Positions 1 to 64,000 of a stretch of 64,000 bases of DNA are shown one piece after another. The notes under the pieces were generated by a model. That model searched no databases, was not told where the DNA came from, and worked only from the letters and a program-made list of their open reading frames with translations. Position 1 is the stretch's first letter; every line of letters starts with the position of its first letter. Source of the stretch: Maribacter sp. 1_MG-2023. Its GTDB lineage: Bacteria; Bacteroidota; Bacteroidia; Flavobacteriales; Flavobacteriaceae. The stretch is taken from positions 62,001 through 126,000 of the forward strand of contig NZ_JAUOPN010000003.1 of NCBI RefSeq assembly GCF_030547005.1, in the 5' to 3' direction. The position numbers were made by a program, and so were the translations under genes.

Positions 1-1
1 C

Positions 2-376
2 GTTGACCATTTTCTATATATTTCTGGTCAGGGCCCTATGCAAAATAACGGTTCATTGATTGTTGGTAGAGCCGGTCATGATATGACTATGGAAGAGGCT
101 AAAGTTGCCGCAAGGCAAGTTGCATTAACCATGCTTTCTACGATACAAACTCATTTTGGAGATATCGATAAAATTAAAAGAATTGTAAAAACCTTGGGGA
201 TGGTGAATTCCACTCCTGATTTTGGTCTACAACCTTTGGTCATTAACGGTTTTAGCGAACTCATGGCTGATATTTTCGGACCCGATAATGGAGTAGGTGT
301 TCGTAGTGCTGTTGGTATGATTTTACCCGGTGGAATTCCTGTTGAAATTGAGGCTCATTTCGAATTACATCATTAA
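2..376 (+). CDS. RidA/YjgF-family enamine deaminase, 5' partial
   Basis: The frame is open to the left edge of the window, so the N-terminus is missing and 124 residues are visible; the ATG at 38 is internal. The visible part begins with VDHFLYISGQGP, the typical early strand of RidA proteins, and ends with VRSAVG...LPGGIPVEIEA. These match the catalytic Arg and Glu region of the family. Family members hydrolyse reactive enamine/imine intermediates released by PLP enzymes. The next gene, a PLP-dependent D-threonine-aldolase-like enzyme, begins 5 bases after the stop, so a shared transcript and a role in cleaning up its intermediates are likely. The exact Rid subgroup cannot be set from a partial protein. 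Confidence 0.85.
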   Translation, partial: VDHFLYISGQGPMQNNGSLIVGRAGHDMTMEEAKVAARQVALTMLSTIQTHFGDIDKIKRIVKTLGMVNSTPDFGLQPLVINGFSELMADIFGPDNGVGVRSAVGMILPGGIPVEIEAHFELHH

Positions 377-381
377 CAGTT

Positions 382-1494
382 ATGGCAAACGAAAATTGGT
401 ATTCTATAGATAAAACAGACGGAGTTATTTCTCCTTCCTTATTGGTGTATCCAGATAGAATTCTACATAACATCGACTTGATGATTTCTATGATTGGTGA
501 TGTAAATCGGCTACGTCCGCATGTAAAAACCTATAAAAATGCCAATATCATCAACATGCAGATGGAGCGCGGAATTCAAAAATTCAAATGCGCCACTATT
601 GCTGAAGCAGAACTACTTGGTGACTGCGATGCTGTTGACGTATTATTAGCAATGCAACCCGTTGGTGCAAACGCAAAGCGTTTTATTGAATTGATTAAAA
701 AATACCCGAGCACCAAATTCTCGACCATTGTAGATAATTCTAAAACACTTAAAATTCTTAGTGAACTTGCAAAATATCATCACATTAAAATTCCGCTTTG
801 GGTAGATATTAATAATGGTATGAACAGAACAGGAATCATACCAGACCACGATGCTTTAGAATTGTATACTCAATTATATGAGAATAAATACTTAATTACA
901 GAAGGACTTCACGTTTACGATGGTAATTTGCGCAATACAGATGTTACCCTTAGAGAGCAAGATTGTAATACAGCTTTCGAAGCGGTAATCGACTTAAAGA
1001 AAAGTATTGAAGATAAAAACATACCTAGCCCAAAAATTGTAGTTGGCGGTTCACCAACGTTTCCTTTTCACTGTAAACGCCAAAATGTTGATACCAGCCC
1101 CGGAACAACACTTCTTTGGGATTCTGGTTATGGAAATCTATTTCCAGAAATGGGCTTTTTACCAGCTGCAATATTGTTTACAAGAATAGTAAGCAAACCA
1201 ACTACTGGTATTCTATGTTTCGATCTTGGTCATAAATCGGTTGCTCCTGAAATGCCCTTTCCTAGAATTGAATTTTTAGACTTAAAACACAGTAAACAAA
1301 TAAGCCAATCTGAAGAGCATTTAGTGGTAGAGTATGATGATCTGACTATCCCAGAAGTGGGTGATGTTCATTATGCCATACCTAAGCATATTTGCCCAAC
1401 TGTTGCAAAATACGACACACTTACAGTGATAAAAGATAAAGCCGTTATCGACTATTGGCCGGTAACCGCCAGAACACAAAAAACTACTATTTAA
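382..1494 (+). CDS. D-threonine aldolase / D-serine dehydratase-like PLP enzyme
   Basis: This 370-residue protein belongs to the alanine-racemase-fold PLP enzymes that act on D-3-hydroxy amino acids (D-threonine aldolase, D-serine dehydratase-like). RPHVKTYKN at residues 45-53 carries the expected PLP lysine (K49). The C-terminal domain has the His-x-Cys metal pair in PKHICPT (H336, C338), the usual Zn/Mn site of the family. Length matches the family. It lies between a RidA gene and an M19 dipeptidase gene with gaps of 5 and 2 bases, so the three probably form one operon for D-amino-acid or D-containing dipeptide breakdown; that pathway is inference. Aldolase and dehydratase activity cannot be told apart here. 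Confidence 0.85.
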   Translation: MANENWYSIDKTDGVISPSLLVYPDRILHNIDLMISMIGDVNRLRPHVKTYKNANIINMQMERGIQKFKCATIAEAELLGDCDAVDVLLAMQPVGANAKRFIELIKKYPSTKFSTIVDNSKTLKILSELAKYHHIKIPLWVDINNGMNRTGIIPDHDALELYTQLYENKYLITEGLHVYDGNLRNTDVTLREQDCNTAFEAVIDLKKSIEDKNIPSPKIVVGGSPTFPFHCKRQNVDTSPGTTLLWDSGYGNLFPEMGFLPAAILFTRIVSKPTTGILCFDLGHKSVAPEMPFPRIEFLDLKHSKQISQSEEHLVVEYDDLTIPEVGDVHYAIPKHICPTVAKYDTLTVIKDKAVIDYWPVTARTQKTTI

Positions 1495-1496
1495 TC

Positions 1497-2561
1497 ATGA
1501 TTATATTCGATGCCCATTTAGACCTTTCTATGAATGCCATGGACTGGAATCGCGACCTGACTTGGTCTATTGATGAAATTAGAAAAAGTGAACAGGGTTT
1601 AACCGATAAACCTGGCCGTGGTACTAATACCGTTTCTTTAGATGCGATGAGAAAGGGGAATGTCGGACTCTGTATGGCGACGCAAATTGCTCGTTATGTG
1701 CATAAAGACAATAGCCTGCAGGGATGGAAATCGCCCCAACAGGCATGGGCGCATACCCAAGGGCAGCTAGCGTGGTATAAAAGCATGGAAGATGCCGGTG
1801 AAATGGTTCAGATTACCAACAAAACCCAACTTGATGCGCACTTAGCACTTTGGAAAACGGACGAAGAAAAGAAGCCTATTGGCTATTTACTTAGTCTTGA
1901 AGGTGCAGATTCTATCGTTGATATCTCATACCTTCAGAAAGCTTATGATTCAGGCTTAAGAGCTATTGGTCCGGCACATTATGGTCCGGGTACTTATGCT
2001 CACGGAACAAATTCAGTAGGCGGCATCGGAACTAAAGGAAGAGAGCTTCTTAAAGAAATTCAACGACTAGGTATTATACTTGATGTCACCCATTTATGCG
2101 ACCTAAGTTTTTGGGAAACGATGGTGAATTATGACGGACCACTTTGGGCAAGCCATAATAATTGTAGAGCATTAGTAAATCATCATAGACAATTTACCGA
2201 TGAGCAGTTAAAGGAAATCATTGGTAGAAAAGGGGTTATCGGTGTGGTCTTAGATGCCTGGATGATGACACCAACTTGGGAAAGAGGTGTTTCTACTCCG
2301 CAATCTGCAAACGTAAGTCTACAGCAGACACTAGATAATATCGACCATATTTGCCAATTGGCTGGTAACGCAAATCACGTTGGTATTGGCTCTGATCTTG
2401 ATGGCGGATTCGGAACAGAACAAGGCCCCGCAGATGTCGATACTATTGCTGATTTACAGAAAATTATAGGATTACTAGAAGATAGAGGTTATACGCAACC
2501 GGACATTGAGAAAATTATGAACGGAAATTTCATTAACTTTCTAAGACGAAATTTAAAATAG
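1497..2561 (+). CDS. M19 family membrane dipeptidase (renal-dipeptidase-like)
   Basis: This 354-residue protein of the zinc-dependent M19 dipeptidase family hydrolyses dipeptides, often with a D-residue at the C-terminal side. The start chosen is the ATG two bases after the previous stop, because the protein then opens with the strand and metal motif MIIFDAHLDL (H7, D9). Further metal or active-site candidates are E135 in LSLEGAD, H199 in DVTHL, H220 with R224 in ASHNNCR, and the Asp in GIGSDLDGG. A longer reading frame starting at 1455 overlaps the upstream gene and adds no family sequence. No signal peptide is seen, so a cytoplasmic location is expected. Confidence 0.9.
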   Translation: MIIFDAHLDLSMNAMDWNRDLTWSIDEIRKSEQGLTDKPGRGTNTVSLDAMRKGNVGLCMATQIARYVHKDNSLQGWKSPQQAWAHTQGQLAWYKSMEDAGEMVQITNKTQLDAHLALWKTDEEKKPIGYLLSLEGADSIVDISYLQKAYDSGLRAIGPAHYGPGTYAHGTNSVGGIGTKGRELLKEIQRLGIILDVTHLCDLSFWETMVNYDGPLWASHNNCRALVNHHRQFTDEQLKEIIGRKGVIGVVLDAWMMTPTWERGVSTPQSANVSLQQTLDNIDHICQLAGNANHVGIGSDLDGGFGTEQGPADVDTIADLQKIIGLLEDRGYTQPDIEKIMNGNFINFLRRNLK

Positions 2562-2565
2562 TTTA

Positions 2566-2928
2566 GTGAAGAAGATTTGTACATATTTAGTATCGTTATG
2601 TCTTTTAATCGGACTTACAGTACAGCACTGTAATCTTAATTATAGGCATACTACGCATGCTAATTTTGAAATTTCTTCATACGCTCCTTCTCAACATGCC
2701 CAACATTCAGAAAACAATGCTGCGACGTATGAAATTAACAGTATTGCATTTATCTCTTCTATTGCCGACGTTTATATTGCTTTTATCATTTTATCTAAAA
2801 ATTACGGTATTAGCACCAAACAAGCTATAAGCGTTCAAAAGGATAACCACTTAGTCTACCAATCTTCCATAAACAATGCTGTTTTTCTTTGTAAAACAAT
2901 CACTTCTAAATATCAAAGAATCGCATAA
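2566..2928 (+). CDS. Small hypothetical membrane or exported protein, GTG start
   Basis: I do not recognise this 120-residue protein. It starts with GTG four bases after the dipeptidase stop. It has a hydrophobic N-terminus (about residues 5-20, with Cys residues but no clear lipobox), a His-rich stretch around residues 27-50 and a second hydrophobic segment near residues 60-80. Tight linkage to the dipeptidase suggests co-transcription. There is no ATG alternative of useful length. It could be a real lineage-specific envelope protein or a decayed gene; composition resembles its neighbours, so I keep it with modest confidence. Confidence 0.45.
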   Translation: MKKICTYLVSLCLLIGLTVQHCNLNYRHTTHANFEISSYAPSQHAQHSENNAATYEINSIAFISSIADVYIAFIILSKNYGISTKQAISVQKDNHLVYQSSINNAVFLCKTITSKYQRIA

Positions 2929-3011
2929 TAGAACATAGCTTCTGAAGCTATTTTAATGTGTGCCAAGCGTACACATATGATAACTAGTATTCACCATTTA
3001 TCATCACTATT

Positions 3012-3179
3012 ATGTATTTCAAAAAAATAAACAAAGCCTTTCTTTGGTTAAAAAGAAAGCTAATACTTCTCATTGCTGCATTTATGGTAGGCATATCAAA
3101 TGTTATATATGAAGAAGAAAAAATGATCAACGGCAATTTTATCAAAACCGAGCAAAAACAAGAAGAAGATTCTGATTAA
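3012..3179 (+). CDS. Small single-pass membrane protein (55 aa)
   Basis: This short frame encodes 55 residues. A basic start (MYFKKINKAFLWLKRK) is followed by a hydrophobic helix at about residues 17-32 (LILLIAAFMVGISNVI) and a charged tail ending EQKQEEDSD. The layout fits a single-pass inner-membrane protein with the short basic end in the cytoplasm. No family is recognised. It lies between two other small envelope protein genes on the same strand. The amphipathic plan and clean stop support a real gene, but short AT-rich frames can arise by chance. Confidence 0.5.
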   Translation: MYFKKINKAFLWLKRKLILLIAAFMVGISNVIYEEEKMINGNFIKTEQKQEEDSD

Positions 3180-3294
3180 GTCCGTCAGAACAAACATTTC
3201 AACGAATTACAGTTCAATCGACAGTTTTTTAACGAAGCCTTAAGTACCCATGGCAGGGTATTTGTTATCTTTATTTCATCATATTTAATATTCG

Positions 3295-3948
3295 ATGAGA
3301 AAACTTTTTTTTCTTTTTATTATTTTATTCTCTTTTGCTGCGATTAAGGTCTCTGCTCAAACAGATTTACCTACATCAAAACCGCTTAAGATTGATAAGG
3401 TAAACCCTATTAATTCTAGTGGTGCTCCAAATAAGGGATCTGTTCTTAATATGCCTAATTTAATTAAAGAACAGCCCAGTGTAGATATGACAACACCCAA
3501 CCCTGTAAAAATGTTACGCGATGAAGAATTGGTACAAGCAGGTGCAGGTATGAAAATAGATCCACGCATTGGTCCCGGAGAACGATTAGGTGGTTCTGGT
3601 CAGTATTTTGCAGACCAATATCTAGGCGATGTAAAGAGTAGCGGAAAATTTATAGGCATAGTATGCAGAGATCATGAATATGTAGATGGCGATCGTGTAA
3701 AAATATATATGAACGATATGGTTGTTGAACAGAACCTTTTGTTAACAGGTGCATTCAAAGGTATTAATGTTGATTTACAAGATGGTTTTAATCGCTTAGA
3801 CTTCGAAGCTTTAAACCATGGTTCTTCAGCGCCGAATACCGCACAGGTAGATGTTTACAATGACAAAGGTGAATTAATCTATTCTAATAAATGGTTATTA
3901 TCTGCAGGTTCTAAAGCAACCTTGATTGTTACAAAAGAATCAATGTAG
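3295..3948 (+). CDS. Secreted protein of unknown function
   Basis: This 217-residue protein has a clear Sec signal peptide (MRKLFFLFIILFSFAAIKVSAQ, cut after about residue 21). A Pro/Asn-rich low-complexity stretch follows (about residues 25-90), then a folded, probably beta-rich C-terminal half (about residues 100-215) with Ile/Val and Gly/Asp alternation. No catalytic motif or T9SS sorting domain is visible. It is convergent with the acylase lipoprotein gene, whose stop lies 30 bases away. The function is unknown; it is probably a periplasmic or outer-membrane-associated protein typical of flavobacteria. Confidence 0.75.
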   Translation: MRKLFFLFIILFSFAAIKVSAQTDLPTSKPLKIDKVNPINSSGAPNKGSVLNMPNLIKEQPSVDMTTPNPVKMLRDEELVQAGAGMKIDPRIGPGERLGGSGQYFADQYLGDVKSSGKFIGIVCRDHEYVDGDRVKIYMNDMVVEQNLLLTGAFKGINVDLQDGFNRLDFEALNHGSSAPNTAQVDVYNDKGELIYSNKWLLSAGSKATLIVTKESM

Positions 3949-3977
3949 AACTGTTCTGCTTTTATTCACCTTTAAAA

Positions 3978-6155
3978 TTATCGTTTACCAGGTACATAAG
4001 TCTCTTCTGCCCTTTTCAAAACATCTTCACGATAAAAAGGAACTTTTTTCCAATTTACATTCTTATATCTAATAATTTGATCATCAAAATGTGGTGAAGA
4101 AGGATATCCACTTTGTCCGCCAGCCAACATACTTTTAGCTTGCACCTTCTCTCCAAATTCTACAACTGCTACAAAACTATTACCTCTGGTACCGTATATT
4201 TTCTTTGCCCCTTCTGTGGTATAACGCGTGCCATAAGCAGCCAATGCTCCCCACCTTCCTGAAGCAAAACCAATAGGAATACTAGGCTTTGTATCATCGA
4301 ATTGCTGAACGATATCTCCTGTAATTCTTTGATATCTATTGACCTCTCCCCATGGTATTTTCCATGTCACAAAATCAGCTGTTAACTGATCGATTACTTC
4401 TTCAAAAATTCTCAACGATTCTTCTGTATGTGTACCGAAATAGGTCATTCGTTCCATATCACTAATGTTCTCTGGGTGTTTTGCTCTTTTACCCATTGCA
4501 GTACCATAAAAATGTGCCAAAGTCATAGCTACTTGATCTTCGCCTGTGGTATAATCCCAATCTTCGAGGATCTTTATTGGTTCCCTTAACTTCGGATTCT
4601 GGTCGTTATTAGAATAATAAGTTTTCACCAAACCAGGTATCAACGCTTCAAAGGCTGGCAAGTAAGGGTCATGCGCTAATTGAATTAAGCTATCTACCGT
4701 ATATCCTTTTCTATCCGTTAATAATTCTATTGCATGAACCCCTCTAAAATTCTCTTGGTCTTTAGACATGTAATTTGGGTAATCTTCTTTCTTAGGGCTA
4801 AATTCTAAAGCTGATGTATAGGGTGTAGAATTACAATTTTGTATCCACCCATTTTCTGGATTAAGAACTAAGATATTTTCATCAACGGAATGTAAGCCTT
4901 GCCAATCAGTTTTAGGATTACTACCATCAACCGGTTTTGTATAATCAAATTGAACATCTCGTTTTGGAACGTAATTACCATGAAAATAAGCGATGTTTCC
5001 TTCAGCATCTGCATACACGGTGTTATTACTTGAATTGGTACGGATATCCATCATCTCCCGAAATCCTTTATAGCCGCTTTGCTTAGACCGTATAAAGGAC
5101 TGCTCTAATGCTTTTACCGGTTCCCACATCATGGCAGATGCTGTCCACTGCCCTTCGGCAACGTGAGTTATTGGTCCGTGGTGGGTTCTATATGCCAGAT
5201 ATTTTTTCTCTTTCAACTTTTTACCATCCAAATATTTCAACACTATCTCAGATGATTGTACAGGTCGTAATTCTTCTCCATATTGATAGAATAAATTATC
5301 ATCATTCTTAATAATCGTTTCCTTAAATTCATCCATAACATCCGTATATGTTGATGTATGCATCCACCCTGTTTTCTCATTGAATCCTTGGTAAACGAAA
5401 AACTGACCCCACGTTACCGCTCCATAAGCATTTAATCCTTCCTCAGAAACTACATGAACTTCTCCCCTAAAATAAAACGAGGTATGAGGATTGATTAATA
5501 ATAATGGATTACCAGATTGGGTTAACTTACCTGAAATAGCAATACCGTTAGACCCTTGTGGTTCTTCTACTTCTTTTTCTTTTTTTAGCTTTATCGCCTC
5601 CATTTTCGGCAATTCCATATCACTTTCATAAAAAGCAGCTATCTTCTTTGTTGAAATACGCTCAATATCTCCGCCAATAGATCCTTCACTAAAATACATC
5701 GGCATCCACGGTTCGAAATGAGTCAACAATCTCGATTTTACTTTTGGGTGCGTGTATAAATAATAATTAACCCCATCGGCAAAGGCATCACATAATTCTT
5801 TCAACCAAGCGGGACTCTTTTCATAATTTGCTTTAGCCTCTTCTTCTGTCATAAATAGCTTCGCACGTAAATCACTATACAAAGCTTCTTCACCATCTAC
5901 TTCTGCCAGCCTACCAGTCGCCCAAATGTAATTTTGCTCCACGCGATTAAAATCATCTTCGCACTGCGCATATAGCAAGCCAAAAACAGCATCGGCGTCT
6001 GACTTACCATAAATATGGGGCACTCCAAAATCGTCTCGTATTATTTCAACATTCGCAGCATGAGCTTCCCATTTTTCAATTTCACCCTTCTCTGGCTTAT
6101 TAGTCTTACATGATAAAACCAATACAAATGCCAACAAATAAATAATTCTGTTCAT
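3978..6155 (-). CDS. Penicillin acylase family (Ntn hydrolase) lipoprotein
   Basis: This 725-residue member of the penicillin amidase family (S45) belongs to a group that includes acyl-homoserine-lactone and cephalosporin acylases. The start chosen gives MNRIIYLLAFVLVLSCKT, a lipoprotein signal with Cys16; the longer frame to 6209 only adds an unlikely 18-residue extension. DDFGVPHIYG near residue 41 is the typical start of the alpha chain. QGSNGIAISG contains the expected self-cleavage site and nucleophile, Gly201-Ser202, with the usual Ser-Asn pair. The TPM-domain gene lies just upstream on the same strand (47-base gap). The substrate is not predictable: penicillin, AHL or another amide. 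Confidence 0.88.
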   Translation of the reverse strand: MNRIIYLLAFVLVLSCKTNKPEKGEIEKWEAHAANVEIIRDDFGVPHIYGKSDADAVFGLLYAQCEDDFNRVEQNYIWATGRLAEVDGEEALYSDLRAKLFMTEEEAKANYEKSPAWLKELCDAFADGVNYYLYTHPKVKSRLLTHFEPWMPMYFSEGSIGGDIERISTKKIAAFYESDMELPKMEAIKLKKEKEVEEPQGSNGIAISGKLTQSGNPLLLINPHTSFYFRGEVHVVSEEGLNAYGAVTWGQFFVYQGFNEKTGWMHTSTYTDVMDEFKETIIKNDDNLFYQYGEELRPVQSSEIVLKYLDGKKLKEKKYLAYRTHHGPITHVAEGQWTASAMMWEPVKALEQSFIRSKQSGYKGFREMMDIRTNSSNNTVYADAEGNIAYFHGNYVPKRDVQFDYTKPVDGSNPKTDWQGLHSVDENILVLNPENGWIQNCNSTPYTSALEFSPKKEDYPNYMSKDQENFRGVHAIELLTDRKGYTVDSLIQLAHDPYLPAFEALIPGLVKTYYSNNDQNPKLREPIKILEDWDYTTGEDQVAMTLAHFYGTAMGKRAKHPENISDMERMTYFGTHTEESLRIFEEVIDQLTADFVTWKIPWGEVNRYQRITGDIVQQFDDTKPSIPIGFASGRWGALAAYGTRYTTEGAKKIYGTRGNSFVAVVEFGEKVQAKSMLAGGQSGYPSSPHFDDQIIRYKNVNWKKVPFYREDVLKRAEETYVPGKR

Positions 6156-6202
6156 TGCTACTATTTTAATAAATTCTTGAGATGTATAAATGTACTTGAT
6201 TT

Positions 6203-7249
6203 TTACCAACTACCGCTAGATCCACCACCACCAGAACTTCCTCCGCCACCGGAAAATAAACTTGAACTACTGCCAGAAGAGCTACTACCCGAACTGAAAG
6301 AATGTGTGCCTGAAGAAGAGAATGTTTTTCTGTAATAAGACTTGTCATTTTTGACCCAAGATATATTCAAATCGTCTTTACCTGATAGCTTTAGCTTTAT
6401 AAAAGCAATGATTACAGCAATACCAAAAAATGGAAGTAATACCCATAATAATAATTTTGGATTATCTACAATCTCTCCCATTATAGATTGACTAGATGTA
6501 AGTATACTATAAGCAACAGTTGCTGGAGCTAGCATAAAAACCAAACCGAATAGAGATGATAATGAACCTGCAATCAGCATAAACAATCCTGGTAATACTC
6601 CAAGTTTACCCATGAGCATTCCACGAAAAACTTCAATGATATTCTTATAACTTCTATAAAAGAAAAAACCGCCTACGCCGACAAAAATCAAAAGAAAGAA
6701 CCCAAGAAATATATAGCCTATAAGCTGGTTATTACTTTCTTCGTCTTCAATTTCTTGTTTAAACTCGTCAAGTGCTTCTGGATTATCAAGAAACTCTATA
6801 AGCTGATTACTAGCCTCGTTAATACCCGTAAAATACGCCTCTTCTTTAAAATTAGGAATCATCGTATTTCTAATAATTCTTGAGGCAACGGCATCTGTAA
6901 TGTACGGTTCTAATCCAGAGCCAACTTCTATTCTAACTTCTCTATCTAATTCTGAGAATAGAATCAATAGCCCATTATCTTTACCTTCTTGACCAATCCC
7001 GTTTTGGTTGAATAACGCATTTGCATAGGTTTCAATAGTATCATACCCTAATTCTTCAATCGTAACTACCACTAACTGATTTGTAGTTTTCTCTTCCAGT
7101 TCAACTAATCGGTTATTTAATTCTAATACCTGACTTGAAGTGAAAATACCTGCACTATCAGTTACAAAATCTCGTAACTCATAGTATTGGTCTTGCGCAT
7201 TCGCGTAAAACGTAACTAACAGAAAAAAGAAAATAATTTTTTTAAGCAT
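6203..7249 (-). CDS. TPM-domain (YgcG/Psb32-like) membrane protein with Gly/Ser tail
   Basis: This 348-residue protein is read from the ATG giving MLKKIIFFFLLVTFYANAQ, a clear signal peptide; an ORF start further upstream is less likely. Residues about 25-160 form a TPM domain (FVTDSAGIF, then TTNQLVVVTIEEL, GLLILFSELDREVRIEVG). Two or three membrane segments follow (about 185-205, 235-260, 280-300), and the protein ends in a Ser/Gly-rich tail finishing SGGGGSSGSW. This layout is widespread in bacteria, and the molecular role of TPM proteins is poorly defined. The Gly-rich end is normal for the family, where it may be flexible or surface-exposed. Probably co-transcribed with the acylase gene downstream. 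Confidence 0.85.
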   Translation of the reverse strand: MLKKIIFFFLLVTFYANAQDQYYELRDFVTDSAGIFTSSQVLELNNRLVELEEKTTNQLVVVTIEELGYDTIETYANALFNQNGIGQEGKDNGLLILFSELDREVRIEVGSGLEPYITDAVASRIIRNTMIPNFKEEAYFTGINEASNQLIEFLDNPEALDEFKQEIEDEESNNQLIGYIFLGFFLLIFVGVGGFFFYRSYKNIIEVFRGMLMGKLGVLPGLFMLIAGSLSSLFGLVFMLAPATVAYSILTSSQSIMGEIVDNPKLLLWVLLPFFGIAVIIAFIKLKLSGKDDLNISWVKNDKSYYRKTFSSSGTHSFSSGSSSSGSSSSLFSGGGGSSGGGGSSGSW

Positions 7250-7370
7250 CGGTCGGTAATCAGGATACTCAAATATAAAAACCTTTATTGACACAAATAG
7301 TGATTATCAAAACCTATTCTAGATTCGGTAAAACTTTAGAATTGAAGTAACTTGCGACTTGTTGTCTTTT

Positions 7371-7390
7371 AGTCTCGACTTCGCTCGACA
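7371..7390. repeat. Dispersed intergenic repeat fragment
   Basis: AGTCTCGACTTCGCTCGACA resembles other intergenic pieces in this window (near 9724, 14226, 14336 and 32451) built on CTCGA...CGCTC. It is probably a degenerate member of a short palindromic intergenic repeat family. No gene function is seen. Confidence 0.35.
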
Positions 7391-7413
7391 AGGCAGTAGA
7401 AAATTAAACAGAT

Positions 7414-9153
7414 ATGGCAGAAAAAAAAGTAAGTATCCTAACCGCATTTAAGACTATTATATGGCCGCGTAGAAAACTGGTTTTGCTAGGTTTATTACTC
7501 ATTATAATTAGTAAAGCATCAAGTTTTGTTGCTCCGGTGTCGCTACGGTATTTTTTAGATGATATTGTACCCAATAAAGATTACGACCTATTAAAAATAT
7601 TGGTCGCTGTTGTAATTTTTGCTTTTTTAGTGCAGGCAGTTATGTCTTTCTTATTAACTAAAGTACTAAGTATTCAGGCGCAGTTCATGATTTCTGAATT
7701 GCGATCTCAAGTACAAAAACAGGTACTTTCACTACCTATTCGCTTTTTTGACAATACAAAATCAGGCTCTTTAGTTTCTAGAATTATGAGTGATGTTGAA
7801 GGTGTAAGAAACTTAATAGGCACCGGACTCGTGCAGCTTGTAGGTGGTACAATTACCGCCGTAGTTTCTCTAATTTTATTACTTAGAATTAGCCCTACAA
7901 TGACACTATTGACTTTTGTACCCCTTATTCTTTTTGCACTGATCGCACTGAAAGCTTTTAAAATTATAAGACCTGTTTTCAGGGAACGTGGAAAAATAAA
8001 TGCGGAAGTAAAAGGAAGATTGACAGAAACCCTTGGTGGTATTCGTGTTATAAAAGGATTTAATGCCGAAGAGCAAGAAAGTAAGGTTTTTGAAGAGGGT
8101 GTAGATAAATTATACCAAAATGTAAAGAAGAGTTTAACAGCTACGGCATTTATGACCAGCGCTTCTACTTTCTTGTTAGGCTTGGCAACTACAGGTATTA
8201 TGATGGGCTTTGGCGGTTACAAAATGATGCAGGGAGAATTAACCACAGGTGAGTATTTTGAGTTTACTTTTCTTCTTGCCCTAATGGTAGCACCAATTGT
8301 TCAAATGAGTAATATAGGTAGCCAATTAACAGAAGCTTTAGCCGGTTTAGATCGTACTGAAGAGTTAATGAACAAGGTTTCTGAATCTGATGAAAAAGAT
8401 AGAACTATTACGCTTTCTAACATTAAAGGTGATATGGTTTTCAATGATGTATCATTTGCCTACGAAGAAGACAAAGATGTTTTACATAACATCAGTTTTG
8501 AAGCAAAATCTGGCGATGTCATAGCACTTGTTGGTAGTTCTGGCTCAGGGAAATCTACAATCGCAGGTTTGGCAGCTAGTTTCTTGAATCCTGATTCGGG
8601 GGAGATTACCATTGATGGAACGGATTTATCAAAAGTTGACCTCACCAGTTTTAGACAGTACTTGGGTGTTGTTTTACAAGACGATTTTCTATTTGAAGGT
8701 ACTATTAGAGAAAACATCCTTTTTCCTAGACCAGGCGCTTCTGAAGAAGAGTTAAAAGCCGCAATCAAAGCAGCTTACGTTGATGAATTTACAGATAGAT
8801 TTGAAGAAGGATTAAATACGGTTATTGGAGAACGCGGCGTAAAATTATCTGGCGGACAACGACAACGTATTGCTATCGCACGTGCGGTTTTAGCAAACCC
8901 TAGAATACTAATTCTTGACGAAGCTACCTCTAACCTTGATACCGAAAGTGAAGCTTTAATTCAAAAGAGCTTAGCCGAACTTACCAAAGGAAGAACAACT
9001 TTCGTCATTGCCCACAGATTAAGCACTATTAGAAAAGCAAATCAAATTTTAGTTATTGAAAATGGACGTATTGCAGAACAAGGCACTCACGAAGAGTTGA
9101 TTGCAAAAGAAGGCAGATACCATAACTTGTTTACGTACCAGGCTAGGATATAA
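7414..9153 (+). CDS. ABC exporter, fused permease and ATPase (MsbA-like)
   Basis: This 579-residue half-transporter has an N-terminal six-helix exporter domain (about residues 20-310) and a C-terminal ATPase domain. Walker A is GSSGSGKST (374-382), the signature is LSGGQRQR (478-485), Walker B with the catalytic Glu is ILILDEATSNLD (498-509), and the H-loop is IAHRLST. It probably homodimerises in the inner membrane and flips a lipid or lipophilic substrate. MsbA-like lipid A export is one option, but multidrug export cannot be excluded. It stands alone: the neighbours are on the other strand, and a heptamer repeat starts three bases after the stop. Confidence 0.9.
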   Translation: MAEKKVSILTAFKTIIWPRRKLVLLGLLLIIISKASSFVAPVSLRYFLDDIVPNKDYDLLKILVAVVIFAFLVQAVMSFLLTKVLSIQAQFMISELRSQVQKQVLSLPIRFFDNTKSGSLVSRIMSDVEGVRNLIGTGLVQLVGGTITAVVSLILLLRISPTMTLLTFVPLILFALIALKAFKIIRPVFRERGKINAEVKGRLTETLGGIRVIKGFNAEEQESKVFEEGVDKLYQNVKKSLTATAFMTSASTFLLGLATTGIMMGFGGYKMMQGELTTGEYFEFTFLLALMVAPIVQMSNIGSQLTEALAGLDRTEELMNKVSESDEKDRTITLSNIKGDMVFNDVSFAYEEDKDVLHNISFEAKSGDVIALVGSSGSGKSTIAGLAASFLNPDSGEITIDGTDLSKVDLTSFRQYLGVVLQDDFLFEGTIRENILFPRPGASEEELKAAIKAAYVDEFTDRFEEGLNTVIGERGVKLSGGQRQRIAIARAVLANPRILILDEATSNLDTESEALIQKSLAELTKGRTTFVIAHRLSTIRKANQILVIENGRIAEQGTHEELIAKEGRYHNLFTYQARI

Positions 9154-9156
9154 GTT

Positions 9157-9249
9157 GGCTTTTGGCTTTTGGGTTTTGGCTTTTGGCTTTTGGCTTTTGG
9201 CTTTTGGCTTTTGGCTTTTGGCTTTTGGCTTTTGGCTTTTGGCTTTTGG
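9157..9249 (+). repeat. Heptamer tandem repeat (GGCTTTT, about 13 copies)
   Basis: Thirteen head-to-tail copies of GGCTTTT plus two bases follow the ABC exporter gene. Only the third copy differs (GGGTTTT). The near-perfect copies suggest recent expansion or active slippage. The array is non-coding and could act in a transcript end or simply be a variable microsatellite. Confidence 0.95.
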
Positions 9250-9354
9250 AAATTAAAAATTTATTTTCAAACATAGAGTAACACGAGCTTTTAAAATTAA
9301 TTCAGCAGATAGCTTCGTCAAGCTCAATTAAATCTAGTTTCCTCGCAATGCCGT

Positions 9355-9687
9355 TTATAGCTCTTCTGGTGCAAGCTCTACTTCTAGCCCGTCCATATCT
9401 TCAGTGATATGTAATTGACAACCTAAACGTGAATTATCTTTTACATTAAATGCTTCAGATAACATAGCTTCTTCATCATCACCCATTTCTGGAAGTTCAG
9501 TATCTGACAACACATAACATTGACATGAAGCACACATAGCCATACCGCCACAAATACCAATTGTACCTTCTGGTGCTAATTCGTATGAACGAACTACTTC
9601 CATTAGATTCATGTTCATATCCGTTGGGGCATCTATCTCGTGCAACACTCCATCGCGGTCAGTTATTTTTATTTTGATATCGGTCAT
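9355..9687 (-). CDS. 2Fe-2S ferredoxin (adrenodoxin type)
   Basis: This 110-residue electron carrier has cluster ligands C46, C52 and C55 in ICGGMAMCASCQCYVL plus C90 in RLGCQL. This is the Cys-x5-Cys-x2-Cys...Cys spacing of adrenodoxin/ISC-type ferredoxins. An extra Cys57 is present. It is the last gene of a minus-strand set after the ferredoxin reductase, 70 bases away, which is the obvious electron donor. A role in Fe-S cluster assembly or a monooxygenase chain is plausible; the exact partner is not visible. Confidence 0.9.
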   Translation of the reverse strand: MTDIKIKITDRDGVLHEIDAPTDMNMNLMEVVRSYELAPEGTIGICGGMAMCASCQCYVLSDTELPEMGDDEEAMLSEAFNVKDNSRLGCQLHITEDMDGLEVELAPEEL

Positions 9688-9723
9688 TCAATAATAATTT
9701 TTCAAACTTATAGCGTTGTAGCC

Positions 9724-9750
9724 TTTCGACTGCGCTCAGGATGACATTTT
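9724..9750. repeat. Dispersed intergenic repeat fragment
   Basis: TTTCGACTGCGCTCAGGATG followed by ACATTTT lies between the ferredoxin and reductase genes. It resembles a short repeat common between genes in flavobacteria, and related pieces lie near 7371, 14226, 14336 and 32451. Confidence 0.4.
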
Positions 9751-9757
9751 AGTTTAT

Positions 9758-10816
9758 TTATTCAATCGCTTTTACTACTGCTTTTGGCGCTTCTTTTTTG
9801 GTTCCGTCAAAACCACTTACACCACCTACGGTAGTATATTTCATGACATACTTTTTATCTGGATAAATTTTTTGAAAAGCACTTTGGCACATTAGCGTTG
9901 CCTCATGAAAACCACAAAGAATCAGTTTTAATTTGCCTGGGTATGTATTTACATCACCTATGGCATATATTCCTGGAATATTGGTTTGATAATCGAACGT
10001 ATCTACTTTAATAGCATTTTTCTCTATCTCTAATCCCCAGTCGCCAATGGGACCTAATTTTGGAGAGAGTCCGAATAAAGGAATAAAGTTATCTACCTCT
10101 AAAGTAATCTCTTCCTTAGCATCAGAAATCTTTCTGATTAAAACAGATTCTAATTTCTCTTCTCCATTTAGAGCTATAATTTCTGCTGGGGTAATCAAGT
10201 TCAATTTTCCTGAATTTTTCAATTCCTGAACTTTCTCAACAGAATCCAGGGCACCTCTAAATTCGTTTCTCCTATGCACCAAAGTTACTTGAGAGGCTAC
10301 ATCAGCTAAAAAAATACTCCAGTCTAGGGCAGAATCTCCACCACCGGCTATGACTACTTTCTTATCACGATACACCTCAGGATCTTTGATCATATAAGCT
10401 ACACCGTTATCTTCAAATTTTGACAAATTATCTAACAATGGTTTTCTTGGCTCAAAACTCCCTAATCCACCAGCTATAGCAACAACCGGCGCATTATGCT
10501 CAGTACCTTTATTTGTGGTTACTACAAATGTACCGTCATCTAATTTTTTGATTGTTTCTGCACGCTCACCTAGAGTAAACCCTGGTTGAAAAGACTTTAT
10601 TTGCTCCATTAAATTATCTACCAAATCTCCCGCCAACACCTCTGGAAAACCAGGGATATCATAAATAGGTTTTTTAGGATAAATTTCAGAACACTGTCCG
10701 CCCGCCTGTGGCAAAGCATCTACTAAATGGCATTTTAGCTTCAGGAGTCCTGCTTCAAAAACGGCAAAAAGACCCGTAGGTCCCGCGCCAATTATCAATA
10801 TATCGGTCTTAATCAT
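9758..10816 (-). CDS. Ferredoxin--NADP+ reductase, thioredoxin-reductase-like
   Basis: This 352-residue FAD/NAD(P)H flavoprotein has GAGPTG at residues 10-15 as the FAD nucleotide-binding motif. GGQCSEIYPKKPIYDIPGFP is typical of YumC-type ferredoxin reductases, and VVIAGGGDSALDW is the NADP-binding motif. IYAIGDVNTYPGK binds FAD at the C-terminal side. The Cys-x-x-Cys redox pair of true thioredoxin reductases is absent, which supports the ferredoxin reductase call. It sits between an Nfu-type gene and the 2Fe-2S ferredoxin gene on the same strand, so it probably feeds electrons to that ferredoxin. Confidence 0.9.
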   Translation of the reverse strand: MIKTDILIIGAGPTGLFAVFEAGLLKLKCHLVDALPQAGGQCSEIYPKKPIYDIPGFPEVLAGDLVDNLMEQIKSFQPGFTLGERAETIKKLDDGTFVVTTNKGTEHNAPVVAIAGGLGSFEPRKPLLDNLSKFEDNGVAYMIKDPEVYRDKKVVIAGGGDSALDWSIFLADVASQVTLVHRRNEFRGALDSVEKVQELKNSGKLNLITPAEIIALNGEEKLESVLIRKISDAKEEITLEVDNFIPLFGLSPKLGPIGDWGLEIEKNAIKVDTFDYQTNIPGIYAIGDVNTYPGKLKLILCGFHEATLMCQSAFQKIYPDKKYVMKYTTVGGVSGFDGTKKEAPKAVVKAIE

Positions 10817-10888
10817 TACTTCAATTCTTTGTAATACCCTTCAAAATTATCAATCTATCGTCTTAAAAATTATGACAATTATCAGGAT

Positions 10889-11131
10889 TTAACCTGCAAT
10901 ATTAATAACTTCTTGTATCTGTGGCGCGTATTTTTTTATCGTCATTTCAACACCACTTTTTAGGGTCATTTGATTTACACTACACCCAACACAAGCACCT
11001 TCTAGCCTTACTTTAACAGAAGATTCATCATCAATAGAAACTAATGTAATATCACCACCATCACTTTGTAAAAAAGGTCTGATTTCTTCTAATGCTTTTT
11101 CAACATTTAATTTTAGTTCTGCTGATGTCAT
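10889..11131 (-). CDS. NifU C-terminal-domain Fe-S scaffold (Nfu type)
   Basis: This 80-residue protein consists of the Nfu domain alone, with the cluster-binding pair C47-x-x-C50 in EGACVGCSVNQMTLKSG. Such proteins bridge or deliver 4Fe-4S clusters to target enzymes. It starts two bases after the stop of the Mrp-type ATPase gene, so the two are almost certainly co-translated. Its size matches stand-alone Nfu proteins of Bacteroidota. Confidence 0.92.
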   Translation of the reverse strand: MTSAELKLNVEKALEEIRPFLQSDGGDITLVSIDDESSVKVRLEGACVGCSVNQMTLKSGVEMTIKKYAPQIQEVINIAG

Positions 11132-11133
11132 AT

Positions 11134-12276
11134 CTATTTTTTATTAACAGGCGAACAACCCGCCATCGTTGTAATCTTAATTGCTTCTGTAGGCGGTAAT
11201 GTTTCATTTCTAGAAACTACCTCACTGACAATCTTTTTTGTCAATTCTTCAAATGCTTTTTCTACCGGTGTAGCCGTTTGTAATGCTGCTGGTCTACCAA
11301 CATCACCAGCTTCACGAATACTTTGTACTAATGGCATTTCTCCTAAAAAAGGTACATTTAAATCTTCCGCAAGGTGTTTTGCACCCTCTTTACCAAAAAT
11401 ATAATATTTATTATCTGGCAACTCTGCAGGTGTAAAGTATGCCATATTCTCTACAATTCCCAAAACAGGTACGTTTATAGAGTCTTGCTGAAACATTGCC
11501 ACACCTTTTCTAGCATCGGCAAGTGCAACTTCTTGTGGTGTACTCACTACAACAGCTCCGGTTATTGGTAAGGCTTGCATAATACTTAAGTGTATATCGC
11601 CTGTACCTGGTGGTAAATCGATCAACATAAAGTCTAAATCGCCCCAATGTGCATCAAAAATCATTTGATTCAGTGCTTTAGAAGCCATTGGTCCTCTCCA
11701 AATTACAGCTTGATCTCTTTGTGTAAAAAAGCCAATTGATAATAGTTTAACGCCATAACTTTCTACCGGCTTCATTTTAGATTTACCATCTACATTTACT
11801 GCAAGTGGTTTATCATTAGCGACATCGAACATTATGGGCATTGATGGTCCGTAGATATCGGCATCTAACAAACCTACTTTAAAGCCCATTTTTGCCAAAG
11901 TAACTGCCAAGTTAGCTGTTACGGTAGATTTACCTACCCCACCTTTACCAGAGGCTACCGCTATAATATTAGAAATACCTGGTATTGCTTTACCTTTTAT
12001 CTCATTTACTTTCGGCTTTGCAGCAGGAGCATCGACCTTAACATTGATTTTAATTTTCGCTTTTTCATAAACTTCTTTATGAATAATTTTTAAAATCTCT
12101 ACCTCAGTCTTTTTACGTGCTTGTAGGCTTGGGTTTGTAATAGTAATATCTACCTCAACCTCATCGCCAAAAATTTGGATATTGGTAACTGCACCACTTT
12201 CTACCATGTTTTGACCTTCCCCAGGAACGGTAATATGTTCCAATGCCTTTAAAATATCCTTCTTATCTATCTTCAT
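11134..12276 (-). CDS. Mrp/ApbC family Fe-S carrier ATPase
   Basis: This 380-residue protein has a DUF59 (MIP18-like) N-terminal domain (about residues 5-80) and a ParA-type P-loop ATPase. The deviant Walker A is SGKGGVGKST (109-118), and DLPPGTGD is the switch region. The family carries Fe-S clusters. The Cys-x-x-Cys pair usually found after NM(S/A)YF is absent: here the text reads NMAYFTPAELPDNKYY. The only Cys visible at the end is in MAGCSPVNKK. It leads the operon with the Nfu, reductase and ferredoxin genes. Confidence 0.9.
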   Translation of the reverse strand: MKIDKKDILKALEHITVPGEGQNMVESGAVTNIQIFGDEVEVDITITNPSLQARKKTEVEILKIIHKEVYEKAKIKINVKVDAPAAKPKVNEIKGKAIPGISNIIAVASGKGGVGKSTVTANLAVTLAKMGFKVGLLDADIYGPSMPIMFDVANDKPLAVNVDGKSKMKPVESYGVKLLSIGFFTQRDQAVIWRGPMASKALNQMIFDAHWGDLDFMLIDLPPGTGDIHLSIMQALPITGAVVVSTPQEVALADARKGVAMFQQDSINVPVLGIVENMAYFTPAELPDNKYYIFGKEGAKHLAEDLNVPFLGEMPLVQSIREAGDVGRPAALQTATPVEKAFEELTKKIVSEVVSRNETLPPTEAIKITTMAGCSPVNKK

Positions 12277-12298
12277 TATATAAATTCATTCTAAACAA

Positions 12299-12306
12299 CA
12301 AAGATA
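12299..12306 (-). promoter_or_regulatory. Candidate -7 element for the Mrp operon
   Basis: TATCTTTG on the minus strand fits the Bacteroidota -7 consensus TAnnTTTG and lies 23 bases before the Mrp start. No convincing -33 TTG was seen. Confidence 0.4.
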
Positions 12307-12469
12307 ATCCTTAGATGTTAGATTATGAAGTTAGCGTATTGAAAATGAAGATGCCATTATAATTAAAACCTCTTATTAACAGAAATTCAATTCTCTATTA
12401 TTTATGATTTACAGACAGAAATAAACTATCTAAAAACCGTATTTTAGAATCTTCTTTAAAACGCAACTC

Positions 12470-14146
12470 ATGTACCACAATACCAAAAGAATAGTTTTAT
12501 TTTCATTTCTTGGTCTCTTTACTTTCCTACTCATTACATCCTGCTCTAGTTCAAAAAATGAATTCTCTAAAAAGGATGTAAAACGATCCCAAAAATTAGT
12601 GGGATTAGATTTCGATAAAAAATATATTGACACCCTATACCCCTATCTAAAAAGGAATAAAGAAGGTTTTGATACCTTGCGGAAATACACCTTAGATAAC
12701 GACGTCGTACCTGCAATACAGTTTAATCCCCTACCCCTAAACTTCACCCCAAAAGCACAAGCGGGATTCCCTGAATGGAAAATTGCCGATAACGTAGAAC
12801 TACCAAACAAAGAAGCTGACCTTGCTTTTTACTCCATTCCCCAACTTGCATCTCTTATTAAAAGTCATAAAATTAGTTCTCTTGAACTAACCGAATTCTT
12901 TATAGCCCGATTAAAAAAATATAATCCGGTTTTAGAATGTACCATTACCATCACAGAAGAAATGGCATTGGAACAAGCCAAAGATTTAGATGCCGAACTG
13001 GCTGCTGGGAACTATCGCGGAATTTTGCATGGCATACCTTACGGCGTAAAAGATTTAATAGCGGTCGAAGGTTATAAAACAACGTGGGGCGCTGAACCAT
13101 ACCGTAACCAACAAATTGAAATGACTGCAACCGTGGTTCAAAAATTACAAGATGCAGGTGGAGTATTAGTTGCAAAATTAGTATCAGGTTCTTTGGCAAG
13201 GGGAGATGTTTGGTTCGATGGAAAAACTAAAAATCCGTGGGATACCACACAAGGTGCCACAGGATCATCTGCAGGTTCTGGATCTGCAACCTCAGCAGGA
13301 TTAGTCCCTTTTGCTTTGGGTACAGAAACGTTGGGCTCCATAACATCGCCAAGTAATAGAAACGGAATTACAGGTTTACGCCCAACTTATGGTAGAGTTA
13401 GTAGACACGGGGTAATGAGCTTAAGTTGGTCTATGGATAAAGTAGGTCCAATGGCTAGAAGTGCAGAAGATTGTACTATTGTATATAGCGTGATTACAGG
13501 TAAAGATCCAAAGGACGGAATGACCACAGATTACCCTGACGGATTCGAACCTCAAAAAAACTACAAATCGCTAAGAATTGGATACCTAAAAAAGGATATT
13601 GAAAAAGACACCTCTTTAAGTAAAGACAACCTTGAAAAGGCATTGAAGACTTTTAAAGAAATGGGGCTAACGCTAACCGAAGTGGAACTACCGAAAGATG
13701 TACCCTATAATAGTTTTGACGTTATTCTAAGAGCAGAAGCGGGTGCTTTCTTTGATGACATGGTACGTGCAGAAGAAGTGGATAAAATGGTAGAACAAAC
13801 ACAACGCTCTAGAGCAAACTCCCTACGGCAAGCACGTTTTATACCTGCAGTAGAATACATACAAGCCAACCGACATAGACAAGTGCTTATTGAAAAAATG
13901 CAGGCTATCATGAAAAACTATGATGTGCTTATATCCCCAACTTTTGGGAATCGACAATTAATTATCACCAACCTTACCGGCCACCCTGTAATAGCTATAC
14001 CTACTGGTCTGGACAAAGAAAAACACCCTACGAGTATTACTTTAGTTGGTAACCTGTACGATGAAGCGAGCATTCTTTTGTTAGCAAAAGCTTTTCAGGA
14101 TCAAACTGAGTTTGACGAAATGCATCCTGAAGGGTATACGGATTAG
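12470..14146 (+). CDS. Amidase-signature family lipoprotein
   Basis: This 558-residue protein has a lipoprotein signal (LLITSC, Cys25) and a long linker. The amidase signature fold carries the full Ser-cisSer-Lys triad: K194 in GVKDLIAVEG, S266 in GATGSSAGSGS, and nucleophile S290 in LGTETLGSITSPSNRNG. The spacing of 24 between the two serines matches the family. It should hydrolyse an amide in the periplasm or at a membrane surface; it is not a GatA because of the lipid anchor and the lack of Gat partners. The substrate is unknown. The gene stands alone and is followed directly by a heptamer repeat. Confidence 0.88.
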   Translation: MYHNTKRIVLFSFLGLFTFLLITSCSSSKNEFSKKDVKRSQKLVGLDFDKKYIDTLYPYLKRNKEGFDTLRKYTLDNDVVPAIQFNPLPLNFTPKAQAGFPEWKIADNVELPNKEADLAFYSIPQLASLIKSHKISSLELTEFFIARLKKYNPVLECTITITEEMALEQAKDLDAELAAGNYRGILHGIPYGVKDLIAVEGYKTTWGAEPYRNQQIEMTATVVQKLQDAGGVLVAKLVSGSLARGDVWFDGKTKNPWDTTQGATGSSAGSGSATSAGLVPFALGTETLGSITSPSNRNGITGLRPTYGRVSRHGVMSLSWSMDKVGPMARSAEDCTIVYSVITGKDPKDGMTTDYPDGFEPQKNYKSLRIGYLKKDIEKDTSLSKDNLEKALKTFKEMGLTLTEVELPKDVPYNSFDVILRAEAGAFFDDMVRAEEVDKMVEQTQRSRANSLRQARFIPAVEYIQANRHRQVLIEKMQAIMKNYDVLISPTFGNRQLIITNLTGHPVIAIPTGLDKEKHPTSITLVGNLYDEASILLLAKAFQDQTEFDEMHPEGYTD

Positions 14147-14149
14147 CTG

Positions 14150-14181
14150 TTGGTTGTTGGTTGTTGGTTGTTGGTTGTTGG
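14150..14181 (+). repeat. Heptamer tandem repeat (TTGGTTG, about 4.6 copies)
   Basis: Four perfect TTGGTTG copies and a partial fifth start three bases after the amidase stop. This repeats the arrangement after the ABC exporter gene, but with another heptamer. Confidence 0.9.
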
Positions 14182-14225
14182 AATAAAGCAATTTCAATTG
14201 AGAAGGAAACTATTTGTTTTCAAAA

Positions 14226-14263
14226 GGTTCTCGATAGTTCTGCTGAGCTCAGCCGAAGTACAC
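14226..14263. repeat. Dispersed intergenic repeat fragment
   Basis: The stretch contains TTCTCGATAG and GAGCTCAGCCGAAGTACAC, the longest member in this window of the CTCGA-type intergenic repeats. A shorter copy follows about 70 bases further on. Confidence 0.4.
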
Positions 14264-14335
14264 CTCTTATTCAATGAAAAAATTGAATAAGGGGCACTCG
14301 AACTGACATTCGTAAATTATATTCTAATAAATAAG

Positions 14336-14363
14336 TTCTCGACAGCAATCGAAGTGTCATTTT
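14336..14363. repeat. Dispersed intergenic repeat fragment
   Basis: TTCTCGACAGCAATCGAAGT followed by GTCATTTT resembles the copies near 9724 and 14226. It lies just downstream of the ATPase gene that ends the permease cluster. Confidence 0.35.
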
Positions 14364-14376
14364 ACATATTTCAAGA

Positions 14377-15042
14377 CTAAATCTTTCTGCCATCTAAAAG
14401 GTTGATGATTCTTGAACCGTACGCTGCATTCTTTTCGGAGTGTGTTACTTGAATAATAGTTACGCCTTCTTCTTTGTTTAGTTTCTTAAAAAGCTGCATT
14501 ATTTCTTCACTTTGTTGCGAGTTTAGATTACCGGTCGGCTCATCTGCCAATATTAATTTCGGCTTACCAATTAATGCACGGGCTACACCTACTAACTGCT
14601 GCTGACCACCACTCAACTGCGTAGGAAACAAGTCTTTTTTACCTACAATACTAAATCTATCTAACATATCAGCCACCAAAGCTTTGCGCTCAGAGCTCTT
14701 TATTTTTTTATACAACAAAGGCATTTCTAAATTTTCTTCTACCGTTAAATCATCTAACAAATGATATGATTGAAATACAAAACCTATGTACTCCTTATAC
14801 AAATTAGAGCGATATTTCTCTTTTAAAGAATGAACCGATTCGTTCAAAAAGTCATATTCTCCTTCATCAAAAGTATCTAGCATACCGATAACATTAAGTA
14901 AAGTAGACTTCCCTGATCCCGACGGACCCATAATTGAAATGAACTCCCCTTCTTGAACTTCTAAGTTAATATCCTTCAACAAAAAAATACGTTGACCGCC
15001 TAGCTGTACCCATTTGAAAATATTTCTTAATTGTAATAACAT
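14377..15042 (-). CDS. ABC transporter ATPase, LolD/MacB type, altered signature
   Basis: This 221-residue ATPase subunit is the last gene of the seven-permease cluster. Walker A is GPSGSGKST (39-47), the Q-loop lies in FVFQSYHLLDD, and Walker B with the catalytic Glu is LILADEPTGNL (E168). H-loop VTHSEK is also present. The signature reads LSGGQQQLVGVARAL, with Leu150 where nearly all relatives have Arg. The D-loop reads GNLNS (Asn174) instead of GNLDS. It should pair with the FtsX-type permeases upstream, possibly with reduced or altered coupling. A second, canonical ATPase gene lies at 32504-33199. Confidence 0.9.
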   Translation of the reverse strand: MLLQLRNIFKWVQLGGQRIFLLKDINLEVQEGEFISIMGPSGSGKSTLLNVIGMLDTFDEGEYDFLNESVHSLKEKYRSNLYKEYIGFVFQSYHLLDDLTVEENLEMPLLYKKIKSSERKALVADMLDRFSIVGKKDLFPTQLSGGQQQLVGVARALIGKPKLILADEPTGNLNSQQSEEIMQLFKKLNKEEGVTIIQVTHSEKNAAYGSRIINLLDGRKI

Positions 15043-15091
15043 TTTATATAGTGAATTAGTTGATTAGTGATTGTTTGTTAAATCTTTATTA

Positions 15092-17500
15092 TTACTCTGT
15101 TCTTAAACTTTTTACTGGGTTTGCCGCTGCTGCTTTCATGGTTCTTGCACCAACTGTCAATAAAGCAATTAACAATCCCGCACCAATAAAAAACCAGATA
15201 CTTAACGGTACTCTGAATGCATAATCTTGAAGCCATTGATCTAAAACATACCATGAAATGGGTGTTCCTATAACAAACGCTATACCCACCAATTTCAAAA
15301 AATCTTTGGTTAACAATATGGTTATTGACGATGTGCTTGCACCAATTACCTTACGCACACCTATTTCTTTTGTTCGTTGAGCAACAACCAATAGCGACAT
15401 AGCGAACAAACCTATACAGCTAAGCACAATACCTAGAACAGAACCTGCCGTAACAATGGTTGCCATTGTTTTTTCTCGCCTAAATGTTCTATCTATATTT
15501 TCATCTAAGAAAGACCCCAGAAACTCAGCATTAGGCTCAATTTTTTGCCATGCATTTTTTATTGCATCGAAGGATTTTGCCATATCTGCAGGTGCCACTT
15601 TTACGTAAGCGTAATACAACTCGTAATCTCTATCTAGAAAAAAGGTTAATGGCTCAATACTTTTACTAACATCTTGATGATTAAAGTCTTTTAATACTCC
15701 AATGACATTATACGCTACAGAATCTTCATCAAAATATACTCTTGTCGCTAACGGATTTTCTTTTTCATTCAACTCCTTCACCATTGCTTCGTTAATAACC
15801 ATGCTTAAGCTATCTGCACTATATTCTTTACTGAACATACGACCTTCTACCAACTGTAAATCTAAGGTTTTTGCATAATCATAATCAACCGTAAGCACAT
15901 TGCTATGTACAATCCTACCCTTATATTCAAAACCCAAAACACTGCTAGAGATGCTACCGTCTTTACCACGCCCTAAATTATTGTCTGATCCACTAACGGC
16001 TAAAATATTACCATTACCCTGCAGCTCATTTCTTAAAAGTTCTACCACGCGATAACTATCTTTCTTTCCGTTTAATGGTATTGATACTACTTGTTCTTTA
16101 TTGAATCCGAGATTTTTATTTCTCATAAATTGAATTTGACCTTGAAAAACCAAAGTGCCCGTTATCAATACAATTGCAATTACAAATTGCACTACAATCA
16201 ACGCATTTCTAACTCCGTTTTTACCCAATTCCCATTTGCCTTTCAAAGCTTTTAAGGTATTTAGCTTACTTAACAATAAAGCAGGGTAACCACCGGTAAC
16301 CAAAGTCACTAATAATATACCTAACAAAAAACTACCAAGAATTGTTGGTGTCATTAAGTTCGCAAAAGTTGCATTTGTATTAAATAAGGTCTTATATGGA
16401 TTTATAAGCAAGTTAGATAGCACCAATGCTAAAACAATTGCTATGGCAAACACCAATAGGCTTTCTAACCAAAATTGACCAAAAAGTTGCCCTTTTACAG
16501 CACCTAATGTTTTTCTCATGCCTATTTCTTTCAAACGTTTTTCGCCTAAAGCAATATTCATGTTGACAAAATTGGCACAGGCTATGAAAATGATTAAAAA
16601 GGCAATACCCAGAATCATATACGGGAAAGTTCTTTTTACATTTAATACCCCAGAATTAAAATTCGCAAAGCGTTTGTCGATATATGATAACAAACCTAGT
16701 TGAGCATAATTACCATTAATATCTGGCTGTGCGCCATCGCGTTTCATATTATTTATTAACTCTTCGTTATGCAGTAAAGTGAAATCTACCGTACTTTTTT
16801 CAAACTGAGATTTAGATACTCCGTCTTCCAATTGAACATATACTGGATGATTACGAGCATCCCAAATATCTATATTCTCTTTGTATTCCCAATGACTATC
16901 GAAAGGGATAGCAATATCAAAACTAACACTACTATTATCTGGTATGCTTTTTAGAATGCTTGAAACCTTAAATGGTTTCTCGTCTTTACCTATGAGCACC
17001 TTCACCGTTTTACCTATAGCATCTGTAGTACCAAATAACTTTTTAGATGCCTCTTCTGTAAGGGTTATTGAGTTTTGATCTTGTATGGGTTTATTGTTAT
17101 TGCCCGCAAGTGTTGGATAACTAAAAATGGAAAAAAAATCTGCATCTACATACTCGGCATCTAAATTAAAATCATTATCGCCGTAAGACACTAGCGCATT
17201 TTCACTCAATGCCCTTGATATATGTTTTACACCTGGCACCTCTTCTTTTAAAGCAGGAGCAAAAGGCACCGGATTAGCTGTAGAAATATCGGAACCTTTT
17301 GGTGTCTGGTTTGAATAATACACTTGATAGGTAGATGCCTTATTTACATGAAATTGATCATAAGACAACTCAAATAAAGCTGTCATGGTCAACAACAACG
17401 CCACCGCAAATGCTAAAGTAAGTCCAACGATATTTGCAGCAGTAAATACCCTATTCTTAAACAAGTTTCGCCAAGCGATTTTTATGTAATTCTTAAACAT
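15092..17500 (-). CDS. MacB/FtsX-type ABC permease, paralogue 1 (divergent)
   Basis: This 802-residue inner-membrane permease has helix 1 (about 20-44), a MacB-like periplasmic core (45-290) and helices near 293-313, 343-366, 385-409 and 433-453. A second periplasmic domain (about 455-680) and three final helices follow, making eight helices and two FtsX halves. Both halves carry the cytoplasmic EIG(M/V)RK coupling motif. It lacks the fused ATPase of true MacB. Compared with its neighbours it differs at helix 2 (IACANFVNMNIALGEKRLKE instead of INFMNLSTARSEKR). It is 49 bases upstream of the ATPase gene with the altered signature, its most likely partner. Confidence 0.9.
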   Translation of the reverse strand: MFKNYIKIAWRNLFKNRVFTAANIVGLTLAFAVALLLTMTALFELSYDQFHVNKASTYQVYYSNQTPKGSDISTANPVPFAPALKEEVPGVKHISRALSENALVSYGDNDFNLDAEYVDADFFSIFSYPTLAGNNNKPIQDQNSITLTEEASKKLFGTTDAIGKTVKVLIGKDEKPFKVSSILKSIPDNSSVSFDIAIPFDSHWEYKENIDIWDARNHPVYVQLEDGVSKSQFEKSTVDFTLLHNEELINNMKRDGAQPDINGNYAQLGLLSYIDKRFANFNSGVLNVKRTFPYMILGIAFLIIFIACANFVNMNIALGEKRLKEIGMRKTLGAVKGQLFGQFWLESLLVFAIAIVLALVLSNLLINPYKTLFNTNATFANLMTPTILGSFLLGILLVTLVTGGYPALLLSKLNTLKALKGKWELGKNGVRNALIVVQFVIAIVLITGTLVFQGQIQFMRNKNLGFNKEQVVSIPLNGKKDSYRVVELLRNELQGNGNILAVSGSDNNLGRGKDGSISSSVLGFEYKGRIVHSNVLTVDYDYAKTLDLQLVEGRMFSKEYSADSLSMVINEAMVKELNEKENPLATRVYFDEDSVAYNVIGVLKDFNHQDVSKSIEPLTFFLDRDYELYYAYVKVAPADMAKSFDAIKNAWQKIEPNAEFLGSFLDENIDRTFRREKTMATIVTAGSVLGIVLSCIGLFAMSLLVVAQRTKEIGVRKVIGASTSSITILLTKDFLKLVGIAFVIGTPISWYVLDQWLQDYAFRVPLSIWFFIGAGLLIALLTVGARTMKAAAANPVKSLRTE

Positions 17501-17538
17501 GATTTGATTAACATTTTGATTGATTGATGACTTTTATA

Positions 17539-19899
17539 TTACTCCGTTCGTAAACTTTTTACCGGGTTTGCCCTTGCTGCTTTTACGGCTTGGAAACTTA
17601 CCGTGACTAAAGCGATTACCAGTGTTAATACTCCGGCGATTACAAAAACCCACCAAGAAATAGTTATTCTAAATGCAAAATCTTCTAACCAATTAGACAT
17701 ATAATACCACGAAACAGGTATTGCAATTAAAATAGAAATACCTACTAGTTTTAAAAAGTCTTTTGATAATAGCGTTACAATAGTACCAACCGAAGCACCT
17801 AATACTTTTCTAATACCTACTTCTTTAATTCGATTTTCTGCCATGTAACTTGCCAAACCAAATAAACCTAAACAAGAAATTAAAATGGTCAGCAAAGTAA
17901 ATAGTCCGGCAAGCTTGCTCGTTATCTGTTGATCACTGAATTTCTTGGCATACTCGCCATCTACAAAGTCATAATTAAATGGATACTCTGGGTTATAGTT
18001 TTTGTACACGCGCTCTATCGTAGCCAAATTATTTGCTGTGGTATTTGCCTCATTCAATTTCATATGAACGACATTGAACCAACCTTTTGCCCCTTCAATA
18101 ACCAAGGGTTCAATTTTCTGAAAAGGGGAATTGAAGACAAAATCTTTTACGACACCTATTACATGCCACTTTTTGCCATTATCGTTTACAATTTCACCAA
18201 TTGGGTCCTCAAAACCCATTAATGCAACCGACGTTTCATTTAAAATTACTGCGGTAGAATCAGTAGGGTATTTTTGCAGATCTATATCTCTTCCTTCCAA
18301 AAGTTCCAGACCTAAGGTTTTGACAACGGCATCATCAGCCATCAATCTTAAAATGATTGTTTTATCATTCTCCTTTTTACCTTCCCATTCTATACCCCAA
18401 GTATTGCTCCAACTTTCAGTAATTGGAGAACTTGTTTTAGTTACTGAAGTGGCAGCGCCAGATTTCAAAAGTTCTTCCCTTAATGCACCATAGTTCTTTT
18501 CAATATCACCCTCTATAAAAGTGTATATCAAATTATCTTTTGCATAACCCAACTGCCTATCCTGCACTTTTTCTAGTTGTTGCGTAATAATCAATGTAGC
18601 GGTAATTAAAATAATAGCTACCGAAAACTGAACCACAACTAATACCTTTCTAGGTGTAATTAATGTATTTGCTTTATGAAATGTTCCTTTTAATACTGCA
18701 GATGGTTTAAATGCAGATAAGTATAATGCAGGGTAACTACCAGCCAACATTCCCGTAAATAAAATAATACCTATAGCAGATAACCAAAACGCTTTACTTG
18801 TAAAATCTATAGAGAGTTCTTTACCTACCAAATTACTAAATGAGGGTAATACTAAAAGTATGATTACAAAAGCGAGTAGTGCTGCAATTGAAGAAATCAA
18901 CATGGATTCACCCAAAAACTGATATATCAAATACTTTTTAGGAGCTCCCATCACTTTTCGAACGCCTACTTCTTTGGCTCTTTTCTCACTTCTGGCGGTA
19001 CTTAAATTCATGAAATTAATACAGGCGATGAGCAATATTATAGCTGCTATAAAACCGAACATTCGTATTAACTCTATTCTTCCCCCTATTTCTTTTCCAT
19101 TTTCAAATTCTGAATATAAATAGGTTCTTGAAAATGGATACAATAGCGTTTCCATATCTGGCGAATCTTTATCATAATTCTTACGTAGGGTCTTAATATT
19201 CGCCGAAAAGTTATTAAAATCAACATTTTCTTTCAGCTTAACATATGTAGCAACCGAGTTGTTTCCCCAGTTATTATCATCCCAGTCTTTTTGAATTAGA
19301 TAATCCCACGGGACTAAAAACTCGAAAGTAAAGTCGGTATTATCTGGCAAGTCTTTTAATACACCCGTAACCTTAAAACTATCGGCATTGTCAATTTTAA
19401 CCAGTTCACCAATAGGGTCTTTATCACCGAATATCTTCTTTGCAAATGTCTCTGTAATTACTACGGAGTTTACGTCGCTTAAAACGCTCTCAATATTTCC
19501 TTGTACCAATGGAAAGCTGAAAATATGTAAGAAATCTGGATCTACGATTGTACCTGTTGCCTTAATTCGCTTTTCATCTACAGAAAATAAAAAAGGTGTA
19601 TCATAATAATATCTAGACACCCAATCTACCTCTGGGTAATCTTTTTTAATAGCCGGTGCCATTGCTTTTGGCGTGGAGTTCCATGTCCAAATTTCTCCCT
19701 CTATAGCATATTGATTGTTTACTTCATAAATACGCTCTTGGTTTTCATGAAATCTATCGAAACCTAATTCAAAATTTATCCAAAGGACAATTAGCGTAAA
19801 AACAGTTAATCCTATTGAGAGTCCGACGATATTCAATACCGAAAAACTTTTGTTTCGAATTAAATTCCTCCAAGCTACCTTTAAATAGTTTCTAAACAT
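17539..19899 (-). CDS. MacB/FtsX-type ABC permease, paralogue 2
   Basis: This 786-residue permease has the same eight-helix, two-periplasmic-domain plan as the other six. It starts MFRNYLKVAWRNLIRNK and ends NPVKSLRTE, the shared ends of the set. It belongs to the subgroup with ENGK(E/Q)(I/V)GGRI just before helix 2 and FMNLSTARSEKRAKEVGVRK after it, shared with the genes at 22329 and 27569. Coupling motifs KEVGVRKVMGA and KEVGIRKVLGA are intact. It lies 38 bases upstream of paralogue 1. The substrate is unknown; lipoprotein, peptide or antibiotic export are family roles. Confidence 0.9.
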   Translation of the reverse strand: MFRNYLKVAWRNLIRNKSFSVLNIVGLSIGLTVFTLIVLWINFELGFDRFHENQERIYEVNNQYAIEGEIWTWNSTPKAMAPAIKKDYPEVDWVSRYYYDTPFLFSVDEKRIKATGTIVDPDFLHIFSFPLVQGNIESVLSDVNSVVITETFAKKIFGDKDPIGELVKIDNADSFKVTGVLKDLPDNTDFTFEFLVPWDYLIQKDWDDNNWGNNSVATYVKLKENVDFNNFSANIKTLRKNYDKDSPDMETLLYPFSRTYLYSEFENGKEIGGRIELIRMFGFIAAIILLIACINFMNLSTARSEKRAKEVGVRKVMGAPKKYLIYQFLGESMLISSIAALLAFVIILLVLPSFSNLVGKELSIDFTSKAFWLSAIGIILFTGMLAGSYPALYLSAFKPSAVLKGTFHKANTLITPRKVLVVVQFSVAIILITATLIITQQLEKVQDRQLGYAKDNLIYTFIEGDIEKNYGALREELLKSGAATSVTKTSSPITESWSNTWGIEWEGKKENDKTIILRLMADDAVVKTLGLELLEGRDIDLQKYPTDSTAVILNETSVALMGFEDPIGEIVNDNGKKWHVIGVVKDFVFNSPFQKIEPLVIEGAKGWFNVVHMKLNEANTTANNLATIERVYKNYNPEYPFNYDFVDGEYAKKFSDQQITSKLAGLFTLLTILISCLGLFGLASYMAENRIKEVGIRKVLGASVGTIVTLLSKDFLKLVGISILIAIPVSWYYMSNWLEDFAFRITISWWVFVIAGVLTLVIALVTVSFQAVKAARANPVKSLRTE

Positions 19900-19932
19900 G
19901 GTTCTCGTTTTTGATTATTTGATGACTTTTCA

Positions 19933-22317
19933 CTACTCTGTTCGCAAACTCTTAACAGGGTTTACCATTGCTGATTTCACTGCTTGTATACCCAATGTAA
20001 ATGCTGTTATTAAAATGGCGATTACAGCTGCCAAAACAAACATCCACCATTGTATAGAAATACTATAGGCGAAGCTGCCCAACCAAGCATTCATTACATA
20101 CCAAGCAATAGGAAAAGCAATTAATGCACCTATACCGACTAACAGTATATAATCTTTTGACAGTAATACTACTATTTTAAGTACACCGGCACCTAAAACT
20201 TTTCGAATACCTATTTCTTTAATCCTTCTTTTTGCCATAAATGATATTAGACCGAACATGCCTAAACATGAAATAAATATGGTCATCATGGCAACCACAT
20301 TAACCGTCTTTAACATACCTTCTATAAGCCTATATTGACCACTCACTTTTTGACTCAACAATTCTTGAGAAAAGCTCTTTCGAGAATTCACTTTAGAAAA
20401 AGCAGCATTCATTATATTCTGAATTTCTTTTTCTTTCCCTTCCATGACTCGAACAGATAAATACCTGTGATGTGCTAAATCTTTCTCATCGTTATAATAA
20501 TGTACCAAAGGCTCTACCGAGTTTTGTAAATCTTGATAATTGAAATCTTCCATAACGCCCACAATGGCGAAACCGTCAGAATCATCATTTCTATAATTTA
20601 AGCGCTTCCCTTCTATTGACGTCCATCCGAATGCCTTCATGGCGCTGCGGTTTATGATAACCGACTTACTTTCACTATTATCTAAGGTGGCATCAAAATC
20701 TCTACCTAAAGCCATTGGTATTTTCAAAGTTTTTAGATAACCGTCATCTGCATATGAGCGACGAATACGAACATCTACATCTGTATTTGGGTCATAAAAC
20801 GTACTGTAATTAAAATAATAGTCAGATGGTACTGCCTGACTAGCACTAACATTTTCTACATACGGATTAGCTTTTAACTCATCTAACAGCGCATTGAAGC
20901 TAGATTTTGCAGCATCTATATTTTTATAATCTAAATCTATGTTCGCTGCGATAACATTTTCTCTATCAAAACCTAAATCTGCACTTTTCATAAACCCGAT
21001 CTGACTATTGAGAATAATGGCAACACAAATGAAAAGGATAGCAATGGTAAATTGTAAAATGACAAAGGAATTTCGAAGTAGAAAATTACTCTTTGCGGAA
21101 TCTATTTTTCCTTTAATTCCCTTTGAAATCGGTAATGATATGAATCTTAAAGTAGGTAAAACACCAACAATTAAAGTTACCAATATCCCCAAGGCTATAG
21201 CACCTAAAATTACAGGGTAATCATTTGAAAAACTGAAACTAATTTCACCAAAATCTGCTCCAAAAACATCATTCATTTTCGGTAACAAAACACCAAGAAA
21301 GAGTCCGCCAGAGATTAAAATTGATAATAAAACCAATATTCCATTTTCAAGACAAAACTGTACTATCACTCCTTTTTTAGTACCTCCTAATATTTTTCTG
21401 ACCGCTATATCTTTTGTACGACGAAACATAGTAGAAGTATTCAAGTTCAACAAATTAACTAGCACAATAAGCAGTACAAAAAAAGCTGCTGCGATATTTC
21501 CGTTAATTATAATTTTAGCAACGGGAACGGTATCCATTCGCATCTCCTCATATGGCATCAATTCAATTCTTGAAATGGTTCTAGGATCGGCATAATTTTC
21601 TACTACCAGTTGATTTACTTTCTTTTGAAATTGCAAAACATCTGCCTTTTCATCTAGCTTTAAGAATATGGGCGAAAAACTGTTGTCCCAATTTGTTTGT
21701 CTAATAAATATCGGATTATCTTCTAAAATCGTATTCGGTAACAATACCCCTAGCCTAAATGATGAATACGGACTAATAGGTTCTAAAACCCCAGTAATGT
21801 TGAGATTTAAAGTATCTGCAGCTATTAAATTTTTACCAACTGGGTTCTCTTCTCCGAATAATTGCTTGCTTACCTTATCAGTTAAAACAATAGAATATTT
21901 CTCTATTAAGGCATCACTCTGATTTCCATATTTTAAAGGCAACCCGAATACTTCGAAAAACTCTGGATCGGCATACGTAGTTGTCTTTTGAAATTCTTTA
22001 TTATCGCTCTCTAACCAAATATTACCCCAGCCATGCATGTGTGTACCTGCCTTTATTTCGGGAGAAGTGCTTAGAATTTTATCTAATAAAGGGTAAGTAA
22101 CTTCATTGTAGCTATTACCATCTGTTAAGTGCGTTTTTAAATACACTATATTTTCTTGGTTAGGAATATTAGCATCTGCTACGTAATATGCATACACTGA
22201 AAACAGCAATGTCAACACACTACCAATACCGATACTTAAACCTAATAGATTTAATGAGGAGAGCAATCTGTTTTTCCACAGATTACGAAGCGATAGTTTT
22301 AGGTGGTTTTTTAGCAT
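19933..22317 (-). CDS. MacB/FtsX-type ABC permease, paralogue 3 (most divergent)
   Basis: This 794-residue permease has the shared two-domain FtsX plan, but its ends and core differ most: start MLKNHLKLSLRNLWKNR, and helix 2 region VNLLNLNTSTMFRRTKDIAV instead of the STARSEKR type. The first coupling motif is weaker (KDIAVRKILGG); the second is normal (KEIGIRKVLGA). It keeps the NPVKSLRTE end. Its predicted periplasmic domain 1 carries its own acidic pattern. It could serve as a sensor or partner subunit rather than a full transporter; this is inference. Gaps to neighbours are short (33 and 11 bases). Confidence 0.9.
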   Translation of the reverse strand: MLKNHLKLSLRNLWKNRLLSSLNLLGLSIGIGSVLTLLFSVYAYYVADANIPNQENIVYLKTHLTDGNSYNEVTYPLLDKILSTSPEIKAGTHMHGWGNIWLESDNKEFQKTTTYADPEFFEVFGLPLKYGNQSDALIEKYSIVLTDKVSKQLFGEENPVGKNLIAADTLNLNITGVLEPISPYSSFRLGVLLPNTILEDNPIFIRQTNWDNSFSPIFLKLDEKADVLQFQKKVNQLVVENYADPRTISRIELMPYEEMRMDTVPVAKIIINGNIAAAFFVLLIVLVNLLNLNTSTMFRRTKDIAVRKILGGTKKGVIVQFCLENGILVLLSILISGGLFLGVLLPKMNDVFGADFGEISFSFSNDYPVILGAIALGILVTLIVGVLPTLRFISLPISKGIKGKIDSAKSNFLLRNSFVILQFTIAILFICVAIILNSQIGFMKSADLGFDRENVIAANIDLDYKNIDAAKSSFNALLDELKANPYVENVSASQAVPSDYYFNYSTFYDPNTDVDVRIRRSYADDGYLKTLKIPMALGRDFDATLDNSESKSVIINRSAMKAFGWTSIEGKRLNYRNDDSDGFAIVGVMEDFNYQDLQNSVEPLVHYYNDEKDLAHHRYLSVRVMEGKEKEIQNIMNAAFSKVNSRKSFSQELLSQKVSGQYRLIEGMLKTVNVVAMMTIFISCLGMFGLISFMAKRRIKEIGIRKVLGAGVLKIVVLLSKDYILLVGIGALIAFPIAWYVMNAWLGSFAYSISIQWWMFVLAAVIAILITAFTLGIQAVKSAMVNPVKSLRTE

Positions 22318-22328
22318 GGTTGGTTGTA

Positions 22329-24728
22329 TTACTCGGTTCTCAAACTTTTTACGGGATTCGCTTTTGCTGCTTTTATAGCTTGAAAGCTAACGGTGAGAAG
22401 GGTCACAAACATAGCACCTACTATGGCTATGGCGAAAATCCACCATTTTAGAATTACTCTATATGGGTACTCTTGTAGCCAACCGTTCATTACAAAATAA
22501 GCTATGGGCACCGCTATAAAGCAAGAGATAATTACCAATTTTAAAAAGTCTTTAGATAACATATTCCAAACATTAAAAATAGAGGCTCCCAAAACTTTTC
22601 TTACCCCTATTTCTTTCTTTCGCTGCTCTGCCACAAATGACGTTAAGCCAAATAAGCCCAAACAACTTATTAATATTGCAAGTGCTGTAAATACCCCAGA
22701 GAGTGTTCCAATACGTTCTTCAGATGCAAATTTTTCTCCATATTCCCCATCAACAAAATCATACTCAAATGGGATATCTGGAAAGTGCTCTTTAAATACA
22801 TTTTGTATGGTAGTTATGTTCTGGGTAGCACTTTGGTTAGGGTTCAACCTCATGTTATAATAACTAGCATTGTCATTTCTATCATACACATATACTCCTT
22901 GTTTTACTGGTTCATAGGGTGATTGGGTAATCATATCTTGTACAACACCTATTATTTTTAATGGCGGATTAGGGTCTTCCTCATTATCATCTCTTAATAA
23001 CTGACCTACCGGATTCTCCATTCCCAAATATTTCTTAGCAGTTTCATTAATTAACACCCCCAAAGAATCTGTAGCAAAATCTCTAGAGAAATCTCTTCCT
23101 TCTACTATTTTCATATTTAGCGATTTTGCGTATTCTGGAGACACTTCTGTCCAAGCTAGATCTTCTTGAAAACCTTCTGGCTTTCCTTCCCAAGTAAAAC
23201 CTCCTCTATTCGACCATATTTGAGTTGTTGGACTACTAGATGTTGACATTTCTATCACTGCACCTGACCCCAAAAATTCAGTACGCATTAAATCATACTT
23301 ACCAACAAAATCTTGACTGAATGTCGGCACCTGAATTAAACCTTCTTTATCATACCCTACAGGTCTATTTTTAGCAAAATTGATCTGTTGCATGACTATT
23401 ACAGTACCAATAATAAATGCCACGGAAACCGTAAACTGAACCACAACCAATATTTTTCTAGGCAAACCTGCATATTTTCCGGTTTTAAAGGTGCCTTTTA
23501 AAACATCTACTGGCTTAAAGGATGAAAGATATAATGCCGGATAACTACCCGCCAACAATGATGTAAACAAAATGAATAGTAGTGAAACTCCCCAAAAAAC
23601 TCCATTACCCCAAGGAAATACAATCTCTTTTTTAGAAAGCTCATTGAAGCCGTTTAATGAGAGTAGCACTAGTAAAATAGCAACTATGAAAGCAAATAAT
23701 ACAACTATAAAAGATTCACTTAAAAACTGATAAATTAACTGTCCTCTTTGTGACCCTATTGATTTTCTTATACCTACTTCTTTACCTCTTTTCTCTGACC
23801 TTGCGGTACTTAAATTCATAAAATTTATACATGCCAAAAGCAGTACAAAAGCCCCAATAATACCAAAAAGCCAAACATACTTAATTCGACCTCCTACTTG
23901 TTTTCCATTTTCAAAATTGCCACGTAAATACCACTCCTCCATCGGAAAAAGAAATATCTGAGGATTGAATTGCGCTGTATCTTCATTTAGGTTTTTCTTT
24001 ACATTCTTGATCGTACTATTTATTTTATCAAAAGTTACATTATCTGCCAATTGTACAAACATCTGAAATGAATTGTTACCCCATTGATCTTCTGCATTTC
24101 GTATCCATTCATTATTGGCTAAATACTTTTTCCACGGAATTACAAAATCGGTATCATTAAAAGAATTGTTTACCGGTATATCGCTATACACAGCACTTAC
24201 ATTCATCTTATGTTCATTACTTACCGTAATTATTTTGCCAATAGGGTCTTCATTACCAAACAGAGCATCTGCTGTAGATTCAGAAAGCATGATAGAATTA
24301 ATTTCTCTTAACCCGTCTTTTTCTCCTTTTATAATGTTTAAACCAAACATTTCTATACCAGCTTTTTGCATATAATTGCCAGGTCTAGAAATATTTTTTT
24401 CACCATATTTTAGATAGTGATCATTAGTCCAAGAGCACATAATCAAATGCTTAAAATTATCGCCATAACCGTCTCGCAAGCCTTTTTCTAATGGTCTAGG
24501 TATTGCAGGTCCTGTACCTGTTTCTCCATTAAAAGTTTGTGATTGAAAGACCTGAGCAAGACTATCTTTATTTTTAAAATAGCGATTGTACGAAAGCTCA
24601 TCTTGTATCCATAACCCTATGATTAAGGTTACTGCCATACCTAAGGCTAATCCGCCAACATTGATAAACGTATATCCTTTGTTCTTTAAGAGATTTCGCC
24701 AAGCTATTTTCAGATAGTTTTTAAACAT
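22329..24728 (-). CDS. MacB/FtsX-type ABC permease, paralogue 4
   Basis: This 799-residue permease of the ENGK-type subgroup has FENGKQVGGRIKYVWLFG before helix 2 and FMNLSTARSEKRGKEVGIRK after it. Shared ends are MFKNYLKIAWRNLLKNK and NPVKSLRTE. Eight hydrophobic helices flank two periplasmic domains. It is the first gene after a 255-base gap holding a sigma-54-like promoter (24802-24815) and an operator-like copy (24867-24909). It probably leads a transcription unit running through paralogues 3, 2, 1 and the terminal ATPase gene. Confidence 0.9.
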   Translation of the reverse strand: MFKNYLKIAWRNLLKNKGYTFINVGGLALGMAVTLIIGLWIQDELSYNRYFKNKDSLAQVFQSQTFNGETGTGPAIPRPLEKGLRDGYGDNFKHLIMCSWTNDHYLKYGEKNISRPGNYMQKAGIEMFGLNIIKGEKDGLREINSIMLSESTADALFGNEDPIGKIITVSNEHKMNVSAVYSDIPVNNSFNDTDFVIPWKKYLANNEWIRNAEDQWGNNSFQMFVQLADNVTFDKINSTIKNVKKNLNEDTAQFNPQIFLFPMEEWYLRGNFENGKQVGGRIKYVWLFGIIGAFVLLLACINFMNLSTARSEKRGKEVGIRKSIGSQRGQLIYQFLSESFIVVLFAFIVAILLVLLSLNGFNELSKKEIVFPWGNGVFWGVSLLFILFTSLLAGSYPALYLSSFKPVDVLKGTFKTGKYAGLPRKILVVVQFTVSVAFIIGTVIVMQQINFAKNRPVGYDKEGLIQVPTFSQDFVGKYDLMRTEFLGSGAVIEMSTSSSPTTQIWSNRGGFTWEGKPEGFQEDLAWTEVSPEYAKSLNMKIVEGRDFSRDFATDSLGVLINETAKKYLGMENPVGQLLRDDNEEDPNPPLKIIGVVQDMITQSPYEPVKQGVYVYDRNDNASYYNMRLNPNQSATQNITTIQNVFKEHFPDIPFEYDFVDGEYGEKFASEERIGTLSGVFTALAILISCLGLFGLTSFVAEQRKKEIGVRKVLGASIFNVWNMLSKDFLKLVIISCFIAVPIAYFVMNGWLQEYPYRVILKWWIFAIAIVGAMFVTLLTVSFQAIKAAKANPVKSLRTE

Positions 24729-24801
24729 GATTGTTCGTTTTTTGATTGATGATTAGCTTATGCTAAAAATTGATTGTTGATTGATGACCTAAAACTTAAG
24801 T

Positions 24802-24815
24802 CTAAATTCGTGCCA
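24802..24815 (-). promoter_or_regulatory. Sigma-54-like promoter B (-24/-12)
   Basis: TGGCACGAATTTAG on the minus strand has the -24 block TGGCACG and, at the right spacing, TAG at the -12 position (canonical TTGC). It lies 74 bases before the start of permease paralogue 4. The transcript start would be near 24790. Two similar elements occur in the cluster at 27457 and 35951. Confidence 0.5.
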
Positions 24816-24866
24816 CACTATCAAAATACTGATTATCAATTTTTTATAATAAACACCAATATGTTG

Positions 24867-24909
24867 AGTGTAAAATATTTTGACAAAAGATGTACAATAT
24901 ATTTACAAA
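24867..24909 (-). promoter_or_regulatory. Operator-like copy B for the NtrC-type regulator
   Basis: A 43-bp sequence starting AGTGTAAAATATTTTGACA, with ATGTACAATATATTTACA later, aligns without gaps to the copies at 27521 and 36026. It is located 52 bp upstream of the -24 element, a normal place for an activator of sigma-54 promoters. Binding by the divergent NtrC-type regulator is inferred. Confidence 0.6.
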
Positions 24910-24983
24910 GACCGATTAAAAATCAGAATGTTACACTACTCAAAGTATCAACCTAAAACGACTAATTACCACCTGTAAAATGG

Positions 24984-27416
24984 CTATTCCGATCGTAAAC
25001 TCTTTACTGGATTTACAACTGCCGCTTTTATACTTTGATAACTTACCGTTACTATAGCTACTACAATTGCCAATACTGCTGCCAAAGCGAAAATGCCGAT
25101 ACCGATTTCAATGCGGTACGAGAAATCTTCTAACCACTTATTCATGGCGAACCAACCTAGGGGCAAAGAAATTACAATAGCTACACCCACCAATTTTAGA
25201 AAATCTACCGTAAGTCGGTAAGAAATTTGACTTACAGTAGCCCCCAACACTTTTCTAACACCGATTTCTTTTGTACGCTTTTCAGCATTAAAGGCAGCTA
25301 ATCCAAATAACCCCAAACAAGCAATAAAAATGGACAGCATAGTAAAAATGAAAAATATCTGACTCAGTTTTTGTTCCGCTTCATAGGTGGTATTAAAGGC
25401 TTCGTCCATAAAACCATAATCGAAAGGTTGATTAGGCGCCATGGCGTTCCATGTATTTTCTATTGCTGAAATATTATTTTCATAGTCTCCACCGTTAATT
25501 CTTACCGCCATATTCTCGGCATCTGAATTAAGTTGCATACCTAGTGCTCCAATGTTATTACGCAACGATGTATAATGAAAGTCTTTGACCACTCCGATTA
25601 TAGTATAGTAGGTAGGGTTTTCTTGATCTATTTCTTCAGATATTCGCATACCTAAAGCTTCTTCTGCAGTGACATTAATAATAGGCAACGTAGCTTCATT
25701 TATTATCATTGCCGTAGAATCTGATGCATATTGCGGATTAAAATCTCGCCCAGCAACTATTTCCATTTCCATAGTTTTTAGGTAATCTGAATCTACGGCC
25801 CATTCTTGCATTTGAATGGCACTTTCTTGATCTCTTGCACCTTCTTCAAAGAACGAACTATCTGACCTCCAAGAAGGTGTTGGGTAGTAATCACTTAACG
25901 TAACGCTCTCCACATAACCCATATTAGCAATTTGCTCTTTAAAAGCTTTGGTCTTAGAACCTATAGCCCCTATATCGTTAATTAACAGTACTTTATCTTT
26001 AGAAAAGCCTAAATCTTTGCTCTGTATGTAATTTAATTGTTGAAATACCACCAAGGTACTTATGATAAGAAATACCGAAATTGAAAATTGAAATATTACC
26101 AAGGCATTACGTACCCTACCATTACCTACACTTTCTGCACTACCACCTTTTAAGCTTTTAACAGCAGTAAATCTTGACATAAAAAATGCTGGGTAACTTC
26201 CTGAAAATAGCCCAAGCAACAAGGTTGATACCAACAACACCAACCAGAATAAAGGCTGAGTAAAAGGAATTGAAATTGCTTTACCCGTAAAGCTGTTAAA
26301 AAAAGGCAAAGCCAACAATGTAATTATTAGTGCCGCTAACAAAGACACAAATGCTATTAAACCTGATTCTGTTAAAAACTGAAAAACCAGATTCATTTTA
26401 TTGGACCCTAAGGTCTTTCTTACCCCAACTTCTTTGGCTCTCTTTAACGAATGTGCAGTAGATAAATTCATGAAATTTACACTCGCGAGAATTATTAAGA
26501 AAAGCCCAATAAAAGATAAGATGTAAATGTTTTGAATACTACTTGTTGCATTCATTTCTGAGCTTTTATCTGAATGCAAATGAATATCGGTCAAAGCCAT
26601 CGTCTGGTACCTAATATAATTACCAGATGCCGCAAAGGACTCTGCTGTCATACCCGGAAAATATTTTTGAGCCCATGGCAACATATACCGCTCTAACATG
26701 CCCTGCAAAGGTCCTTCAAAATCTTTTGCTGTGGTTCCCGGTACTAGTTTTATAAATGTGAAATAATTATTTCCACCCCAATTATCTTCTCTAGATGCCA
26801 CGTTGCCCGCCATTGCCAAAAACACACTATAGTCATTGAAGTAAGAATTTTTAGGCATGTCTTCAATCACTCCGGTTACCGTATAGGTATCAGTATTATC
26901 CAACAATAAATTCTGACCAATAACATCTGTAGAACCAAAATGTTTCTCTGCGGCAGTTTTAGTAAGCACTAACGAATTTATGCCCGTTAATGCTGTTTTA
27001 GCATTACCAGCAATTAAATCAATCCCCAAGAATTCAAACATTGTAGAATCAGCAAAGGTTATATGGTTTTCTTTGGCACTTCTGTTTCCTCCAACTTTTT
27101 TCACATACGCACCACCTACAGTTCTAAAACGAACTGAAGATTCCACTTGTGGATAATCTCTTTTTAAGGTTTCTGCCATTGGTGCTGCAGATTCACCTGC
27201 TTTAATTTCCGCCCCTCCAAATTTTATATCTGAATCTATTCGATAAATCCTATCTGCATCGGCAAACATTTTATCATAACTAAGCTCGTCGTTGATATAT
27301 AACGATATAATTAATGCTCCTGCCATACCAATGGCTAGTCCGAATGTATTTAGAAAAGTAAAAAAGGCTTGCTTTTTTAAGCTCCTCCAGGCGATTTTTA
27401 GATAGTTTTTAAACAT
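24984..27416 (-). CDS. MacB/FtsX-type ABC permease, paralogue 5
   Basis: This 810-residue permease is the longest of the set and belongs, with the gene at 29940, to a subgroup marked by LTDIHLHSDKSSEMN before helix 2 and FMNLSTAHSLKRAKEVGVRK after it. The first domain is longer than in the ENGK-type subgroup. Shared ends are MFKNYLKIAWRSLKKQA and NPVKSLRSE. It seems to be a single-gene transcription unit: it has its own sigma-54-like promoter and operator copy upstream, and another promoter region lies beyond its stop. Confidence 0.9.
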   Translation of the reverse strand: MFKNYLKIAWRSLKKQAFFTFLNTFGLAIGMAGALIISLYINDELSYDKMFADADRIYRIDSDIKFGGAEIKAGESAAPMAETLKRDYPQVESSVRFRTVGGAYVKKVGGNRSAKENHITFADSTMFEFLGIDLIAGNAKTALTGINSLVLTKTAAEKHFGSTDVIGQNLLLDNTDTYTVTGVIEDMPKNSYFNDYSVFLAMAGNVASREDNWGGNNYFTFIKLVPGTTAKDFEGPLQGMLERYMLPWAQKYFPGMTAESFAASGNYIRYQTMALTDIHLHSDKSSEMNATSSIQNIYILSFIGLFLIILASVNFMNLSTAHSLKRAKEVGVRKTLGSNKMNLVFQFLTESGLIAFVSLLAALIITLLALPFFNSFTGKAISIPFTQPLFWLVLLVSTLLLGLFSGSYPAFFMSRFTAVKSLKGGSAESVGNGRVRNALVIFQFSISVFLIISTLVVFQQLNYIQSKDLGFSKDKVLLINDIGAIGSKTKAFKEQIANMGYVESVTLSDYYPTPSWRSDSSFFEEGARDQESAIQMQEWAVDSDYLKTMEMEIVAGRDFNPQYASDSTAMIINEATLPIINVTAEEALGMRISEEIDQENPTYYTIIGVVKDFHYTSLRNNIGALGMQLNSDAENMAVRINGGDYENNISAIENTWNAMAPNQPFDYGFMDEAFNTTYEAEQKLSQIFFIFTMLSIFIACLGLFGLAAFNAEKRTKEIGVRKVLGATVSQISYRLTVDFLKLVGVAIVISLPLGWFAMNKWLEDFSYRIEIGIGIFALAAVLAIVVAIVTVSYQSIKAAVVNPVKSLRSE

Positions 27417-27456
27417 GGTTCTCGTTTTTTGATGCTTGATTACTGCTTATCAAATT

Positions 27457-27470
27457 CTAATTTCATGCCA
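27457..27470 (-). promoter_or_regulatory. Sigma-54-like promoter C (-24/-12)
   Basis: TGGCATGAAATTAG on the minus strand matches the -24 GG and the -12 G positions, with TAG instead of TTGC. It lies 41 bases before permease paralogue 5. It is the weakest of the three at -24 (CATG instead of CACG). Confidence 0.45.
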
Positions 27471-27520
27471 GTAAATTAATTTATTGATTTTCAGGTAATT
27501 ACATAATATTTTAAATATTG

Positions 27521-27563
27521 AGTGTCAAATATTTGGACAAATCATGTTCAAATATTTGACAAC
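27521..27563 (-). promoter_or_regulatory. Operator-like copy C with 13-bp inverted repeat
   Basis: This copy of the 43-bp sequence contains perfect 13-base arms, TGTCAAATATTTG (27523-27535) and CAAATATTTGACA (27549-27561), typical of a dimeric activator site. It starts 51 bp upstream of the -24 element. Confidence 0.65.
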
Positions 27564-27568
27564 TCAAT

Positions 27569-29917
27569 TTACTCTGTTCGTAAACTTTTTACAGGATTAA
27601 CCCTAGCTGCATTGAACGCTTGAAAACTAATGGTCAATAAGGCAATAAAAACTGCGACTATTGCAGCTATGACAAACGACCAAGCATTAATAGAAATACG
27701 ATAAGCAAAACCTTCTAACCAGTTTTGCATTAAAAAAAAGGCAATAGGTATGGCGATGACTATTGCCATGAATACCAAACGCATAAAATCTTTGGACAAC
27801 AAGCCTACTATTCCTGTAATGCTAGACCCCAATACTTTACGAACTCCTATTTCTTTTCTACGTTGGTCAGCTGTAAAGGCAGATAGCCCAAATAAACCTA
27901 AGCAAGAAATTAATATGGCAAGAAGCGCAAAAATTTGAGAAAGGTTTCCTATTAATTTTTCACTTTTAAACTTGGCATTATAGGTGTCATCTACAAATTC
28001 ATATTCAAAAGGAAATGCGGGATTAAACTTTTTTAATGATGCTTCCATACTAGCTAATGCCGCTGTTGTTGCTACGCCCGACTTCGCCTTTACATACATA
28101 AAACGCCCTTGGCTTGGGTCATTAAAAAATATCACCGGATCACTAGACCCGTACATATCATCATATAAATAGTCTTTAACAACACCAATTATAAAATAAT
28201 CTTCCTCTATTGTTTTACCAATGGCACTGCCTTCACCCATTAATCTTGCAAAGGATTCACTAACCAATAGGTTGGTGCTATCCTTTATTGGGTTTCTACT
28301 GAATCCCCTACCCTCAATAATTTTCATACCTGTGGTATTAAAGAAATCTGCTGTAATATCTCGTACAGATACCAGTACATCTTCAGTATCTACACCGCCT
28401 TGCCAATTTAATCCGGATGTATTATTTCCGCCTGATAAAATATCAGAATTTATAAGTCCAATACTTTCAATCATTCCTGAAGACTTCATATTTTCTTCAA
28501 TAGGTTTGAAGTTTTTAATGATATCTCCATTCACAGGTATCTTGACTAAGTTTTCTTTATCATACCCTAAATCGCGCCCTTTTACATGTTGTACTTGTTG
28601 GTAAACAATTATGGTACTTATTATAAACACGATGGAAACTACAAACTGAATAGCTACGAGTCCTTTTCTGATAAATGATGCGCTTCCTTTTGTTTTTCGT
28701 GCCCCCTTCAATACATCTACCGGTTTAAAAGAAGACAAGTAGAATGCCGGATACCAACCCGCAACAAAACCACAAACCAGTGTGATGCCTAGTAATGTCA
28801 AAACATGAACAGAATTGAACAAACTAAAATCAAGCTGTTTATCTATCATCATATTAAACTGTGGCACCAGTAATTTTAATAACAGCACACTCAATACGGC
28901 AGATAAGGCGGCAGTTATTATCGCCTCTGCCATAAACTGAGCTATTAGCCCTTTTCTTCCTGAGCCTAATACCTTTCGTACACCTACTTCATTTGCTCTT
29001 TTTTCACTTCTAGCAGTTGCCAAGTTCATAAAATTGATGCAGGCTATCAATAAAATAATAATGGCAATAAGACTAAACAGCCTTACATAAGTTATTTTAC
29101 CTCCTATATTTTTACCTCCTTCAAAGGCGGACCTTAAATGCCAGTCTTTCATAGAAAATAAAAATGCTATGGTTTCGTCATCTTCCGTTTTCATGGGAAG
29201 TATTGCTTTTACTTTCTCATTGACAACATTAAAATTTGCTTCTGGAGAAAGCTCCACAAAAGTGTCTGAAAAATTAGCACCATATTCTTTTACCCATTCA
29301 TTATCCTTTGCAAAGCGCTCAAAAGGAACAACCCAATCAAAACTGTATGTGATATTGTGTGGTAAATCTTCATAAACTCCTGAAACGGTATAACTTGTTT
29401 CATTATTTATTTTAATTACTTTATTAATTGCAGATGTATTTTCGCCAAATAACTGGTTAGCCGTCTCTTGTGAGATGACAATGGCATCTACATCATTAAA
29501 AGCCGTTTCTAAATTACCTTCTACAAATGAGAGACTGAACATGCTTAAAAAATCTGGGTCTGCGTATCGTCCAAATTTATTGATAGAAGTTTCTCCTACC
29601 TGAAATAAAAAATCTTCTCCTTTTGTTCTAGCAGACCCAACTATTCCTGGTACTTCTTGCTTTAATACTTCAGCTAACGGACCAGGAGTAGCCTGAAAAA
29701 ATGTACGCCATTCACCTTCGTATTGTTGGTTGGTAGGTACATAATACACTACATCTTGCTTGTCAAAATTTTGATCATAACCTACCTCATCTTCTACCCA
29801 AAGTAGAATCATTGCCGCACAGGTAATACCTATTGCCAAACCAAAAATATTAAGCATGCAATACCCTTTATTCTTCCAAAGGTTTCTCCAAGCGATTTTT
29901 ATATAGTTTTTGAACAT
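27569..29917 (-). CDS. MacB/FtsX-type ABC permease, paralogue 6
   Basis: This 782-residue permease is the shortest of the set and belongs to the ENGK-type subgroup (FEGGKNIGGKITYVRLF before helix 2, then FMNLATARSEKRANEVGVRK). Shared ends are MFKNYIKIAWRNLWKNK and NPVKSLRTE. Eight helices and two periplasmic domains are visible. It follows paralogue 7 by 22 bases and so probably belongs to the TolC-HlyD-ATPase-permease transcription unit from promoter A. It is followed by the operator and promoter of paralogue 5; its stop almost touches operator C. Confidence 0.9.
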   Translation of the reverse strand: MFKNYIKIAWRNLWKNKGYCMLNIFGLAIGITCAAMILLWVEDEVGYDQNFDKQDVVYYVPTNQQYEGEWRTFFQATPGPLAEVLKQEVPGIVGSARTKGEDFLFQVGETSINKFGRYADPDFLSMFSLSFVEGNLETAFNDVDAIVISQETANQLFGENTSAINKVIKINNETSYTVSGVYEDLPHNITYSFDWVVPFERFAKDNEWVKEYGANFSDTFVELSPEANFNVVNEKVKAILPMKTEDDETIAFLFSMKDWHLRSAFEGGKNIGGKITYVRLFSLIAIIILLIACINFMNLATARSEKRANEVGVRKVLGSGRKGLIAQFMAEAIITAALSAVLSVLLLKLLVPQFNMMIDKQLDFSLFNSVHVLTLLGITLVCGFVAGWYPAFYLSSFKPVDVLKGARKTKGSASFIRKGLVAIQFVVSIVFIISTIIVYQQVQHVKGRDLGYDKENLVKIPVNGDIIKNFKPIEENMKSSGMIESIGLINSDILSGGNNTSGLNWQGGVDTEDVLVSVRDITADFFNTTGMKIIEGRGFSRNPIKDSTNLLVSESFARLMGEGSAIGKTIEEDYFIIGVVKDYLYDDMYGSSDPVIFFNDPSQGRFMYVKAKSGVATTAALASMEASLKKFNPAFPFEYEFVDDTYNAKFKSEKLIGNLSQIFALLAILISCLGLFGLSAFTADQRRKEIGVRKVLGSSITGIVGLLSKDFMRLVFMAIVIAIPIAFFLMQNWLEGFAYRISINAWSFVIAAIVAVFIALLTISFQAFNAARVNPVKSLRTE

Positions 29918-29939
29918 GATTCTCGTTTTTGATGATGAA

Positions 29940-32357
29940 TTATTCTTTCCGTAAACTTTTTAATGGTTGTATCAATGCCGCACCTACAGATTGATAACTT
30001 ATAGTCAGTATTGCGATGGTCAATGCAATTAAACCTGCTACTAGAAATATTCCCCAACCAATGGTAATATGGTAAGCAAAGTCTTGTAACCATCGGGTCA
30101 TCATATACCACCCTATCGGCACAGCTATTATGATAGATACTAAAATAAGTTTCATGAAATCTAGGGTAAGCAACTTATAGATACTCTTAAATGGCGCACC
30201 TAATACCAAGCGTATGCTAATCTCTTTTTTACGCTGTTCTACCATAAATGCAGATAGGGCAAACAACCCTAAACACGCCACCAATATGGCAAATAATGCA
30301 AAGCTGTTGAATATCTTACCCATGCGCTCTACATCATCATGCATACGACTAAATTCTTGGTCTAAGAAGCTATAATTTATAGATTGGTTTGGAACATTTT
30401 TATTCCAAAGAGTTTGTATAGATTCTAATGCCTGGTTTACATTCCCTTTCTCCAATTTCAGTGATATAGACCCTAAATCTTTGCCAATTACCAATGACAA
30501 GGAAGAAATATCTTCTTTTAAGGACTTAAAATGAAAATCATCTACTACGCCTATTACTTTGAACATCTGCCCATTATTATTAATCTCTTTGCCAACTGCA
30601 TTTTCTAAACCTAACTCTCTTTGCATATTGGTATTTATAATGATGGAATTCAATGAATCTGATGCAAACTGCTTAGAGAAATCTCTACCGGTATTAAGCG
30701 TAATACCTAATGTTTTAATGTAATCATAATCTACCCTCCAAATTTGAGCGGGTATGCCTCTACCTTCATTACCTTCGTCTTCTCTTCTAAAGGTATTTCC
30801 ATTTCTACTACCACCATCTACTGGTAAATAGTTGGATATAGTTGCTGCCTTTACCTGTGGTAGTTGTAGTAACTGCTCTTTAAAATTTTCTGCACTATTC
30901 CCTAATACTCCGGTGCCCTCAAGTATCACCACTTGTTCTTTATCATAACCCAATTCTTTTTGAAGAATAAAGTCCATTTGCTGATAAATAATCAACGTGG
31001 CTATAATCAAGATTACCGATGTAGTAAATTGAAAAATAACTAATCCGCTTCTTAATTTCCCACTCTTACTACCTATACTTAAACTACCTTTTAGAACATT
31101 TACGGGTTTAAATGCTGATAAATATAATGCGGGATAAAGCCCTGCCAATGCTCCAACCAAAAGAGCAAAAATCAAAACAACAGGTATAAACCACCATATA
31201 GCCCAAGGCATTTCAATTGTTTTTGATGCGATAGTATTAAAAGCTGGCAATAATGCCCAAGCCAATAAAACACCAAGTATAAATGATACAAAACTGAACA
31301 AGATAGATTCGGTCATGAATTGCACCACCAAATTACTTTTATAGGCACCAATGGTTTTTCTTAGGCCTACCTCTTTTGCTCTATTAGCTGATTTTGCTGT
31401 AGAAAGATTAATAAAATTGATTACTGCTAATAGTAGTACAAAACCGGCAATAGCCGCAAAGAGCCAAACGAATCTAATATCGCCATGCTTAAGACCATCT
31501 GCCATTTTAATATCTGAATACAAGTGAATATCTGTGATAGGCTGAAGTTTATACTCCATGGTTCTTAGCACATCAATAAAATCTGGCGCACGCCCTCTTT
31601 CTCGTTGTGCAGGAATGATATAATCTTCAACAATAGAAACCATTTTTTTCTCTAATTGTTGAACATTTGTATTGGGGTCTACTAATACATAGGTAAAGTA
31701 GTTCTGATTGGTCCAACTTGCATTGGTGTCTTCAATGGGAATTAAAAAATCGTATTCTAAATGCGAATTCTTGGGCGCATCTTTCATAACACCTGTAACG
31801 GTGTACGGTTTACTAGCGTCATTATCTAAAATGATTGTTTCGCCTATAATCGTTTCATTCTTAAAATATTTTGCCGCTTTAGATTCTGAGATTACTATAC
31901 TCTTCGGATTTGCCAATGCCGTGTTCGGATTGCCCTGCTCTAACTTCACATCTAGTATCTCAAATGCTTCTTGGTCTGCAAGTAAAAATCCGTCTTCGAG
32001 GTTATTTTGGCTCTCGTCAGCTAAACGAATACCACGTTTACCGGCTCCAAATATTCCTGTAGTATTTACTTTTCCCGCTTTCATAATTTCAGGAAAATCA
32101 CTTTGCAAGACATCTGCAAAAGGTAACTGAAAGTGTGTACTTTTCATTACTTCACCCTTGTACATACCTTCTAGCACTACACGGTACATTTGATCCTTAT
32201 TGGCGTAGTGTTGATCATAACCCACCTCATTGCGAATGAATAATGCAATTAAAAGACAGGCTGCTATACCAACAGCAAAGCCGCCAATTTTTATGGCGGC
32301 AAAGAGTTTATCTTTCTTTAAACTTCTCCAAGCAATTTTAAGATGGTTTCTATACAT
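29940..32357 (-). CDS. MacB/FtsX-type ABC permease, paralogue 7
   Basis: This 805-residue permease forms a subgroup with paralogue 5 (ITDIHLYSDIKMADGLKHGD before helix 2; FINLSTAKSANRAKEVGLRK after it). The last residues QPLKSLRKE differ from the NPVKSLRTE of the others. The second coupling motif is KEISIRLVLGAP, with Leu for Lys in the RK pair. It lies 146 bases from the canonical ATPase gene upstream and is its closest permease, so these two may form the core transporter with the HlyD and TolC proteins. Confidence 0.9.
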   Translation of the reverse strand: MYRNHLKIAWRSLKKDKLFAAIKIGGFAVGIAACLLIALFIRNEVGYDQHYANKDQMYRVVLEGMYKGEVMKSTHFQLPFADVLQSDFPEIMKAGKVNTTGIFGAGKRGIRLADESQNNLEDGFLLADQEAFEILDVKLEQGNPNTALANPKSIVISESKAAKYFKNETIIGETIILDNDASKPYTVTGVMKDAPKNSHLEYDFLIPIEDTNASWTNQNYFTYVLVDPNTNVQQLEKKMVSIVEDYIIPAQRERGRAPDFIDVLRTMEYKLQPITDIHLYSDIKMADGLKHGDIRFVWLFAAIAGFVLLLAVINFINLSTAKSANRAKEVGLRKTIGAYKSNLVVQFMTESILFSFVSFILGVLLAWALLPAFNTIASKTIEMPWAIWWFIPVVLIFALLVGALAGLYPALYLSAFKPVNVLKGSLSIGSKSGKLRSGLVIFQFTTSVILIIATLIIYQQMDFILQKELGYDKEQVVILEGTGVLGNSAENFKEQLLQLPQVKAATISNYLPVDGGSRNGNTFRREDEGNEGRGIPAQIWRVDYDYIKTLGITLNTGRDFSKQFASDSLNSIIINTNMQRELGLENAVGKEINNNGQMFKVIGVVDDFHFKSLKEDISSLSLVIGKDLGSISLKLEKGNVNQALESIQTLWNKNVPNQSINYSFLDQEFSRMHDDVERMGKIFNSFALFAILVACLGLFALSAFMVEQRKKEISIRLVLGAPFKSIYKLLTLDFMKLILVSIIIAVPIGWYMMTRWLQDFAYHITIGWGIFLVAGLIALTIAILTISYQSVGAALIQPLKSLRKE

Positions 32358-32450
32358 GATTCCCGTTTTATGTGATTGATGACACTTCTATTATCCGTGA
32401 TTAAGAGATAAGCTTGGTTGGTTCGGTTTTTGGTTGATTAGTTATCTTCA

Positions 32451-32477
32451 CTTCTGCTCCGCTCAGTGAACGGAACC
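32451..32477. repeat. Dispersed intergenic repeat fragment
   Basis: CTTCTGCTCCGCTCAGTGAA followed by CGGAACC in the ATPase-permease gap weakly resembles the CGCTCAG part of the copies near 9724 and 14226. Confidence 0.25.
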
Positions 32478-32503
32478 AATAATTGATTGATGAATAAACT
32501 TCG

Positions 32504-33199
32504 CTACATCATGGCTCCGATTGCTCGGTTCTGACTTTCGGTTACTACTTGACCATCGAATAGGTTTACTACTCTATGCGCATAGTGCGAATCTCTATCT
32601 GAGTGTGTTACCATAACTATGGTGGTTCCCTCTTGGTTTAATTCTGTTAATAGGTTCATCACCTCGATTCCGTTTTTGGAATCTAAATTACCAGTTGGCT
32701 CATCTGCCAGTATTAATTTTGGATTGGTTACTACCGCTCTTGAAATAGCTACACGTTGCTGTTGACCGCCTGATAGTTGCTGTGGAAAATGCTTTTCTCT
32801 ATGCGCAATTTTCATACGCTCTAGTACTTTCATTACTTTTTCTTTACGCTCCGCTTTACCCATTTTTAAGTAGATCAGCGGTAGCTCTACATTTTCAAAA
32901 ACTGTAAGTTCATCGATAAGATTAAAACTCTGAAAAACGAAACCCAAATTACCTTTACGTAATTGTGTACGCTGACTTTCCTTTAACCCACCAACTTCAT
33001 TACCGGCAAAATTGTAGCTGCCATCGGTAGGGTTATCTAACATACCAATAATGTTCAATAAGGTAGATTTACCACAACCTGACGGCCCCATAATGGCAAC
33101 AAATTCTCCATCTTCTACTTTTAGGTTGACACTATTCAATGCCAAGGTTTCTACTTCTTCTGTTCTAAAACTTTTTTTAAGGTTCGTAATGGTTATCAT
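32504..33199 (-). CDS. ABC transporter ATPase, LolD/MacB type (canonical)
   Basis: This 231-residue ATPase has all motifs in standard form: Walker A GPSGCGKST (38-46), Q-loop in FVFQSFNLIDEL, signature LSGGQQQRVAISRA with Arg149, Walker B LILADEPTGNL, D-loop GNLDS (Asp173) and H-loop VTHSDRD. It follows the HlyD-type gene and precedes permease paralogue 7, so it is the energising subunit of a MacAB-TolC-like pump. It may also serve the permeases without a near ATPase. Confidence 0.93.
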   Translation of the reverse strand: MITITNLKKSFRTEEVETLALNSVNLKVEDGEFVAIMGPSGCGKSTLLNIIGMLDNPTDGSYNFAGNEVGGLKESQRTQLRKGNLGFVFQSFNLIDELTVFENVELPLIYLKMGKAERKEKVMKVLERMKIAHREKHFPQQLSGGQQQRVAISRAVVTNPKLILADEPTGNLDSKNGIEVMNLLTELNQEGTTIVMVTHSDRDSHYAHRVVNLFDGQVVTESQNRAIGAMM

Positions 33200-33260
33200 A
33201 TTCCTGCTATTTTGATTGTTATAATGACACCGAGAATTCTCAGATGTGACAGTTGGTTTT

Positions 33261-34511
33261 CTATTTTAATACTATTCTCTCGGCTTCGCCGAAATTATCA
33301 TAGTTACTTGTAATTACTTTTTCTCCAGGTTCCAAGCCTTCTAATACTTCATAGTATCTAGAATTCTGCTTTCCTATTCTAATATTTCTTTTAATGGCTT
33401 CTCCACCATCAGAATTCACAACAAAAATCCATTGTCCGCCAGTGCTTTGAAAGAAACTTCCTTTTGGTAACAAAAGCGCATCGTTAGATTCACCTAATTG
33501 TAATTTAATGTTGTAGCTCTGACCTGAACGAATGGTCTCTGGCTTATTATCGGTAAACACTAAATCAACCTTAAACCTACCGTTTCTTACCTCAGGATAT
33601 ACCTTTCGTAATCGCAATGGAAATTCTGTTCCGTTACGCTCTAAAACCGCAACCAAATCTCTTTTCACTCTATCAATATAATGCTCATCGATTTCTGCTT
33701 CTATTTTATAATCAGTAAGTACATTAATCTGCCCTATTCGCTGCCCTTGTGCTATACTTTGCCCAATTTCGGCATCTAAAAATCCTAATTGACCATCTGC
33801 AGGAGCGCGAACATTTAAGTGATCTAATCTTTGGTAAACCATACCCAAAGTCTTTTGCATACGGTCTAAATCTGTATCCAAACCTTTTAATGATGTTGAG
33901 CGTAATTCATCATCCTGCACAGTTTGTACTTTAATAATTTCATGTTGTTTTTGAGATAATTCATAATTTTCTTTTGATAACTGAAATGCTTCTCTAGAAA
34001 TTAGCTCATCATCGAACAAGGCTTTGTTCTGCTCATAATTTCTTTTCAAACGTTGTAAGTCTGTGCTTGCCGTCGCTAATGATCTTCTGCCTTCTACCTG
34101 TCTAGAATCGAAACTCATTTTGGTTGACCTTAAGTCATTTTGCTTTAAAGCTAAGTTACTTTCGCTAGCCAAAATCTGCTCGTACAAATTCATGTTCTCT
34201 AGCTTCAAAATGATATCACCTTTCTTTACCATGGCACCTTCTTCTATAAGTTTCTCACTTACACGTCCACCTTCATAGGCATCCATATAAATTGTGGCTA
34301 TTGGTGCAACACTACCGTTAATAGTAATATAGTCATCGAATTTACCTGCAGAAACCTCAGCAATGGATAGCTTATCTTTTTCTGTTCTGAAAGTCGATAC
34401 GGAACTTGCAAATAATAATTGATAGCCCACCAATAGCAACAACGCACCTAATGCGATGTAGCCGTAATGTTTTAACTTTAGTCCTTTTTTCTTTTCTAAT
34501 TTTATGTCCAT
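33261..34511 (-). CDS. HlyD/MacA-type periplasmic adaptor
   Basis: This 416-residue membrane-fusion protein has an N-terminal helix (about 16-36), then a barrel/lipoyl part (GGRVSEKLIEEGAMVKKGDI near residue 90). A long coiled-coil hairpin (about 110-230, rich in Gln, Lys and Glu), the second lipoyl half with RAPADGQLG, and a C-terminal barrel (LEPGEKVITSNYDNFG) follow. It should link the inner-membrane ABC permease to the TolC channel. Gene order TolC-HlyD-ATPase-permease with gaps of 56, 61 and 146 bases supports one export complex. Confidence 0.92.
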   Translation of the reverse strand: MDIKLEKKKGLKLKHYGYIALGALLLLVGYQLLFASSVSTFRTEKDKLSIAEVSAGKFDDYITINGSVAPIATIYMDAYEGGRVSEKLIEEGAMVKKGDIILKLENMNLYEQILASESNLALKQNDLRSTKMSFDSRQVEGRRSLATASTDLQRLKRNYEQNKALFDDELISREAFQLSKENYELSQKQHEIIKVQTVQDDELRSTSLKGLDTDLDRMQKTLGMVYQRLDHLNVRAPADGQLGFLDAEIGQSIAQGQRIGQINVLTDYKIEAEIDEHYIDRVKRDLVAVLERNGTEFPLRLRKVYPEVRNGRFKVDLVFTDNKPETIRSGQSYNIKLQLGESNDALLLPKGSFFQSTGGQWIFVVNSDGGEAIKRNIRIGKQNSRYYEVLEGLEPGEKVITSNYDNFGEAERIVLK

Positions 34512-34567
34512 CTTATTCGTAATTCATTTTTCGTTTTTGCCTACTCTTTACTGACCCCTTTTAAGGG

Positions 34568-35923
34568 CTAGTTAGATTGAATATCAAATACTGTTAATCC
34601 TCGATAAAAATCTAATGTGCTTTTATTAATTTCTGAACGAAGCTTTACCTGTAAATTTTCATTCTGTGCACCAGCAAATAAATTCTTGGCCGTAAAAAGC
34701 TCTAAAGCGTTGATAAGCCCTTTCTCATATCGTTTTTGAGCAATAGTAAATGTAAGATTTTGTGCTTCCACTTTTTGATTGCTTTGCATCAACTCTACCA
34801 GTAAAGAATTATAATCTTGTACCAGTTTCTGTATAGCTTGAAACAGCTCTTGTTCTTGTGTTTTTAGATTGTTCTCTGCTCTCATCTTTTCTATTTTAGA
34901 TTGCTTTAGTCTAGATCTTGCAGACCAACCATTACTTATAGGTACATTTAAATTGACACCAACATATTGTGAGGTATTATCTCTAAACTGCTCTCTAAAT
35001 GGTAAGGTATTACCTAATGTATCTCTAAAAGTTTCGAAATACCCTGTTCCAATACCCGCAAAGAATGATAGTGAAGGGTATAATCTACCTCTTGAAACCG
35101 CTACTTGTTTTTTAGCTGCTTCCGTTCTAAATTCTTGTGCTTTTATCATTGGAATAAATTCCCTTGCTTCTTTATAAACAGAATCTGATTTCATTTCTTT
35201 ACTCTTAACTTCAGACACTATTTCTTGTAAATCTTTTTGAATATTTATCTCTGACGTATTCTCCAAATTCATTTCTTGAATTAATGTTAATTTCGCAGCA
35301 GCCAACTGATTCTTACTTTGGGTAACATTTAATTCATCTGTCAACAGTAAAGATTCTGCTTCATACAAATCTGCACCAGCTTTCAATCCTAATTCTACCT
35401 GTCTTTCTACTAAGTTGTAATTAGATTGCGATACATTCAGTTGTTCCTTTGATATTTTTACAAGACCATCAAAAAACTGAATATCATAAAAAGCTTGCAT
35501 CACTCTAAATGCCAATAAATATTTTTGTTGTAATACTTCTTCTTGGGTCGCCTTTAACAACAACTTAGATGCTTTTATCGCATTGATTTTCTGAAACCCC
35601 TGAAATAAGTCTATAGACGATTCTAATGAATAATTATTCGAGAAAAAATCTTGATTTACATATGTACCTGTATTGGGATCTTCTGCTCTACCATTGTTAA
35701 CTCGATAACTAGAAAATGCATTTACTGAAGGCAATAAATTACGAACAGATTGCCTGTACGTTTCTCTATTTGATTGGTTGGTATACTTAAAGTCGTTTAA
35801 TTGCAAATTATGTTCTAATGCAAAAGACACGCATTCATCTAATGTCCAACTACTATCTTGAGCCATTATAGACCCCCAAATAGAGAGAAGTAAAAGTATC
35901 GTTATTATAAATTTTTGATTCAT
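34568..35923 (-). CDS. TolC-family outer membrane channel protein
   Basis: This 451-residue protein has a signal peptide (about residues 1-21, ending IMAQ) and two outer-membrane-efflux repeats rich in long Gln/Asn/Lys helices (about 30-240 and 250-445). It should form the trimeric exit duct of the pump. It is the first gene after the divergent control region with sigma-54-like promoter A, whose predicted start leaves a leader of only about 15-17 bases. Confidence 0.92.
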   Translation of the reverse strand: MNQKFIITILLLLSIWGSIMAQDSSWTLDECVSFALEHNLQLNDFKYTNQSNRETYRQSVRNLLPSVNAFSSYRVNNGRAEDPNTGTYVNQDFFSNNYSLESSIDLFQGFQKINAIKASKLLLKATQEEVLQQKYLLAFRVMQAFYDIQFFDGLVKISKEQLNVSQSNYNLVERQVELGLKAGADLYEAESLLLTDELNVTQSKNQLAAAKLTLIQEMNLENTSEINIQKDLQEIVSEVKSKEMKSDSVYKEAREFIPMIKAQEFRTEAAKKQVAVSRGRLYPSLSFFAGIGTGYFETFRDTLGNTLPFREQFRDNTSQYVGVNLNVPISNGWSARSRLKQSKIEKMRAENNLKTQEQELFQAIQKLVQDYNSLLVELMQSNQKVEAQNLTFTIAQKRYEKGLINALELFTAKNLFAGAQNENLQVKLRSEINKSTLDFYRGLTVFDIQSN

Positions 35924-35950
35924 TTCTTTATTGGTATGCCATTCTCCATA

Positions 35951-35964
35951 CTATATGCGTGCCA
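35951..35964 (-). promoter_or_regulatory. Sigma-54-like promoter A (-24/-12)
   Basis: TGGCACGCATATAG on the minus strand has a perfect -24 block (TGGCACG) and TAG at the -12 position. It lies 28 bases before the TolC start. Together with promoters B and C it defines TGGCAYG-N4-TAG. Confidence 0.5.
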
Positions 35965-36025
35965 TAATTTTAATTTATTGATTATCAAGCACTTACATAT
36001 TAATAAAAATTATACATATTTTACC

Positions 36026-36068
36026 AGTGTAAAAATGTTGTACAGATAATGTCAAAAATTTTTACACT
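36026..36068 (-). promoter_or_regulatory. Operator-like copy A with 11-bp inverted repeat
   Basis: Arms AGTGTAAAAAT (36026-36036) and ATTTTTACACT (36058-36068) flank a 21-base centre. The whole aligns without gaps to copies B and C. It starts 62 bp upstream of the -24 element, about one helical turn further than B and C. It lies in the divergent gap and might also control the regulator gene. Confidence 0.62.
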
Positions 36069-36124
36069 ACCATGAAAATATAAACTTCTATGTGTAGATT
36101 TAAATCAGTTAATAGATTGTTGCC

Positions 36125-37489
36125 ATGATAGATGCTAAAATACTTGTAGTAGATGATACCAAAAGTGTATTGAGCGCTTTAGAGATATTATTACAGTTTG
36201 AATATAAAAGTGTACAAACAATATCGAACCCTAACCTGCTTACCTCTTTCCCTAACCTACAGGAAATTGATATCATATTATTAGATATGAATTTTTCTGC
36301 GGGAGTGAATACCGGCAATGAGGGCTTATATTGGCTACGAGAGATAAAAAAGAAAGCTTCACATATATCGGTAATTATGATGACGGCTTATGGTGCCGTA
36401 GAACTTGCTGTAGAAGCAATTAAAGAAGGTGCTACCGATTTTGTACTTAAACCTTGGAACAACGAACGACTATTAACTACCGTAAAATCTGCCTACGAGC
36501 TTAGAAAGTCGCAGAAAGAGGTACAGCATCTCAAACAGAAAGAGAGTAATTTGAAGCAGGTTATCAATCAGAATTCAAATTACATTATCGGGAATTCTAA
36601 AGCGTTGAACAGTGTTTTAAACCTCGTGCAGAAAGTTGCCAAAACAGATGTAAATATTTTAGTTACTGGCGAGAATGGTACAGGAAAAGAACTAATCGCT
36701 CGCGAACTGCATAAATCTTCGTCTAGAAATAACGAGGTTTTTATCTCGGTAGATATGGGTTCCATATCAGAGAATTTATTCGAGAGTGAACTTTTTGGTC
36801 ATGTAAAAGGGTCTTTTACAGATGCTAAAGATGACCGCGCAGGTAAGTTTGAAGCTGCCAATGGCGGTACACTCTTCTTAGATGAAATTGGTAACCTTTC
36901 TTTACAAATGCAGGCAAAACTATTATCTGTTATTCAAAATAGGGTTGTTGTACGTGTGGGATCAAACAAGCCTATCACTGTTGATATTAGATTAATATGT
37001 GCTACTAATGGTAATTTAGAACAAATGGTTTCTGACGGATTGTTTCGTGAAGATCTTTTATACCGAATAAACACCATACAAGTACAGGTACCTGCATTGC
37101 GAGATCGAGATAATGACGTGTTAGTATTATCAGATTTCTTCTTGAAAAAATTCGCCAACAAATACGGTAAGCCCAACTTAAAAATAAATCAATCTGCACA
37201 AGAGAAATTAATGACATACCCTTGGCCTGGTAATGTTAGAGAGCTTTTGCATACCATGGAGCGTGCGGTTATACTTTCTGAAGGAAATGTATTAAAACCA
37301 ACCGATTTTCTATTGGACACCAAAACTACGGTAACCATTGAAGGCGGACCAAAAACTCTTGAAGAAATGGAACTGGTGATGATCAATAAAGCATTAAATG
37401 ACCATGAAGGAAATTACAGTGCTGCTGCCGATCAATTGGGTATTTCGAGACAAACGCTTTACAATAAACTTAAAAAATCGGGTAAATAA
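36125..37489 (+). CDS. NtrC-family sigma-54-dependent response regulator
   Basis: This 454-residue protein has a receiver domain with D10, D11, phosphoacceptor D54 and K109. An AAA+ domain follows with Walker A GENGTGKE (182-189), the sigma-54-contacting loop GSFTDA (229-234; canonical GAFTGA) and Walker B TLFLDE (249-254). A Fis-type helix-turn-helix (about 413-454) ends SRQTLYNKLKKSGK. It should bind the three operator-like copies and activate the sigma-54-like promoters of the permease cluster. The histidine kinase gene overlaps its stop by one base. Confidence 0.93.
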   Translation: MIDAKILVVDDTKSVLSALEILLQFEYKSVQTISNPNLLTSFPNLQEIDIILLDMNFSAGVNTGNEGLYWLREIKKKASHISVIMMTAYGAVELAVEAIKEGATDFVLKPWNNERLLTTVKSAYELRKSQKEVQHLKQKESNLKQVINQNSNYIIGNSKALNSVLNLVQKVAKTDVNILVTGENGTGKELIARELHKSSSRNNEVFISVDMGSISENLFESELFGHVKGSFTDAKDDRAGKFEAANGGTLFLDEIGNLSLQMQAKLLSVIQNRVVVRVGSNKPITVDIRLICATNGNLEQMVSDGLFREDLLYRINTIQVQVPALRDRDNDVLVLSDFFLKKFANKYGKPNLKINQSAQEKLMTYPWPGNVRELLHTMERAVILSEGNVLKPTDFLLDTKTTVTIEGGPKTLEEMELVMINKALNDHEGNYSAAADQLGISRQTLYNKLKKSGK

Positions 37490-38835
37490 TGGTCAGCAAA
37501 AGTATATACTATCAGCTTGTTTTCAGAATCATTCTGATAGCCGTTTGTGCACTACTCACCGCATTTCTGTTTTTTAAAGAACATTACCTGCTCAGTGTTA
37601 TTTTTAGTCTCGTTTTTATAGGACAGACATACGGACTCATACATTACGTGAATCAGACCAATAGAAAAATTGCTTATTTCTTTGATGCCATAAAGAATGA
37701 AGATTTTACCTTACGTTTTCCAGAAAAATTGAGTGTAAAATCTATTGAAGAACTCAACCAAAGCTTAAATATGTTGAATGGTATGATTCAAGATATTCAT
37801 GTAAAAAAACAGGCACAAGAGCAGTATTATCAAGAAATATTGAGACAAGCTGATATTGGAATATTCACTGTCAATGACAAGGGGCATATTTTATATGCGA
37901 ACCCCACGGTACAAAACTTATTAAATTACAGGCCCTTAAATCATGTTAAGCAATTAAAGCAAATAGACCCTAATCTCTATAGTCTATTTGAATCTTTAGA
38001 GCCTTTTGAAAGCACGCTATATTCTTTAGGAAATGAACGAGGTAAAAAAGAATTGACTCTAAAGTGTACGCCAATTGCTATTGAAGGTAAGCAGTTATTA
38101 TTGGTCATTGTTCATGATATTCAAAAAGAATTAGATGATAAAGAAACTGATTCTTGGGTGAAACTAATTCGTGTTCTAACCCATGAAATCATGAATACCA
38201 TTACTCCGATTACTTCTATTTCTGAGTCTATCTTAAAATACTTTAAAAAAGGAAATGTGCTTTCTACGCCCGAAGAATTTGGAGAACTTCAAATAAAAAA
38301 TTCGGCAAAAGGTTTGGAGGTTATCAAAGAACAAGGAAATGATTTAATGAGTTTTGTACAGTCTTACCGCACATTTTTAAGTGTACCTGAACCTGATCGA
38401 GAATTAATACCCGCTAGCAAGATTTTAGAAAAAGTTCGGTTGTTATTGCAAGAGTATACCAACGGACATAATATTACCTTAGAAGTATCATCTGAACCTG
38501 AAAAACTAGAACTTTATATTGACGAAAAACAGATTACCCAAATACTTTTAAACCTTGGCAAAAATGCCCAACAAGCGCTTGAAAGTCAAGATGAGGGTAG
38601 CATCATTATAAAAGCTGAAGAAGATGTGCAGGGTAAAAAATATATTACGGTTACCGATAACGGCCCTGGGGTTTCTGCGGAGTTATTAGATGAAATATTT
38701 GTTCCGTTTTTTACCACTAAAAATACTGGAACAGGAATCGGTTTAAGCTTAAGCAAGCAGATTATGCGAATGCACGGTGGGTCAATTAGGGTAGTATCTA
38801 CTGAAAAGACAACATTTACCCTAACATTTCAATAG
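37489..38835 (+). CDS. Sensor histidine kinase, two helices with minimal periplasmic loop
   Basis: This 448-residue kinase has two helices (about 9-28 and 33-52) joined by only a few residues (KEHY), then a HAMP-like linker and a PAS-like domain (about 115-210). H232 lies in LTHEIMNTITPI, and the ATPase domain has LNLGKNAQQALE, DNGPGVS and GTGIGLSLSKQI. It is the cognate kinase of the NtrC-type regulator by the TAATG overlap. With no periplasmic sensor domain, the signal must come from the membrane, from a partner protein or from the cytoplasm. Confidence 0.92.
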   Translation: MVSKSIYYQLVFRIILIAVCALLTAFLFFKEHYLLSVIFSLVFIGQTYGLIHYVNQTNRKIAYFFDAIKNEDFTLRFPEKLSVKSIEELNQSLNMLNGMIQDIHVKKQAQEQYYQEILRQADIGIFTVNDKGHILYANPTVQNLLNYRPLNHVKQLKQIDPNLYSLFESLEPFESTLYSLGNERGKKELTLKCTPIAIEGKQLLLVIVHDIQKELDDKETDSWVKLIRVLTHEIMNTITPITSISESILKYFKKGNVLSTPEEFGELQIKNSAKGLEVIKEQGNDLMSFVQSYRTFLSVPEPDRELIPASKILEKVRLLLQEYTNGHNITLEVSSEPEKLELYIDEKQITQILLNLGKNAQQALESQDEGSIIIKAEEDVQGKKYITVTDNGPGVSAELLDEIFVPFFTTKNTGTGIGLSLSKQIMRMHGGSIRVVSTEKTTFTLTFQ

Positions 38836-38837
38836 CG

Positions 38838-39182
38838 CTATAATTCTGCTTTGAGCTCTGTAAATGGATCCCAAAAGTAATTTTCTAATTGAATTATTTG
38901 CAAGTCTTTAATTACTACTCCCTCACCTTCTAACAATTGTTGCATGAGATTAGTGCCGTCAAAATGATGTTTACCGGTAAGTAATCCGGCTTTGTTGACT
39001 ACTCTATGCGCAGGAATATCATCCATATTGTGCGATGCGTTCATTGCCCAACCTACCATTCTTGCACTGCGGGCCGCACCTAAATATTTGGCTATTGCAC
39101 CGTAAGATGTTACACGCCCCTCTGGTATTAACCGCGCTACCTGATATACTCTTTCAAAGAAATTCTCATTTTCAGGTTTCAT
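38838..39182 (-). CDS. Alkyltransferase-like protein (MGMT fold without the active Cys)
   Basis: This 114-residue protein has the DNA-binding domain of O6-alkylguanine-DNA alkyltransferase (VTSYGAIAKYLGAARSARMV). The active-site PCHR motif reads PAHR (Ala58), so it cannot accept alkyl groups. Such ATL proteins flag O6-alkylguanine for nucleotide excision repair in other bacteria. It lies 13 bases after a LysE-type gene in a minus-strand set and ends 2 bases from the convergent histidine kinase gene. Confidence 0.9.
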   Translation of the reverse strand: MKPENENFFERVYQVARLIPEGRVTSYGAIAKYLGAARSARMVGWAMNASHNMDDIPAHRVVNKAGLLTGKHHFDGTNLMQQLLEGEGVVIKDLQIIQLENYFWDPFTELKAEL

Positions 39183-39195
39183 CAGCTACATCCGT

Positions 39196-39822
39196 TTAAT
39201 TAAACAATCTAAAAGCGGTAATTACAAATAACAATACCATTAATCCGCTTAAAATAAAATTACTGTTCTTAGAGAACGACGTTGTTTTATGCTCCCACTT
39301 ATTAAAATAGATCACATATAAATACATGGCAAGAAAAGTACCACTGCCTGCTGCCAGAATAAACAAAACCTCATCTATGATTTTGAAGGTCATAAATCCT
39401 TGAGAGTGAAAAACCGTATTTAATCCGCTATAATAAGGTATCGCCAAAAGATTAATAAGTGCCAAGAACACTCCTTTAGAAAAACTATTTCGTTTTTTGG
39501 TTTCGGTAAGTATTAATGGCTTATTCTCTTGCTTTCTACCCTTTATAAAAAAGACAATTGCCAGTACAAAAAAGATACCTAATGCCAATTGTAGCAATAC
39601 TTCTATTACATGCTGGTTTCTAGATATTAGTTTTGCAATCCGTACCCCAACATATGTTTGTAGCATAACAGCTAGTGCTACACCCAAACCAAAAATTATT
39701 CCATTTGTTTTTCCCTTTTCTACACTTGTCTTTGCTGCATTTAAATTCAGCAAACCAGGGGGTAGTGATGCGAAGAAGGCCGCACCAAAAGTGAATACAA
39801 ATAAAATAGGTAATTGTTGCAT
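39196..39822 (-). CDS. LysE-family membrane transporter
   Basis: This 208-residue protein with about six helices starts TFGAAFFASLPPGLLNLNAA, the usual PPG-containing first helix of LysE/RhtB exporters. Family members export amino acids or small metabolites. It lies 4 bases after trmB. The substrate cannot be told, and distant LysE-like proteins in Bacteroidota are often unassigned. Confidence 0.78.
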   Translation of the reverse strand: MQQLPILFVFTFGAAFFASLPPGLLNLNAAKTSVEKGKTNGIIFGLGVALAVMLQTYVGVRIAKLISRNQHVIEVLLQLALGIFFVLAIVFFIKGRKQENKPLILTETKKRNSFSKGVFLALINLLAIPYYSGLNTVFHSQGFMTFKIIDEVLFILAAGSGTFLAMYLYVIYFNKWEHKTTSFSKNSNFILSGLMVLLFVITAFRLFN

Positions 39823-39826
39823 TGAA

Positions 39827-40495
39827 TCAGTTTACCTTGAACCTAATAAAAGTAATAGGCTTTCCTTTTTCAAGATACTGATTTTCGTAGAAAGTCTGTA
39901 TTTCTAAAACTTCTTTAGGGCTACCCTCATTCTTATACACATCATGGTTGGCATAAAGCACCTCTAACCCTAGACCGTGAAGTAGACCTAACGTATACCC
40001 ATGCATGAACTCACTATCTGTTTTAAGATTCACGGTTCCTTCAGGTTTTAGTACTTGTTTGTAGCGCTCTAAAAATACAGCATTGGTCATACGGTGTTTG
40101 GTACGCTTATATTTTATCTGTGGATCTGGGAAGGTGATCCAAATTTCAGATACCTCTTCTTTACCAAAAAGATGATCTACCAATTCGATTTGAGTTCTTA
40201 TAAAACAAACATTTGGTAAATCTCCTTCAATAGCCTCTTTAGCTCCTTTCCAGAATCGGGCGCCTTTTATATCAATTCCGATAAAATTCTTATTCGAAAA
40301 TTTTTTCGCCAAACCAACGGTGTACTCTCCTTTACCACAACCCAATTCTAAGACAATAGGGTTATCATTCTTAAAATGGGTATTCCACTTTCCTTTCAAC
40401 GGAAAACCGCCTACCACTTCTTCTCTTGTTGGTTGAATTACGTTTGAAAACGTCTCGTTTTCTTGAAATCTCTTTAATTTATTTTTACTTCCCAC
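39827..40495 (-). CDS. trmB: tRNA (guanine-N7-)-methyltransferase TrmB
   Basis: This 222-residue SAM-dependent enzyme modifies G46 of tRNA. VLELGCGKGEYTVGLA is the SAM site. ITFPDPQIKYKRTKHRMTN matches the TrmB FPDPW-x-K-x-RH region, with Gln after the FPDP. The C-terminal part with MHGYTLGLLHG is also typical. It is first in a set with the LysE- and ATL-type genes. Confidence 0.93.
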   Translation of the reverse strand: MGSKNKLKRFQENETFSNVIQPTREEVVGGFPLKGKWNTHFKNDNPIVLELGCGKGEYTVGLAKKFSNKNFIGIDIKGARFWKGAKEAIEGDLPNVCFIRTQIELVDHLFGKEEVSEIWITFPDPQIKYKRTKHRMTNAVFLERYKQVLKPEGTVNLKTDSEFMHGYTLGLLHGLGLEVLYANHDVYKNEGSPKEVLEIQTFYENQYLEKGKPITFIRFKVN

Positions 40496-40547
40496 AATTA
40501 TTACATCTAAACTGTGGCAAATCTAAGAAAAAAGAGAGGGTTAGCGA

Positions 40548-41618
40548 TTATTGTACTTCCTCTATTTGAACGATACTTTTCTCTAGCGTAAAAGAAAACT
40601 CCGATCCTACCTCTACCGCACTTTCTACATAAATTTTTTCACCGTGTGCTTCAATTACATGTTTTACAATGGCTAGACCCAGGCCAGAGCCACCTTCGCG
40701 ACGGCTACCACTTTGATCTACCCTATAAAAACGTTCAAAAAGTCGAGGAATATGAACCGCAGGTATGCCTTCACCATTATCAGTTACTCTTACAATTACC
40801 TTATTCTTGACCAAGTCTTCTACACTTACTTCGGTTGTACCATTGTCATTACCATATTTAATGGAGTTGACCAATAAATTTGTTAGCACCTGTTGTATCT
40901 TTTCTTTATCTGCAAAAACAAATATGGGATCAACATATTCCATATCGAAAGTCAAGGTTATATTTTTCTTGGCCGCTTTCATCTCTAACAGGTCGAATAC
41001 ACTTTGTATTAAATCTATAATATCGAACGAATGCTTTTCAAGAGTAAGGTGCCCAACTTCTAACTTGGTTATTAAATCTAAATCTTTTACAATATAAATT
41101 AATCGATCTACCGCTTTATTGGCTCGTATTAAATACTTCTTACGAACATTTTTATCGTCAATTGCACCATCTAACAAAGTTTCTAGATACCCCTGAACAG
41201 TAAATAAAGGTGTTTTAAGCTCATGAGAAACATTACCTAAAAAGTCTTTACGATATTCTTCACGAATCTTTAAGGTGTCTATTTCAATTTTCTTATCCTT
41301 CGCAAATTTTTCAATTTCCGCAGTTAAGGTTCTCATGTCAGTAGTAACAGGGTACGAGAGTATAGTACTAGATTCTAACAACTCTACATCGTCATAAATT
41401 TTCTTGATTCGTTTGTAGATGAATTTTTCAATTCTTAATTGTAAAGTGATAAAAGAAATAATAAAAAAGAACAACGCTGCAAATAGCAGAATACTCCAAT
41501 TAATAGTACTAAATCGCCATTGTAATAATGCTAGCACAGCTATGCCAATTATTACAATATAAAGCGATGATCGAAACGCAAAACGATATGATTTTCTTGA
41601 ACGAACTTTTGCAGCCAT
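40548..41618 (-). CDS. Sensor histidine kinase, PhoR-like
   Basis: This 356-residue kinase has two N-terminal helices (about 15-34 and 41-60) with a very short loop, a linker, and H132 in FLGNVSHELKTPLFTVQGYL. An ATPase domain follows (LVNSIKYGNDNG, DNGEGIP, GSGLGLAIVKHV). It directly abuts the response regulator gene with no gap. The closest functional match is the PhoR/ResE group. The phosphate link is inferred from the neighbouring regulator and receptor, not proven. Confidence 0.88.
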   Translation of the reverse strand: MAAKVRSRKSYRFAFRSSLYIVIIGIAVLALLQWRFSTINWSILLFAALFFFIISFITLQLRIEKFIYKRIKKIYDDVELLESSTILSYPVTTDMRTLTAEIEKFAKDKKIEIDTLKIREEYRKDFLGNVSHELKTPLFTVQGYLETLLDGAIDDKNVRKKYLIRANKAVDRLIYIVKDLDLITKLEVGHLTLEKHSFDIIDLIQSVFDLLEMKAAKKNITLTFDMEYVDPIFVFADKEKIQQVLTNLLVNSIKYGNDNGTTEVSVEDLVKNKVIVRVTDNGEGIPAVHIPRLFERFYRVDQSGSRREGGSGLGLAIVKHVIEAHGEKIYVESAVEVGSEFSFTLEKSIVQIEEVQ

Positions 41619-42305
41619 TTAGAGTACAAACTTATATCCTACTCCCTTAACGGTCTTAAAATGGTCTTCTCCAATTTTTTCGCGAAGCTTTCTAATATGC
41701 ACATCAATGGTTCTACCACCGACAACCACTTCATTACCCCATACTTTATCAAGAATCACTTCTCTTTTAAATACTTTACTAGGTTTTGAAGTTAATAAAG
41801 CTAGAAGTTCAAATTCTTTTCTTGGTAAAATGATTTCTTTACCTTTCTTGACAATCTTATATTCTTCTCTATTAATAATGATATCGCCTACCTGAGTTAT
41901 ATCTTCTTGAGCGTTTTCTTCATTCTTAATTCGTCTTAGTAGTGCATTCACCTTACTAACCAACACTTTTGGTTTAATAGGCTTTGTAATATAATCATCT
42001 GCACCTGCATCAAAACCGGCTACTTGAGAATAATCTTCTCCCCTGGCTGTTAAGAAGGTAATAATAGTATTTTCCATACCAGGAGTTCTTCTTAGAATCT
42101 CACAAGCTTCAATACCATCCATCTCTGGCATCATTACATCTAGTATAATAAGGTGTGGCATTTTCTTTTTTGCCTTAGCTACACCATCGGCACCATTTTT
42201 AGCGGTGTACACATCGTACCCTTCGGCAGATAAATTGTAGGCCACTATCTCTAGAATGTCTGGCTCATCATCAACTAAGAGTATCTTAATGTCCTTCTTT
42301 TTCAT
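41619..42305 (-). CDS. OmpR/PhoB-type response regulator
   Basis: This 228-residue protein is read from the ATG at 42305 (MKKKDIKILLVDDEPD); the frame continues only to a TTG further up. It has a receiver with D12, D13 and phosphoacceptor D56 (LIILDVMMPEMDG), and a winged-helix DNA-binding domain (about 130-228, RTIDVHIRKLREKIGEDHFK). It precedes the kinase gene and faces the TonB receptor gene, which it may control. PhoB is the best-fitting relative, but other OmpR-type roles remain possible. Confidence 0.9.
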   Translation of the reverse strand: MKKKDIKILLVDDEPDILEIVAYNLSAEGYDVYTAKNGADGVAKAKKKMPHLIILDVMMPEMDGIEACEILRRTPGMENTIITFLTARGEDYSQVAGFDAGADDYITKPIKPKVLVSKVNALLRRIKNEENAQEDITQVGDIIINREEYKIVKKGKEIILPRKEFELLALLTSKPSKVFKREVILDKVWGNEVVVGGRTIDVHIRKLREKIGEDHFKTVKGVGYKFVL

Positions 42306-42330
42306 GGTATTCAAATTAGATTGATTCGCT

Positions 42331-42338
42331 CAAAAGTA
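42331..42338 (-). promoter_or_regulatory. Candidate -7 element for the response regulator operon
   Basis: TACTTTTG on the minus strand fits TAnnTTTG and lies 26 bases before the regulator start. Confidence 0.4.
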
Positions 42339-42365
42339 AAGATAATACTATTACTGTAACGCCAC

Positions 42366-42407
42366 TTAACATTGATTTAATGTAGTAACGTTTACATAAC
42401 ATTAACA
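42366..42407. promoter_or_regulatory. Possible Pho-box-like direct repeats
   Basis: Two pairs of TTnA(C/T)(A/G) units spaced exactly 11 bases lie in the divergent gap: TTAACA at 42366 and TTAATG at 42377, then TTTACA at 42391 and TTAACA at 42402. PhoB-type regulators bind 11-bp-phased direct repeats. AT-richness makes chance matches possible. Confidence 0.35.
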
Positions 42408-42489
42408 AAATAAATGTTTAACATGGATCTAACCCGAACATTACAACCTCTCTGTTTCTTTGCCGCTGATTAAAGAATCGATATATCTA

Positions 42490-45318
42490 ATGAACAAGTT
42501 ACTATTTTTTACATTCCTTTTTATCTCTATTATTTCTAGTGCACAAGACACAGGAAGCATTGTTGGAACACTTACCGATAAAGAATTAAACAACGAACCA
42601 TTACCATTTGCCAACGTATTATTAAAAGGTACTACTAAAGGAACCACTTCTGATTTTGATGGTTTATATGAAATATCAGCTATTGAGCCTGGTACATATA
42701 CCGTATCTTTTAGTTACTTAGGTTACGAAACAGTTGAAATACCAAATGTTGAAGTTATAGCAGGTAAGGTAACAACTATAGATGTTCCCTTAAGTGCATC
42801 TCAAGGTGTTTCTTTAGATGAAGTTACCGTAACTACAGTAGCTCGCAAAGATTCTGAGACAGCGTTATTACTAGATCAAAAAAGAGCTATCGAAATTAAA
42901 GAAAGTATTGGTGCCGTTGAGCTAGCTAAAATTGGAGTATCTGATGCTGCTACAGCCACTACAAAAATATCAGGTGTATCTAGCAGTGAAGCTTCCGGAG
43001 ATGTTTTCGTTAGAGGATTAGGTGATAGATATTTATCTTCTACATTAAATGGTCTTCCTGTACCTTCTGACGATATTGATAAAAAGAACATTGACCTTTC
43101 TTTATTTCCTACTCGTGTTCTTCAAAACGTAAGTATCAGTAAAACGTACGGAGTAGATGGATCTGCTGATCAAGCTTCAGGTAATGTTAACATTACTTCT
43201 AGAGAATTAGCTGGTTCTAGTGAACTTGCAATTGGGGTTTCTGGTGGTGTAAATTCAAACGTTATAAAAAGCGGAGTTTATGATAATTTCAGAATATCAC
43301 CAAATTCAAAAAATACAACATTTGGTTTCTACGACCAAAACCTTACTACGCAACAATTAATTACCAAGCAAGGTTGGAATACTTTACGACAAGAAAATCC
43401 GATGAACTATTCTATGTCAATTGCTGCTGGCAAGAAAATAGCCGACAAGCTTGCTATATTCTTCACAGCTTCTCATTCTAGATCTTTTGAGCATAGAGAA
43501 GGAGTCTTTAGACAATACCGTTCTAACTTTATTGATGATTCAATTACCGATGCAACAATGTATCAAAAGAAAATTGTAAACACTGGTTTGTTAGATATTA
43601 CCTATTTAGCCAACGCTAAGAACAAAATTAAGTCAAGCACCTTTTTCGTTAACAAACTAGATGAAAATGTTTTTGAAGGAGGTCGTAACGGCGAGGCAAC
43701 AATCTTTGAAGAAACCAGCCCAAGCGAAGGTCTTTTTCAATTCATTAGAGACCAGAACACTAAACAAACCAGATTATTAGTAACACAATTAATAGGTAGA
43801 CACCAAATTGGTGAGAAAAATACGCTGCACTGGGCCGCGGGTTATAACCTTTTAAATGCCGATGAGCCAAACAGAATTAGAAACGAAGTCAATTTTGATC
43901 CAGATGGCACGCTTGTTCAACTTGGTAGAAATGGTGGGTTTCAACAACGTAAATCAAGTCAAAAAATTGAAGACAATGAATACAGTGCGTACTTAAAAGA
44001 TGAATTAAAAATTATTGATGAGGAAAAGCAAAATTTCAAATTAAACTTTGGTGTTTCTTACAGAAATAAAGAACGTGATTTTAGTTCTGAATTCGTTGGT
44101 GTTGAAGAAGTTAACACTAATGCGGTTAACCCACCATCCATAGATGATTTAGGCAGTATTTTTCGTCAATCTTATTTTGATGCAGGATTATTAGAAATCA
44201 ATCTTTTAGGTTCTAACGCAAATAATGAAAGAAAAGATATTTACTTGGGTTCTTTAGAGTCTAAAGCTGCATTTTTCGCTTTCAATGTAGGTCTGGAAAA
44301 ATGGAACTTTGATGCTGGTTTACGTTTTCAAAAAGATGAGATTAAAGTGGCCTATGACATTGGCAATCTTTCACCTAGAACAGGAGATAGCAATCAAGAT
44401 TACAGTAACTTCTATCCTAGCTTAAATGTCAAGTATACTATTAACGAACTAAATGCTTTACGTTTAGCAGTAAGCCGTACGATTACATTACCAGAATTTA
44501 AAGAAATTGCACCTTTTAACTATGTTTCTCCTACTGGTCAAATAACAAGAGGTAATCCAGACTTAATAGCTTCAAAAGACATCAATTTAGATTTAAAATG
44601 GGAATACTTTCCATCTGCGGCTCAACTAGTTTCTGTTGCTGCATTCTATAAAGACATAGCTGACCCAATTAACAGAGTTAGAGAAAGAGGTTCTGCAGGT
44701 ATCTTCTCTTACTTCAACTCTGGCGAGAAAGCTGAAATTTTTGGTCTTGAAGCAGAAACTAAATTAGATTTAGTAACGCCTACTTACAACGATGACGATG
44801 GTTCAGAATCAGGCTACAACCTTAATATGGTTCTTAATGTAACCCGTATGTGGCATCAACAAGATTTAAAAGAAATTTACGACGAGGAAGGTAATTTACT
44901 AAGAAGTTTTCAATACAAAGGTATTACCAAAACAGAACTTCAAGGTGCTTCTGATTGGATTTTCAATACTAGTTTAAATTATGATACTGCTGGTGACAAT
45001 CCTTTTGCGGCATCTATAAATGCAAATTATGCATCAGACAAAATTTATTCTTTAGGTGTACCTACTGACCAAACCAATAGAGACATCTTTTATGATGACG
45101 CTATCGTTGAAAATGGTTTCGTAGTCTTAAATGCCCAAATCAGTAAAGAATTTGGTGAGCATATTAAAGTAAGCCTTACAGGTAAAAACTTATTAAATCC
45201 AGAAATAAAACAAACACAATTAATTCGCAACCCAGTAACTGAAATAGAACTAGAGCAAACTGTTAGCTCTTACTCTACCGGTATGGGAATAAGCTTAGGG
45301 CTTAATTACAAATTCTAA
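42490..45318 (+). CDS. TonB-dependent outer-membrane receptor
   Basis: This 942-residue receptor is read from the ATG giving MNKLLFFTFLFISIISSAQ, a clear signal peptide; the frame upstream begins at TTG only. It has a carboxypeptidase-D-like domain (about 22-105, GTLTDKELNNEPLPFANVLL), a plug (about 115-240, FVRGLGDRYLSSTLNGLPVP) and a beta-barrel ending GLNYKF. No SusD gene follows; instead a duplicated lipoprotein gene comes next, so the pair may replace a SusCD arrangement. The position opposite a PhoB-type regulator suggests phosphate-related uptake; this is inference. Confidence 0.92.
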   Translation: MNKLLFFTFLFISIISSAQDTGSIVGTLTDKELNNEPLPFANVLLKGTTKGTTSDFDGLYEISAIEPGTYTVSFSYLGYETVEIPNVEVIAGKVTTIDVPLSASQGVSLDEVTVTTVARKDSETALLLDQKRAIEIKESIGAVELAKIGVSDAATATTKISGVSSSEASGDVFVRGLGDRYLSSTLNGLPVPSDDIDKKNIDLSLFPTRVLQNVSISKTYGVDGSADQASGNVNITSRELAGSSELAIGVSGGVNSNVIKSGVYDNFRISPNSKNTTFGFYDQNLTTQQLITKQGWNTLRQENPMNYSMSIAAGKKIADKLAIFFTASHSRSFEHREGVFRQYRSNFIDDSITDATMYQKKIVNTGLLDITYLANAKNKIKSSTFFVNKLDENVFEGGRNGEATIFEETSPSEGLFQFIRDQNTKQTRLLVTQLIGRHQIGEKNTLHWAAGYNLLNADEPNRIRNEVNFDPDGTLVQLGRNGGFQQRKSSQKIEDNEYSAYLKDELKIIDEEKQNFKLNFGVSYRNKERDFSSEFVGVEEVNTNAVNPPSIDDLGSIFRQSYFDAGLLEINLLGSNANNERKDIYLGSLESKAAFFAFNVGLEKWNFDAGLRFQKDEIKVAYDIGNLSPRTGDSNQDYSNFYPSLNVKYTINELNALRLAVSRTITLPEFKEIAPFNYVSPTGQITRGNPDLIASKDINLDLKWEYFPSAAQLVSVAAFYKDIADPINRVRERGSAGIFSYFNSGEKAEIFGLEAETKLDLVTPTYNDDDGSESGYNLNMVLNVTRMWHQQDLKEIYDEEGNLLRSFQYKGITKTELQGASDWIFNTSLNYDTAGDNPFAASINANYASDKIYSLGVPTDQTNRDIFYDDAIVENGFVVLNAQISKEFGEHIKVSLTGKNLLNPEIKQTQLIRNPVTEIELEQTVSSYSTGMGISLGLNYKF

Positions 45319-45373
45319 TTAGAAACACTCAATACTCACTAATCTTTAATTTTAATCTTTTAAAATGTTTATT

Positions 45374-47428
45374 ATGAAATTGAAAACGAAAAATTTTGTA
45401 AAAGTTTTTGCTCTTGCAGCAGCTATTACCTTTGCCAGTTGTAGCAGTGATGATAATGATCCAGATAATGGACCAGATGCTGTAGCACCGACTTGTACCG
45501 ATGGTATAAAAAATGGTGATGAAACAGGAGTAGATTGTGGTGGATCTTGTACTGCTTGCGAAGTAACAAACCCAGAAGAAAGTACTGTTTTAACAGGAGA
45601 ATTAACTGAAGAAAGAACACTTGATGCGACTAAAACCTATTCATTAGAAAAAAATTATAGTATTGAAGCCGGAGCTAAATTAATTATACCTGCAGGAACC
45701 GTAATCAACGCAACTGTTGAAACAGGTGACGAAACTGAAACTTACATTGTCATACAAAGAGGTGGTGAAATAGATGTACAAGGTACAGCTGCTGCTCCAG
45801 TAACTATGCAATCTACAGGTGGTCAACCTGGTCAATGGGGTGGTCTAGTATTATTAGGTGATGCAACTACCACCGAAGGTGTTGATGCAACTGCTGAAGT
45901 TGGCAACTTTAAATATGGTGGATCTACAAATGATGATAATTCTGGTTCAATTTCGTATTTGATTATAAAGCATGCAGGTGCTCAAATTGATGCCAATTCA
46001 CAATATAACGGTCTTACGCTGTATGCTGTAGGTTCAGGTACAACTATTGACAATGTTGCTATGATCGACGGTGATGATGACGGTGTTGAGTTTTTTGGCG
46101 GAACTGTTTCTGCTTCTAACTTATACTTCGAAAACAACCAAGATGATTCTATTGACTGGACAGAAGGCTGGAACGGTACTGTTACCAATGCATATGTTCT
46201 TCATACTAAAGAAGGTTTCTCTACTGCGGTTGAAGCTGATAAAGCAAACGGAAATCCAAAGCTAATTAACTTTACTGCTGTTTCTACAGTAGGTGGTACT
46301 GCTTTACAATTTAAAAAGACTTCTGGAGCGACAATTACCGGACTTTCTTTGAGTGGTTACGAAACTTCAATTGATATGAAAGACGATGGTCCTTTGGCTA
46401 ACGTAATTATAGAAGGTGAAGCTGGTAACCCAGATACTAGCTACAATGCAAATGCAACAGTTGATATCGCAATTTTTGATTGGGTTAATACAGATGCAGC
46501 TGTTGGTAGCAGCATTTTAACAGGTAACTTAACTAGCGACCTTACTTTAGATGCAGGTATAAACTACTTCTTATCTAAAAACCTTAGTGTTGAAGATGGC
46601 GCTACGCTTACAATACCTGCAGGCACAAAAATTACTGCTCAGGTTGAGTCTGGCGACGAAACTGAAACTTATATTGTAGTACAAAAAGGCGGTATGATTT
46701 CAATAGAAGGTACTGCAGCTAACCCAGTAGTTATGACTTCTACAAATGATAACCCTGGTGATTGGGGCGGATTAGTGATTTTAGGCGATGCAACTACTAC
46801 TGAAGGTGTAGATGCAACTGCTGAAGTTGGAAACTTCAAATATGGTGGTACTACTGATGATGATAATTCTGGTTCAATTAGCTACTTGATAATTAAGAAT
46901 GCTGGTGCTCAAATTGATGCTGAATCTCAGTACAACGGACTTACACTTTACGCTGTAGGATCTGGAACAACTATTGACAATGTTGCTATGATCGATGGTG
47001 AAGATGACGGAGTTGAGTTCTTTGGCGGAACTGTTTCTGCTACTAACTTGTATTTCGAAAACAACCAAGATGATTCTATTGACTGGACAGAAGGTTGGAA
47101 CGGTACTGTTACAACGGCATACGTATTACATAGCGAAGAAGGTTTTTCTACTGCGGTTGAAGCTGATAAAGCAAACGGGAATCCGAAGTTAATTGACTTT
47201 ACTGCTGTATCAACTGTTGGAGGGACTGCTTTACAATTTAAAAAGACTTCTGGAGCTTCTTTAACAAATGTTAGCCTAGTTGGTTACACAACTAACGTTG
47301 ATATGAAAGATAACGGTCCATTAGCTAACGTACTTGTTGACGAGACTGCACTTACTACAGCTGAAGATGATGTTTTTAATGGAACTGCTGTAGATGTTGC
47401 AATTTTTACTTGGGCAACTGGTAACTAA
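45374..47428 (+). CDS. Lipoprotein with two long internal repeats
   Basis: This 684-residue lipoprotein has Cys in TFASCSSD as lipid site. The start chosen gives MKLKTKNFVKVFALAAA; an ATG three codons upstream is possible. CTDGIKNGDETGVDCGGSC followed by TAC is a Cys motif often seen near the N-terminus of flavobacterial surface lipoproteins. Two repeats of about 306-309 residues then fill the protein; each contains GDETETYIV, DWGG/QWGGLV(L/I)LGDATTTEGV, NQDDSIDWTEGWNGTV and FKKTSGA. The repeats look like right-handed beta-helix folds. The gene probably works with the TonB receptor 55 bases upstream. Ligand unknown. Confidence 0.85.
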   Translation: MKLKTKNFVKVFALAAAITFASCSSDDNDPDNGPDAVAPTCTDGIKNGDETGVDCGGSCTACEVTNPEESTVLTGELTEERTLDATKTYSLEKNYSIEAGAKLIIPAGTVINATVETGDETETYIVIQRGGEIDVQGTAAAPVTMQSTGGQPGQWGGLVLLGDATTTEGVDATAEVGNFKYGGSTNDDNSGSISYLIIKHAGAQIDANSQYNGLTLYAVGSGTTIDNVAMIDGDDDGVEFFGGTVSASNLYFENNQDDSIDWTEGWNGTVTNAYVLHTKEGFSTAVEADKANGNPKLINFTAVSTVGGTALQFKKTSGATITGLSLSGYETSIDMKDDGPLANVIIEGEAGNPDTSYNANATVDIAIFDWVNTDAAVGSSILTGNLTSDLTLDAGINYFLSKNLSVEDGATLTIPAGTKITAQVESGDETETYIVVQKGGMISIEGTAANPVVMTSTNDNPGDWGGLVILGDATTTEGVDATAEVGNFKYGGTTDDDNSGSISYLIIKNAGAQIDAESQYNGLTLYAVGSGTTIDNVAMIDGEDDGVEFFGGTVSATNLYFENNQDDSIDWTEGWNGTVTTAYVLHSEEGFSTAVEADKANGNPKLIDFTAVSTVGGTALQFKKTSGASLTNVSLVGYTTNVDMKDNGPLANVLVDETALTTAEDDVFNGTAVDVAIFTWATGN
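45581..46507 (+). repeat. Internal duplication, copy 1
   Basis: The first of two tandem coding repeats in the lipoprotein gene. It starts at STVLTGELTE and matches copy 2 over its whole length, most closely in the middle (about 45860-46330). Confidence 0.85.
46508..47425 (+). repeat. Internal duplication, copy 2
   Basis: The second tandem coding repeat, starting SSILTGNLTS. The middle part is nearly identical in protein to copy 1, while the last 40 residues differ. Confidence 0.85.
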
Positions 47429-47450
47429 ATAACAAGATTATAATTTAATT

Positions 47451-47478
47451 AAAAGCCCGCAAATTGCGGGCTTTTTTT
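47451..47478 (+). terminator. Rho-independent terminator
   Basis: AAAAGCCCGCAAATTGCGGG followed by CTTTTTTT forms a GC-rich stem with a T-run, 22 bases after the lipoprotein stop. It ends the receptor-lipoprotein unit. Confidence 0.93.
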
Positions 47479-47638
47479 GTTTAGAATAATTCTTACAATT
47501 AAAGACTACACGCTACTTAAAACCACAATAAAATAGGTAGTTAAGGTCATAAATAGTGTATTTCATCGATTATATTGCATTTCATCGATCTTTTCACAAT
47601 ATCTACTCTTACAAAAATAAAAAGGACTGTTAAATTCC

Positions 47639-47646
47639 TATATTTG
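47639..47646 (+). promoter_or_regulatory. Candidate -7 element for T9SS mini-protein 1
   Basis: TATATTTG fits TAnnTTTG and lies 27 bases before the chosen start. Confidence 0.45.
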
Positions 47647-47673
47647 TGGCATAGCATTTGTAACCAGCTATAT

Positions 47674-47982
47674 ATGAAGCACCTTTACCTAATCATCTTC
47701 TTTTTTGTTATTTCCTTCAGCTATGGACAAAGTACCCAAAGCAATGGAGATATTGATGGTTTTAGTATGTATCCAAATCCGGTTACTACAGGTAAAGTTT
47801 ATATTTCTACCAACCTTAACGCACCTAAAGAAATTTTCATCTACGATGTATTTGGTACATTATTATTGAAGACTACTATTTTAGGTAAAGAATTGAATCT
47901 TTCTGATTTAGACTCTGGTGTTTACGTATTGCGTGTTCTTGAAAAGAACAAGATGTGCACACGTAAGTTGATTGTTAAGTAA
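47674..47982 (+). CDS. T9SS-sorted mini-protein 1 (signal peptide plus sorting domain only)
   Basis: This 102-residue protein is read from the ATG giving MKHLYLIIFFFVISFSYGQ, a signal peptide. After about ten linker residues the rest is a type A T9SS sorting domain: FSMYPNPVTTGKVYIST, then IFIYDVFGTLLL, LNLSDLDSGVYVLRV and RKLIVK at the end. There is no space for a cargo domain. It may be a decoy, a surface anchor piece or a partner that works through the domain itself. A related gene follows. Confidence 0.85.
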   Translation: MKHLYLIIFFFVISFSYGQSTQSNGDIDGFSMYPNPVTTGKVYISTNLNAPKEIFIYDVFGTLLLKTTILGKELNLSDLDSGVYVLRVLEKNKMCTRKLIVK

Positions 47983-48125
47983 TAACTCCCTCTCTCTTTC
48001 TCGGTATTTTTAAAATTCACTATCGGTTAACTACACGTTTTTACGACGAATTACTTCGACTTTCTCATTGACCTACAAAAAATTTGGTTTCACAACATTT
48101 TCGGTGTTCAAGTTACACTTAACCA

Positions 48126-48133
48126 TACCTTTG
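48126..48133 (+). promoter_or_regulatory. Candidate -7 element for T9SS mini-protein 2
   Basis: TACCTTTG fits TAnnTTTG, 26 bases before the ATG. A nearly identical spacing occurs for mini-protein 1. Confidence 0.45.
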
Positions 48134-48159
48134 AAGTGTTGATCCCAAATCAATATCAA

Positions 48160-48483
48160 ATGAAGAAAATCTACTTTATGCTATTTATGGTAGTCTCCGT
48201 TGGCTTATACGCCCAAGACACTATAGATATAAACGACCTACGTAACGATGAAATTGCCGGATTCAAATTATACCCCAACCCAGTAATTGCTGATGTTGTT
48301 TATTTAACAACACAGAAAAACAGTATAAAAGAAGTTAGAGTTTATGATGTATTCGGAGAGCTAGTCTTAACCGAAAAATTGTCTGCAAAGGCTATGAATA
48401 TATCTAGACTTTCACCTGGCGTTTATGTTGTTCAAGTAACTGAAAACGAAAAATCAATTACCCGTAAGCTAGTGGTGAAATAA
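48160..48483 (+). CDS. T9SS-sorted mini-protein 2 (signal peptide plus sorting domain only)
   Basis: This 107-residue protein starts with MKKIYFMLFMVVSVGLYAQ, a signal peptide, then a short acidic linker (DTIDINDLRNDEIAG). The sorting domain follows: FKLYPNPVIADVVYLTT, VRVYDVFGELVLTEKL, ISRLSPGVYVVQV and TRKLVVK at the end. It is a paralogue of the gene before it, with YDVFG and GVYV shared, but differs in many positions. The ATG is preferred over the GTG eight codons upstream because it opens the signal peptide. Confidence 0.85.
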   Translation: MKKIYFMLFMVVSVGLYAQDTIDINDLRNDEIAGFKLYPNPVIADVVYLTTQKNSIKEVRVYDVFGELVLTEKLSAKAMNISRLSPGVYVVQVTENEKSITRKLVVK

Positions 48484-48531
48484 ATAACCTACATATGTTC
48501 ATCTCAAAACAATTAAAATAATTTGGTTCAG

Positions 48532-48539
48532 TACCTTTG
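48532..48539 (+). promoter_or_regulatory. Candidate -7 element for the LuxE-like gene
   Basis: TACCTTTG fits TAnnTTTG and lies 18 bases before the ATG. Confidence 0.4.
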
Positions 48540-48557
48540 CCTTAATTGGTACCGAAC

Positions 48558-49535
48558 ATGAAGCATAATGCTATTTTTGATATACAAACAGAAGGGGATT
48601 TTCTAACCCAAGCATTGCGTATATTCAAGCTTCAATACGACAACAACGCAGTCTACCACGATTTTTGTACTTATTTAAATGTGAAACCAGATGCTGTTCA
48701 AACTTTAGAACAAATTCCTTTTTTACCTATAGAATTCTTTAAGTCTAAAGAAATTCTTAGCACGACCAATACACCAGAAATAACATTTACCAGTAGCGGC
48801 ACAACAGGTAATGAAACTAGTAAGCACTTTGTTACCGACTTAAGTCTATACGAGCAGAGCTACCTAAAGGCTTTTAACCACTTTTACGGCGATATTGCCG
48901 ACTATTGTGTTCTTGCTCTTTTACCATCCTATTTAGAACGTACAGGCTCTTCTTTGATTTATATGGCCGATGATCTGATTAAAAAATCGCATCACCCAGA
49001 AAGCGGTTTCTTTTTAAATGAATACGAACAACTGCACGAGCTACTACTTGAGCTTCAAAAAACGGACACTAAAATATTGATTATAGGTGTTTCTTTTGCT
49101 TTGCTTGAGTTTACCGAGCAATACCAAATGTCTTTAAACAATACCATTATTATGGAAACTGGTGGTATGAAAGGTCGTAGAAAAGAAATTGTACGCCAAG
49201 AATTACATCAATTACTATCAACAGGATTCGGAGTTCAAAATATACATTCTGAATACGGAATGACAGAACTTTTATCGCAAGCATATTCTCAAGGAAACGG
49301 CGTTTTCGATTGCCCAGCTTGGATGAAGATTTTAGTACGAGATACCGAAGACCCACTTAGCTATTTAAACAATGGCAAGTCTGGCGGAATCAATGTAATC
49401 GATTTGGCAAATATCAATTCTTGCTCCTTTATCGCTACTCAAGATTTAGGTAAAATAAACCAAGACGGCACTTTTGAAATTATCGGAAGATTCGATAATT
49501 CTGATATTAGAGGGTGCAATTTGATGGTACTGTAG
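48558..49535 (+). CDS. LuxE-like acyl-protein synthetase / acyl transferase
   Basis: This 325-residue protein is related to the LuxE family of adenylate-forming enzymes. ITFTSSGTTGNETSKH is the nucleotide-binding loop, METGGMKGRRKEI and HSEYGMTELLSQAY are further family motifs, and EIIGRFDNSDIRGCNLMVL forms the end. LuxE activates fatty acids, but no luxCD genes are near, so the role here is different, perhaps in loading an acyl or aryl group on a protein. The start is the ATG, not the TTG four codons before. The next gene begins about 90 bases later on the same strand. Confidence 0.8.
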   Translation: MKHNAIFDIQTEGDFLTQALRIFKLQYDNNAVYHDFCTYLNVKPDAVQTLEQIPFLPIEFFKSKEILSTTNTPEITFTSSGTTGNETSKHFVTDLSLYEQSYLKAFNHFYGDIADYCVLALLPSYLERTGSSLIYMADDLIKKSHHPESGFFLNEYEQLHELLLELQKTDTKILIIGVSFALLEFTEQYQMSLNNTIIMETGGMKGRRKEIVRQELHQLLSTGFGVQNIHSEYGMTELLSQAYSQGNGVFDCPAWMKILVRDTEDPLSYLNNGKSGGINVIDLANINSCSFIATQDLGKINQDGTFEIIGRFDNSDIRGCNLMVL

Positions 49536-49624
49536 GTTATTACATTTATACGTTTTACAAAAGCGCTACGTTGTTTACTTAAGATATTTCTTACTTATAC
49601 CATATTTAACGTAAACAAGAATTA

Positions 49625-52144
49625 ATGCGCCTTCATATTTATATCTTTCTTTTCTTACTTGCATCTCTTTTCGCAAACGCTCAACAAGCAAAAAAAACCT
49701 CAACTCCTAATTGGGTTACTCCTATATCAATTACAAACAAAAAAGACGCTAAAGAAGAAGGCGCCTACAAGTACTTGTTATTAGATTATCAAGATAATTT
49801 AATTAAAAAAGAACAGTTTGTTCACTATGCTTTTAAAATTTTGAATAGTGATGGTATTCAGGAAATGTCTGACATTAGCGCATCTTACGACCCAGAATAT
49901 CAAACAATAGAATTCCATAAAGCACAAGTTATTCGAAATGGTGAAATCATTGATAAATTAAAAAAATCATTTATAAACACCTTTCAAAGAGAAACCAATT
50001 TAGAACGTTCACTATATGACGGGTCATTAACTTCTGTTATTAACCTATCAGATATTCGTGTTGATGACATCATTGAATATTCTTACTCTATCAAAGGTTT
50101 TAATCCCATAAATGAAGACAATTATTCTAACCTTATCTATGAGGAATATACCACACCAGTTAATAGTGTTTATAATAGAATTTTAACCGATTCTAACAAC
50201 CCCATCACATATAAAACGTTTAACGGCGCTAATGAACCGAAAGTAAATAACACCACTTTAGGCAAAGAATATACTTGGATAAATAATAGTGGTGAATATG
50301 TAACTTATGATAGTAACACCCCTTATTGGTATAACTCACAAAAGCGTATTTCTGTATCAACCTTTAATAATTGGAAAAGTGTCGTAGAGTTAATGACGCC
50401 ATATTACAAATTTCCTAAAGAACATTTGAAGAACCCTATAACTATAGATAAAGAGCTAGATTCTAAACAAGATGTTATTATCAAGCTTATTAGGTTTGTG
50501 CAAGATGATATTCGCTATTTAGGGTTTGAATCTGGTATTGGAGCCTTTAAACCTACTAAACCTGATGTCGTATTAGATCGTAGATACGGCGATTGCAAAG
50601 ACAAATCTTTACTACTGGCGACTTTATTACAAAACCAAGGTGTTAGTTCTTTTCCTATTTTGGTCAACACAAAATCAAGTGAAAATTTAGATAAATTTTT
50701 GCCTAGCCACCTAATGTTCGACCATTGTATTGTCTACTTCGAACATGGCGGTGAGGAGTATTTCGTAGACCCTACTATTTCTAGCCAAGGCGGTAACCTT
50801 TATCATTTATACACACCCGATTATAAAAAGGGACTACTACTAAAAGAGGGTAGTACAGCATTAAAAAAGATACCGCACAAAACTAATTCGCGTATTAGAA
50901 TTGTTGAAGATATAACCGTAAACAAAATTGGCGGTGACGCGAAATTTGAAGTAAAAACAGAATACTTTGGCAGTAGAGCAGATAATACCAGAGCCTATTT
51001 TAAAAACAATAAGGAAGAAAGTATAAATAAAGAATATCTAAATTTCTATAGTAGTTTATACCCTTCAATTTCTTCAAGTGAAAAAGTAACTTATTTAGAT
51101 GACTCAAGACCATGGGAAAATATATTTACCACAAACGAATACTATGATATTGAAGGTCTTTGGAGCACGATAGAAAACGATGAAACTATCTACTTTGATA
51201 CCAATTCACTAGTCTTAGACGGATTAATTAGCTACAATAATTCTTTAGAAAGAGAAATGCCATATAGTGCTGGAGCTCCTTTTAGTTTTACACAAACTAC
51301 ACGCATATTATTACCAGAACCTTGGTCATTAAATTTAAAAGACATCAAAATAGATAATGATTATTACAGCTTTTCGAAGACGATTAAGCAAACAGGGAAC
51401 ATGATAACTTTAAATTATGAATATGAATTAAAGAAAGATGTTATACCAGCTGCCGATACACGATCATTTATTAAAGAACATGACGATCTTAGAGATAAAA
51501 TTGGATTACAACTAACCTATGGCGATAACGAATCGGAGTCGGGAATTAGTTGGTTATCCATTTTTATAATGTTATTATCAACTGCATTAAGCATCTTTTT
51601 CGCTATTAAACTTTACAAAAGCTACAACCCAAAAAAGGACGAAGAAGCATCTTTACCCGGACAAGAATTTGGAGGCTGGTTAATTCTTCCATTAATCGGT
51701 TTAGTTCTGACACCTGTTATACTCATTTATAATATTTACCAAAATGGGTATTTTGATAAAACTATTTGGGACGGTTTCGAATATGCCGGTTATGAAAATG
51801 CAAAAATGCTAGAAGCATACTTAGGTTTTGAGCTCTTCTATAATTTTACCTTCTTAACATTCGCTGTATTAACCATACTCTTGTTTTTACAAAAAAGAAC
51901 AGCTGCCCCAAAAATGATGATCATATTTTATGGTTGCAATTTGGGTATTACGTTAATCGAAAGCTTTCTTATGAATCAATTCGATATTCCCGACCCTACA
52001 GCAACTTCAGATATTTTTAAAGCCATTATTTCTTCTGCTATCTGGATACCTTATTTTCTGAATTCTGAAAGGGTTAAAAATACTTTTGTGAATACCTATA
52101 GCAATAAGGAGTCTGAAATTGAAGAATTGCAATTAAAAATATAA
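49625..52144 (+). CDS. DUF3857 - transglutaminase - DUF2569 membrane protein
   Basis: This 839-residue protein has a signal peptide (about 1-19), a DUF3857 domain (about 50-250) and a transglutaminase-like domain with a complete Cys-His-Asp set: C324 in RRYGDCKDKSLLLA, H367 in FDHCIVYF and D382 in FVDPT. A beta-rich part follows, then a helix near 645-665. The C-terminal DUF2569-like membrane part (about 675-815, GGWLILPLIGLVLTP) has four or so helices. The active part faces the periplasm. Similar two-domain exported proteins are common in Bacteroidota; the DUF2569 addition is less so. The role is unknown; possible peptide cleavage or cross-linking. Confidence 0.85.
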   Translation: MRLHIYIFLFLLASLFANAQQAKKTSTPNWVTPISITNKKDAKEEGAYKYLLLDYQDNLIKKEQFVHYAFKILNSDGIQEMSDISASYDPEYQTIEFHKAQVIRNGEIIDKLKKSFINTFQRETNLERSLYDGSLTSVINLSDIRVDDIIEYSYSIKGFNPINEDNYSNLIYEEYTTPVNSVYNRILTDSNNPITYKTFNGANEPKVNNTTLGKEYTWINNSGEYVTYDSNTPYWYNSQKRISVSTFNNWKSVVELMTPYYKFPKEHLKNPITIDKELDSKQDVIIKLIRFVQDDIRYLGFESGIGAFKPTKPDVVLDRRYGDCKDKSLLLATLLQNQGVSSFPILVNTKSSENLDKFLPSHLMFDHCIVYFEHGGEEYFVDPTISSQGGNLYHLYTPDYKKGLLLKEGSTALKKIPHKTNSRIRIVEDITVNKIGGDAKFEVKTEYFGSRADNTRAYFKNNKEESINKEYLNFYSSLYPSISSSEKVTYLDDSRPWENIFTTNEYYDIEGLWSTIENDETIYFDTNSLVLDGLISYNNSLEREMPYSAGAPFSFTQTTRILLPEPWSLNLKDIKIDNDYYSFSKTIKQTGNMITLNYEYELKKDVIPAADTRSFIKEHDDLRDKIGLQLTYGDNESESGISWLSIFIMLLSTALSIFFAIKLYKSYNPKKDEEASLPGQEFGGWLILPLIGLVLTPVILIYNIYQNGYFDKTIWDGFEYAGYENAKMLEAYLGFELFYNFTFLTFAVLTILLFLQKRTAAPKMMIIFYGCNLGITLIESFLMNQFDIPDPTATSDIFKAIISSAIWIPYFLNSERVKNTFVNTYSNKESEIEELQLKI

Positions 52145-52149
52145 GAGAT

Positions 52150-52599
52150 TTATTTCTTTGAAAGCGAATAATCTAAACCAGGTCCATCGCACGCCATCCA
52201 CAGGCTAGAAATCATAGTTGAATTTCTGTACATTAAAAGCTCTTTACTATCACCTGTACAATTACCTGCTAGTTCATTACCGGTTTCAAAATTAAGTTCT
52301 AGGTAGTGATTAAGATCATTTTCATATTCTACGACCTCAAAACTACCCGTAGCCTCAACTAGCTCATCACCAATAGTTCTTGATTTTACAAAAGTACCTT
52401 CTGGTGAGAAAATATAATATTCTTGCCATTCCATTTCTTCGCCTGTAGTTTCTGAATTTTGAAAACTGCCAGACATTTGAGTTAACTCCCATTTTTGTTC
52501 TGAAAATACAAATTGTGTTGACTCTAAACCGAAGTCATCGTCATTAGCACAAGAGGCAAGAAAAACTAGAAACAAGAACAAAAGGGCATATCTTTCCAT
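52150..52599 (-). CDS. Small lipoprotein, possibly lipocalin-like
   Basis: This 149-residue protein has signal MERYALLFLFLVFLASCAND, with a lipid site in LASC. The pattern KWELTQMSGSF followed by YYIFSPEGTFVKSRTIG and a closing stretch of beta strands resembles lipocalin-like or META-type small lipoproteins. Two Cys pairs (NCTGDS, WMACDGPG) may form a disulfide. Convergent with the transglutaminase gene, 5 bases between stops. Function unknown. Confidence 0.72.
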   Translation of the reverse strand: MERYALLFLFLVFLASCANDDDFGLESTQFVFSEQKWELTQMSGSFQNSETTGEEMEWQEYYIFSPEGTFVKSRTIGDELVEATGSFEVVEYENDLNHYLELNFETGNELAGNCTGDSKELLMYRNSTMISSLWMACDGPGLDYSLSKK

Positions 52600-52668
52600 A
52601 GCACGAAGACTTTTAACTAATTACAAGATACCCAACTTAGCAAATAGTTGCGTTAAGGCATTATTAAA

Positions 52669-53202
52669 TTAAAGTCCTATTATTTTGGCATCGACGAAAA
52701 AGGTAGAATTTACTTCCAACTCATGGTCCGTACTCATTAATTCATCGGTAACGGTGTTCAATCGTAAACTGAATTCATCACTCTTAATATATTCTTTTAA
52801 ATCTGCATCTGAGGTATCTAAAGTTATTTTATTACCAGCATCTTCAGGAACTTCGTCTAAACTTGCAATTCTAATTTCTTCTAATCCATCCGCAGAGATA
52901 TATACCTCTATCGAATTTAAAAAGCTGAAATCAGTACTTTCTGGCGAAATTATAACCAATTCTAATTCGGTCAACTTTATTTCTTCAATAAGGTCTTTTC
53001 GGGTATCGTTTACTTCAAAAGTAGATTCTGAATTCGTCTCCATTTCCGCAGTAAATACATCGAAAGGTAAATCAATTACTGCCGAAGAAGGTATGGTAGC
53101 GCGTTGGCTATATTCCATATCAAACTTTGTCAACTCATCGAGCTTATCGCAAGCCGTAAATAATGTAAACAAACAGATAACAGCAATACTCTTCTTATAC
53201 AT
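52669..53202 (-). CDS. Lipoprotein of unknown function
   Basis: This 177-residue protein starts MYKKSIAVICLFTLFTACDK, a lipoprotein signal (FTAC). The mature part is acidic and looks beta-rich, with regular Ile/Val-Glu alternation (VIDLPFDVFTAEMETNSEST, SIEVYISADGLEEIRIASLD). No domain is recognised. It is the middle one of three small lipoprotein genes on this strand. The opposite strand holds an open frame of similar length, taken as a shadow. Confidence 0.7.
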   Translation of the reverse strand: MYKKSIAVICLFTLFTACDKLDELTKFDMEYSQRATIPSSAVIDLPFDVFTAEMETNSESTFEVNDTRKDLIEEIKLTELELVIISPESTDFSFLNSIEVYISADGLEEIRIASLDEVPEDAGNKITLDTSDADLKEYIKSDEFSLRLNTVTDELMSTDHELEVNSTFFVDAKIIGL

Positions 53203-53279
53203 AATTTGGGGTTTATGCTAACAAACGCTATTATAAAAGAAATATTTAAAAATAGCTACTCTAAATGACGTGCTCTTTC

Positions 53280-53663
53280 TTAGCGCGTAAAAACAAAAGT
53301 CACCTCATCATCTGCAATATCAGGATTGTCTTCATACGTAAGTGTAAGTTGCTCACCTCTAGTTTCGAAAAAGTACACAGATCCGTCAGAAAAATTGATT
53401 CTATTAGCTTGTCCGCCATAAAAATGCTCTCCATTTTCTCTAAAAAAAATGTATTCACTTTCATTAGAAACCGTAACCATGGCTCTTCTTGAATCAAAAT
53501 TAATCGTAGTCAAAGAAAAATCTACATCTTCCCCGAAGCTACAATAACAAGCAACATTTGAAAGTATCCAATCGCCTTCTAAAGCCATATCTTCTATTAT
53601 GCGATCATCATCACTACAAGAAATAAATAACAAGAACAATACTGCTACAAGTTTCAACTTCAT
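53280..53663 (-). CDS. Small lipoprotein, possibly lipocalin-like
   Basis: This 127-residue protein has signal MKLKLVAVLFLLFISCSDDD (FISC lipid site). The mature part has LEGDWILSNVACYCSFGEDV, then repeated short strands ending VTFVFTR. The GDW start and closing strand suggest a small beta-barrel of the lipocalin-like type. It follows tyrS on the same strand reading direction but has its own signal. Function unknown. Confidence 0.7.
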   Translation of the reverse strand: MKLKLVAVLFLLFISCSDDDRIIEDMALEGDWILSNVACYCSFGEDVDFSLTTINFDSRRAMVTVSNESEYIFFRENGEHFYGGQANRINFSDGSVYFFETRGEQLTLTYEDNPDIADDEVTFVFTR

Positions 53664-53688
53664 AAAATACAGTCTAAAAAAGATTTAT

Positions 53689-54981
53689 CTATTTAAATAC
53701 CAATACAAAGTAGTTCTTCTTACCTCTTTGTAACAAAACAAACTTGTCATTGATCAAATCATCCGCTGTAATTAAAAAGTCTTCTTTTACCTTCTCTTTA
53801 TTCACAGAAATGGAGTTTTGCTTCAATTCTCTTCTTGCCTCACCATTAGAACCTAAAAAGTTGGTTTTAGCTGCCAGTGCACCAATCATATCTAGACCGT
53901 CTGTTAACTCAGATTTTGAAAGTTCTGCTTGTGGTACGCCATCAAAAATTTCTAAGAATGTTTTTTCATTCAATCCTTTTAAATTAGACGCTGTAGACTT
54001 ACCGAACAGAATTTGACTTGCACGTTCTGCATTATCTAAATCATCTTGCGAGTGTACCATAACCGTAATCTCGTCTGCCAATCTTTTTTGAAGTAATCTT
54101 AAGTGCGGAGCTTCTGTATGTTCTTTTATTAAATCTTCAATTTCTTGCTGACCTAAAAAGGTAAATATCTTGATGTATTTGTTTGCATCATCATCTGACG
54201 TATTCAACCAATATTGGTAGAATTTATATGGTGAAGTTCTTTCTGCATCTAACCAAACGTTACCACCTTCTGTTTTACCGAATTTGGTACCATCTGCCTT
54301 TGTTATTAAAGGGCACGTAAGTGCATACCCTTTACCACCGGCTATTCTTCTAATTAATTCTGTACCCGTAGTAATATTGCCCCACTGATCACTACCACCC
54401 ATTTGAAGGCTACAATTATGTTCTCTGTATAAGTGCAGAAAATCGTACCCTTGAACCAATTGGTAGGTAAATTCAGTAAATGACATACCTTCTTTCGCTT
54501 CTGATGAAAGGCGCTTTTTTACAGAGTCTTTAGACATCATGTAATTTACCGTAATATGCTTACCTACGTCTCTAATGAATTCTAAAAAAGAGAAGTCTTT
54601 CATCCAGTCATAATTATTGACCAAAACAGCAGCATTTTCTTCATCTCCAGAAAAATCTAAAAAACGAGATAATTGCTCTTTTAAGGCATTTTGATTATGA
54701 CGAAGTGTTTTCTCGTCAAGTAAATTACGTTCTGCAGATTTACCAGAAGGATCACCGATCATACCTGTCGCTCCACCAATTAAAGCATATGGTTTGTGCC
54801 CTGCCAATTGAAAATGGCGAAGCATCATTACCCCTACCAAGTGACCTATATGTAAAGAATCTGCCGTTGGATCTATACCAACATACGCAGACTGCATATT
54901 CTCTAATAAATGTTCTTCTGTTCCTGGCATTGCATCATGCAACATTCCGCGCCATTGTAACTCCTTGACAAAATTTGTCAT
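53689..54981 (-). CDS. tyrS: Tyrosyl-tRNA synthetase
   Basis: This 430-residue class I synthetase has the HIGH motif in SLHIGHLVG (about residue 40), [18 protein letters not shown]-type region ([18 protein letters not shown]) and [14 protein letters not shown] for tyrosine binding. The KMSKS-equivalent is [15 protein letters not shown]-terminal S4-like RNA-binding part is present (about 370-430, REL...SISVNKEKV). All motifs of bacterial TyrS are intact. Confidence 0.97.
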
Positions 54982-55006
54982 CTCTTCCTGAATTTTAATT
55001 GAAATG

Positions 55007-55014
55007 CAAATATA
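55007..55014 (-). promoter_or_regulatory. Candidate -7 element for tyrS
   Basis: TATATTTG on the minus strand fits TAnnTTTG and lies 26 bases before the tyrS start. Confidence 0.45.
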
Positions 55015-55073
55015 AATGGAATTCTTGCCAGTACACAGTAGATTAAAGCATGAATTTATCCGCCTGTATTTCC

Positions 55074-55081
55074 TAAATTTG
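55074..55081 (+). promoter_or_regulatory. Candidate -7 element very close to the epimerase start
   Basis: TAAATTTG fits TAnnTTTG and ends only four bases before the ATG, so transcription would begin at or next to the start codon (leaderless mRNA) if the element is used. Confidence 0.3.
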
Positions 55082-55085
55082 AATT

Positions 55086-56093
55086 ATGGTACTAGTTACA
55101 GGAGGCACGGGTTTGGTGGGGTCGCATTTGCTACTAAAATTAACGATGAACAATACAAAGGTTCGAGCTTTGTATAGAACTGAAGATAAGATTACTCAGA
55201 TAGAAAAAATCTTCTCTTACTACGCTGACGATTCTGCTTCTTTATTTGCTAGAATCGATTGGGTTCAGGGTGATATTTTAGATATACCTTCTTTAGAAAA
55301 TGCTTTTGAAAGCATTACCTATGTTTACCACTGTGCCGCTTATATTTCTTTTGACCCGTCAGATTTCAAAAAATTGGAACGTATAAATAGAGAAGGCACC
55401 GCTAACATTGTAAATATCTGTATTGCGAACGGTATCAAAAAACTATGTCATGTGAGCACCATTGGCACTATCGGCAGAACGATCACCGATGAACACGCTG
55501 ATGAAGAAACGGAGTGGACACGACAGAATGCCAACCCGTATGCGATAACAAAGCACCTTGCCGAAATGGAAGTTTGGCGTGGTGCCCAAGAAAATCTTGC
55601 GATCGTTATTGTAAACCCGGGAGTGATTCTTGGTCCAGGATTTTGGAATAGCGGTAGTGGTTCTTTCTTCAAAACCGCTTCTAAAGGATATAATTATTAC
55701 CCACCAGGCGGATCAGGATTTGTAACCGTAAACGACGTCACTATTATTATGATCTCTCTTATGAATTCTGACATTTATAATGAACGTTTTATACTGGTAG
55801 CAGAAAACTTGACCTATAAACAGATCTTGACGAAAATTGCATTATCGATGGATAAAAAGCCACCTTCTACATCTTTAAAATTTTGGCAGTTAAATATCGG
55901 GAAGTTTGCAGATAAACTTAGAAACCTAATAACCAGAAGCCCAAGAACGATAACAACAAGCACAATCTACGGACTAAAAAACCCTACTACATTCAATAAC
56001 GAGAAGGTAAAGAAAGCCTTGAATATGGAATTTGAAGACTTAGACGAACAAGTAAAATTTTCTTCGAAGCTTTTTATTTCTGAACACTCTTAG
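55086..56093 (+). CDS. NAD-dependent epimerase/dehydratase (extended SDR)
   Basis: This 335-residue protein has the nucleotide-binding motif TGGTGLVGSHLL at residues 5-16. The YxxxK pair lies in NPYAITKHLAEMEVW, and HVSTIGTIGR supplies the usual Ser/Thr before it. PGVILGPGFWNSGSG is typical of the dihydroflavonol-reductase-like group. Substrate unknown; sugar-nucleotide or hydroxysteroid-type oxidoreduction is possible. The 3' end overlaps the convergent DUF4296 gene by 20 bases. Confidence 0.87.
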   Translation: MVLVTGGTGLVGSHLLLKLTMNNTKVRALYRTEDKITQIEKIFSYYADDSASLFARIDWVQGDILDIPSLENAFESITYVYHCAAYISFDPSDFKKLERINREGTANIVNICIANGIKKLCHVSTIGTIGRTITDEHADEETEWTRQNANPYAITKHLAEMEVWRGAQENLAIVIVNPGVILGPGFWNSGSGSFFKTASKGYNYYPPGGSGFVTVNDVTIIMISLMNSDIYNERFILVAENLTYKQILTKIALSMDKKPPSTSLKFWQLNIGKFADKLRNLITRSPRTITTSTIYGLKNPTTFNNEKVKKALNMEFEDLDEQVKFSSKLFISEHS

Positions 56094-56508
56094 ACGATAT
56101 TGAATCTTTTGTTTTAATATCAATGTTTTTTTTAGATTTCTCCACAAGACTTAAACTATCTCTAATTTTTTTCTCAGCTTCCAATTTTAGACGTTGATCT
56201 TCGAGATCAGACTCCACCTTCTTGTACATATTTTCATATCGTAAAGGTTTTGACGCATAATATCTATCGCTATCTACAAACTGGGCACTATCAATTTCAA
56301 ACTTCTTAAATATGAAAGATGTTGGTTCTACACCATTTTCACGTAGTTTAGAAAGATTCGTCGCTTTTGCAGCATTGACTATTGCCATTTCTTTAATAAC
56401 CGCCACCATCTTATCTTCTGGTATTAAATTATCTGGCTTTTCTACTAATTCTTCTGCACAAGAAGAAAGTATGAACATTGCTACCACTAAAAATAATAAG
56501 TGCTTCAT
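56074..56508 (-). CDS. DUF4296 lipoprotein
   Basis: This 144-residue lipoprotein (MKHLLFLVVAMFILSSCAEE) has the DUF4296 pattern: KPDNLIPEDKMVAVIKEMAI, then FKKFEIDSAQFVDSDRYYAS and a charged helical tail rich in Lys/Glu/Ser. The family is known only from Bacteroidota and has no assigned function. Its start overlaps the dihydroorotase stop by four bases (ATGA type), so translation is probably coupled. Confidence 0.87.
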   Translation of the reverse strand: MKHLLFLVVAMFILSSCAEELVEKPDNLIPEDKMVAVIKEMAIVNAAKATNLSKLRENGVEPTSFIFKKFEIDSAQFVDSDRYYASKPLRYENMYKKVESDLEDQRLKLEAEKKIRDSLSLVEKSKKNIDIKTKDSISSKSVQK

Positions 56509-57842
56509 GGCCTATTGAATGTTAGCCTTCTTGCATTTCGTTTTTCAGAAAACTGTCCGTTACTATATCCTAAATGTCCGTTAATGAAAGTATGTATAAC
56601 CTTAGATGAAAATGTGGTATCCTCAAAAGGCGACCATTTACATTTATAGGCAATATTTTCTTTTGTAACCGTCCAAGAACTATTTAAATCTGCCACTACC
56701 AAATCGGCATAATAGCCTTCTCGTATATACCCACGCTTTTCTATCTGAAATAATATTGCAGGGTTATGACACATTTTCTGCACCATTTTCTCTAAAGCAA
56801 TTTTACCTTCTTTTACCTTCTCCAACATGGCATTTAATGCATGTTGCACTAACGGTCCACCAGAAGGTGCTTTTGTATACACATTGTCTTTTTCTTCCAA
56901 TAAATGCGGGGCGTGATCAGTAGCAATGACATCTATGCGGTCATCTAACAATGCATCCCAAAGCATATCTCTATCCTTGGCTGTTTTCACTGCAGGGTTC
57001 CATTTGATCAACGTTCCTTTCTTTGCATAATCGGCATCAGAAAACCACAGGTGATGTATACATACTTCTGCAGTAATTTTCTTTTGCTCTAACGGAATAT
57101 CATTGCGGAATAAATCTGTTTCTCTTCCTGTGGATAAATGAAAAACATGTAACCTCGCGCCTGTTTTCTTAGCTAAAGCAATTGCCCTTGATGAAGAAAG
57201 ATAACAAGCCTCTTCGCTTCTAATAATAGGATGCATAGCAATAGGAATATCATCACCGTACTCTGCCTTATACTTCGCCATGTTTTTACGAATGGTCGTT
57301 TCATCTTCGCAATGTGCAGAGATTACCATTTCGGTATTACTGAATATACTTTCAATTACCTTTTCGTCATCGACCAACATATTACCTGTCGATGATCCTA
57401 AAAATAATTTGATACCTGAACAGGCATTTTTATCAAGTTTCTTTAATTCTTCAAGATTATCATTGGTACCACCGAATAGAAAAGAATAATTGGCGAATGC
57501 AGAATTGGCTGCGGTCGCAAACTTTTCTTCTAATTTTTCTATTGTGGTAGTTTGCGGAGTTGTATTAGGTTGTTCCATAAAAGTGGTAATACCACCAGCG
57601 AGCGCTGCCCTACTCTCAGTTGCTATAGTACCTTTATGTGTAAGACCTGGCTCTCTAAAATGAACTTGATCATCTATAACACCAGGTAATATGTGCTTAC
57701 CTGTTACGTCTATAACCTCAGCATCTGCATCAGATATGTCTTTTCCGATTTTCGCGATAATGTCATCAACAATTAGAATATCACTTTCTTGTGCTACTCC
57801 CTCGTTAACTATTATTCCGTTTTTTAATAAAATTTTACCCAT
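56505..57842 (-). CDS. pyrC: Dihydroorotase-family amidohydrolase
   Basis: This 445-residue enzyme forms dihydroorotate in pyrimidine synthesis. Metal-site motifs: IDDQVHFREPG (Gln59 and His61 where most relatives have His-x-His), GIKLFLGSS with the Lys to be carboxylated, AHCEDE, HVFHLSTG and ATDHAPH. The Gln variant is, as far as I recall, usual in Bacteroidota enzymes, so activity is probably kept. It starts two bases after the GT2 gene and overlaps DUF4296. An allantoinase-like role is less likely. Confidence 0.87.
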   Translation of the reverse strand: MGKILLKNGIIVNEGVAQESDILIVDDIIAKIGKDISDADAEVIDVTGKHILPGVIDDQVHFREPGLTHKGTIATESRAALAGGITTFMEQPNTTPQTTTIEKLEEKFATAANSAFANYSFLFGGTNDNLEELKKLDKNACSGIKLFLGSSTGNMLVDDEKVIESIFSNTEMVISAHCEDETTIRKNMAKYKAEYGDDIPIAMHPIIRSEEACYLSSSRAIALAKKTGARLHVFHLSTGRETDLFRNDIPLEQKKITAEVCIHHLWFSDADYAKKGTLIKWNPAVKTAKDRDMLWDALLDDRIDVIATDHAPHLLEEKDNVYTKAPSGGPLVQHALNAMLEKVKEGKIALEKMVQKMCHNPAILFQIEKRGYIREGYYADLVVADLNSSWTVTKENIAYKCKWSPFEDTTFSSKVIHTFINGHLGYSNGQFSEKRNARRLTFNRP

Positions 57843-57844
57843 AA

Positions 57845-58573
57845 CTAAAACTTATTTTTCAAAAATAGACTTCTAATTTTCATTACAAACACCCCCCAAA
57901 TAGCTTCACTTATAATCGAAGAACTCATTTTTGATTTACCTAATACCCGATCTCTAAAAATAATAGAAACCTCTTCTATTTTAAAGTGCTTTAGATGCGC
58001 CCTAAACTTCATTTCTATTTGAAATGCATAACCTACAAAACGAACTGAATCTAAATCTATAGCTTCTAATACTTTTCTTTTATAACATACAAAACCTGCT
58101 GTAGGATCATCTACACGCATACCAGTAATCAGCTTTACATATATTGAAGCACCATATGACAACAACACTCTATGCAGTGGCCAGTTTACAACATTCACCC
58201 CTTTTTTATATCGAGAACCCACCGCCAAATCAGCCCCATTCTCACAGGCTTTCAGCAATCTCAATAGATCTGATGGTGTATGTGAAAAATCGGCATCCAT
58301 TTCAAATATATAATCGTAACCCTTGGCTATCGCCCATTTAAAACCATGAATATATGCGGTACCTAAACCAGATTTCTCTAGTCTAGTTTCTAAAAATAAT
58401 CTTCCTTTAAACTCTTCTTGAAGGCCGCGAACACAATCTCCTGTTTTATCAGGAGAATTATCATCTACAATAAGCACATGAAATTCTTTCTGCAAATCAA
58501 ATACCGCACGAATTATAGCCTCTATATTCTCGATTTCGTTATACGTAGGTATGATTACGATACTACTAGACAT
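57845..58573 (-). CDS. GT2 polyprenol-phosphate mannosyltransferase (DPM1-like)
   Basis: This 242-residue protein has the GT2 fold start VIIPTYNEIENIEAIIRAVF, VDDNSPDKTGD, the DxD motif in FEMDADFSH and later DPTAGFVCYKR. It matches DPM1-type enzymes that move mannose (or another hexose) from a nucleotide sugar to polyprenol phosphate. No C-terminal membrane helices are seen. It is first in the GT2-pyrC-DUF4296 unit. A GT39 enzyme, which uses polyprenol-phosphate sugars, is encoded nearby on the other strand and may use its product. Confidence 0.9.
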   Translation of the reverse strand: MSSSIVIIPTYNEIENIEAIIRAVFDLQKEFHVLIVDDNSPDKTGDCVRGLQEEFKGRLFLETRLEKSGLGTAYIHGFKWAIAKGYDYIFEMDADFSHTPSDLLRLLKACENGADLAVGSRYKKGVNVVNWPLHRVLLSYGASIYVKLITGMRVDDPTAGFVCYKRKVLEAIDLDSVRFVGYAFQIEMKFRAHLKHFKIEEVSIIFRDRVLGKSKMSSSIISEAIWGVFVMKIRSLFLKNKF

Positions 58574-58595
58574 ATGTTATTTATAGGTGTTTCGA

Positions 58596-58603
58596 CAAAA
58601 GTA
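58596..58603 (-). promoter_or_regulatory. Candidate -7 element for the GT2-pyrC operon
   Basis: TACTTTTG on the minus strand fits TAnnTTTG, 23 bases before the GT2 gene start. Confidence 0.4.
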
Positions 58604-58672
58604 AGGTTTTAATACTCTTCTTAAAATGACCAACAATACCTTTATGAAATTTTTAAACTAGGTAGCTAACCT

Positions 58673-58680
58673 TAAATTTG
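58673..58680 (+). promoter_or_regulatory. Candidate -7 element for the GT39 operon
   Basis: TAAATTTG fits TAnnTTTG and lies 22 bases before the GT39 start. Confidence 0.4.
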
Positions 58681-58702
58681 TAATTTTGCCATTTAGTAAC
58701 CT

Positions 58703-60382
58703 ATGCAAATGTTGACTAAAATTCCGAAGCAGTTTTACTTTTTTTTAGCTGCGATATTCATTCTAAATCTTATACAATCTAGTTTTACGCAACTCATTTT
58801 TGATGAAGCCTATTACTGGTATTACAGTCAGAACATGGCTTGGGGTTACTTTGACCACCCACCGATGGTGGCGCTGTTAGTGAAAATTAGTAGCTTCTTT
58901 TTTAATGGTGAACTCGGTGTTCGTTTCATGAGCTGCGTACTATCTGCTGTCAATATCATTCTTCTTTGGTTGATGATAGACAACCCAAAAAAGAACGATT
59001 ATATAAAACACTTCTTCGTACTGGTTTTTTCTATGACGCTGCTAAATGCTTATGGATTTTTCACATTACCAGATACACCCTTACTATTTTTTACGAGTTG
59101 TTTTTTATTGACCTACAAGTATTTCATTAAAAAACCAACCGCAGCTTTAGCCATAGTGATGGGTATATTTATGGCTGCCTTAATGTACAGTAAGTACCAT
59201 GCCGTATTGGTCATTTTCTTTGTACTACTGTCAAACCTTAAACTTATTACCAACAAATATGCTTGGCTAGCTGTAGCAGTTGCTTTGTTTTGCTACGTCC
59301 CACATTTTTATTGGCTATACGAAAATGACTTTGTATCTATAAAATATCATTTATATGAACGCCCGAACGGTGCATATCGTTTTGAAAAATATACCTTAGG
59401 TTTCTTTGTCAATTTGGTTGCCATATTCGGTTTAACCTTTCCGTTTATTTATAAGGCACTATTTAAAACCAAAGGAAACGACTTGTTTAACAAAGCGCTT
59501 ATCTACTTAACATACGGCGTACTTATTTTCTTTTTTGTTTCTAGTTTTAATAGAAGGGTTCAAACACAATGGATTATTATTGTTTGTATTCCGTTGGTGA
59601 TTATCGCATTTAACTACATGCTACAAAACAAGCAGGCCTTAACCTGGATTTTCAGATTAGGCCTTATCAATACTGTTTTAATTATTTATTTAAGAATGGG
59701 ACTTGCCTACCAACCTTTACTTTTTAATTTCTATTACGAAAGTCATGGTAATAAAGAATGGGCAGAGGCTATTGAAGAAGAAATTGGTAATATACCTGTG
59801 GTATTTGAAAATTCGTACAGAAATGCCCCTATGTACTCTTTTTACACCGATGCAACACCAACCTTTTCTTTGAACAACTTTATGTATCGAAAAAATCAAT
59901 ATTCAATTGATGGCTCTGAAGAGCAAGTTCGCGGTAAAGATGTGGCTTATGTATCTAAATATGCAAACAACCCTACTTTTACATACACTAGAGAAGATGG
60001 TGGTTTGTACAAAGGCAAATACATCGCCAACTTTCAGTCTTACCGAAAACTAGATTGTATTATAGAAGACATTTCTGTTGCTTTGAACTCTGAAGAAAGT
60101 ACTGAACTTAAAGTCTACAATCCATACCAAGAAGATATAGATCTTAAAAAACTGAAATTTGCAGTCAGTTATTTGGATGATTATAAAATCCCCATTGAGA
60201 CACTGCAAATGACTCCAAAATCTACCCAAACAGGCATCACATTCTTAAAGCAACAAGACACTACTCGTTTTATAATTCAACTGCCTAAAACAAAAAAGGA
60301 AAACATTGGTTACTTTAGAGTAGTTATTTCTGAGAACGATCTTTTATACGGTCTAAACGGAAAAACAATTCCTATTAAATAA
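58703..60382 (+). CDS. GT39/PMT-family membrane glycosyltransferase
   Basis: This 559-residue protein has about ten helices in the first 350 residues and a soluble C-terminal part. The first loop holds FDEAYYWYYSQ and YFDHPPMVALLVK, the acidic Asp-Glu and the DHPP pattern of ArnT/PMT-type enzymes. These transfer sugars from polyprenyl phosphate to lipids or proteins in the periplasm. The GT2 gene across the gap could make the donor. The stop overlaps the next gene start by one base. Confidence 0.88.
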   Translation: MQMLTKIPKQFYFFLAAIFILNLIQSSFTQLIFDEAYYWYYSQNMAWGYFDHPPMVALLVKISSFFFNGELGVRFMSCVLSAVNIILLWLMIDNPKKNDYIKHFFVLVFSMTLLNAYGFFTLPDTPLLFFTSCFLLTYKYFIKKPTAALAIVMGIFMAALMYSKYHAVLVIFFVLLSNLKLITNKYAWLAVAVALFCYVPHFYWLYENDFVSIKYHLYERPNGAYRFEKYTLGFFVNLVAIFGLTFPFIYKALFKTKGNDLFNKALIYLTYGVLIFFFVSSFNRRVQTQWIIIVCIPLVIIAFNYMLQNKQALTWIFRLGLINTVLIIYLRMGLAYQPLLFNFYYESHGNKEWAEAIEEEIGNIPVVFENSYRNAPMYSFYTDATPTFSLNNFMYRKNQYSIDGSEEQVRGKDVAYVSKYANNPTFTYTREDGGLYKGKYIANFQSYRKLDCIIEDISVALNSEESTELKVYNPYQEDIDLKKLKFAVSYLDDYKIPIETLQMTPKSTQTGITFLKQQDTTRFIIQLPKTKKENIGYFRVVISENDLLYGLNGKTIPIK

Positions 60383-61035
60383 TGGAACCTATTGCAAGAA
60401 CTTTTGAGCAAACTGATTGGATCACCATAACACTTATGGTCAGCTTGCTGTTCCCCTTAATTGCAAAAAGCATCTATTATACCCGTTTTTTAAACTTCAT
60501 TATTCTTCCTTTTAACAACAAGTACATTACGATGTATACGAAGAAAGAAAAGCTGTTTAATTGGTTTCATTTTCAAATAAGCGTGTTTCAAATCATAAAT
60601 ACAACCTTATTTATTTTTTTTATTTGGCGTTCGTATCTAAACCCTACCGAAGCAAAAAACCCCTATATTTTTCCTTTACTTCTTGCAGGTGTTTTCTTAT
60701 TTATAACTGCGAAAACAATGGCGCAATTGTTCAACGCATTCATATTTAATTCATACAACACCTTTAATGAGTTGATTTTTAAGAAACTAACCTACCTGAA
60801 CTATGCAGGCATTGTTCTTTTTATTGCTAATATATTTTTAGCCTATGTTTTTATTGACTCACAAATCGTAATTATTATTGCCCTAATTATGTTTTTCGTT
60901 ATTAATATAATTGGTTGGTTAACAGTCCTCAGGAATTATCAAAAATTTATAAGCACCTATTTTTTCTATTTTATTTTGTACCTTTGCGCACTCGAAATTG
61001 CACCCTTAGTTATTATGGGAAGCTTTCTAAAATAG
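60382..61035 (+). CDS. DUF4271 membrane protein
   Basis: This 217-residue protein has about six hydrophobic helices, with the motif FLNFIILPFNNKYITMY and an acidic/aromatic loop after helix 1 typical of DUF4271 proteins of Bacteroidota. Its function is not known. The start overlaps the stop of the GT39 gene by one base, and the HemD gene begins 8 bases after its stop. A DUF4271-HemD pair is a recurrent arrangement in this phylum as I recall. Confidence 0.85.
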   Translation: MEPIARTFEQTDWITITLMVSLLFPLIAKSIYYTRFLNFIILPFNNKYITMYTKKEKLFNWFHFQISVFQIINTTLFIFFIWRSYLNPTEAKNPYIFPLLLAGVFLFITAKTMAQLFNAFIFNSYNTFNELIFKKLTYLNYAGIVLFIANIFLAYVFIDSQIVIIIALIMFFVINIIGWLTVLRNYQKFISTYFFYFILYLCALEIAPLVIMGSFLK

Positions 61036-61043
61036 TGCAGCAT

Positions 61044-61787
61044 ATGAAAGTAAAAACGATTTTGGTCTCTCAACCTGAGCCGAAAATGGAAAACTCCCCC
61101 TATTCCAAGCTTATTGACAAAGAGAAAGTAAAGGTTGATTTTAGACCATTTATTCATGTAGAAGGAGTTGACGCAAAAACAGTGCGACAGCAAAAGATAG
61201 ATTTGAATGATTTTACCGCGATTATATTAACAAGCAGAAATGCAGTAGACCACTTCTTTAGAATCGCAGACGAAATGCGCTTTAAAGTGCCAGATTCTAT
61301 GAAATATTTCTGTCAATCTGAAGCGGTAGCCTATTACCTTCAAAAATACGTCGTCTACAGAAAACGTAAAATTTACGTTGGGAAAAGATTATTTACAGAT
61401 CTAGTACCATTGATCAAGAAATATAAGGATGAAAAATTCTTACTTCCTTCTTCAGATGTACTTAAACAAGATGTACCTGATACTTTAGATTCTTTAAGCA
61501 TCAATTGGAAAAGAGCCATTTTTTACAAAACTGTAATTAGTGACCTTTCTGATCTAAGAAATGTATACTATGACATTTTGGTATTTTTTAGTCCGTCTGG
61601 CATTGAATCCTTATTACAGAATTTTCCAGATTTCGATCAAAAGGAAACTAGAATAGCTGTTTTCGGCAACTCCACAGTAGATGCAGCAACAGGTGCTGGC
61701 TTGCGTATAGATATTAAAGCACCAACGCCTGAGACACCATCTATGACGATGGCATTACAGAAATATATTATGAGTGTAAATAAATAA
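61044..61787 (+). CDS. hemD: Uroporphyrinogen-III synthase
   Basis: This 247-residue enzyme closes and inverts the last ring of uroporphyrinogen in haem synthesis. Two alpha/beta domains can be followed: ILVSQPEPKMENSPYSKLID...IILTSRNAVDHFF, and LLPSSDVLKQDVPDTLD...VFFSPSGIESLL...AVFGNSTVDAATGAGL. The start is the ATG at 61044; an earlier frame start lies inside the DUF4271 gene. Sequence conservation in this family is low, so the call rests on the fold pattern. Confidence 0.87.
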   Translation: MKVKTILVSQPEPKMENSPYSKLIDKEKVKVDFRPFIHVEGVDAKTVRQQKIDLNDFTAIILTSRNAVDHFFRIADEMRFKVPDSMKYFCQSEAVAYYLQKYVVYRKRKIYVGKRLFTDLVPLIKKYKDEKFLLPSSDVLKQDVPDTLDSLSINWKRAIFYKTVISDLSDLRNVYYDILVFFSPSGIESLLQNFPDFDQKETRIAVFGNSTVDAATGAGLRIDIKAPTPETPSMTMALQKYIMSVNK

Positions 61788-61808
61788 TACGCTCAAATAA
61801 CTTTATAT

Positions 61809-61838
61809 AAAAAAAGCCTTGCAATGCAAGGCTTTTTT
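61809..61838. terminator. Bidirectional Rho-independent terminator
   Basis: An A-run, then GCCTTGCAATGCAAGGC, then a T-run lie between the convergent hemD and pckA genes. The stem works in both directions. Confidence 0.93.
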
Positions 61839-61844
61839 ATTGTC

Positions 61845-63461
61845 TTAAAATGCGTACCGTTGCGGTCCGCCTCTTCTTATTTCTTCACTGGCATAACTTT
61901 CAAACTTTTTAAAGTTTTCTCTAAAGGCATTTGTCAATTTAAATGCAGTAGTGTAATATTTCTCATCATCGTTCCAAGTTGCTCTAGGACTCAATACTGA
62001 CGTTGGCACACCAGGACACTCTCTAGGTTGTGCAACACCAAATACGGAATGTATATGATACTTATCGTATGAATACAAACCTAAATCACCGTTTAAGGCT
62101 GCTGTAATCATTGCTCTAGTATACTTTAATTTCATACGAGTTCCAATTCCGTAAGGTCCACCTGTCCAACCTGTATTTACAAGCCATACATCCACACCAG
62201 ATTCTTTCATTTTCTTACTCAACATTTCAGCATACTTTGTTGGGTGCAATGGCATAAATGGCGCACCGAAACATGCAGAAAATGATGGTACCGGCTCTAC
62301 AACACCTGCCTCTGTACCTGCTACCTTAGCAGTATAACCAGAAATAAAGTGATACGCAGCCTGACTAGGAGTAAGCTTTGATATTGGAGGCAGCACACCA
62401 AATGCATCGGCAGTTAAAAAGAAGATGTTCTTTACATTCTTACCAATAGATGGTTGTTGAATGTTATCAATATGGTGAATTGGGTAACTAACTCTTGTAT
62501 TTTGTGTAATTGAAGTGTCGGCAAAATCTACATTGCCCTTATCATCTAATACAACATTTTCTAATATTGCTCCTGGCTTAATAGCCCCGTAAATTTCTGG
62601 CTCTTGCTCTTCAGATAAATTGATAACCTTCGCATAACAACCACCTTCAAAATTGAAAACGGTGTTTCTACTTGTCCAACCATGCTCGTCATCACCTATT
62701 AATTTTCTATTAGGATCTGTTGACAAGGTTGTTTTCCCTGTTCCTGACAATCCAAAAAAGATTGCGGTATCACCATCTTCACCGATATTAGAAGAACAGT
62801 GCATTGGCAAAGTCTCTTTGTATACTGGTAAAATAAAGTTTAAGGCAGAAAAAATTCCTTTTTTGATTTCCCCTGTATATCCTGTCCCTCCAATTAATGC
62901 AATTTTATCGGTAAAGTTTAAGATTGCAAAATTATGTTGTCTTGTACCGTCTACCTCTGCATCAGCCATAAAGCCCGGTGCATTGATTACCGTCCACTCT
63001 GGGGTGAAATCTTTTAACTCTTCCTTGGTAGGGCGCAAAAACATATTATAAGCAAACATATTCGACCAAGGATACTCATTGATAACCCTAATGTTCAGTT
63101 TATAATCTTCATCTGCACACGCATAACTATCTCTAACAAAAAGTTCTTTTTCGTTTAAATAAGAAATAACCTTAGTGTATAGTGCATCAAATTTTTCCTT
63201 TTCAAACGGAATATTAATGTCTCCCCACCAGACTTTGTCTTTTGTGATATCATCTTTTACAATAAATCTATCTTTAGGGGATCTACCTGTAAATTCACCA
63301 GTATTTACCGCAAGTGTTCCATTGCTGGTTTCAACTCCCATATCCATTTCTAGAGTGGCTTTCTGAAGTTCTTCTGGTGTTTCCTGATAATGAAAATTGG
63401 CGTGTGTAATCCCGTAATTTTTAAGGGATATGGTATTCGCATTTGTCATTGAGCTTTTCAT
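61845..63461 (-). CDS. pckA: Phosphoenolpyruvate carboxykinase (ATP)
   Basis: This 538-residue gluconeogenic enzyme turns oxaloacetate and ATP into PEP. The P-loop is GLSGTGKTTLSTDPNR and the metal site follows in LIGDDEHGW. NTGEFTGRSPKDRF is the N-terminal substrate motif, and TGYTGEIKKG is also typical. Length and all motifs match the ATP-type family. An ATG four codons downstream would also serve as start. The upstream 260-base gap is very AT-rich without a clear promoter. Confidence 0.97.
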   Translation of the reverse strand: MKSSMTNANTISLKNYGITHANFHYQETPEELQKATLEMDMGVETSNGTLAVNTGEFTGRSPKDRFIVKDDITKDKVWWGDINIPFEKEKFDALYTKVISYLNEKELFVRDSYACADEDYKLNIRVINEYPWSNMFAYNMFLRPTKEELKDFTPEWTVINAPGFMADAEVDGTRQHNFAILNFTDKIALIGGTGYTGEIKKGIFSALNFILPVYKETLPMHCSSNIGEDGDTAIFFGLSGTGKTTLSTDPNRKLIGDDEHGWTSRNTVFNFEGGCYAKVINLSEEQEPEIYGAIKPGAILENVVLDDKGNVDFADTSITQNTRVSYPIHHIDNIQQPSIGKNVKNIFFLTADAFGVLPPISKLTPSQAAYHFISGYTAKVAGTEAGVVEPVPSFSACFGAPFMPLHPTKYAEMLSKKMKESGVDVWLVNTGWTGGPYGIGTRMKLKYTRAMITAALNGDLGLYSYDKYHIHSVFGVAQPRECPGVPTSVLSPRATWNDDEKYYTTAFKLTNAFRENFKKFESYASEEIRRGGPQRYAF

Positions 63462-63721
63462 GCTTTAGAAAATTTGTTCGTGTAAAACTAAAAAAATAAA
63501 AGCTGAACCACTGATTTTCAGAGCTCAATTAGCGCCATTTCTCGTCGAAATACGAATTCAATTAAAGAATCATTGTAAATGAAAAATATTCGCAGACACT
63601 TTATCCCTTTTAATACACATTATAAAGGAATAACGTATTTTAAATACATTATTGCTATTTTACATGTGTAATTTTAAGAAATAAATAAAAAAACAGTCTA
63701 TTTTTTAAACCATAATTTTTA

Positions 63722-64000
63722 CTATACATTGAAATAATCAGCTGTTTTTGTAGCTAAAAGCAGCGCTGCGTGCTTCATATTATAATCAAGATCCTTACTG
63801 TCATCTTGAATTTCAAATACATCAAAAATACCTCTCTCCAGTAATGCCTCTTTAGAAATTTCTAATGATCCACAAATAGCTATTACAGGCAGTTGGTATC
63901 TTTTACCCAAATTAAGTATCCCTTGTAATAATTTACCGTTTAATGTTTGCTCATCAATTCTACCTTCACCGGTTATGATGTAATCAAATTTCTCTCGAGC
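63722..64000 (-). CDS. Glycerate kinase, 5' partial
   Basis: The frame is open to the right window edge; 92 C-terminal residues are visible. The TGEGRIDEQTLNGK motif is the signature of the glycerate 2-kinase (GckA/GarK-type) family, followed by LPVIAICGSLE and the C-terminal helices. The frame continues upstream past a TTG at 63910, so that codon is internal. The enzyme phosphorylates glycerate. The N-terminal part lies outside the window. Confidence 0.85.
   Translation of the reverse strand, partial: AREKFDYIITGEGRIDEQTLNGKLLQGILNLGKRYQLPVIAICGSLEISKEALLERGIFDVFEIQDDSKDLDYNMKHAALLLATKTADYFNV

Follow-up and report, generated by a model that had tools for sequence, protein, structure and literature searches.

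Three 43-bp sites in a gene cluster of Maribacter sp. 1_MG-2023 are very probably enhancers (UAS), each a pair of adjoining dimer sites, for the divergently transcribed NtrC-type regulator of the cluster, which would use them to activate a regulon of MacB/FtsX-type exporter permeases through sigma-54; binding by the regulator is predicted from the sequence. The sites lie on the minus strand of the window (the whole stretch of 64,000 nucleotides analyzed, to which all positions refer): S1 at 36026–36068, within the divergent gap common to the regulator and TolC genes, S2 at 27521–27563, and S3 at 24867–24909. An enhancer function for the divergent regulator had been proposed in a sequence-only reading of this DNA, and the prediction is supported by confinement of the motif to the cluster, its conservation in the regulator/TolC gap across Flavobacteriaceae, its co-occurrence with regulator orthologues, and its quantised distances to the promoter element TGGCAYRN4TRG. 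Our literature searches found no published description of this operator or circuit.

The coordinates and gapless alignment given in that reading were both correct on re-alignment, and recounting returned its figures of 25 of 43 positions common to all three sites and about 32 of 43 common to S2 and S3 (25 and 32; pairwise identities 29, 29, and 32 of 43). The inverted repeats with 11-bp and 13-bp arms that it described are visible in the printed sequences as outer arms, and they result from a finer anatomy: every site consists of two tandem dyads, TGT-N11-ACA-N5-TGT-N11-ACA, each dyad (TGT-N11-ACA) being 17 bp long and the two centres 22 bp apart (S1: 36050–36066 and 36028–36044; S2: 27545–27561 and 27523–27539; S3: 24891–24907 and 24869–24885). 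We dropped the outer inverted repeat as a functional unit, since conservation tracks the TGT/ACA positions and the adjacent A/T and points to tandem dyads; between genera, about 15 operator positions are nearly invariant and the remainder are variable. In an Rfam scan of positions 15000–45000, no RNA family reached the gathering threshold.

The exact double-dyad pattern occurs at four places in the 4.27-Mb genome (about 0.5 matches predicted from base composition, none for the reversed-pattern control); three are S1–S3, and the fourth is without the AT-rich interior. A profile built on 25 sites, S1–S3 included, so that their own match is by construction, returned S1–S3 at E ≤ 4.3e-9 (better strand), and the next match had an E of only 0.04, both among the best 150 of 6,946 first-look candidates. 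The motif is thus restricted to this cluster in the whole-genome scan that the sequence-only reading had suggested as a check, and the random scatter over the genome that it had named as contrary evidence did not occur in either the pattern or the profile scan. Across 36 genomes of the genus, the exact pattern was found at 93 places (control: 9), and at least four out-of-cluster places among the matches listed resemble chance matches.

Each site precedes a sigma-54-type −24/−12 element on the minus strand: TGGCACGCATATAG at 35951–35964 (promoter 1), TGGCATGAAATTAG at 27457–27470 (promoter 2), and TGGCACGAATTTAG at 24802–24815 (promoter 3). Distances of 62, 51, and 52 bp had been claimed for S1, S2, and S3; the one-turn offset holds, but the exact number of bases between site and TGGCAY is 61, 50, and 51, the claim counting one more in each case. 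In 164 promoters, the gap from operator to TGG was 59–62 bp (119 promoters), 49–52 bp (44), or 45 bp (1), and never 53–58 bp, so that the proposed shift of about one helical turn is seen as two gap classes in 163 of the 164, with the dyad sites ~100 bp upstream and in helical register. The element was examined in 127 promoters (96 of class A and 40 of class B, reduced to 89 and 38 by removing duplicates and short rows). GG at −24 and T and G in the right register at −12 are present in 127/127 (89 + 38), an invariance that is partly by construction because the finder rewards these bases and penalises missing GG; CA nearly always follows GG, A stands between T and G in 94/127, and C follows the G in 19/127. 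That the −12 element is TRG, as opposed to TTGC, counts against the sigma-54 reading. One rpoN gene scores above the cut-off (C34:168048, Sigma54_DBD 1.4e-51), with the RpoN box ARRTVAKYRE. A second TGGCAT near +1 of promoter 1 was rejected by eye as an alternative −24 element, having no G at the −12 register.

Between operator and promoter lies a symmetric 25-bp block that carries the IHF consensus in both orientations, at a fixed distance ahead of each −24/−12 element, and that we predict, from this consensus, to be a bend site for an IHF/HU-type protein. On the minus strand, the block matches YAANNNNYTGATWATCARNNNNTTR exactly at promoter 1 (35971–35995), with one mismatch at promoter 2 (27477–27501), and exactly at promoter 3 (24822–24846). 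Because it keeps a fixed distance from −24/−12 while the operator-to-(−24) gap varies, the one-turn shift must fall between operator and block. At the constant 19-bp bend-block position, 65/89 and 32/38 promoters have at most one mismatch to the IHF consensus (shuffles: 0.27 and 0.18), and the exact consensus WATCARNNNNTTR stands at one fixed position between operator and promoter in 29/89 and 10/38. The genome has two HU/IHF-type genes, one for an IHF-like protein (C23:188124–188390) and one for an HU-like protein (C17:2702–2971). Neither this block nor the sigma-A-type element on the regulator side (see below) figured in the sequence-only reading.

The block may instead serve as operator for another regulator of the conventional dimeric kind, or be contacted by alpha-CTD, which we consider somewhat unlikely and which would be compatible with the rest of the enhancer interpretation. 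The block is a clean palindrome, and the genome carries 20 more copies (at most one mismatch), of which 18 are intergenic and adjoin unrelated genes; 19 of the 20 have no −24/−12-like element within 150 bp. These copies were ruled out as instances of the same arrangement, block plus promoter (at most three mismatches) matching only our three promoters in the genome. Against a second regulator, both halves of the block match the IHF consensus, and the block sits between enhancer and sigma-54 promoter, the classical location of IHF. Its two TTG/CAA steps are moreover 9 bp apart, which is the spacing of the two IHF bends in the available portion of PMC8421141.

The genes behind the promoters, all on the minus strand, fall into three putative transcription units, whose 5′ ends, as predicted from the −24 elements, would lie at about 35938, 27444, and 24789. 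Unit 1 begins with a TolC-type outer-membrane efflux protein (34568–35923), followed by a HlyD-type periplasmic adaptor (33261–34511), an ABC ATPase resembling MacB, LolD, and DarD (32504–33199), and the MacB/FtsX-type permeases P1 (29940–32357) and P2 (27569–29917). Permease P3, of the same type (24984–27416), lies downstream of S2 as unit 2. Unit 3 starts downstream of S3 with the MacB/FtsX-type permeases P4 (22329–24728) and P5 (19933–22317) and includes P6 (17539–19899), an open reading frame assigned as a permease by sequence and by cross-matches to relatives of P1–P5; MacB/FtsX-type P7 (15092–17500) is its probable continuation and a second ABC ATPase (14377–15042) its probable end. A division into three units had been claimed and remains plausible, since a gene starts downstream of every site and its promoter. 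The gaps ahead of units 2 and 3 yielded no terminator-like site, however, so transcription may read through from one unit to the next.

The regulator gene (36125–37489, plus strand) encodes REC, Sigma54_activat AAA+, and Fis-type HTH_8 domains, all above cut-offs (PF00072, PF00158 at 2.4e-68, and PF02954), and is followed by a histidine kinase gene (37489–38835, plus strand) with PAS and HATPase_c domains and two closely spaced N-terminal hydrophobic stretches. The sigma-54 contact loop of the regulator is GSFTDA, as against GAFTGA, and we count this against our best explanation; 66 close orthologues have GSFTDA (47) or GAFTDA (17), with no loop found in two. GAFTDA and GSFTGA are variants that keep activity, and the double variant is outside the list, in the portion of PMC4641369 available to us.

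The double dyad is present in the regulator/TolC gap in 31/31 clusters examined, namely the window and 30 others (29 from the 32 further genomes of the genus that have the regulator, G008, G031, and G034 being outside the 20-kb cluster set, and one from the same family), with extra copies ahead of internal permease genes; since a 12-base pattern was used to gather the Maribacter sites, conservation at its 12 positions is by construction there. In 80 named loci, some of which share species with other loci sampled, sites were found by profile score: the best operator within 600 bp upstream of the regulator exceeded 25 bits in 64/80 and 20 bits in 65/80 (ceiling in 1 Mb of random sequence: −8 bits). 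Among 299 family genomes, each scored positive if the pattern matched anywhere, the operator occurred in 42/44 with a regulator orthologue (E ≤ 1e-180, at least 61% identity) and in 8/255 without (Fisher P ~ 1e-40, a test that ignores phylogeny); it was not detected in the orthologue-bearing G095 and G137. In the named set, L152 has a degenerate operator, yet its bend block and −24 element are intact; L127, where the TolC gene is 775 bp away, has no operator in the 600 bp scanned; and L114 is truncated by a contig end. More distant regulators showed no operator at L072–L075 (41–51% identity, exact-pattern search) or at L177–L188 (50–59% identity; L183 has only 138 bp upstream).

The matches in 8/255 orthologue-free genomes bear on a quite improbable alternative, namely that the operator serves some other DNA-binding protein that happens to control this cluster and that the sites of the NtrC-type regulator are elsewhere. 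Of the three among the eight that were read, G305 and G199 look like chance matches, with scores below 0 bits, but G283 (L231) does not, its site being strong (40.7 bits) and accompanied by a bend block and a −24-like element; the other five are known as listed sequences only. The co-occurrence in 42/44 argues against a different protein, as does the presence of the operator upstream of the more distant regulators L171 and L176 and, beyond the family, in G723, again in the gap next to the regulator gene. The operator is also associated with the regulator's HTH helix: (S/T)RQTLYNK is held by 62/62 close orthologues with operator, among the matches listed, and YR(R/K) replaces YNK in 10/12 distant operator-free relatives. 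The operator-free L127, L152, and L180 nevertheless have RQTLYNK, so that an operator cannot be predicted from the helix alone.

Copies of the operator are also dispersed in other genera, where 14 of 18 that were read precede lone MacB/FtsX-type permease genes and four precede genes not recognized as permeases. We scored a set of 37 sites in other genera, chosen among the matches listed and not a complete set; three of 20 fetched stretches (L231–L233, which are without orthologue) were excluded from it, and 19 of the 37 are on the same contig as the regulator, 7–58 kb away. A bend block with at most four mismatches accompanied 33/37 (random segments with the same finder: 0.7%) and a −24/−12 score of at least 15 likewise 33/37 (2.9%), the finder requiring GG and favouring candidates with a bend block. 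A permease lies within 300 bp downstream of 30/37.

On the regulator side, an element at 36095–36102 (plus strand; TANNTTTR), which we take to be the sigma-A-type −7 consensus, lies 26 nt from the edge of S1, and such an element stands 25–27 nt from the operator edge in 62/65 loci (1.2 expected from shuffles). Because of this fixed distance, S1 probably also autoregulates the regulator gene. The same spacing would favour a mainly autoregulatory operator of this sigma-A promoter, with the internal copies as duplication relics, but we regard this as very improbable, given that internal and dispersed copies retain the −24/−12 spacing and the bend block and are found on other contigs or at least 9 kb away from the regulator; autoregulation may operate alongside activation. 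Chance AT-rich similarity or mobile-element leftovers, which the AT-rich composition and the duplication of permease units along with their promoter (two units in L063 align at 68–71%) might suggest, can be practically dismissed in view of the lack of further genome copies (pattern scan; profile, best 150 of 6,946), the near-invariance of ~15 positions between genera amid variable ones, and the quantised spacing to the promoter.

Taking the sites as enhancers, we propose that the paired histidine kinase would sense an envelope signal and phosphorylate the regulator, which, judging from the dyads and its protein family, would bind both dyads, spaced by two helical turns, and assemble its AAA+ ring. 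An IHF/HU-type protein, as the consensus suggests, would bend the DNA at the symmetric block upstream of the promoter, allowing the ring to reach and remodel sigma-54 polymerase at TGGCAYRN4TRG on the correct helix face. The output would be TolC-HlyD-ATPase-P1-P2, then P3, then P4–P7 and the second ATPase, as one MacB/FtsX-type exporter-permease regulon.

The closest known systems are the NtrC-family enhancers with IHF-assisted sigma-54 promoters (glnA, nif, and Pu-type). Here as there, the dyads for the AAA+ activator are arranged in tandem ~100 bp upstream, a block with the IHF consensus comes between enhancer and promoter, −24/−12 elements are present, and the spacing changes by whole turns. 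The present system differs in its dyad (TGTNNA-N4-TTNNACA), in the two dyads at 22 bp, the symmetric bend block, the TRG at −12, the GSFTDA/GAFTDA loop, and exporter permeases as targets. Bce modules typically have an OmpR-type regulator, whereas the regulator here is NtrC-type. In the portion of PMC3023708 available to us, Bce-type modules of Firmicutes combine a two-component system with a large-loop ABC transporter; they resemble the present system in that the ABC transporter has large extracytoplasmic domains and is encoded next to a kinase whose two membrane stretches are closely spaced. The present system departs from what is described there in having TolC and HlyD as partners, in the many permeases of each system, and, in other genera, in its targets in trans, and the likeness would be one of working principle only. 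A predicted sigma-54 regulon of Bacteroidia includes COG0577 permeases, so that in Bacteroidota ABC permeases of the antimicrobial-peptide type are there, too, assigned to sigma-54 (PMC12316311, main text), a text in which the terms "IHF" and "UAS" are absent and whose activator list, as described there, would omit this regulator because only GAFTGA proteins were kept. Adaptor, ATPase, and permeases match the NCBIfam DarB, DarC, and DarD models of the darobactin exporter, but all scores are under the curated cut-offs, so they are not members.

The analysis supplies an operator, a predicted cognate regulator, a spacing rule, and a target list for a sigma-54 circuit of Bacteroidota of which our literature searches found no description. 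The symmetry of the bend block suggests that it is specifically recognized by an IHF-like protein of the phylum, and the one-turn shift between natural promoters offers a direct way to probe whether looping depends on the face of the helix. We suggest tentatively, at rather less than an even chance, that a portable cassette, consisting of the double-dyad enhancer, a symmetric site to which an IHF-like homodimer would bind, and TGGCAYRN4TRG, spreads with single MacB/FtsX-type permease genes in flavobacterial genomes. A single membrane-sensing kinase/regulator pair would in this way control an ever larger set of interchangeable permeases, all using the ATPase-adaptor-TolC core of the home cluster. 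The dispersed targets unite many orphan MacB-type permeases into one testable regulon.

Alignment placed the operators where they had first been noted, all on the (-) strand of the window (S1, 36026-36068; S2, 27521-27563; S3, 24867-24909), with 25 of 43 positions common to all three and pairwise identities of 29, 29, and 32. Read promoter-ward, each comprises two 17-bp dyads (TGT-N11-ACA) with 5 bp between them, so that the dyad centers are 22 bp apart, and each is followed by TGGCAY after 61, 50, and 51 bp, respectively. An exact match to the double dyad was found four times in the 4.27-Mb genome, three of these being the cluster sites (reversed pattern: 0), and 93 times over the 36 genus genomes vs. 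nine for the control; such a match is present in 35 of the 36, the exception being a 68% complete genome. When the genome was scanned with a sequence-only profile of 25 sites, the window's three included, the cluster sites returned E <= 4.3e-9 and the next match 0.04 (best 150 of 6,946 candidates); neither the exact pattern nor these best 150 candidates revealed dispersed operator sites in the window's own genome.

By ORFs and Pfam, the cluster encodes on the (-) strand a TolC-type protein, an HlyD-type adaptor, an ABC ATPase, seven permeases (P1-P7, MacB/FtsX-type in the Pfam scan, which covered all but P6), and then a second ABC ATPase, with an NtrC-type response regulator (36125..37489) and a histidine kinase divergent on the (+) strand. 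The seventh permease and second ATPase, at 14377-17500 after P6, extend the cluster beyond the original finding. The sequence-only reading divided it into three transcription units; the internal sites do precede permease genes, but the gaps upstream of P3 and P4 showed no terminator-like sites, and read-through may therefore make the units overlap. Two N-terminal hydrophobic stretches lie close together in the kinase, which in this resembles the intramembrane-sensing kinases described for Bce systems (PMC3023708); as a guess from that likeness, it may sense transporter state or envelope-active compounds.

The operator-to-TGG distance was 60-62 bp in all 89 regulator/TolC gaps (class A promoters) and 50-51 bp in 37 of 38 internal Maribacter sites (class B; 45 bp in the other), and among the matches listed 37 further sites of other genera fell at 59-62 bp (30 sites) or 49-52 bp (seven). 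The shift of about one helical turn proposed from the window is borne out by 163 of 164 promoters, which fall into two distance classes one turn apart. A symmetric 25-bp block, YAANNNNYTGATWATCARNNNNTTR, has its center 19 bp upstream of the first base of TGGC, and because this distance is constant, it is the stretch from operator to block that lengthens or shortens by a turn. The block matches the IHF consensus WATCARNNNNTTR in both orientations, with two TTG/CAA steps 9 bp apart, at which the IHF bends presumably fall. At this fixed position, 65 of 89 class A and 32 of 38 class B promoters differed from the consensus at no more than one base (shuffled spacers: 0.27 and 0.18). The consensus and the 9-bp spacing of IHF bends are documented (PMC8421141). 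Genome-wide, the block occurs exactly at six places and with at most one mismatch at 23 (control: 0). Since 18 of the 20 copies outside the cluster are intergenic, beside unrelated genes (e.g., C2:123319-123343, C12:22068-22092, C43:104666-104690, and C45:26487-26511, by contig), the block looks like a sequence to which a general architectural protein of the phylum may bind. Two HU/IHF-type genes are present in the genome, by eye one IHF-like and one HU-like, and we infer that the factor at the block is IHF-like.

The consensus of the downstream element in 127 distinct promoters is TGGCAYRN4TRG. All 127 have GG, T, and G, but the finder rewards these bases; the -12 part departs from TTGC, with A before G in 94 and C after G in 19. 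One rpoN gene exceeded the cut-off in the genome, its RpoN box intact. The regulator loop is GSFTDA (GAFTDA in 17 of 66 close orthologues), and published variants keeping activity include GAFTDA and GSFTGA (PMC4641369). The screen described in PMC12316311, whose predicted Bacteroidia sigma-54 regulon is enriched in COG0577 permeases, demands GAFTGA and would therefore omit this regulator. An earlier comparative paper linked sigma-54 broadly to the bacterial exterior (PMC3162934), and the terms "Bacteroid", "ABC transporter", and "permease" are absent from its main text. Immediately ahead of the TolC gene, at 35932-35941 and close to the predicted start site, is a second TGGCATACCA motif, shared by many regulator/TolC promoters in other species. 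This motif does not fit a -24/-12 element.

The regulator is present in 33 of 36 genus genomes. We took 20-kb stretches from 29 of the 32 others bearing it and from one genome of another genus; the regulator/TolC gap held the double dyad in the window and in 30/30 fetched clusters. Internal sites numbered 40 with the window's two, 39 upstream of permease genes and one truncated where its contig ends; six of 31 clusters had none within the stretch read (L048, L057, L059, L066, L067, and L071). The best score in the 600 bp preceding the regulator exceeded 25 bits in 64 of 80 named loci and 20 bits in 65 (top score in 1 Mb of random sequence: -8 bits). The operator failed in three of 66 close loci (>=71% identity), namely L114 (contig end), L127 (long gap, of which 600 bp were scanned), and L152, and was found in two of 14 more distant ones (L171 and L176). 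Upstream of the L152 regulator the operator is degenerate, with bend block and -24/-12 intact, possibly a natural loss of regulator control.

Among 299 family genomes, 44 carry an orthologue (E <= 1e-180, identity >=61%), and an operator match was present in 42 of these vs. eight of the 255 without (Fisher P ~ 1e-40, phylogeny ignored). In 50 genomes with only 43-50%-identity relatives, three had a match (G199, G305, and G353). Searched without mismatches in 395 class genomes, the stricter pattern matched one of the 381 that do not belong to the family; in that genome, G723, the match lies between a regulator of 50% identity and a TolC relative. The regulator HTH is (S/T)RQTLYNK in all 62 listed close operator-bearing orthologues and in L171, and SRQTIYNK in L176; YR[R/K] replaces YNK in 10 of 12 distant operator-free relatives (exceptions: L180 and L181), and RQTLYNK also occurs in operator-free L114, L127, and L152. 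One genome without the orthologous regulator has a strong operator (L231, G283:C25:62178-62216) upstream of an MG2-domain protein gene, accompanied by a bend block and, at 61 bp, a -24-like AGGCACAC.

On the regulator side, 62 of 65 named loci have a TANNTTT element, which is the -7 consensus for sigma-A in Bacteroidota, at a distance of 25-27 nt to the edge of the operator (1.2 expected from shuffles); in the window it occupies 36095-36102, as the -7 element of the regulator gene. The regulator probably autoregulates, with either sign, from the same operator.

Among the matches listed, 14 of 18 dispersed sites read in orthologue-bearing genomes precede a lone MacB/FtsX-type permease; of the other four, one is followed by the gene of a DUF2268/GldB-like lipoprotein, one by that of a DUF2807 protein, and two by unclear genes. 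The lipoprotein and the DUF2807 protein, encoded behind operator-bearing promoters at 3999 and 12501 of locus L216, may be cargo of the exporter system or act as its sensors. For all 37 extra sites listed, a permease lies within 300 bp downstream in 30 and an ABC ATPase in two. In locus L063, two neighboring units of promoter plus permease (13467 and 16120) can be aligned for most of their length at 68-71%; therefore, units duplicate together with their promoter.

The operator finding is real, and its reading as predicted enhancers for the divergent regulator is well supported by the cluster-confined motif, the co-occurrence with the regulator, and the two-class spacing to the promoter. The sites would belong to the known sigma-54 enhancer type, with unusually clear anatomy, and the target set deserves experiments.
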